This document shows positions 1-26,192 of a stretch of 26,192 nt of DNA, piece after piece. The stretch is from Bradyrhizobium sp. CCH5-F6 (GTDB lineage: Bacteria; Pseudomonadota; Alphaproteobacteria; Rhizobiales; Xanthobacteraceae). The translations under genes were made by a program, and so were the position numbers. The notes below the pieces were generated by a model. The model was not told the DNA's origin. It saw only the letters and a list, made by a program, of their open reading frames with translations, and did not search any database. Where the stretch lies: contig NZ_LSIC01000144.1 of the NCBI RefSeq assembly GCF_001556045.1, positions 1-26,192 on the forward strand, read 5' to 3'. How positions within the stretch are numbered: position 1 is the stretch's first letter; each line of letters opens with the position of its first letter.

Positions 1-197
1 GTCCGAACGCTCGGCCAGTCGATCAGTTCTGCAACCACGCGAGTATCGCTGGCTTCCAGTGCCCGATCAAGCCGATACAGGGTCACATACGGATAGGATA
101 AATAACTCGCGAGCAAAGTGCCGAGAAGCACATATGCCACCGTGCGGCGGCGAATGTGCCGGTGCGCCGCTATCACCTCGGTCTCCAGGTATGCCAT
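1..197 (-). CDS. DUF2939-like membrane protein, N-terminal part (runs off left edge)
   Basis: The minus-strand frame starting at ATG 197 is open to the window edge. It has a short charged N-terminus (RRR at about residues 16-18), one hydrophobic helix (about 19-37), then SYPYVTLYRLDRALEASD and LIDWPSVR. The 'YPY..LYRLDRAL...D......L(V/I)DW..VR' pattern is the one I associate with DUF2939 proteins: small single-pass proteins of unknown function, common in alphaproteobacteria. GGGAG lies 7 bases before the ATG, which favours this start; a GTG at 224 is an in-frame alternative. The C-terminal part lies outside the window. A FixK-like palindrome is centred 88 bp upstream of the start. Function unknown. 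Confidence 0.7.
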   Translation of the reverse strand, partial: MAYLETEVIAAHRHIRRRTVAYVLLGTLLASYLSYPYVTLYRLDRALEASDTRVVAELIDWPSVR

Positions 198-531
198 GTC
201 GATCTCCCGTCGCAGCTTCGCCACCTGTTCCGGTCCCCAGCAGGACCATTAGGTTGCCATGCAAGCCCGTGACGTGTGTTGATCTGTCTCAAACCTAGAA
301 GAATGGGATCGCCATCGTGATTGATCACGCGGGATTGGTGGAGAATTCGAGTTCTTGGTCTTCGTTGCCCGGACAGCGGACTTTGTCTTTCTCCGATCGC
401 ATCAATAGGACGAAATGGCCGTGAGCTCTTGATTCAGATGACGCCCGTCGTTTTCTGTGCGGACCGATTGATAGGTCGTTCGATCTGTACAACCATTGCT
501 TTTCGGACCGTCACAACCCGTCGAGGAATAA
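198..531. other. Intergenic region between divergent DUF2939-like and OsmC genes
   Basis: I see no credible gene here; the short open frames lack both a ribosome-binding site and any recognisable composition. The stretch holds the FixK-like box at 279-292 and presumably the promoters for both divergent genes. No tRNA- or small-RNA-like structure stands out. Confidence 0.5.
279..292. promoter_or_regulatory. FixK/FNR-type palindrome
   Basis: TTGATCTGTCTCAA fits TTGA-N6-TCAA, the FixK2/FNR half-site arrangement. It is centred 88 bp upstream of the DUF2939-like start (197) and about 246 bp upstream of the OsmC start (532). It nearly matches the boxes at 18640 and 20062, which makes chance less likely. 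Probable low-oxygen activation of the minus-strand gene. Confidence 0.6.
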
Positions 532-1056
532 ATGGCATTCAAGTTCAAGGAGGTGTTCTCGAGCGCGCAGGCCGCGCTGAGCGCTGACCCTGCCCAAGCG
601 TTAGCGACCTTCCGAGCGCAATCCCGTCTCGGAGACGGCGTTGACAGCGCCGTCGCGATTCGCCAGTTCAGCGTCCAGGTCGACGAGCCGGCGGGCCTCG
701 GCGGGCAGGACACAGGGCCGAACCCAGTGGAGTACATTTTGGCTGCCCTGGGCTCTTGTCAGGAAATCACCTACCGCCTCTATGCCGACGCGCTCGGCAT
801 TCCCCTCAATGGCGTTTCGGTTCAGCTTTCCGGCAGGATTGACTTGCGCGGCTTGTTCGACGTCGAAGGGGACGTTCGGCCGGGTTATCAAATCATTGAA
901 GCCGAGGTAATTTTGGACAGTCCGGCTCCCGAAGCCGAGTTGGCGCGCCTGAAAGAAATCGTCGACCGTCATTGCCCCGTGCTGGACATCTTACAGAATC
1001 CGACCCCGGTGCAGCTTTCACTTCGTGCGGACCCATTGCGGAGCGCGGCTGAGTGA
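532..1056 (+). CDS. OsmC-family peroxiredoxin-like protein
   Basis: The 174-residue protein matches the OsmC/Ohr fold family. This is seen in the central helix with PNPVEYILAALGSCQ (first redox Cys, about residue 76) and the second conserved Cys in a 'DRHCPVLDIL' segment (about residue 148). Family members reduce organic peroxides with a Cys pair in the cytoplasm. This one belongs to the broad OsmC/YhfA-like branch rather than clearly to Ohr, so the substrate is uncertain. The start is supported by GAGGAA just upstream of ATG 532. The gene is monocistronic, followed by a hairpin at 1159-1194. An upstream FixK-like box might act on it, but lies rather far from the start. Confidence 0.85.
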   Translation: MAFKFKEVFSSAQAALSADPAQALATFRAQSRLGDGVDSAVAIRQFSVQVDEPAGLGGQDTGPNPVEYILAALGSCQEITYRLYADALGIPLNGVSVQLSGRIDLRGLFDVEGDVRPGYQIIEAEVILDSPAPEAELARLKEIVDRHCPVLDILQNPTPVQLSLRADPLRSAAE

Positions 1057-1535
1057 GCCGCCTGCCGTTCGCGTCATCCCCCGGAAGGTCGCATTCGAAC
1101 GATCCAAATGCTGATCAGTTCAGGAGGAGAATAGTCCGGTAAGCCGGCTCTTTTGGCGGAGGCGGCTCGAGGGCTTCTGGCCCCGAGCCTCCTCGTTGAG
1201 GGTACGTGCGGTCTTCCACCGCACAGCAGCATTTGAGCTTCCGGTTGCCTTACCCCTGCGGGTTACCACGAAATTCGCGAGAATTCCGCGCCCCCTCCGA
1301 ATGTGTCAGCTGAACCGGCGAGCACCGCACGGAGACGCGCGTTCCACATCGTACCAGAAACCGCGTCATCTTCTGAGCGAATTGCGTCCAGACCAATGCC
1401 CGCTAGATAATCATGATGCTCAAGGGATGATCACTTCTATAGTAGGTAAGGCGTCACTGCATCCAACCAGCACGCGTAGGCTTGTTTATCGATTGTGCAG
1501 CTGTTTAAGGTCTCTCAGTTGAACGAGACCGCAAG
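1057..1535. other. Intergenic region without a recognisable gene
   Basis: Apart from the hairpin at 1159-1194, I find no gene, RNA gene or repeat. The open frames across 1196-1830 have no ribosome-binding site, and their amino-acid composition is unlike real proteins. It probably contains the OsmC terminator and the promoter of the MFS gene. Confidence 0.4.
1159..1194 (+). terminator. Hairpin downstream of the OsmC gene, possible terminator
   Basis: GAGGCGGCTCG (1159-1169) pairs with CGAGCCTCCTC (1184-1194) with one mismatch, and the stem can continue inward. The loop is GC-rich and no T tract follows, so it is at best a weak or Rho-assisted terminator. It could equally be a REP-like palindrome. 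Confidence 0.35.
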
Positions 1536-2750
1536 ATGTCAGACAGTCTTTCCGACCGCGGATTGCCGCTCACAACCAGGGGGGCATTGGTACTCGCCGC
1601 CTTTGCGACCGCTCTGGCGTTCAGCATCATTCTGCCAAACTTGCCGTCGCGAATTGCGGCCGTGTCCGGCCTCGACGACCCCGCGACGATATCCCGGCAT
1701 ACAGGTCTCATGGCGGCGGCTTACACGGCCGCCATTTTCGTTTCCGCTCCCTTCCTTGGAAGGATCTCGGACGGCTGGGGCCGTCGTCCGGTGCTCGTCC
1801 TGGGGCTTGCGGGATTTTCCGCCAGCCTGATGCTGTTCGAACTTGCAGGCAACTTGTTGTTTCTTTACACGGCACGAGCGCTGGCTGGGGTTTCGGCAGC
1901 GGCAATCACACCCGTAGCCCTCGCCACCGTTGGTGACTGGTCGCCCGACGACGGGTGGCGTGCGCGGCGCTTTGCCTGGATCGGAGCTGCAACCATGATC
2001 GGCTTTATGGTTGGTCCGCTGCTCGGCAGCACCTTGTCCATCCTGAGTTCGAAGCAAGCACAACTTGAGGCCGGAGCTCCGCTGTTTTGGCCAATCGTGC
2101 TTGCGCTGGTTAGCGCTTGCGTGATCGCGAGGACTGTTCCCGTCACGAGGAGCGAACCCAGTTCACCTGCCAATACAATCGGGCTCCGCGGTACCGATGA
2201 ACCGCGGACGTCCCAAAGCCTGCTTGTGCTGGCGGCGATTGTTGCGGGTTCGGTCGCTGCGTTTGACGTTCACCTGGCCTTGCGCGGCAATCTTGGCTCA
2301 AGCACCTCCGGGTTGACCATCGGATTGATGCTCGCCGAGTGCAGCGCCGTGATGCTGCTCGCCCAAATACTCGTGTTCTCGCCGCTTGTGCCGTCGAAGG
2401 CGACGCGCTGGTTGATCGCGCCCGCGCTGGGCATGCTTAGTCTGGCGCTTGCGCTCGCGTCGGCCGCGACAACTGCGCCAGCACTCGCGCTTGGCGTCGG
2501 CGCGATTGCGATGGCTGCGGGTGTAGCCGCCCCGATTATCACCTACTGGACCTCTCTGATTGCAGGCGAGCACCAGGGCGAGGATTTGGGCCGATGGATT
2601 GCGGTGACCAGCCTTGGTCAGGCCGTGGGCTCGGCCGCCGCCGGCTTGTTGCTGTCACATGGGTTGTCCAACGTCATGTTCGCCGTCGCGAGCGCGCTTG
2701 CACTCGCCGGGATGATCATCGCCGCGTGGTTGGCAAAGCAGTTGGCATAG
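1536..2750 (+). CDS. MFS transporter, drug-efflux type
   Basis: This 404-residue inner-membrane protein is hydrophobic throughout, with roughly twelve membrane helices. The MFS signature of the first cytoplasmic loop is clear: GRISDGWGRRPVLVLG at about residues 74-89. The helix-4/5 region 'ALAGVSAAAITPVALATVGD' fits the proton-driven antiporter branch (tetracycline/multidrug type); the substrate cannot be read from sequence. No strong Shine-Dalgarno precedes ATG 1536, but the downstream frame is continuous. The gene converges on a tolC-type fragment, and its last 24 or so codons are repeated at 3907-3980 (see the repeat entries). An intact tolC homologue lies further on, but orientation and distance give no evidence that the two form one pump. 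Confidence 0.85.
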   Translation: MSDSLSDRGLPLTTRGALVLAAFATALAFSIILPNLPSRIAAVSGLDDPATISRHTGLMAAAYTAAIFVSAPFLGRISDGWGRRPVLVLGLAGFSASLMLFELAGNLLFLYTARALAGVSAAAITPVALATVGDWSPDDGWRARRFAWIGAATMIGFMVGPLLGSTLSILSSKQAQLEAGAPLFWPIVLALVSACVIARTVPVTRSEPSSPANTIGLRGTDEPRTSQSLLVLAAIVAGSVAAFDVHLALRGNLGSSTSGLTIGLMLAECSAVMLLAQILVFSPLVPSKATRWLIAPALGMLSLALALASAATTAPALALGVGAIAMAAGVAAPIITYWTSLIAGEHQGEDLGRWIAVTSLGQAVGSAAAGLLLSHGLSNVMFAVASALALAGMIIAAWLAKQLA

Positions 2751-3290
2751 CCTAACACTGGGATCATCTGGTTTTCCTCAGAAATCGGGAGCTGCGCCGA
2801 GCCGGTATCACCCGAGCGCGCCGAGTTGGCTCCGGAACAAATAACTTCTTCCATGGGTCCGTAGCGATGTGCAGTCGGAAACGGCATCAGCGGCCATCGG
2901 GCGTGCGTACCCCGAACCAGGAATCCCTGACCTGGTGATAGTGTACTGACAGATCATAGGATTCTGTCGCCAATCCAAGAACGCCAGGAGCGAGCCGGCC
3001 AAGGGCCGCGAGCAGCACGTAGGAGGACGTCACCCGCTCCCGCTGAGTCATGACAAGAGCGATCCGCGCATTCAGCAGCTCCTGCTGAACCGTGAGCAGC
3101 TCGAGCGTACTGCGCTGGCAGGCGCCGAACTTGCGTCGGACGGATTTGAGTGCGAACTCGGCCGCCTTCACCTGAACTTGCGCCGAATCCAACTGCCGCC
3201 CTCGTTGCAGTCACCGCGCTCCAGGCCTGTACGATGGTGGCGCGTGCGAGCTTGCGCACGGCTTCAAGCGACAGCCGGTCATTTCCTTCG
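2675..3290. repeat. Direct repeat copy A (MFS 3' end + tolC 3' end)
   Basis: From the CATGTTCG motif near the end of the MFS gene to about 3290, this stretch matches 3907-4531 in the same orientation. In the first ~215 aligned bases I count about 21 differences, so the duplication is old but unmistakable. Here the MFS end belongs to the complete gene while the tolC end is a fragment; copy B has the opposite arrangement. Confidence 0.9.
2887..3290 (-). pseudogene. tolC-type outer-membrane factor, 3' fragment (duplicate)
   Basis: The minus-strand reading matches the last ~130 residues of the complete TolC homologue at 4119-5513, including the STLELLTVQQELLNARIAL helix and the identical final 12 residues. 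The fragment has no start codon. Relative to the complete copy it carries one extra base near 3190 (frameshift) and an 11-base gap near 3275. It stops abruptly at about 3290, ten bases before the end of fliQ. It is a dead copy created by the duplication. Confidence 0.9.
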
Positions 3291-3300
3291 CGATGGCGCG

Positions 3301-3570
3301 TCAGTTTGCCGACGCCATGATTTGGGCCATCATGCGCAGAAACTGGCGATGGCTTTGGTCCGACATAAACGGCAGGGCTATCAGCAAAGTTAGGAAGGTC
3401 GCGATGATTTTGGGAACGTAGATCAGCGTCTGTTCCTGGATCTGCGTGAGCGCTTGGAGCAAAGACACGAGAACGCCAACGATTGTCCCGATGATCATCA
3501 ATGGCGCTGATACCAACGCAACGGTCATAAGCGCATCCCTCGCAGCGTCGATGACTTCAGCTCCCGTCAT
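3301..3570 (-). CDS. fliQ: FliQ flagellar export-gate protein
   Basis: The 89-residue frame is a full-length FliQ: two hydrophobic helices (about 16-37 and 50-68) around the conserved stretch 'LQALTQIQEQTLIYVPKI'. FliQ is an inner-membrane component of the flagellar type III export gate, working with FliP, FliR, FlhA and FlhB. None of those partners is present here; the only other flagellar sequence nearby is the flgF remnant at 3752. The gene lies exactly between the two direct repeats, so it probably arrived with the insertion. It is intact as sequence, but whether it is expressed or redundant to a main flagellar locus cannot be told. The type III secretion homologue (SctS) is a less likely reading. 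Confidence 0.88.
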   Translation of the reverse strand: MTGAEVIDAARDALMTVALVSAPLMIIGTIVGVLVSLLQALTQIQEQTLIYVPKIIATFLTLLIALPFMSDQSHRQFLRMMAQIMASAN

Positions 3571-3751
3571 CCGAATTCCTTAAGAAAATATTGAGATTCT
3601 GTGCATAGCCAACATTTGGTTAACACTTGGTTAATCGTTCGCGTCATGGAGAGAGGACATTGGCCGTCTCCGCCAGAGGGGCGACAGCTCCCACTCAATA
3701 ACCGGCCTGAGCTTAACTATTCTTCCGTTGATTCGCGATCGCGGAGGGTGA

Positions 3752-3906
3752 GACGACGCTGATTCACCTGTCGCGCTTGATTGCGCGTCAGCGCAAACTG
3801 GATGTGACGGCCACAAAATGTAGGCGAACGCAAACACGACCGGGTTTCGCGCCCGGGAGCTTGCTTTTCGGGAATACCTTAAGCCGGAGAAAGGGGGCGA
3901 TGAAGC
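3752..3906 (+). pseudogene. flgF: flgF 5' remnant (flagellar rod protein), broken
   Basis: Reading on the plus strand gives TTLIHLSRLIARQRKLDVTA from 3753 and, after a small indel and shift, GFRARELAFREYLKPEKG (about 3841-3894). These match the start of a FlgF rod protein and align base by base with the flgF copy at 24293-25084. Where a start codon is expected (before GAGACGACG) the codon is GGT. Homology ends where copy B of the direct repeat begins (3907). The remainder of flgF is missing, so this is a remnant. Confidence 0.8.
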
Positions 3907-4531
3907 CATGTTCGGCATCGCGAGCGCGCTGGCACTCGCTGGGATGATCATCGCCGCGTGGTTGGCAAAACGGTTGGCATAGCCCAACATCGGGATCAGC
4001 TGGCTTTCCGCGGAAATCGGCAGCTCCGCCGAGCCGGTATCACTCGAGCGCGCCGAATTGGGTCCGGAACAAATAACTTCTCTCACGGGTCCGTAGCGAT
4101 GTGCAGTCGGAAACGGCATCAGCGGCCATCGGGCGTGCGTACCCCGAACCAGGAATCCCTGACTTGGTGATAGTGCACGGACGGATCATAGGATTCTGTC
4201 GGCAATCCGAGAACGTCGGGAGCGAGCCGGCCAATGGCTGCGAGCAGCGCGTAGGAGGACGTCACCCGCTCTCGCTGAGTTAGGACGAGAGCGATCCGCG
4301 CATTCAGCAGCTCTTGCTGAACCGTGAGCAGTTCGAGTGTGCTGCGCTGGCCGGCGCCGAACTCGCGCCGAACGGATTCCAGTGCGAACTCGGCGGCCTT
4401 CACCTGAGCTTGCGCCGAATCCACCTGCGCCCTCGTGGCAGCCACTGTGCTCCACGCCTGCACGACGGTGGCCCGTGCGAGCTTGCGTACGGCTTCAAGC
4501 GACAGTCGTTTCTGACCGGTCATTTCCTTCG
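3907..4531. repeat. Direct repeat copy B (MFS 3' fragment + tolC 3' end)
   Basis: This is the counterpart of 2675-3290. Bases 3907-3980 repeat the last 24 or so codons of the MFS gene including its stop (IASALALAGMIIAAWLAKRLA). This MFS fragment has no start and follows directly on the flgF remnant. The rest repeats the intergenic region and the tolC 3' end, which here belongs to the complete gene. Confidence 0.9.
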
Positions 4532-5513
4532 ATTGGCGGATCTTGGCGTACTCGCTACCCCCCTGATAGAGGGGAATGACCACCCGGCTGATGATCGACG
4601 CATCGGTGCTCGTCGCCGGAAATATCAGATTCTGGTCGGGCATGACATCCCAGCGGCGTTTCACACTGCCTTCCAGCGTCACCATCGGGTACAGCGCCCC
4701 TTCGGCAATTTTGGTCTGAAGAAGGGCGATGTCGACGCCGTACATGGCGGCAAGAACGGCCGGGTGTTGGGTGCGCGCAAGTGCGATGGCGGCCTCGAGC
4801 GTCGCAGGAGCAAAGCGGTCCACAGGTTGGCCGGGCGTCAATTTGCCGGGCTCGCTGCCGATTATGCGCGTGAATGTGGCGCGCGACGAGTTGTACGTCG
4901 CCTGTGCCGCGAGCACGGCCGTCCGCGCCGCGGCAAGGCGAGCTTCCACTTGCGCCACGTCGGCAGTGGTTAAGTCACCGCTCGCTTGCCGGTTACGGAC
5001 CAGATTCAGTTGCTCACCTAGCAAGTCGAGATTGCGTTTCTGCAGTTCAAGGATCGCGGCATCGCGCAGCACATCCATGTAGGCGGTGGCGGCATCCACC
5101 AGCACGGTCTGCTCCATAACGCGGAGCGCCTCGCGGCCGGCAAGCACCTGGTTCTCGGCGGCACGCAGCCGGTTTGCTGTCTGGAATCCGTTGAAGATCG
5201 ACTGTGTCGCCGTCACCCCGACGCCGCGCGGCGTGGTGGTCGAGCTTTGCTGCGCGCCATCGGCCCCCTTTTCGTTGAGGTAGCGAGAACCACCGTCCGC
5301 AGTCGCTTCGATGCGCGGGCGGTAACCGGAAAGCGCCTGGGGCACCTCTTCGTCCGTGGCGCGCAAATTGGCGCGTTCTGCATTGAGCGTCTCGTTGTTG
5401 CGGTAGGCCTGAGCCAGCGCCTGGTCGAGTGTCTGCGCCGCTCCGGCGTGAACAGAGCAAACCGCCACGACAGCCACGGCCAGCAACCGAATTGACGTAC
5501 GCGCAATGCTCAT
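4119..5513 (-). CDS. tolC: TolC-family outer-membrane efflux protein
   Basis: The protein (464 residues from ATG 5513) starts with a clear signal peptide (SIRLLAVAVVAVCSVHAGAA), then 'QTLDQALAQAYRNNETL', the usual beginning of a TolC/OEP protomer. Two OEP repeats follow, with long helices rich in Ala/Gln/Leu (for example 'VLRDAAILELQKRNLDLLGEQLN' split over residues of the first repeat, and 'STLELLTVQQELLNARIAL' in the second). TolC trimers form the outer-membrane exit duct of tripartite pumps and type I secretion. A longer frame is open upstream to 5780, but ATG 5513 has a GGGGG stretch 8-12 bases before it and sits exactly before the signal peptide. No adaptor or pump gene adjoins it. Its 3' end lies in repeat copy B. 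Confidence 0.9.
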   Translation of the reverse strand: MSIARTSIRLLAVAVVAVCSVHAGAAQTLDQALAQAYRNNETLNAERANLRATDEEVPQALSGYRPRIEATADGGSRYLNEKGADGAQQSSTTTPRGVGVTATQSIFNGFQTANRLRAAENQVLAGREALRVMEQTVLVDAATAYMDVLRDAAILELQKRNLDLLGEQLNLVRNRQASGDLTTADVAQVEARLAAARTAVLAAQATYNSSRATFTRIIGSEPGKLTPGQPVDRFAPATLEAAIALARTQHPAVLAAMYGVDIALLQTKIAEGALYPMVTLEGSVKRRWDVMPDQNLIFPATSTDASIISRVVIPLYQGGSEYAKIRQSKEMTGQKRLSLEAVRKLARATVVQAWSTVAATRAQVDSAQAQVKAAEFALESVRREFGAGQRSTLELLTVQQELLNARIALVLTQRERVTSSYALLAAIGRLAPDVLGLPTESYDPSVHYHQVRDSWFGVRTPDGR

Positions 5514-5860
5514 TGAAGCCCCCGGATCGCGATACCGAGCCAGGTCTGCTCCCCGCCCTCCGGCGTCATCCTGCGAGATTACCCAGCCCCCGAATGCGAC
5601 AATAGCGTCTGGACAGGAGATGTGCAAAGCTCGCGCTCTTAGCGTTGGGCGCGCCGTGGGGGAGTTTTTGTCGTTGTCGTGTCGCGCCCCTGCCTTCGGT
5701 GAATGGCTATGGCCATGTTGGGCGTCACCGCCGACGGCCAAGTTTGAATGGAATGCGCAAGCAACGAAGCGTGGGGTCAAACGCGCGCAAAGGGGGCATT
5801 GGCCAAGCCGGACGCGCTACCGATCCATGCGGGTCGGGCGAGTCCTTGAGGTCGTTGATA
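5514..5860. other. Intergenic region between divergent tolC and hupH-like genes
   Basis: There is no gene I can support. The frame open upstream of tolC and the one upstream of the HupH-like start are extensions without ribosome-binding sites. Promoters for both genes should lie here, but I see no clear -35/-10, -24/-12 or FixK-type box. Confidence 0.4.
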
Positions 5861-6322
5861 ATGACTGGCAACAGCAATTTTGTTTCTGATCCAATCATCG
5901 CTGCGCTGCTCTCGGAAGTGAGCGCAAAGTTGGCGGAGATCGTCAAATCGGGGACGACTTTTCGCATCGATCTCCGACGGCTTCCATTGCCTGCAGGCGC
6001 TACCGCTGCGCTGCGCGACTTTCTTGGCAACGGGCAGGTGGAGGCAAGTTTTAGAGGCGTGGGATCATGCATCTTTTCGGAAACGGCCGTGGCCGGCGTG
6101 TGGTGGGGTCAGCAGTACAACACCGACGGTGATCTTGTCGGCGAATTTATCGAAATTGCCTATGTCCCTGAACTACTGAAGTGCGAGACCGCCGAGATTG
6201 AACAGGCCATGAAAGAGCTTTGGCTCAAGATTCGCGACGCTCAGCAGATTCGTGGCAGCGGGTCGGAATCGAGCTCCTCGACCAACCGTTCGCCGCCGAG
6301 CTCCGTTTCCAACACGACGTAA
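5861..6322 (+). CDS. hupH: HupH/HyaF-type hydrogenase expression protein, single C-terminal domain
   Basis: The 153-residue product carries the hallmarks of the HupH C-terminal domain: RRLPLPAGATAALRDFLG (about residues 34-51), a segment with ETAVAGVWWGQQYNTDGD (about 72-89), and FIEIAYVPELLKCETAEI (about 93-110). HupH/HyaF helps assemble or mature [NiFe] hydrogenase, in particular the small subunit; full-length HupH has about 280 residues, so this is a domain-sized version. ATG 5861 has TTGAGG about 11 bases upstream. The gene is transcribed toward the hyp operon, and its last 82 bases overlap the end of hypE on the other strand. The Ser-rich tail (SGSESSSSTNRSPPSS) is encoded there and is probably not a conserved domain. 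Confidence 0.78.
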   Translation: MTGNSNFVSDPIIAALLSEVSAKLAEIVKSGTTFRIDLRRLPLPAGATAALRDFLGNGQVEASFRGVGSCIFSETAVAGVWWGQQYNTDGDLVGEFIEIAYVPELLKCETAEIEQAMKELWLKIRDAQQIRGSGSESSSSTNRSPPSSVSNTT

Positions 6323-7281
6323 GGCCCGTCTTCGCCCACGACGCCGATTTCTGCTGCGTCTTCTCCGCCCGGCAGGTCGCGCCAAGCCTGCACCAGCCGT
6401 TCGGCTGAAGGCGGGTCAGCGACAGCCACGATCCTGCCCTCACAAGCCAGATAGAGCGGATTATAGCCGAGCATATCGCAGACGGCCTGCACCTCACCGC
6501 GCAGCGGAATCTTGCGCTCGAGCAGGCGCACGCTTTTGGCCGTTGATCGAACGATCTCGTGGGCGACGCTTGCCAGTCCGCCGCGGGTCGGGTCGCGCAT
6601 GAATCGGATACCCGGCTGCATTAGGGCGCATCTAGCAAGCGGAAGAACACTGGCGCAGTCCGACTGCAGCGTCCCCGAAAGACCAAATTGCTTGCGGGCC
6701 AGCAGGACGGCCGTTCCATGATCGCCGATCGAGCCGCTGACAATGATGCGGTCGCCGGGGAGGATCTGATCGAGGCCAAGGGCGACGGCAGGGTTGCGAA
6801 ACCCCAGTCCGGTCGTCGCCAGGTAAAGCCCGCCACCCTCGCCGTTGCGGAGGACTTTGGTGTCGCCCGTCACCACCTTGACCGAGGAGGCCCGCGCCGC
6901 GGCGGCCATGGATGCGACCAGGCGCTCGAGGCGCTCCCGTTCGAAGCCCTCTTCGATGAAGCAGTTCAGCGCGATGTAAAGCGGCTCTGCCCCCGACACT
7001 GCGAGGTCATTGACGGTGCCATTGATGGCCAGACTTCCGATGTCGCCACCTGGAAACTCCAGCGGATCCACCGTAAAACCGTCCGAGGTCAGGGCCGGAA
7101 AACTGCCGGCGGGCAGCATCGGTAAGATCGCTGCATCGGCATTTGTATCGAACAGGTCGTTGTGGAGATGTCGGCGGAAGACCCCTTCAATCAGCTCACG
7201 CATCCTTCTGCCGCCATTGCCGTGCGCCAGCGAAATGCGGCTCAGGTCGCGCGAGCAGTGCTTGTCGTCACCAGGTTTCAT
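6241..7281 (-). CDS. hypE: HypE, hydrogenase cyanide-ligand maturation protein
   Basis: The 346-residue protein ends in PRIC. The C-terminal Cys of HypE accepts the carbamoyl group from HypF and is dehydrated in an ATP-dependent step to a thiocyanate that supplies CN to the active-site iron. PurM-like ATP-binding features are present: AHGNGGRRMRELI near the N-terminus, NDLAVSGAEPLYIAL, VVTGDTKVL, and MRDPTRGGLASVAHEI. Length and both ends are normal. Its ATG overlaps the hypF stop (ATGA), indicating translational coupling as the last gene of the operon. The 3' end overlaps the converging hupH-like gene by 82 bp. Confidence 0.97.
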   Translation of the reverse strand: MKPGDDKHCSRDLSRISLAHGNGGRRMRELIEGVFRRHLHNDLFDTNADAAILPMLPAGSFPALTSDGFTVDPLEFPGGDIGSLAINGTVNDLAVSGAEPLYIALNCFIEEGFERERLERLVASMAAAARASSVKVVTGDTKVLRNGEGGGLYLATTGLGFRNPAVALGLDQILPGDRIIVSGSIGDHGTAVLLARKQFGLSGTLQSDCASVLPLARCALMQPGIRFMRDPTRGGLASVAHEIVRSTAKSVRLLERKIPLRGEVQAVCDMLGYNPLYLACEGRIVAVADPPSAERLVQAWRDLPGGEDAAEIGVVGEDGPYVVLETELGGERLVEELDSDPLPRIC

Positions 7282-8654
7282 GGGGCTTTCCGCGCAGAAA
7301 ATTCAACGACCTGGCCATAACTCAGTCCACCGTCATTCATCGGTATGCGTTCATGCAAGAGAACCTGGAAGCCGTGGCTGGTCAGAGCGGCCGCCGCATG
7401 CTCGGTGAGCAGCTTGTTCTGGAACACGCCGCCTGTCAGTCCGATGATATTGGTGCGATTGGCCGCGCCATGATGCAGGGCCTCGCGAACCAGGGTTGCA
7501 GACAACGAACCGTGGAAGCGTCCAAGCCGCTCGCGAACGGACAAGGACGAATCCACGAGCATTGGAACAAGTGGAGTCCAGTCGATCCGCCGGATCTTGC
7601 CTTCGGGGCGGACCGGGAGAGCGGGCTCGATGCTGACTTCACCTGACATGCTCTCAACCAGCGCCGGCGCCTGGCCATCGTAACTGCAGTGCTCGATGAG
7701 GCCCACCATTGCTGCGGCGGCATCGAACAATCGACCGACCGAGCTGGACATCATGCCGGCCCCGGCAGCCCATGCGCGGCGGTAGGCGGCTGCATCCGTA
7801 TGAACGCATTCCCAGTGATGATGGGCCTCCAGCGCCAGCGTGTACGCGCTGCGCCACGGCTCGAGTGCAACGCGGTCGCCGCCGATGAGCCGAAACGGAC
7901 GCAGGCTGCCGACCCTCTGCCAATGTCCGGGCGAGCCGAACAAGGTCTCGCCGCCCCACAAGGTGCCGTCGGACCCAAGCCCCAGACCGTCCCAGGTGAA
8001 GACCAGCATTTTCTCCCTGCAACCATGCTCCCCGGCCAGCGCAGAAGCATGGGCTACATGGTGCTGGATCCCGGTTGTGGGCACGTCTTGCCGCAGGGCC
8101 CACCGTGTCGTCGTGAAATCCGGATGCGCGTCGTGAAGGATGCATGTTGCATCGGTCGCATAAAGTCTTTGAAGATCGTCGGCAACCTGTTCCAGCGTTG
8201 TCTGTGAGCGCAAGGATCCCATGTCCCCAATGTGTGGAGACACGACGACCCGGTCGCCTAGCCCGAGCGCCACCGTGGCCTTGAGTTGCCCTCCGCAGGC
8301 GAGCACGGCGTCAGCCGCCCTATAAGAGTTGTGCAGGGTGATGGGTGCCGAGCCGCGGCCAAGCCTGATCGATCTGGCCCGCCCGCCCATCACCCGCCAG
8401 ACCGGATCGTCGGCAGGGCGCTGGATAGGACGATCATGGTGCAGGAAGGCGTCGCAGCAGCGAGCGAGCCGCTTCTCGGCTTCGTCCGGATCGGTGATCA
8501 CGGGTTCGCCGCTGATGTTGCCGCTCGTTGCGACCAGCACACCAGCAAATTCGCTCAAGATCAGGTGGTGCAAGGGGCTATAGGGCAACATCAACCCGAC
8601 CTCGCCAAGGCCAGGCGCAACGGCGGCCGCACGATGGGCCGAACGGGGTCGCAC
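7278..8654 (-). pseudogene. hypF: hypF, C-terminal part after a frameshift
   Basis: This frame carries the rest of HypF: the end of the YrdC-like domain (APGLGEVGLMLPYSPLHHL, then VATSGNISGEPV) and RPADDPVWRVMGGRARSIRL. Next comes the Kae1-like carbamoyltransferase domain, with the metal-binding HHVAHASALAGEHG and the late GLTGGVFQN and MNDGGLSYGQ. In intact HypF this continues directly from the N-terminal part, but here the two are in different frames. The first codons of this frame (from GTG 8654) spell an unrelated sequence, because the true reading enters near 8621-8633. No ribosome-binding site supports an independent start. The stop overlaps the hypE start (ATGA). Either the gene is broken or one sequence error separates the frames. 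Confidence 0.85.
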
Positions 8655-9517
8655 AGGGCCGCTTCTTCGATTTCATCAAGATCAGCGATCGTTCTGGCAA
8701 ATCGATGCCGGTTGTTGCCGCCCGGCACCATCACGGCAAGCGGCTTGTCAGGCCGTCCCTTCCTGTTGCGAAGCCTGAGCACCGCGGTCTCATTCGTCGC
8801 ATCACATATCAGGTGGTACCCGCCGATACCGCGAACGGCCAGCGTCAGGCCGTAGCTCAAGGCCTCGACAGCGGCGGCAAGCGCTTGTCCGCTGCCGGAG
8901 ATCTCCTCGCCATTCGCTTTCCTGAAGACCAATTTCGGGCCGCATTCGGGACACGCCAAAGGCTGCGCGTGAAACCGGCGGTCCTGCTGGTTCTCAAACT
9001 CGTGCCGGCAGTTTCGGCACAGTTCGAAGCCCGCCATCGAGGTGTTGGGGCGGTCGTAGGGCAGGGCGGTGATAATGGTGTATCGCGGGCCGCATTGGGT
9101 GCAATTGGTGAAAGGATAGCGGTACCTGCGCTCTGATGGATCATCTATCTCGGCGAGACAGTCGTCGCAGAGGAACAAATCGGGCGGAAGCTCCGCATCG
9201 CGGGTCGAACCAGGTTTGCTTTCGAGGATCGAAAATTCGCAACAATCGGCTGGTGGTCGCGGGCTGACCGACCTAATCATCGGCCGCGCCAACGGTGGCC
9301 TTTGGGCGATCAGGCCGGCCGCAAAGCGGTCGAGCGCGTCAGGCTCGCCGCTGGCAAGCACGGACACGTGGCTTGCCTCGTTCTTCACCCAGCCCACGAT
9401 CTCGTGAGCGTCCGCGAGACGCTTCACGAACGGTCGAAATCCGACACCCTGGACACGACCGACGATTTCGAACAGCCGTGTCTCGCTGCGCGTTTCGATG
9501 GTCTCATTCCTGTTCAT
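8591..9517 (-). pseudogene. hypF: hypF, N-terminal part (carbamoyltransferase, frameshifted)
   Basis: HypF converts carbamoyl phosphate and ATP to carbamoyl-AMP and loads HypE. This part holds the acylphosphatase domain (VGRVQGVGFRPFVKRLADA, about residues 19-37). The zinc region has four CxxC pairs (CDDC, CTQC, CRNC, CPEC). The beginning of the YrdC-like domain follows (LAVRGIGGYHLICDATN, then GRPDKPLAVM). After 'DPVRPIV' the frame loses HypF similarity and stops at 8591, giving 308 residues instead of about 750. Compared with E. coli HypF, the linker between 'PIV' and 'APGL' is also several residues short, so a deletion not divisible by three is likely. ATG 9517 overlaps the protease stop (ATGA). 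Confidence 0.88.
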
Positions 9518-10029
9518 CCGGGCACCGAGACCTGATCGGCGCAGATCCATTTGCGAGCCAGGCGCAGCACCAATCCGGCAGCCAACGGCACCGCTGTCGC
9601 GACTCGGTCGCTCAGGCCTTCGCCCCAATCGATGCATTGAGGATGAATACCGATCAGCGCGCGCCGGCGCGGCAGAAGGTCCTCCATCCGGGCCATATCG
9701 AACAGTTCCTTTAGCCCGATCTCGTGCGCGGTATGCTTCGAGGTGCCGAGGAACGCGTCGAGCTCGTCACCAACCAGGCAGCGAACCGCCCCGGCCTCAT
9801 CTCCGATCATCGCAGCATCGATGACGATGAGACGACCGGCGGTCTCAATGATCGGCAGCAGATTGAAGCTCAGCGTCCCGCCGTCGACGATCGCCAGGTT
9901 TGCGCTCGGTTGCGGCCAGTCGCGCAGGTACCGGATCACATGAACGCCTACCCCCTCATCACCGAGGAGCACGTTACCGATGCCTAAGACAGTGACTGGT
10001 GGACCAGCGGCATGCGGTGCGGAAGGCAT
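9514..10029 (-). CDS. hupD: [NiFe]-hydrogenase maturation protease (HupD/HyaD, peptidase M52)
   Basis: The 171-residue protein has the M52 signature: LGIGNVLLGDEGVGVHVI (nickel-binding Glu of GDEG), IVDGGTLSFNLLPIIE, LIVIDAA and a later ALIGIHPQ with the third ligand His. These endoproteases recognise nickel in the nearly finished large subunit and clip its C-terminal peptide after the His/Arg of DPCxxCxxH/R. The substrate in this operon ends in DPCLACAVH plus 15 residues, a fitting target. The gene lies between hypD (6-bp gap) and hypF (ATGA overlap). The symbol could equally be hyaD/hybD/hynC, because the hydrogenase is not a standard Hup type. Confidence 0.93.
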   Translation of the reverse strand: MPSAPHAAGPPVTVLGIGNVLLGDEGVGVHVIRYLRDWPQPSANLAIVDGGTLSFNLLPIIETAGRLIVIDAAMIGDEAGAVRCLVGDELDAFLGTSKHTAHEIGLKELFDMARMEDLLPRRRALIGIHPQCIDWGEGLSDRVATAVPLAAGLVLRLARKWICADQVSVPG

Positions 10030-10035
10030 CGGCGC

Positions 10036-11172
10036 TCACCTTGCTGCGCGGACCGCGCCGCCGCCCCCAAAGGCATGGCGGCCGCTGCGGTAGCCGGCAG
10101 TCCACCACACCTGGCAGGCCCCTTCGTCCGACACCATGCAAGGACCTATCGGCGATTCGGGCGCGCAGCCAGAACCGTACAATCGGCAATCGGTTGGCAG
10201 GACTTTGCCGAGAATGACCCGCGCGCAATCGCAACCTGGTGGCATTTCGCCGCGACGAGGGCGTTCTGTTGCTTCGTCCAACGGAAATTCTATCCTTGCA
10301 TCGTGGTCGGCATATTCGGGCCTGAGGCGGAAACCGGACCGGGGGATGACGCCGATGCCGCGCCAGGCGGCGTCCGTCACCTCCAGGGTTTCGGTAAGAT
10401 AGCGGCGTGCGACGGCGTTGCCGCCGGGCCTGACGCTCTTGGGATAGCAGTTGTCAAGAAAGTACCGGCCTTCGAGCCGTTGCCGAAGCGTCGAATAGGT
10501 GGCTGCCAGCAAGGCGTCAGCCGTGAAGCCCGCGATCGCGGTGGGCATGTGGTGACCGCGAACCACAAACTCCCATTCCTCGGGGCCCATGACGGTTGCG
10601 ACGTGCCCCGGCGCGATCAAAGCATCAAATCCCGGCTCTTCGGACTGAAGGAGCATGGCGACCGCTGGCCATGTCAGCCGCCCGGAAATCAGGAGCTTAA
10701 GATTCGGCGGAAGGCCCATCGCGATCAGCGCCGCGACGGGAGCAAGCGTGGTTTCAAAGCCGGCGACGAAGAAAACCACCGTCTTGCGCGGATTCTCCCT
10801 GGCAATAGCGGCAGCTTCGCTCGGACTCGCGATGGGGCGAACATCCGCGCCGAGCGCGATTGCCTGCTCAAGGGAGCGCGGCTGGGCCTTCGGTCCATTG
10901 ACGGGGACGCGCAGCATATCGCCGAACGCAACCAGGATGACGGAATTTGTCAGCGACAGTTGGATAGCATGGAAGACATCCTCTTCCGGGCAGACGCAAA
11001 CCGGGCATCCGGGTCCCGGAATCAGCTGCACCGCGGGTGGAAGCAGGCTTCTGATGCCTGAGGTCGCAATCGTCCGCTCGTGGCCACCGCAGACGTTGAG
11101 GATTCGAACCGGCCGATCGAGCGGGAGGTCCTTGATCCGGTCCAGCCAAATGCGAGCAGGCGAGCTCATCAA
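10036..11172 (-). CDS. hypD: HypD, Fe(CN)2CO scaffold assembly protein
   Basis: The 378-residue protein shows all HypD hallmarks: LNVCGGHERTIATSGI near residue 26, PGPGCPVCVCPEEDV near 53, the thioredoxin-like core FFVAGFETT, APGHVATVMG, and the C-terminal [4Fe-4S] cysteines in PPGCDCARVILG, TDCRLYGSGC and PIGPCMVSDEGAC. With HypC it holds the iron while CN and CO ligands are attached. The start ATG overlaps the hypB stop (ATGA); a second ATG follows at once. A run of Gly-rich residues at the very end (AFGGGGAVRAAR) is normal variation. Confidence 0.97.
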   Translation of the reverse strand: MMSSPARIWLDRIKDLPLDRPVRILNVCGGHERTIATSGIRSLLPPAVQLIPGPGCPVCVCPEEDVFHAIQLSLTNSVILVAFGDMLRVPVNGPKAQPRSLEQAIALGADVRPIASPSEAAAIARENPRKTVVFFVAGFETTLAPVAALIAMGLPPNLKLLISGRLTWPAVAMLLQSEEPGFDALIAPGHVATVMGPEEWEFVVRGHHMPTAIAGFTADALLAATYSTLRQRLEGRYFLDNCYPKSVRPGGNAVARRYLTETLEVTDAAWRGIGVIPRSGFRLRPEYADHDARIEFPLDEATERPRRGEMPPGCDCARVILGKVLPTDCRLYGSGCAPESPIGPCMVSDEGACQVWWTAGYRSGRHAFGGGGAVRAAR

Positions 11173-11975
11173 GCCTCTCCTGCTTCAACCGAGGTGGTTG
11201 GGTTGAGGAATAGCCCGGCGCGATGATCGGCAAGCCGCTGGCGGAGCCACGCCAGCCATTCGCCCACATCGGCCGACTTGGCAGCCGACGTTCTCAGAAG
11301 CGGACCGTCGTAACCTGATGCCTTGAGCGTTGCTGCTGCTCGATCCACCTGAAAGTTGTCCAGGTACGGCAAAAGATCCGATTTCGTGAGCATCACGAGA
11401 TCGCTCTTGCGGAAGATGATCGGATATTTGGCCGGCTTGTCGTCACCTTCCGTGGCCGACAAGAGCGTAACATTGCAGTGCGCTCCAAGATCGAATGAAG
11501 CGGGGCATACCAGATTGCCCACATTCTCAATGAACAAAACGTCGACGCCGTTCAGATCGAGCTCATGGAGCCCGTGATGCACCATGGTCGCATCGAGATG
11601 ACAGGCGCCGCCGGTCGTAATCTGGAGGGCGGGGACCCCCTTTGCTCGGATCCGGGCAGCATCGTTCTCGGTTTCAAGGTCGCCCTCGATGACGGCGAAA
11701 CCGAGTTCGGGGCCGAGAGCATCAATTGTTGCTTCGAGAAGCGAGGTTTTGCCGGATCCGGGCGAGGACATCAAATTGATCGCAAGCAGACCGCTCTCAT
11801 CGAAATGCTGCCGGTTGTGGCTGGCGATCCGATCGTTGGCGGCGAGAATATTGCGGATCACGCCTTCCTCGTGGGCAAGCCCGTGTACCGACGCAATTGC
11901 GCCATCTTCCGAACCCCTATGTGGCAGATGAAGCCGGTGCTTGTTATTGGCGGCGCAGCCGCAATGGCTACACAT
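11169..11975 (-). CDS. hypB: HypB, nickel-insertion GTPase
   Basis: The 268-residue protein begins with MCSHCGC, the N-terminal high-affinity nickel motif (CxxCGC). The G domain has Walker A SSPGSGKTSLLEA, the IEGDLETENDA switch, metal-site residues in TTGGACHLDATMV and NLVCPASFDLG, and the TKSDLL guanine motif. With HypA it delivers nickel to the large subunit. The long His-rich stretch that stores nickel in some rhizobial HypB proteins is almost absent here (only HRLHLPHRG), so this is a delivery rather than a storage form. It overlaps hypA by 8 bp and hypD by ATGA. Confidence 0.97.
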   Translation of the reverse strand: MCSHCGCAANNKHRLHLPHRGSEDGAIASVHGLAHEEGVIRNILAANDRIASHNRQHFDESGLLAINLMSSPGSGKTSLLEATIDALGPELGFAVIEGDLETENDAARIRAKGVPALQITTGGACHLDATMVHHGLHELDLNGVDVLFIENVGNLVCPASFDLGAHCNVTLLSATEGDDKPAKYPIIFRKSDLVMLTKSDLLPYLDNFQVDRAAATLKASGYDGPLLRTSAAKSADVGEWLAWLRQRLADHRAGLFLNPTTSVEAGEA

Positions 11976-12393
11976 GCGGCGCCTCCCTCTCCGTGTTCAG
12001 TTTCCCTGGTCCGCCGGCTACTGGTGGATCCGAGGTGCCGGGGAAGCCGGTTGCGGCAAATTCGACCGCCGCGCTCGACAATTCGTCGCCGCCGATGACC
12101 TTTACCCGAAATGAACCGCAGAACGCGCAAAGCAAGCGATTGGGACGTGTCACATTTTCCAGGCCGCACTCCGTGCATTTGACACGCGGATCGCAGAGCT
12201 CGATCGTGAGATACGCATGTTCCGCCTTCGTGCCCGAGCGCGCGACCTCGAACGCGCGAAGAAGCAGGCCCGGGTCCGTACCCGAGAGCTCACCGACCCG
12301 GATCGCGATATGCGCAATGCTGTCCTCGCCCGCCTCCTGCGCGAGGCGCTCGACTTCGGAAATCAGAGCCCAGCACACCGAAAGCTCATGCAT
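11968..12393 (-). CDS. hypA: HypA, nickel metallochaperone
   Basis: Starting at ATG 12393 gives 141 residues beginning MHELSVCWALI, where His2 is the HypA nickel ligand. The zinc site is CTECG...CAFCG (about residues 75-94). The reading frame is open further upstream to 12507, but that extension runs opposite to conserved HypC sequence and would bury the required N-terminal MHE, so 12393 is the start. The C-terminus is about 25 residues longer than usual (after 'RVKVIGGDEL'), Gly/Pro-rich and of unknown use. Overlap with hypC is 8 bp. Confidence 0.95.
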   Translation of the reverse strand: MHELSVCWALISEVERLAQEAGEDSIAHIAIRVGELSGTDPGLLLRAFEVARSGTKAEHAYLTIELCDPRVKCTECGLENVTRPNRLLCAFCGSFRVKVIGGDELSSAAVEFAATGFPGTSDPPVAGGPGKLNTEREAPHV

Positions 12394-12628
12394 GCGAGTG
12401 GCTGTCCCCTGCGGCCAGCATGGCGTCGAAGACTTCCCAGGTGGACTTGGCCTCCCGCTCGTCGATGAGCTGGATCGCATAGCCCAGGTGAACCAGGACG
12501 TGGTCACCGACCGAGACGTCCTGGTCCTGTAGCAGGAACAGGTTCACCTCGCGAGAAACGCCCTTGACGGAGCATTGCGCGAGGAATCCGTCGATTCTAT
12601 CCACCCGCATGGGGATGGCGAGGCACAT
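12386..12628 (-). CDS. hypC: HypC, hydrogenase assembly chaperone
   Basis: The 80-residue protein starts MCLAIPMRV; Cys2 is the residue that binds iron during transfer between HypD and the large-subunit precursor. The middle has 'VSVGDHVLVHLGYAIQLID', the standard HypC/HupF OB-fold signature. Length is normal. It follows the cytochrome gene by 17 bp, and GGAGAA lies shortly before the ATG. A dedicated second chaperone (HupF) was not found in the window, so this HypC probably serves the large subunit. Confidence 0.96.
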   Translation of the reverse strand: MCLAIPMRVDRIDGFLAQCSVKGVSREVNLFLLQDQDVSVGDHVLVHLGYAIQLIDEREAKSTWEVFDAMLAAGDSHSHA

Positions 12629-12645
12629 GATAGTTCTCCGACGAT

Positions 12646-13488
12646 CTACGGTGGGATGGAGGCCAGGATCGGTCTGAGCCCCTCGACAAGCCTCTGGCGC
12701 TGTTGATCCGACAGGTTCGCATTGAGGCGCGCAAGCGCGAGCCCAACGGCGCGCATGCTCGCCACGTGTTTGGATGATTGCAGCTCATGAACCTTGAGCA
12801 ACGTCACCGGATCCTTGGTGGCAGCTTCGGCAGGACCGGAAGGACGCTGCAGCGCGCGAGCGGCTGCGTCGAGAAGGTCGAGCCAAGCCGGCTCCTGTGC
12901 CGTCGTGATTCCGACCGCATCATGTAAGGCCGCCATCTTCCGAGACAGCTCCTCGTCTGACGGCGCTGGCTGCGCATCCGCCTTCGGTTGACTCTCGGAG
13001 GGCGCAGTATTGGGTTGCGCGCCCTCCGGCGTCGGCAGAGATGGACTTGGGCCCGGCGGCATACCCATTGGGCTTGTCGAGTTCTCAGAGGCTTCTGCCG
13101 TTGCGCTTTTAGGCCCCGGAGGCAACTTCTCTCCGGGCACGCGCGCCGTTTGGGTGCTATCGGCCCCCCCAGGACAGAAGAAGCCGAAATCGCCGGTTGT
13201 TCGTCCTCTGATGAACTCGTTCCAGTTCGGTTCGATTCGATGTTCGGGAGACGTGTCGAAGGTGCCAAGGTGGTGGCACATCGCGCAATGCGGCTGGTGC
13301 GCGCGGACCCGCAAGCGGCCACGTTCGATGCAATAGTTGTCGATCAAGTCGCCATAGCCATTCCCAGGGCGGGCGAGGACAGGGGACATTTGCCAACCAA
13401 GCAGAGTCAGGACGAATATGGCGACCGATGAGAAGACGCTCCGTCGCCGCTGCCGGTCTTTCCTCGCGGTCTTGTTCGAGTTCAGCAT
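12646..13488 (-). CDS. Monohaem c-type cytochrome-like protein of the hydrogenase operon
   Basis: The 280-residue protein has an Arg-rich N-terminus and one hydrophobic segment (VFSSVAIFVLTLLGW), suggesting export to the periplasm, and one haem c motif, CAMCHH, at about residues 70-75. Two further Cys (in DNYC and FFCPGG) flank it. A Pro/Ser-rich linker (about 110-175) leads to a helical C-terminal domain ending 'LSDQQRQRLVEGLRPIL'. Its start overlaps the large-subunit stop (TAATG), so it is made with the enzyme. I do not recognise a named family. Position and haem suggest it accepts electrons from the small subunit in place of the cytochrome b (HupC/HyaC) of classical uptake hydrogenases. 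This role is inferred. Confidence 0.75.
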   Translation of the reverse strand: MLNSNKTARKDRQRRRSVFSSVAIFVLTLLGWQMSPVLARPGNGYGDLIDNYCIERGRLRVRAHQPHCAMCHHLGTFDTSPEHRIEPNWNEFIRGRTTGDFGFFCPGGADSTQTARVPGEKLPPGPKSATAEASENSTSPMGMPPGPSPSLPTPEGAQPNTAPSESQPKADAQPAPSDEELSRKMAALHDAVGITTAQEPAWLDLLDAAARALQRPSGPAEAATKDPVTLLKVHELQSSKHVASMRAVGLALARLNANLSDQQRQRLVEGLRPILASIPP

Positions 13489-15281
13489 TAGAGCACCTTC
13501 ACGCGAACCAGTTCTTCGCCGTTAGGGTCGACGACATGAACGGCGCAGGCCAGACACGGATCGAAACTGTGGATCGTGCGCAAGATCTCCAAGGGACGGG
13601 AAGCATCCTGTAACTTGTGGCCGCGTAACGCCGCCTCGTAGGGCCCCTCTCGCCCTGCGGCATCGCGGGGGCCGGCATTCCAAGTGCTGGGGACGACGGC
13701 CTGATAGTTGCCGATCCGTCCCTCCTCGATCGTGAGCCAATGAGCCAGTGCGCCGCGAGGCGCTTCCATCATGCCCACGCCGCGGGTTTTCTTCGGCCAG
13801 GTCGTGGGATCGAACAGCACATCATCGAAGGTGCGAAGATCGCCACGCGTGATGTTGGCCATCAGCGCATCGTACATGCCCGGCATCATGTCGGCGATCA
13901 ATTTGGTCTCGATGGTGCGGGCAGCGACGCGGCCGAGCGTAGAGAACAGGGCGGAGATCGGAAGTCCCAACCGTCCGAGGCTGTGGTCGACGAGGCCTCG
14001 CGTCCGCACCTCTCCGCTTGCATAGAGAATCAGAACACGCGCAAGCGGCCCGACTTCGACCGGCAGACCCTTCCATCGAGGCGACTTGATCCATGAATAG
14101 GACTGGTCAATATCGAGCTGCTCGTAAGGGGGCTTCGGTCCCGTATAATCGAGCTTCGTTTCGCCGTCGTAGGGGTGCAAACCGACCTGCTTGCCTGCCG
14201 AATAGCTGTACCAGGAATGGGCGACGAATTCCTGAATCTCGGTCGGATCCTCAAAGTCGACCGGCTGTATCTTCGAAAGGTCCCTGTTGATGATGACCCC
14301 GGCGGGAAACTGCAATGTCGCTCGCTCGGCGGCACCTACCCCGGTCGGAAATTCACCATAGGACAGGAAATTGCCGACGCCTTCGCCTCGCGTTGTCCAG
14401 TCCTTGTAGAATCCGGCGATCGCGAGCGTGTCGGGCAAGTAGACCTGGTCGACGAACTCCCGCATCTTGCTGATGACCTGGCCGACGAGACGCAGATTTT
14501 CTGCATTCACCGCGGTTGCATGCGAGGTTTCAGAAATCGCACAGGGGACACCGCCGACGACAAAATTGGGGTGGGGGTTTTTCCCGCCGAAGATGGCGTG
14601 AATCTTGACCACGTCGCGCTGCCAGGCCAACGCCTCCAGATAGTGCGCGACCGCGAGCAGATTCACCTCCGGCGGAAGTTTGTACTCGGGATGACCCCAG
14701 TACCCATTCGCGAAGATTCCAAGCTGGCCACCCTCCACAAAACCTTTCAACTTCTGCTGAACTCCGCCGAAATACGCCGGCGAGTTGTTCGGCCAAGGGC
14801 TCAAGCTCATCTGCAGTCTGGAAGTCGCGGCCGGATCTGCCTTGAGAGCGGAAACCACGTCGACCCAATCGAGCGCATGCAGATGGTAGAAATGCATGAC
14901 GTGGTCATGCACATATTGCGCGGCAATCATCAGATTGCGGATGAGCTGCGCATTCTCCGGGATCACATAGCCGAGTGCGTATTCGACAGCCCGGATCGAG
15001 GCGATGCTGTGGACGACCGTGCAGACGCCGCAGAAACGCTGTGTAAACGCCCACGCATCCCTGGGATCACGTCCCTTCAGGATCAATTCGATGCCGCGCA
15101 CCATCGTGCCTGAGCTGGATGCGCGGGTGATCACGCCCTGAGCATCCGTCTCCGCTTCGATCCGAAGGTGCCCCTCGATTCGCGTAACGGGGTCGACGAT
15201 GAGCCGCCGAGGCTGCGAGCCGGGCGCGGTCTTGGCCGCAGCCGTGGACTTTTCGCCGGCCTTCTTAGAAGAGCTTGCCAT
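13488..15281 (-). CDS. [NiFe]-hydrogenase large (catalytic) subunit
   Basis: From ATG 15281 the protein has 597 residues. The L1 motif QRFCGVCTVVHS gives the first nickel Cys pair (84, 87). L2, DPCLACAVH, near the C-terminus gives the second pair (576, 579). Fifteen residues follow His582 and should be removed by the operon's protease. Other group 1 hallmarks are DPVTRIEGHLRIE and GGKNPHPNFVVGGVPCAI. The chosen ATG has GAGGG upstream and overlaps the small-subunit gene by 17 bp; an ATG at 15320 is open but lies well inside that gene. The Lys/Ala-rich first 20 residues are unusual. The subunit oxidises H2 at the Ni-Fe(CN)2CO site and is carried to the periplasm with the small subunit. Confidence 0.96.
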   Translation of the reverse strand: MASSSKKAGEKSTAAAKTAPGSQPRRLIVDPVTRIEGHLRIEAETDAQGVITRASSSGTMVRGIELILKGRDPRDAWAFTQRFCGVCTVVHSIASIRAVEYALGYVIPENAQLIRNLMIAAQYVHDHVMHFYHLHALDWVDVVSALKADPAATSRLQMSLSPWPNNSPAYFGGVQQKLKGFVEGGQLGIFANGYWGHPEYKLPPEVNLLAVAHYLEALAWQRDVVKIHAIFGGKNPHPNFVVGGVPCAISETSHATAVNAENLRLVGQVISKMREFVDQVYLPDTLAIAGFYKDWTTRGEGVGNFLSYGEFPTGVGAAERATLQFPAGVIINRDLSKIQPVDFEDPTEIQEFVAHSWYSYSAGKQVGLHPYDGETKLDYTGPKPPYEQLDIDQSYSWIKSPRWKGLPVEVGPLARVLILYASGEVRTRGLVDHSLGRLGLPISALFSTLGRVAARTIETKLIADMMPGMYDALMANITRGDLRTFDDVLFDPTTWPKKTRGVGMMEAPRGALAHWLTIEEGRIGNYQAVVPSTWNAGPRDAAGREGPYEAALRGHKLQDASRPLEILRTIHSFDPCLACAVHVVDPNGEELVRVKVL

Positions 15282-16242
15282 AGAAGCCGCCCTCGCGATC
15301 CCAGAATTTCGGTTGGGCACAGCCGAGGCAGCCGTGGCCCGAGAACATCGGGAAGCTGGTCTTCTGGTTCCACTTCACCGTCGTGCATGCGTTGAACGTC
15401 GTCGGTCCCTTGCAACCAAGATCTTTCAGGCAAAAGCCCTTCTGCGCGCCTTCATCATCAAAGCTCTTGGCGAACAGCCCCTGATTGAAGAAGGGCAGTC
15501 TCGGACAATCGTCGTGAACGGTCCGCCCGAAAAACGGAAGGGGGCGTCCCAGATTGTCGAGATCAGGCGGTTTCCCATACGTGAGAAAATAAACCACAAC
15601 TCCGGTCATCACCTCCGGGATCGGCGGACACCCCGGAACGTTGATGATGGGAGCCGCGACGTCCTTGGCGTCGATGAGCTCGCGCAGGGCATCGTGAACT
15701 CCGCCTGCTCCGGTCGGGTTGGGCGAGGCTGCAGGGATCCCCCCATAAGTGGCGCAAGTGCCGACCGCAATGATGAGCGCCGCTCCTTTTGCTGCACCCC
15801 GCACGAGATCGCGTCCGCTCTTTCCGCCGGTTGTCGAGTAATATCCATCCCGATCAAGCGGAATTCCGCCGTCAACCACAAGCACGTATTTGCCGAAGTT
15901 TTGCTCAATCGCCCTGTCGCGCGCCTGTTCGGCGGCGTTTCCTGCGGCCGCCTGCAGCACATGATGATAGTCGAGAGAGAACTGATCGAACATCAGGCTT
16001 TCGAGCGTCGGCTCGAACGATCGCAGAATCGACTCGCTGCAGCCGGTGCATTCCTGGACGGAGAGCCAGATGACGCTGGGGCGAGGCTTGGTCGCAAGCG
16101 CTTGTGCGATCGCCTGGCTTGCACTCGGCGGGAGGGCAAGAATCGAAGCCGTGTAGGCGCACCAGTTCAAAAAATCGCGCCGCGACACGCCTTGACGGCG
16201 AAGATGGTCCAGCAGCGTTGTATGGTTGTTCCGTGCTTCCAT
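15265..16242 (-). CDS. [NiFe]-hydrogenase small subunit, Tat-exported, no membrane anchor
   Basis: From ATG 16242 (325 residues) a Tat signal is evident: SRRDFLNW with Arg21-Arg22, then a hydrophobic stretch. The proximal cluster motif is ECTGCSES (Cys65, Cys68) with GTCATYGG and PGCPPIPEVM; medial and distal ligands include VHDDC, GFCLKDLGC, NACTTV and HGCLGC. O2-tolerant enzymes have Cys where this one has Gly in both ECTGC and TYGG, so the proximal cluster is the standard [4Fe-4S] type. The chain ends 'REGGFYGKLF' soon after the last cluster, with no C-terminal helix to bind a membrane cytochrome b. GGGGAGG supports 16242; ATG 16263 with AAAGG is an alternative. First gene of the operon. 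Confidence 0.95.
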   Translation of the reverse strand: MEARNNHTTLLDHLRRQGVSRRDFLNWCAYTASILALPPSASQAIAQALATKPRPSVIWLSVQECTGCSESILRSFEPTLESLMFDQFSLDYHHVLQAAAGNAAEQARDRAIEQNFGKYVLVVDGGIPLDRDGYYSTTGGKSGRDLVRGAAKGAALIIAVGTCATYGGIPAASPNPTGAGGVHDALRELIDAKDVAAPIINVPGCPPIPEVMTGVVVYFLTYGKPPDLDNLGRPLPFFGRTVHDDCPRLPFFNQGLFAKSFDDEGAQKGFCLKDLGCKGPTTFNACTTVKWNQKTSFPMFSGHGCLGCAQPKFWDREGGFYGKLF

Positions 16243-16602
16243 TGCCGCGTTGCCTCCCCGCAAATGCTACCTTTGCGCTAAATGCCCCGCAAGAGCCAAA
16301 GCGACACGAAACTGTTTCTCGAGTGAGGCAATTAGGCGAGCCAACTCGCTGACAAAGACGCTAAGGGTCGCTTTTTATTACAGTGCGCAACGATAGGCTG
16401 CTGGTGCTGTTTGCTCGCTGCTCACGACGAGTCCGAGCAAATCGCGATGGCCGAACACGCCATCATCGGCCGACTCGATTGCGGAAGAGGAACAGCGCCT
16501 TTCATCGCCGGGATTCTCGATCGAGCGTTCGCGGCGAGCCGGTCGGGAAGGCCCAGGCCGGGGAGCACTATCCCATCCACCCGGGCTTCGCCGTCTCCAA
16601 AA
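16243..16602. other. Upstream region of the hydrogenase operon
   Basis: No gene is recognisable; a plus-strand frame beginning near 16411 has a few protein-like residues (MAEHAIIGRLDCG) but quickly turns Arg/Ser/Pro-rich. The promoter of the hydrogenase operon must lie here on the minus strand. I looked for a -24/-12 element: TTGGCTCGCCTAATTGC (minus strand, about 16333-16349) resembles one but has one base too many between GG and GC. No good FixK-type box was found apart from one overlapping the ribosome-binding site. Confidence 0.35.
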
Positions 16603-17055
16603 TCAGATCGGCATGTTCACCATGCCTCTACAATCACGAGCACAGTCACGACAGAGCGAGGCGCAGTGCGCCATTTGATCGTCTCCAGTGATAGCCTCGC
16701 AATCCTTGGCACAGGCGTCGCACAGTTGCGCACAGGCGCCGCAAATCGCTCCGTGCTGCGGCGATCTGCGCATTAGCGAGTTGGCCGTCATCTGGCACAT
16801 CTCGGCGCAGTCGAGCAGCAGCGCCAAATGCGTGGGCGCAACGTGGTCGCCGCCCTTTTCGAAACAATATCGCGCGGTCTCAAGGCACATTTGGTGCGAC
16901 TTGATGCAAATATCGATGCAGCTCTCTCGGGTCATTGGCCCCTGTCCCATGCCCGGCATGCCCATTCCCGACATGCCAGGCGCCTGAGCCCGAGCGATGC
17001 CGCTGGATGCGGCCAACACCAAGCACGATCCCAGAACTTTACGTCGATTCCACAT
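16603..17055 (-). CDS. Csp1-like copper storage protein (Tat-exported, Cys-rich four-helix bundle)
   Basis: The 150-residue protein opens with a twin-arginine signal (MWNRRKVLGSCLVLAASSG...ARA) and a Met/Gly-rich linker. It then has 15 Cys spaced as CxxxC or i,i+3/4 pairs along predicted helices (SCIDICIKSHQMC, YCFEK, LDCAEMC, ICGACAQLCDACAKDC, HCASLCRDCARDC). This matches the four-helix-bundle copper storage family (Csp/DUF326), whose members load many Cu(I) ions inside the bundle. The Tat signal points to the exported Csp1 type rather than cytosolic Csp3. AGGAGA precedes ATG 17055 at good spacing. It lies 51 bp behind the LOG-family gene and may share its transcript. Copper binding is inferred from the family. 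Confidence 0.88.
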   Translation of the reverse strand: MWNRRKVLGSCLVLAASSGIARAQAPGMSGMGMPGMGQGPMTRESCIDICIKSHQMCLETARYCFEKGGDHVAPTHLALLLDCAEMCQMTANSLMRRSPQHGAICGACAQLCDACAKDCEAITGDDQMAHCASLCRDCARDCRGMVNMPI

Positions 17056-17106
17056 GACTAAATCTCCTGTCCTAATCGTAAGAGCGGCTAATGGGATGCC
17101 TAACGC

Positions 17107-18006
17107 CTACTCGGACCTAGGTGAGGGGCGGGCGACTGTCGCGGCCGAAGTTGGCGATTGGCCATCGAGCAGGTGACGGTAACGCGACGCCGCGCACGAC
17201 AGTCCAGGCACGTCCAACCCGCAAGACAGCAACTTATTCCAAATCTCCTCGGCATTTTCGGCAAAACGAAACAGCGTGCAGTCCGACTTGTCGACGGTGC
17301 CACTGGCGATCAGCGCATCGAAGTTGACCGCCGCGCGCCAGTACTTCTCGTCAAACAGGACGATCGGGATTGGCGGCGACTTTCCGGTCTGACGGAGCGT
17401 GAGAATTTCAAAGAGTTCGTCGAACGTGCCAAAGCCGCCGGGAAAGGCGACCAAGGCGTTGGCGCGCATTGCCAAATGCATCTTGCGCATCGCAAAATAG
17501 TGGAATTGGAAGGTCAGTTCGGGAGTCGAGTAACCGTTTGGCGCTTGCTCCCGCGGAAGTCTGATATTGAAGCCGATCGAGGGGGCGCCAGCGTCGTGCG
17601 CGCCGCGATTGGCCGCTTCCATCAAGCCGGGACCGCCGCCGGTCGCAATCACGTTGTCGCGCACGCCGCCATTGTCGGTCAGCGCGCCGCCACGTTGCGA
17701 CGCTATCAACCCGAATTGGCGAGCTTGTTCATACCAGTCGGCGTGTCTTCCCTGCCCGTTCTGTCGAACGCGCGCTGATCCAAAGACCACGATGGTCGAT
17801 CGTACGCCCCAGTTGCGCAACGCTTCTTCGGCCTTCGCGTATTCGAGCAGAAACCGCACGCCGCGCATCGAATCGCCCAACAAGAAGTCTTGGTCGAGGG
17901 CGGGCAGGATGTACGATGCTGAGCTCTGCGCTGCGCCGGCTGCCGCAGCCTCGCGGTGCGAACCGTGGTCGGACAGGAGCCTTTGCGAGAAATTATCGTC
18001 GGTCAT
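17107..18006 (-). CDS. LOG-family protein (Rossmann-fold nucleoside 5'-monophosphate phosphoribohydrolase)
   Basis: The 299-residue protein has both LOG signatures: GGGPGLMEAANRGA (about residues 124-137) and PGGFGTFDELFE (about 190-201). Family members cleave AMP-like nucleotides to base and ribose 5-phosphate; in plants and some bacteria the substrate is cytokinin riboside monophosphate. At about 300 residues it belongs to the longer bacterial branch, with an N-terminal extension (about 1-75) before the Rossmann core, so a cytokinin role should not be assumed. No strong ribosome-binding site is visible before ATG 18006. The gene stands between the Met/His-rich gene and the Csp-like gene, all on the minus strand. 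Confidence 0.88.
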   Translation of the reverse strand: MTDDNFSQRLLSDHGSHREAAAAGAAQSSASYILPALDQDFLLGDSMRGVRFLLEYAKAEEALRNWGVRSTIVVFGSARVRQNGQGRHADWYEQARQFGLIASQRGGALTDNGGVRDNVIATGGGPGLMEAANRGAHDAGAPSIGFNIRLPREQAPNGYSTPELTFQFHYFAMRKMHLAMRANALVAFPGGFGTFDELFEILTLRQTGKSPPIPIVLFDEKYWRAAVNFDALIASGTVDKSDCTLFRFAENAEEIWNKLLSCGLDVPGLSCAASRYRHLLDGQSPTSAATVARPSPRSE

Positions 18007-18022
18007 TGTGGCTGCTTTCGCC

Positions 18023-18056
18023 CCGGCCCGTCTCGGGTTTCGCCGAGACAGGCCGG
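18023..18056 (-). terminator. Strong hairpin between the Met/His-rich gene and the LOG gene
   Basis: CCGGCC-c-GTCTCGG (18023-18036) pairs with CCGAGAC-a-GGCCGG (18043-18056): 13 base pairs with one mismatch and a 6-base loop. It sits in the 60-bp gap after the Met/His-rich gene. There is no T tract, so it may be an attenuator or mRNA-stability hairpin rather than a full terminator. Confidence 0.5.
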
Positions 18057-18066
18057 AGCCGATGCG

Positions 18067-18558
18067 CTATTTGCAGCCGGAGTTCTGGGTCGTCTGGGTT
18101 TGGGTCTGCCCCGGTCCGCAGGGGGGAGTCCCCATCTGGCCATGCTCCATGTTCTTCTCATTCTGCATCATCTTCTGGCCCTGGTCCCGCATCATGCGGC
18201 CGTGCTCCATGCCTTGCGGCGTGGAAGTGGTTCCGGTCGTCTGTTGATCGGTTGCTGTCCCTGGCTGGCCGGGCTGAGCTTGCGTGGTCGACGGCTGATT
18301 GCCAGTCTGGGACTGGCCGTTGTGCATCATTTTCTGACCCTGGTCGCGCATCATGCGACCGTGCTCCATGCCCTGCATCGGCATGGAATTGGTCCCAGTG
18401 TTCGGTTGGTCGGTCGCTGCCCCCGAGGACTGGCCGGGTTGGGCTTGGGTCGGTTGGGTGCCGGTCTGTTGGGACTGAGCCAGTGCGGCGCCAAAGGAGA
18501 GAGCGATCGTTGCGGCGATGGCTGCAGGGATTGCGATCTTCGAGAAGTGGTTTGACAT
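18067..18558 (-). CDS. Secreted Met/His/Gln-rich protein with two internal repeats
   Basis: From ATG 18558 (GGGAAA upstream) the product has 163 residues. A signal peptide (IAIPAAIAATIALSFGAALAQ) is followed by two tandem units of roughly 50 residues. Each unit has a Gln/Thr/Pro-rich part (QPTQAQPGQSSGAATDQ; QPSTTQAQPGQPGTATDQ) and the near-identical block GMEHGRMMRDQGQKMM. A short tail has 'MEHGQMGTPPCGPG'. The Met/His clusters recall periplasmic copper-binding proteins, and a Csp-like gene lies downstream, but I do not recognise a defined family. A FixK-like box is centred 88 bp upstream. The other possible start, ATG 18576, would precede the signal peptide by only six residues. Confidence 0.75.
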   Translation of the reverse strand: MSNHFSKIAIPAAIAATIALSFGAALAQSQQTGTQPTQAQPGQSSGAATDQPNTGTNSMPMQGMEHGRMMRDQGQKMMHNGQSQTGNQPSTTQAQPGQPGTATDQQTTGTTSTPQGMEHGRMMRDQGQKMMQNEKNMEHGQMGTPPCGPGQTQTQTTQNSGCK

Positions 18559-18639
18559 GGTGATTTCCCTATTCATGAATTGAGGGGGCCGACGGCCCTG
18601 GAGCGAATTGAAGGTTAGAGCGGCTCGCGCCCACCCAGG

Positions 18640-18653
18640 TTGATCTAACTCAA
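18640..18653. promoter_or_regulatory. FixK/FNR-type palindrome
   Basis: TTGATCTAACTCAA (TTGA-N6-TCAA) lies in the gap between divergent genes, centred 88 bp before the Met/His-rich gene start (18558) and about 133 bp before the VTT gene (18780). The distance to 18558 is typical for activation at a class II site with a 40-50 base leader. Confidence 0.65.
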
Positions 18654-18779
18654 CAAGGGATCGTGACAAATCTGTAACAAGTTCCACGCTTGGATTGGCG
18701 AAGAGCGTTCGAATGCGAGCATCGAAAACTGCTCTGAACTGATGCGGTCAGCGACGAAATCTGAAGGATATTTTGCATC

Positions 18780-19397
18780 GTGATAGGTCGGGCCATTTCA
18801 AATCGCGCCCTCACCTACGTCGTGAAGCAGGCTCACCGCAGCTCGTTCGCACCGCTCCTTGGTGCGGTCTCGTTTGCCGCGACAGTCACGATGAGCCTGC
18901 CGGTCGAGCTTATCGTCGTTGCGGGCACGCTGGCCTCACGACGCGCGTGGGTCGGAATTGCCGTCTGGGCTGCGGCGGGCAGCGCCCTTGCGGCCACCGG
19001 CCTTTATTTTGCATTCCATCATCTCGGGTGGAGTCTCCTGGCCAAAAGCTATCCGGACCTTGCGCTCACCCAGGCTTGGCGACAGGCAACTGTCTTTCTC
19101 TCGCAATATGGGACGGTGGCGATATTCGCCGTGATGGCGCTTCCGCTGCCTGTGCCCAAACTTGCCCTGTTGGCGGTCGCTGGAATCTACCGCCTGCCGG
19201 TTCTCCACGTCTCCCTGGCAATTTTCTCGGGCAAGCTCATCAAGTACATCTTGTATGCCTATCTCGCCCTGCGGTTTCCTGGGTTCTTTCAACGCTTGGC
19301 ACATCGCGGCCACCAATCCGACGCCCCACAGGGAGTGGGGTTAAGTCGCAGCGAAGTGCCTGCACATTCGAGAGTTCGTCGAAAGCTGATCTTCTAG
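18780..19397 (+). CDS. VTT/DedA-like (YqaA-type) inner-membrane protein
   Basis: The 205-residue protein starts at GTG 18780, with GAAGGA about 12 bases before it. It has several hydrophobic helices (about 27-50, 56-80, 112-150, 155-172) with the family-like pieces 'SLPVELIVVAGTLAS', 'ALPLPVPKLALLAVAG' and 'FSGKLIKYILYAYLAL'. The G-K-L-I-K-Y motif late in the protein is typical of VTT/SNARE-associated (DedA/YqaA) membrane proteins, linked to lipid flipping and membrane homeostasis. The last ~27 residues are polar and probably cytoplasmic. The gene converges on the sigma-factor gene, overlapping it by 4 bp at the stop codons. Confidence 0.75.
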   Translation: MIGRAISNRALTYVVKQAHRSSFAPLLGAVSFAATVTMSLPVELIVVAGTLASRRAWVGIAVWAAAGSALAATGLYFAFHHLGWSLLAKSYPDLALTQAWRQATVFLSQYGTVAIFAVMALPLPVPKLALLAVAGIYRLPVLHVSLAIFSGKLIKYILYAYLALRFPGFFQRLAHRGHQSDAPQGVGLSRSEVPAHSRVRRKLIF

Positions 19398-19975
19398 CAA
19401 CCGCACCGCAGGAAAGAGTCCTCGCGGCAGGAGCGGCACATCTCGAGCAATCGCTGCCTGAGCTGGCCGCGTGCGCGATGCAGCCGCACCGTCAGCGCAT
19501 TGACTGTCAGCCCAAGGGCGGCTGCTGCCGCAAGCCTGTCCTCGGCCTCCAGGTCAATCCGGCGGATCACTTGCGCATATTCCGTGTTGAGCGCAGGCAA
19601 AATCAGGTGAACGCACTCGCACGCCGCGGCCTCGCTTTCATCGCCAATCGGTTCCGGCGAACCCTGTTGCAGCAGAAGCTCGTTCTCATTGCGGCGCCGC
19701 AATGCCTGGCGGCGCTGGTGATCAGCAACAGCAGACGCGACGATGCGGCTGAGCCAGCCTTGGACGGCGCCTTCATCGCGAAGCGCCTCGGCTTTCTCCA
19801 TCGCGCGAAGAATGACTCCATGCAGAACATCCTCGGCGTCGGCCGCATTTCCAAGCCGACGGACAAGGTAAGCTCTCAGACGATCATAGCCCCGAGATAG
19901 CGCGTCCGCGACGACGGCCTGCTGCGGTGAGGAGATCGTCTGAAGAGCAGGCGAAACGGACGGCTTCTCTGACAT
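19394..19975 (-). CDS. ECF-type RNA polymerase sigma factor with Cys-rich C-terminal tail
   Basis: The 193-residue protein has sigma region 2 (YDRLRAYLVRRLGNAADAEDVLHGVILRAME, about residues 30-60, with WLSRIVASAVADHQRR following) and region 4 (LPALNTEYAQVIRRIDLE, AAAALGLTVNALTVRLHRARGQLR, about 126-173). This is the ECF group layout with no region 1 or 3. The chain ends CRSCREDSFLRCGC, a likely zinc-binding tail fused to the sigma factor, and has another pair in AACEC. No anti-sigma gene adjoins it, so the Cys tail may provide regulation. A FixK-like box is centred 93 bp upstream, linking it to low oxygen. The ribosome-binding site is poor. Confidence 0.88.
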   Translation of the reverse strand: MSEKPSVSPALQTISSPQQAVVADALSRGYDRLRAYLVRRLGNAADAEDVLHGVILRAMEKAEALRDEGAVQGWLSRIVASAVADHQRRQALRRRNENELLLQQGSPEPIGDESEAAACECVHLILPALNTEYAQVIRRIDLEAEDRLAAAAALGLTVNALTVRLHRARGQLRQRLLEMCRSCREDSFLRCGC

Positions 19976-20368
19976 TTTGGTGCCAAGCTTGAATGCGACG
20001 GGGCCGTGCTGAAGGAGGACGGCCGTTGTCGGGCAGATTAGGCGACCAGATGGCTTTCCGCTTGATCCAGCTCAACAAATACGAAGGGCAAGCCGGATAC
20101 ATTTCGCCTCAAGCAAGATTGAGAGCAGGAGGAATCGCAGCTTGTCCACCGTATCCTCATTTGGATCGCTTGGTCCTGACGCTGCCCTGCGCGTTCGACG
20201 ACTCATGCCAATGTCGGTGCACGCAACCGGTGCGCCTGACGACTTGTGCGGGACGGGCGCTTTAATGCAGGCTGAATTTGTTTCGATGGCAGCGCAAGAC
20301 TTGGCGCGCCGACAAAAACAGCCCGATCACGATCCAAGAAGGTTCGGAGTTCTGAAGGAGACCGTTAC
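19976..20368. other. Intergenic region between sigma-factor gene and MBL RNase gene
   Basis: It contains the FixK-like box at 20062-20075. It also holds a possible small plus-strand frame (20142-20372, listed separately) whose stop overlaps the GTG start of the MBL gene. Nothing else is recognised. Confidence 0.4.
20062..20075. promoter_or_regulatory. FixK/FNR-type palindrome
   Basis: TTGATCCAGCTCAA (TTGA-N6-TCAA) is centred 93 bp upstream of the ECF sigma-factor start (19975, minus) and about 300 bp upstream of the MBL gene (20369, plus) or 73 bp before the small frame at 20142. It shares TTGATCYRNCTCAA with the boxes at 279 and 18640. Confidence 0.65.
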
Positions 20369-20372
20369 GTGA
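20142..20372 (+). CDS. Possible small leader gene of unknown function
   Basis: A 76-residue frame whose TGA overlaps the GTG of the MBL gene (GTGA), an arrangement typical of coupled genes. Its start lies 73 bp after the FixK-like box. A shorter start at Met22 (MPMSVHATGAPD) or Met42 (MQAEFVSMAAQDLARR) is also possible. I recognise no family, and its composition is only moderately protein-like. It could be a chance frame. Confidence 0.3.
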   Translation: MSTVSSFGSLGPDAALRVRRLMPMSVHATGAPDDLCGTGALMQAEFVSMAAQDLARRQKQPDHDPRRFGVLKETVT

Positions 20373-21772
20373 CCATCAAATTGAGCTTTCTCGGCGCCGC
20401 TGGTACGGTCACGGGATCCAAATATCTTTTGGAAAACGGATCGCAACGACTACTGATCGACTGCGGGTTATTCCAAGGCGAACGAGAACGCCGCGAGGCA
20501 AACTGGGCGCAATTTCCGGTCGATCCGGCAAGCATTTCAGCCGTAATGCTGACCCACGCCCATCTCGATCACTGCGGCTATCTTCCCGTGCTGGTCAAGG
20601 GCGGCTTTCGAGGGGATGTCCTGTGCAGTGAAGCAACCGCCGACCTCTGCGAGATCCTGTTGCGCGATGCTGGGCACCTCCAGGAGAGCGATGCGCATTT
20701 TGCCAATCGCCACGGATTTTCTCGCCACAAGCCAGCTCTTCCCCTCTACACGGTTGAGGATGCCGAAGCTGCGCTGCGGCAGCTGTGGACCATTCCCTTT
20801 CATCAGACTCAAACGTTGCCCGGCGGCGCGCAGCTGCGTCTCTTGCGCGCCGGACACATTTTGGGTGCGGCATCGCTCCAAATCGAATGAGGCGGGGTAA
20901 GTGTCCTGTTTTCTGGCGATCTCGGGCGGTTCAATGACCCCTTGATGGTCGACCCTGAGGCGCGTCCCGATTCGCAATATGTCGTCGTCGAATCAACCTA
21001 TGGCGATCGCCGGCATCCGCAAGCCGACCCGCAGAGCGAACTCGACGACATTGTCAATCGTACGGTTCGGCGGGGCGGAACGGTCGTCGTACCAGCCTTT
21101 GCGGTCGGGCGGGTGCAGAGCCTGTTGTTCTACTTCGAACGCCTGAAGGCGGCCGGAAAGCTCGCACACGTCCCTATTTTTCTCGACAGCCCGATGGCGG
21201 TTAATGCCAGTGAGATCTTTTGTCATCATCGAAGGGACCATAAACTGTCAGAACCCGATTGCCGCAGTTCGTGTGCGGTGGCGACCTACATCCGCAGCGT
21301 GGAAGATTCGAAGCGATTGAGCGCCATGACGATACCCAAGGTCATCATATCCGCGAGCGGGATGGCGACCGGCGGACGCGTCCTGCACCACCTCAAGCGC
21401 TTTGTGGCCGATCCGAAAAGCACGGTTCTGTTTGCCGGCTATCAGGCCAAAGGGACGCGCGGGCCGGCGATGATGGCGGGTGCGAGAGCCATCCGGATCC
21501 ACGGTGAGGACATTCCGGTCCGAGCCGAGGTCAGGAATATCAGCGCGCTGTCGGCTCACGCGGATGCCGAGGAAATCATGGCGTGGCTGAGGACCGGCAA
21601 GTCCGCCCCGAGCATGACATTCATCACCCATGGCGAGCCCGCTGCGTCGGACGCATTGCGCTCGCGCATTGAGCGCGAGCTTGGCTGGAGCGCGACGGTT
21701 CCGGCCCAGATGGAGGTCGCGGCCCTTTCTCTACCCGAGCCTGTTTCAACCGCCGGCGCAAAACGTTCCTGA
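20369..21772 (+). pseudogene. Beta-CASP metallo-beta-lactamase-fold RNase, interrupted by an in-frame TGA
   Basis: From GTG 20369 (AAGGAG upstream) to 21772 one frame encodes a complete ~467-residue CPSF73-like nuclease, broken only by TGA at 20888-20890 (codon 174). Zinc motif: LTHAHLDHCGYLP (His63, His65, Asp67, His68). After the stop come SVLFSGDLGRFND, VVESTYGDR, PAFAVGRVQSL, IFLDSPMAV, IISASGMATGGRVLHHL, GYQAKGTRG and the RMMBL part ISALSAHAD. Relatives have Trp at the TGA (E-W-x-G before the strand leading to FSGDLGR), so TGG to TGA is a single change. The enzymes are Zn-dependent RNases. A split product (173 aa plus a restart at ATG 20942) would separate the zinc ligands and should be inactive. 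Confidence 0.85.
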
Positions 21773-22086
21773 TGTGGCCAATACAGCGAGCGCTTGATCA
21801 ATAGATTCGAACCTCGCTCGCTCTCCTGTGATTGTTGCTTTGCAAACCGGCAGTTCGGTGATCGAGTTGGCACCTCGTCATCCGCGCACCTGGGCGAGTG
21901 GAACGGCAACGAGGCGCGCACGATCGAGAGGAGCCCCACGATACCCCGCAATTTGCACGTGGTGGGAGCTTCGAGTTCGCCCCGATATTCCGAATAACCG
22001 ACGAACCTTGATCCAACGCAAGCTCCGACACCACATTCGGATACAGTATTTCAAGACAAAACTCTGAACGGCGATCGAGGCAAGCG
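21773..22086. other. Intergenic region upstream of oleate hydratase
   Basis: No gene is seen. It carries the FixK-like box at 22008-22021. The frames on both strands here are Arg/Ser-rich and lack ribosome-binding sites. Confidence 0.4.
22008..22021. promoter_or_regulatory. FixK-type box (one relaxed position)
   Basis: TTGATCCAACGCAA fits the relaxed FixK2 form TTG(A/C)-N6-(T/G)CAA, centred 72 bp upstream of the oleate hydratase start. Its right half is weaker than in the other three boxes. Confidence 0.45.
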
Positions 22087-23646
22087 GTGAAGGTATATTT
22101 CATTGGTGGTGGCATCGGGTCGCTCGCGGGTGCAGCATTCCTGATTCGCGATGCTGCCGTTCCCGGGCGCGACATCATCATCTACGACGCGCTGGGAGTG
22201 TTCGGCGGCAGCCTTGACGGTGCCCAATTGCCGAACGGCGCCTATTCGCTGCGCGGCGGCCGCATGCTGACCACTGATCACTACGAATGCACCTGGGACC
22301 TCTTGTCGTCGATCCCGTCGGTCGAGCGCCCGGGCGTGAGCGTGCGTGACGAGACGGTCGCCTTCAACGAGGAGAACAAGGCGCATTCCCGCGCACGTCT
22401 CGTCGATCGCAACCGCTTCAAGGTCGACGTCTCCCATATGGGCTTTTCCGCGCGCGACCGGCTCGAGCTCTTGCGGCTGGTGGAGACGTCGGAAGAGAAG
22501 CTCGGCTCCAGCCGCATTACCGACTGGCTGTCGCCGCCATTCCTTGAGTCGAACTTCTGGTACATGTGGCAGACCACCTTCGCCTTCCAGCCCTGGCACA
22601 GCGCGGTCGAGCTGAAGCGCTACCTGCACCGCTTCATGAACGAGTTTCCGCGCATCGAGACGCTCGCCGGCGTCAAGCGCACGGTCTACAATCAATACGA
22701 CGCGATCGTGCGGCCCTTGATCGACTGGCTGAAGCGGCACGGGGTGCAGTTCGTACAGGACACACGTGTCACCGACATGGCGTTCGAGGCAGAAGGCGAG
22801 CGCCTGCGCGTGCGTCAGCTGGTGCTCGACCGCGACGGCCGTACCTCCAACGTCCGCCTCGAGGATGGCGACCTCGTCTTCTTCCAGAATGCCTCGATGA
22901 CGGACGCCTCGAGCCTCGGCTCGATGACCGAGCCGCCGACGCATCTGACCAAGGTTGACAGCCAGGGCTGGGCGCTGTGGGAGAAGATCGCCAAGGGCCG
23001 TCCCGAGTTCGGTAACCCGGCCGCGTTCAATACCTCGATTCCCGAATCCTATTGGCTGTCCTTCACCGTCACCTGCCGCGACAGCCGCTTCTTCGATCAG
23101 ATGGAGGCGTTCTCCGGTAACAAGGCGGGCACCGGCGGCCTCGTCACCTTCAAGGATTCCAACTGGCTGATGTCGGTGGTGCTCTATCATCAGCCGCATT
23201 TTGCAGGACAGCCGAAGAACGTCCAGGTGTTCTGGGGCTACGCGCTGCATCCCGACCGCGTCGGCAATTTCGTCGCCAAGCCGATGTCGGATTGCAGCGG
23301 CGCCGAAATCCTGAACGAGCTCTGCGGGCATCTGAATTTCGATCGCACGGTGTTCGAGGACGCGATCTGCATCCCCTGCCGCATGCCCTACATCACCAGC
23401 ATGTTCATGCCGCGTGCGAAGACCGACCGGCCGCTACCGGTGCCGAAGAATTCGGTCAATCTCGCCTTCGTCAGCCAGTTCGTGGAGATTCCCGACGACG
23501 TCGTGTTCACCGTCGAATATTCGGTGCGCGCGGCGCAGATGGCGGTCTATCAGCTCATGAAGATCGATCGCCCGATCCCGGGCGTGACCCGCCACGACAA
23601 GTCGCCGGCTGTGCTGCTGAGGACCGTTGAGAAAGCGTTTGCTTGA
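22087..23646 (+). CDS. ohyA: Oleate hydratase (myosin-cross-reactive antigen family)
   Basis: The 519-residue flavoprotein starts MKVYFIGGGIGSLAGAAFLI, a Rossmann FAD-binding loop. It continues with the family signature LRGGRMLTTDHYECTWDLL (about residues 56-74), FNEENKAHSRARL, MWQTTFAFQPWHSAVELKRY (about 158-177) and a C-terminal part with VFWGYALHPDRVGN and CIPCRMPYITSMFMPR. The family adds water to the cis-9 double bond of oleic and related fatty acids, giving 10-hydroxy acids; FAD has a structural/activating role. Slightly shorter than common forms (~560-590) but with all the blocks I know. AAGCGGTGAAG precedes the start. Codons are much more uniformly G/C-ending than in neighbouring genes, which hints at a different history or high expression. 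Confidence 0.93.
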   Translation: MKVYFIGGGIGSLAGAAFLIRDAAVPGRDIIIYDALGVFGGSLDGAQLPNGAYSLRGGRMLTTDHYECTWDLLSSIPSVERPGVSVRDETVAFNEENKAHSRARLVDRNRFKVDVSHMGFSARDRLELLRLVETSEEKLGSSRITDWLSPPFLESNFWYMWQTTFAFQPWHSAVELKRYLHRFMNEFPRIETLAGVKRTVYNQYDAIVRPLIDWLKRHGVQFVQDTRVTDMAFEAEGERLRVRQLVLDRDGRTSNVRLEDGDLVFFQNASMTDASSLGSMTEPPTHLTKVDSQGWALWEKIAKGRPEFGNPAAFNTSIPESYWLSFTVTCRDSRFFDQMEAFSGNKAGTGGLVTFKDSNWLMSVVLYHQPHFAGQPKNVQVFWGYALHPDRVGNFVAKPMSDCSGAEILNELCGHLNFDRTVFEDAICIPCRMPYITSMFMPRAKTDRPLPVPKNSVNLAFVSQFVEIPDDVVFTVEYSVRAAQMAVYQLMKIDRPIPGVTRHDKSPAVLLRTVEKAFA

Positions 23647-23672
23647 CTTAACCGCTGAATGCGAGGTGTTGG

Positions 23673-24017
23673 ATGACAATGCGACTCGCCCATCTATTTG
23701 GTGCAATTGCGCTCGCGCTTCCAGTTTCCGGATCGGCGCACGCCGGCCAGTGCGCCCAGGAGATCGCGGCCTACGAAGGCGCGGTTGCCGACCTTGCGGC
23801 GCGGGGTTGGTCCGTACACCAGTCAGTGCGTGCGCAGATGCATCGCCAGCCCACGATCAGGTCCGCGACCGAGGCCGACGCGCAGGCAAAGATCGATGCG
23901 GCCCACGATCGGGCCGCGTTGGATCGCGCGCGGAAAGCTGACGAGGTGGGTGACGAGGCCGGCTGCCTCCGCGCCTTGTCGCAGGCGCGTCGCCATCCGC
24001 ATCGTCAGAATGATTGA
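23673..24017 (+). CDS. Small secreted protein of unknown function
   Basis: The 114-residue product has a signal peptide (LAHLFGAIALALPVSGSAHA, cut before GQCAQEI). The Ala/Arg/Asp-rich helical mature part has two Cys (in GQCAQEI and AGCLRAL) and ends in a His/Arg tail (RRHPHRQND). Segments such as IAAYEGAVADLAARG and AALDRARKADEVGDE are helix-forming. It resembles small periplasmic proteins common in Bradyrhizobium, but I know no function. It begins 26 bp after the oleate hydratase stop on the same strand, so co-transcription is possible. Confidence 0.65.
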   Translation: MTMRLAHLFGAIALALPVSGSAHAGQCAQEIAAYEGAVADLAARGWSVHQSVRAQMHRQPTIRSATEADAQAKIDAAHDRAALDRARKADEVGDEAGCLRALSQARRHPHRQND

Positions 24018-24040
24018 AAACGCCACTTTAATGCTCGGCT

Positions 24041-24094
24041 CTATCGCCACGAACCCATAGAATTCAGGTCTTTGGCGATAGGACTAGACCTGAA
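24041..24094. repeat. Two interleaved 9-bp inverted repeats (pseudoknot topology)
   Basis: CTATCGCCA (24041-24049) is perfectly complementary to TGGCGATAG (24073-24081), and TTCAGGTCT (24063-24071) to AGACCTGAA (24086-24094). The four arms alternate 1-2-1'-2', so both stems together would form an H-type pseudoknot; otherwise they are mutually exclusive hairpins. It lies 24-77 bp downstream of the small secreted protein gene. It may be a terminator, a small RNA or a DNA-level recombination site. Confidence 0.6.
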
Positions 24095-24292
24095 GATGTT
24101 TTGAGCGGTTCGCAAGCGCGAGCCGCGGCAATACCCCGTTACGGGAGCTGCTTCATTGCTGTGCGAGGAAATCATCCAGGCAGGTAATCTGGCCGATAAC
24201 AGCGTGACGATCAGCGCAGCTGTGCTCCGGTGCCGACCGACGCGGCATGCACCATACTGCTCACAGCGCGATGATTCACGGCTCCGCTTGAG

Positions 24293-25084
24293 CTATTCGG
24301 GAACATTTGCCAACTTGTTGATGTCGTCGGCATCTTGCGAGCTCTTGAGCAATCTGCCGACCATCTCGTAGGTTCGGGTAATCTCCGCGAGGCGGCTCAT
24401 TTCGCGCGTGCTCTGCACATTGGATTTCTCCAAGGCGCCGCTCGTGAGGGTGATAGCCGGCGGAGCGATGTCAGAAGGTGGGTCGTCGGACCTGAATAGA
24501 GTCCCGCCGATGGGTTGAAGTAACTGCGGCCGTTCGAAGCGAACCACGCGGAGCTGACCGAGGAGGAAGCCTTGCTTCGTGCTGAGAATTCCAGTAGGCG
24601 AGATCTCCAACTCCCGCTGGTTAGGTGGGACCTGCAGTGGGCCGTTTTGGCCGAGGATAGGTTGTCCTTCCAGCGTAACCAGACGGCCACCGCCATCAAT
24701 CGTGAATGCGCCGTTTCGCGTGAAGCGCTCGCCTCGCTCGGTCTGTACGACGAAATACCTCTGGCCATTGATGGCAACATCGAGCGGGTTGCCAGTTAAT
24801 TCAGTGGCGCCTTGGGAATTGTCGGTGAATTGAAATCGTGGGTCGGACAGCGACAGCGGCCGCTCTCGCTGCCCCGCTTCGTTCAAACCTTTTTCCGGCT
24901 TGAGGTATTCACGAAACGACAGTTCCCGCGCCCGAAATCCAGCCGTATCGAGGTTTGCCACGTTCTGCGCCGTGACATCGAGCTTCCGCTGCAGCGGATC
25001 AGTCGCGACAGGTGAATCAGGGTCGTCCCTGTCGCCGAGAGCTACGTCGATGGTGAGAGGGTAACCGCGGTTGCGCACCGGCAC
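24293..25084 (-). pseudogene. flgF: flgF, flagellar basal-body rod protein, damaged 5' end
   Basis: Residues from about 31 onward are clear FlgF: RKLDVTAQNVANLDTAGFRA, NPLDVAINGQRYFVVQTERG (FlgE/F/G hook-rod signature), TRNGAFTIDGGGRLVTLEGQ, and the C-terminal helix SRLAEITRTYEMVGRLLKSS. FlgF is part of the proximal rod of the flagellum. The first ~30 codons are not FlgF in this frame. One frame away they read TTLIHLSRLI, matching the remnant at 3752, so a 1-base loss near 24995 has shifted the frame. In the shifted frame there is no start codon, and a stop (TAG) lies eight codons upstream. The 263-residue frame with ATG 25084 may still be translated with an aberrant N-terminus. No other flagellar gene is near. 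Confidence 0.8.
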
Positions 25085-25520
25085 CCGTCGTTTCGATCTC
25101 GGACAGGAAGGAAACGTCCGGCATGGACCGAGGCCTTGCAGGTTATGCGGGTGCAGAGCCCAATCGGCACCCCCGGGACAAGGTCCACAATGGCTTACAT
25201 CAAGCCATGGAAGCCGAAGTTGAGATGCTGGTGGTGGGGACGATTGCGAAGATCCATCGCGCCTATTTGTTTATGGTCAGCACCATCAGTCGCACCAAGA
25301 ACCGGGCTTCCAGGCGCCAGTCGGCGCGACACTACCCCCTTCCGCTCCGCGATCCGTCCAGCCGACGCATCATTCATATGTTCGACTAACGAAGAGATCT
25401 TGGGAGCGCGTCTCCGTTTCCTGACCCGCGCTTCGGAGTTCGGATCACCGGCACGGGAACTTGTTCAAGGGCCGCGACTTATTTGGTCGGACTACCCTGC
25501 GACAACATCGAGAGGATCTC
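25085..25520. other. Intergenic region without a supported gene
   Basis: Several overlapping open frames occur (for example plus strand 25123-25389), but they lack ribosome-binding sites and are Arg/His/Pro-rich like antisense or noncoding frames. I see no repeat, RNA gene or FixK-type box. Confidence 0.4.
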
Positions 25521-25745
25521 ATGCGCAAATTAGCTCTTCTTGTTGCGACCGGTGTGATGCTTGCGGGCGGCGACTTCGCTTCGGCCGCCCCGGCCTCCCC
25601 CGCTTCAGCCGACCCATGGCTCAGCCGAGGGGAACCCTTGGTGATCTCCGTCGCGCAAAAGAAAGGCAAGAAAGCCAAAAAAAGTAAGCCATCGTCCGGG
25701 AATATGGGAGATATGAAAGGCATGCCGCCCGGTCACAAGATGTAA
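25521..25745 (+). CDS. Small secreted Lys-rich protein of unknown function
   Basis: From ATG 25521 (GAGAGG nine bases upstream) the product has 74 residues: a signal peptide (MRKLALLVATGVMLAGGDFASA), a short Ala/Pro/Ser segment, a Lys-rich stretch (QKKGKKAKKSKPSSG), and a Met-rich end with a single His (MGDMKGMPPGHKM). The upstream extension to 25461 is dismissed because the signal peptide begins at 25521. The Met/His ending might bind metal, but no family is recognised. Short Lys-rich exported proteins of this kind are frequent in Bradyrhizobium. Confidence 0.65.
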   Translation: MRKLALLVATGVMLAGGDFASAAPASPASADPWLSRGEPLVISVAQKKGKKAKKSKPSSGNMGDMKGMPPGHKM

Positions 25746-26031
25746 GGAGTGGCCTCGTCCGCCAGTTGGCATCTGTGCCATCGGCATCGCTATGATCTGA
25801 TCCGTAACGAAGCGATGCCCATGGGGCCGGCAGCGATGGCGTGGTCTTGCTCAGTCGGTGCCGGTGATCACCTTTTCCGAACTATCTTTCCTTTCTCCGA
25901 GTTATGGCCAAGTTTTGGTGACGGCCAGGGCCGTCAGGCGGCGGCGATTTGGGCTGACGGATCCCGTGGACTTCTACCCCGTCGGTGAACGTCACCGGGA
26001 ATGAGTTTTGGTGGCTGCGCAACGCCTGATC

Positions 26032-26192
26032 TCAACGGCACACCTCTACGCGCCGGAAATAGACCCGTCCATGTGGTCCCACAACGCGCCGCCGCACGAG
26101 ATAACAGTCGCCACCTCCATAGTAGGCGTAACCACCATAATAGGGGTAGCCGTAGCCACCATAGCCCAAGCCATATAGGCCAAAGCCAAAAC
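26032..26192 (-). CDS. Gly/Tyr-rich small secreted protein, C-terminal part (runs off right edge)
   Basis: The minus-strand frame enters from the window edge and ends at TGA 26034-26032. It reads FGFGLYGLGYGGYGYPYYGG, a second Gly/Tyr run, then DCYLVRRRVVGPHGRVYFRR and VEVCR. A Gly/Tyr run followed by a Cys-x10-25-Cys basic tail (C-Y-L-V-R-R ... V-C-R) is typical of small exported proteins in Bradyrhizobiaceae with unknown role. The N-terminus, expected to be a signal peptide, is outside the window. Confidence 0.7.
   Translation of the reverse strand, partial: FGFGLYGLGYGGYGYPYYGGYAYYGGGDCYLVRRRVVGPHGRVYFRRVEVCR

Follow-up and report, generated by a model that had tools for sequence, protein, structure and literature searches.

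An anchorless [NiFe]-hydrogenase of the Isp-type clade in Bradyrhizobium with a candidate single-haem electron acceptor

How could an uptake hydrogenase pass on its electrons when its small subunit ends just after the last cluster motif and no gene for a membrane cytochrome follows? The question is raised by an operon in a 26,192-nucleotide stretch of Bradyrhizobium sp. CCH5-F6 (contig NZ_LSIC01000144.1, positions 1 to 26,192), here called the window, for which the original prediction had proposed a haem c protein as partner. The whole operon lies on the minus strand, in the order small subunit (S), large subunit (L), a 280-aa protein, hypCABD, a protease gene, hypF and hypE, with one further gene directly past hypE on the opposite strand:

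15265..16242, minus strand: small subunit S, with a Tat signal and an anchorless C-terminus (TIGR00391 over cut-off; best PDB chain A. vinosum 3MYR_A)
13488..15320, minus strand: large subunit L, start at GTG 15320 or ATG 15281 (PF00374, 766 bits; best PDB chain 3MYR_B; Isp-type clade)
12646..13488, minus strand: 280-aa protein with CxxCH N-domain, Pro-rich linker and LTXXQ C-domain, a probable single-haem electron acceptor (20-member alignment; PF07813)
12386..12628, minus strand: hypC (TIGR00074 over cut-off)
11968..12393, minus strand: hypA, within a longer open frame at 11968-12507 (TIGR00100, 68 bits, under the cut-off of 88.1; assigned with operon position)
11169..11975, minus strand: hypB (TIGR00073 over cut-off)
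10036..11172, minus strand: hypD (TIGR00075 over cut-off)
9514..10029, minus strand: hydrogenase maturation protease (PF01750 over cut-off)
7278..9637, minus strand: hypF, in two overlapping open frames (TIGR00143 positions 2-273 and 283-738)
6241..7281, minus strand: hypE (PF00586 and PF02769 over cut-off; the operon's HypE via BTAi1 synteny)
5852..6322, plus strand: HupH-like gene (PF04809, 84 bits, over cut-off; 55% identity to a BTAi1 gene at 5894-6232)

Both subunits carry the motifs of their families: twin-arginine SRRDF, ECTGC and GTCATYGG in S, RFCGVC and DPCLACAVH in L. S closes with ...GHGCLGCAQPKFWDREGGFYGKLF-stop, 11 residues beyond its last cluster motif, as the original prediction had read it. 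Searches with HybB of E. coli and with three proteins of the HupC type returned no HupC-like gene at E<=0.01, whether from the window or from the sequence fetched around five related operons, in a search where the HupC controls matched one another; the claim that no hupC/hyaC-like gene follows thus holds for the window and its relatives. We infer from these features that S and L form a soluble, Tat-exported enzyme. The Gly residues noted at both extra-Cys positions of S (ECTGC, TYGG) are likewise real when set against four classical enzymes (E. coli Hya, C. necator Hox, R. leguminosarum Hup and the chromosomal Hup of BTAi1), all of which have ECTCC and SWGC. The probable O2 sensitivity that had been derived from this pair is weakened, because Alteromonas HynSL has the same two Gly, as does 3MYR, and is described as partially or modestly O2 tolerant without a native 4Fe-3S cluster (PMC3701524, PMC4307346), which makes such an inference unsafe. 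As a separate observation, the S gene of one related genome (G005, a MAG) contains one in-frame stop.

The large-subunit phylogeny that had been proposed for assigning the group places the enzyme in the Isp-type clade. In the L tree (43 rows, leaving out L119, L121 and L030 as too short) the window clade falls inside a 22-row Isp-type set with A. vinosum, with support of 99/98, and in the S+L tree inside a 21-row Isp-type set, with support of 100/100; the label "group 1e-like" is taken from these trees. An AU test did not reject one clade with the Alteromonas enzymes (p 0.106 and 0.152), though the best trees separate them, and marginally rejected a single clade of 16 Isp-type rows (p 0.04). 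By its sequence, then, the enzyme belongs with the periplasmic uptake [NiFe]-hydrogenases of the Isp-type (group 1e-like) clade, as a derived member in which three features of the closest relatives are absent: the tail of the small subunit, Isp1 and Isp2. Of the 26 nearest relatives (64-71% identity), 24 have isp genes and the other two are cut by contig ends, whereas Isp1 and Isp2 were not found in the window or, in searches backed by a positive control, in the five genomes that bear the operon. isp1 and isp2 lie between S and L in the Isp-type operons described in PMC11018855, and here S and L are adjacent. The tail measures 11 residues in the window versus 54-64 in the 10 readable Isp-type loci; the long tail with its hydrophobic stretch is an Isp-type trait as seen here, with no published rule behind it. 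Of the 27 loci surveyed, seven had both genes but a tail that was unreadable (L005, L120, L121, L009, L030, L034 and L050), and four yielded no S (L056, L118, L119 and L129). A standard Isp operon was rejected for the S-L adjacency, the short tail and the lack of isp genes.

The gene that follows L instead begins within the L stop (TAATG), and its predicted layout, an export-type protein with a single CxxCH, was confirmed. Its only CxxCH, CAMCH at residues 68-72, is invariant in 20/20 aligned members, which rejects a chance motif; C53 and C105 are equally invariant, giving four invariant Cys (C53, C68, C71 and C105). The N-terminus has a hydrophobic segment at 21-39 and an invariant A39-R40, and was judged to be of export type from the alignment. 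Over 19 relatives, identity is 69-100% in the N-domain, 13-100% in the linker and 26-100% in the C-domain, so that the CxxCH domain is the most conserved part, above the LTXXQ domain. The Pro-rich linker of the original prediction is present, and its helical C-terminal domain can now be identified as LTXXQ, Spy/CpxP-type: the window protein scores 25.1 against a PF07813 gathering score of 24.3 bits, and each of the 20 members gives a match at E<=1, the best at 3e-12. The family was called unrecognised, and indeed no Pfam cytochrome family matched any of the 20 members at E<=1, nor did any Pfam family match the N-domain. A PDB sequence search with the protein returned only two designed proteins (E 0.87-0.88). 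AlphaFold gave a pLDDT of 58 for the whole protein, with confidence in the C-domain only, and 51 for the N-domain alone, without a confident model; Foldseek with the whole model returned nothing at E<=0.001.

The family is rare: it comprises 19 protein clusters, and genomes of 84,980 species yielded five loci. Among proteins of similar length the N-domain was not found outside it (16 hits among 25 candidates, all family members), and among short proteins there were two fragments, a partial "Pseudomonas" protein on a 449-base contig and a 68-aa protein. In 289 genomes of the class the N-domain hit G002 and seven marginal sequences (E 0.0028-0.0076). The A1 model was matched in 35 of 397 genomes of the order, and among the 38 matches listed only the operon copy of G002 covered the N-domain, the others beginning at model position 106 at the earliest. 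The original prediction had tied the pairing to the presence of the cytochrome-like gene in homologous operons: it follows S-L in 5/5 loci of the clade and in 0/26 of the nearest relatives outside it. Because the S-L-280aa arrangement recurs in 5/5 loci, it goes beyond chance.

A CxxCH motif in an export-type protein is a general substrate of cytochrome c maturation, and the 280-aa protein is probably the haem acceptor of S-L. We also considered that it carries no electrons but serves in the periplasm in metal handling, thiol chemistry or assembly; its invariant Cys and His would then bind metal or form disulfides, and its LTXXQ domain would be metal-responsive or a chaperone. The four invariant Cys, the LTXXQ match of all members, the copper-type genes near the BTAi1 operon and the top, non-significant structural match of the whole model, the metal sensor CnrX (E 0.16), fit such a role. 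However, we regard it as unlikely, given the maturation substrate features just mentioned, a conservation that peaks in the CxxCH domain and not in the LTXXQ domain, and Isp-type operons that manage with the same enzyme core without this protein.

A candidate outlet for the electrons lies nearby. In 5/5 operon-bearing genomes a module sits 2.4-9.7 kb from the operon on the same contig and encodes a c3-like cytochrome with seven haems, a membrane protein with five helices and conserved His, and a 2Fe-2S/FAD reductase. For the window, synteny with G001 leads us to expect it past the left end, and so outside the window itself. The five-helix protein is b-type-like, although no Pfam family matches it. 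Thus, of the idea of a haem c protein "instead of cytochrome b", the lack of HupC stands and the "instead" does not quite, a b-type-like protein being linked in every case; as a cytochrome b partner encoded elsewhere it answers only in part to a specific one, because 4/6 module-bearing genomes of the family sample lack this hydrogenase. Profile comparison pairs the 280-aa C-domain with a Spy-like protein encoded in the BTAi1 module (96% probability, E 1.9e-9), a similarity not seen by BLASTP, and in three operon-free module genomes an A1-matching LTXXQ gene lies at roughly 3 kb from the gene for the 7-haem cytochrome.

In the mechanism that we favour, the 280-aa protein would be exported, and its N-domain would bind a single haem c covalently. 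Electrons would flow to this haem from the distal cluster of S, and the LTXXQ domain, held by the flexible Pro-rich linker, could dock the protein to other partners in the periplasm. From there the likeliest route would run through the 7-haem cytochrome to the five-helix protein and the FAD/2Fe-2S reductase, by which H2 electrons may cross the membrane toward NAD(P)+ or the respiratory chain; we treat the module as a lead for this role. To the explanation as a whole (derived Isp-type enzyme, 280-aa haem acceptor, module as onward route), read from sequence comparisons, we assign a probability of about 0.5.

Alternatively, the haem c acceptor might hand its electrons to the periplasm's common pool of cytochrome c and a terminal oxidase, and the module would be unrelated and merely co-located in metal-resistance islands. 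The operon-free module genomes would agree with this, as would the TolC, MFS and OsmC genes that separate operon and module in window-type loci, the multicopper oxidase and CopB genes near the BTAi1 operon, and the Alteromonas plasmid pAM1A3, which according to PMC4781885 unites metal resistance and hydrogenase. Against it, the module is on the operon contig in 5/5 cases and in only 4/196 operon-negative family genomes (Fisher p 7.7e-4, kinship ignored), and it adjoins an anchorless HynSL in another class (Alteromonas and Glaciecola) while 0/16 Isp-type genomes have a full-length match, which leaves the pool route rather improbable in our view. The enzyme might also be an Isp-type hydrogenase that has decayed or become redundant and depends on HupC, or on some other membrane partner, of a classical hydrogenase in the cell; classical genes do occur in 3/5 genomes (G001, G003 and G004), hypF is split in the window and the G005 S gene is interrupted. 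This seems very unlikely, since this hydrogenase is the sole PF00374 match in G002 and G005, Isp1/Isp2 matches are missing from 5/5 genomes, S lacks a C-terminal helix for a HupC-type contact, and hypF is a single open frame in L001, L002, L003 and L006.

If the favoured mechanism is right, the membrane end of Isp-type hydrogenases is exchangeable, the core being kept and the anchor with Isp1/Isp2 swapped for a soluble haem relay; the CxxCH N-domain becomes a newly named domain family with a testable partner; the multihaem module of plasmid islands is offered a function; and plasmid operons like that of BTAi1 should not be taken for ordinary Hup. A bolder version, which we hold to be doubtful, is that a diffusible or tethered relay in the periplasm took the place of Isp1/Isp2, perhaps on two occasions, and ends in a transmembrane chain made up of the 7-haem c cytochrome, the b-type-like membrane protein and the FAD/2Fe-2S reductase. 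The adaptor in Bradyrhizobium relatives would be the new single-haem family, fused to a type of LTXXQ domain that the module contains as well. If true, [NiFe]-hydrogenases would have a new electron outlet in which periplasmic H2 oxidation directly reduces cytoplasmic NAD(P)+.

Among known systems, the Isp-type enzymes (group 1e; A. vinosum 3MYR, Thiocapsa hynS-isp1-isp2-hynL) are the closest for both subunits, by tree and by PDB match, and share the Gly pair with 3MYR; in contrast to them, the window enzyme lacks isp1, isp2 and the long S tail, has S and L adjacent and gains the CxxCH/LTXXQ protein. The plasmid HynSL of Alteromonas macleodii and Glaciecola resembles it in the S-L adjacency, in having no Isp match in 17.8-kb stretches and in the homologous 2Fe-2S/five-helix/7-haem genes alongside, and the short small-subunit tail of Alteromonas HynSL was judged an unlikely anchor (PMC4307346). 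It differs in that the CxxCH N-domain is unmatched there, the place between L and hypC is taken by a 71-aa protein, L identity is only 58% and its place in the best trees is separate. In that operon Orf1 and Cyt are reported to be dispensable for maximal HynSL activity in E. coli (PMC3102683), which counts against the mechanism that we favour. Classical rhizobial HupSLC (group 1d type) is also a Tat-exported uptake enzyme with a partner in the slot after S-L, but membership, which the original prediction had also denied, was rejected by the trees, the Gly pair and the lack of a HupC match, the window enzyme having neither C-terminal anchor nor extra Cys and belonging to a separate clade. Spy/CpxP-type proteins (PF07813) resemble the 280-aa protein in its C-domain, whose fusion to a CxxCH domain was seen in these searches only within the family. 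In its way of working, a parallel may be the soluble periplasmic [NiFe]-hydrogenase of Desulfovibrio, which is anchorless and uses cytochrome c3 as its c-type acceptor, a protein with four CxxCH motifs where the 280-aa protein has one.

The hydrogenase operon was found at the coordinates originally given, with the following arrangement:

16242-6241, minus strand: small subunit (S), large subunit (L), a 280-residue CxxCH protein, hypC, hypA, hypB, hypD, protease, hypF and hypE, in that order
about 5852-6322, opposite strand to the operon: HupH-like gene

As first noted, S is anchorless, its C-terminus lying 11 residues past the last cluster motif, the L stop overlaps the start of the 280-residue protein gene (TAATG), no HupC-type gene was found in the window, and S has Gly at both extra-Cys positions, where four classical enzymes have Cys. 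The interpretation of these features as a probably O2-sensitive periplasmic hydrogenase feeding a dedicated cytochrome instead of cytochrome b was supported in part: a haem acceptor is favoured, and O2 sensitivity is not proven by the Gly pair, since Alteromonas HynSL also has Gly at both positions and yet is described as modestly O2 tolerant in the available text of PMC4307346. The corresponding text of PMC3701524 describes HynSL as being without a native 4Fe-3S cluster.

Several other features of the window were recorded. hypF (7278-9766) consists of two overlapping open frames, and of a single one at loci L001, L002, L003 and L006; the split reflects either an error in sequencing or a pseudogene of recent origin. 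Upstream of S, 16603-18687 encodes a Cys-rich 150-residue protein with an export-type N-terminus and no Pfam match, whose gene has relatives close to the operon at the same four loci, a lysine-decarboxylase-like (LOG-type) protein and a Met-rich protein without a Pfam match, genes suggestive of copper handling. In addition, a partial direct duplication (2675-3277 and 3907-4508), comprising 300 nt at 91% plus a further 81 nt at 88% at a spacing of some 1.23 kb, takes in the MFS and TolC genes at their 3' ends, and L002 has a second TolC piece similar to the duplicated one.

The 280-residue protein has a hydrophobic segment (21-39) ahead of an invariant A39-R40, an N-terminus that suggests export; the domain that comes next holds an invariant CxxCH and two more invariant Cys. 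This CxxCH domain is the constrained part of the protein, because its identity to the window protein across 19 relatives (69-100%) exceeds that of the linker (13-100%) and C-domain (26-100%). PF07813 (LTXXQ) matched all 20 family members, and none of them matched a Pfam cytochrome family at E<=1. The protein would more probably be a haem acceptor than not. A search of 5.8 billion proteins returned 19 clusters and a scan of the genomes of 84,980 species five loci; the latter used two short peptide patterns as query, therefore diverged members can escape it. In the order (397 genomes), the operon copy of G002 was alone among the matches listed in covering the CxxCH domain. A 107-residue partial protein with the CxxCH N-domain (P0020) is possibly contamination; its contig of 449 bases carries the label Pseudomonas sp. 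EL_65y_Pfl2_R96.

Phylogenetic analysis placed the enzyme with the Isp-type (group 1e-like) hydrogenases. 3MYR of A. vinosum was the best PDB relative of both S and L. In the L tree (43 rows) the six-row window clade (100/100) fell within a 22-row set (99/98) that also holds A. vinosum and the Isp-type loci; in the S+L tree (25 rows) the 21-row set around it (100/100) stands apart from four classical enzymes. We checked 26 relatives at 64-71% L identity, one locus per genome, comprising a first set of 16 loci, Methylovirgula and nine of the 14 other hits of the order-wide L search (of the remaining five, G640 was already among the 16 and four fell outside the sample); nine loci were viewed with only about 1.5 kb of flank. 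Isp1 and/or Isp2 were present in 24, and in the remaining pair, L118 and L129, the contig end is 181 and 426 bases away from the start of L; the 280-residue protein was found in none of the 26. The S tail measured 54-64 residues in 10 Isp-type loci where readable, with a hydropathy of 1.43-2.32 over 19 residues in four of five scored (L055, L117, L122, L141; Isp-type or Methylovirgula). Neither Isp1 nor Isp2 had a match in the five genomes with the S-L-280-residue operon (G001-G005), and both were found in the control G166. The window enzyme therefore has the core of an Isp-type hydrogenase but neither the Isp pair nor the tail.

Two side observations concern these relatives. The isp1/isp2 pair had been thought to lie always between the structural genes (available text of PMC11018855); in six Isp-type loci isp2 lies outside this interval, after L (L056, L123, L195, L199, L200) or before S (L141), and isp1 lies between S and L or ends directly before L. 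G166 also carries a second hydrogenase (L057, 6513-10909), whose tailed S reads DCAGN without the ECTGC motif. Beside this enzyme lie genes for a PF00034 cytochrome c and a maturation protease, and its contig also bears a gene for a COX2-type oxidase; it is another hydrogenase neighbouring a c-type cytochrome.

The five operon loci were located via the 280-residue protein itself, and searches by L provide an independent but small test of co-occurrence. In 391 family genomes, L hits above 80% came only from G002 and G005, both with the 280-residue protein (in its assembly, the S copy of G005 is interrupted by a single in-frame stop); in 279 order genomes (E<=1e-225), the hit in G002 stood at 95%, against 66-70% for the other 14.

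In plasmids of Alteromonas macleodii and Glaciecola, S and L are adjacent as in the window, and the 17.8-kb stretches gave no match to Isp1, Isp2 or the CxxCH N-domain. Upstream, three genes encode a protein that binds 2Fe-2S, FAD and NAD, another that has five hydrophobic segments and matches nothing in Pfam (in BTAi1 its annotation is 'iron reductase'), and a c3-like cytochrome in which CxxCH occurs seven times. BTAi1 carries homologues of all three on the operon's plasmid, with a Spy/CpxP LTXXQ protein encoded ahead of them; Hup/Hyp uptake hydrogenases are mentioned, in the available text of PMC3899966 citing the pBTAi1 paper (Cytryn 2008), as part of the genes specific to BTAi1. The three-gene module lies on the operon's contig in all five operon-bearing genomes, about 6.0 (G001), 9.7 (G002), 6.4 (G003), 9.1 (G004) and 2.4 kb (G005) from the nearest of S or hypE. 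The seven-haem protein occurred at E<=1e-20 in 6 of 198 family genomes, two operon-positive and four without the operon (G030, G091, G110, G192; Fisher p 7.7e-4, with only two operon-positive genomes), and had no full-length match in 16 Isp-type genomes, many of them drafts (p 4.9e-5 for module versus Isp type), where weak partial multihaem hits appeared in four (best E 1.1e-7); both p values ignore relatedness and genome selection. Furthermore, the C-domain of the 280-residue protein matched the BTAi1 Spy-like module protein by profile (probability 96%, E 1.9e-9), BLASTP with the C-domain alone finding no similarity, and LTXXQ matches lie about 3 kb from the seven-haem gene in G030, G091 and G110. 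The five-helix gene has more than one copy in all operon-bearing genomes but G002 (L172, L178, L179, L180), and a Spy-like gene precedes some copies (same loci; L146 20103-22257).

The module as electron route is a strong lead with real counter-evidence. Against the route, the module also occurs where the hydrogenase is absent, and the linkage may reflect only shared metal islands; Alteromonas pAM1A3 combines metal resistance with hydrogenase (available text of PMC4781885). Orf1 and Cyt, which by our reading of gene order are the module's membrane and cytochrome genes, are likewise described as dispensable for maximal activity of the Alteromonas enzyme in E. coli (available text of PMC3102683); we suppose that the electron donor in these assays was artificial, as in the methyl-viologen assay described in PMC4307346. 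In literature on BTAi1/pBTAi1, group 1e, HynSL, Isp1/Isp2, cytochrome c3 and hupSL, mostly from outside subscription journals, no title or abstract beginning among those listed describes the 280-residue protein.

Taken together, the anchorless enzyme would probably pass electrons to the 280-residue haem protein, for which the module would be the likeliest next acceptor. In sulfate reducers, soluble [NiFe]-hydrogenase is paired with cytochrome c3, which offers an analogy for the window enzyme and its putative haem partner.
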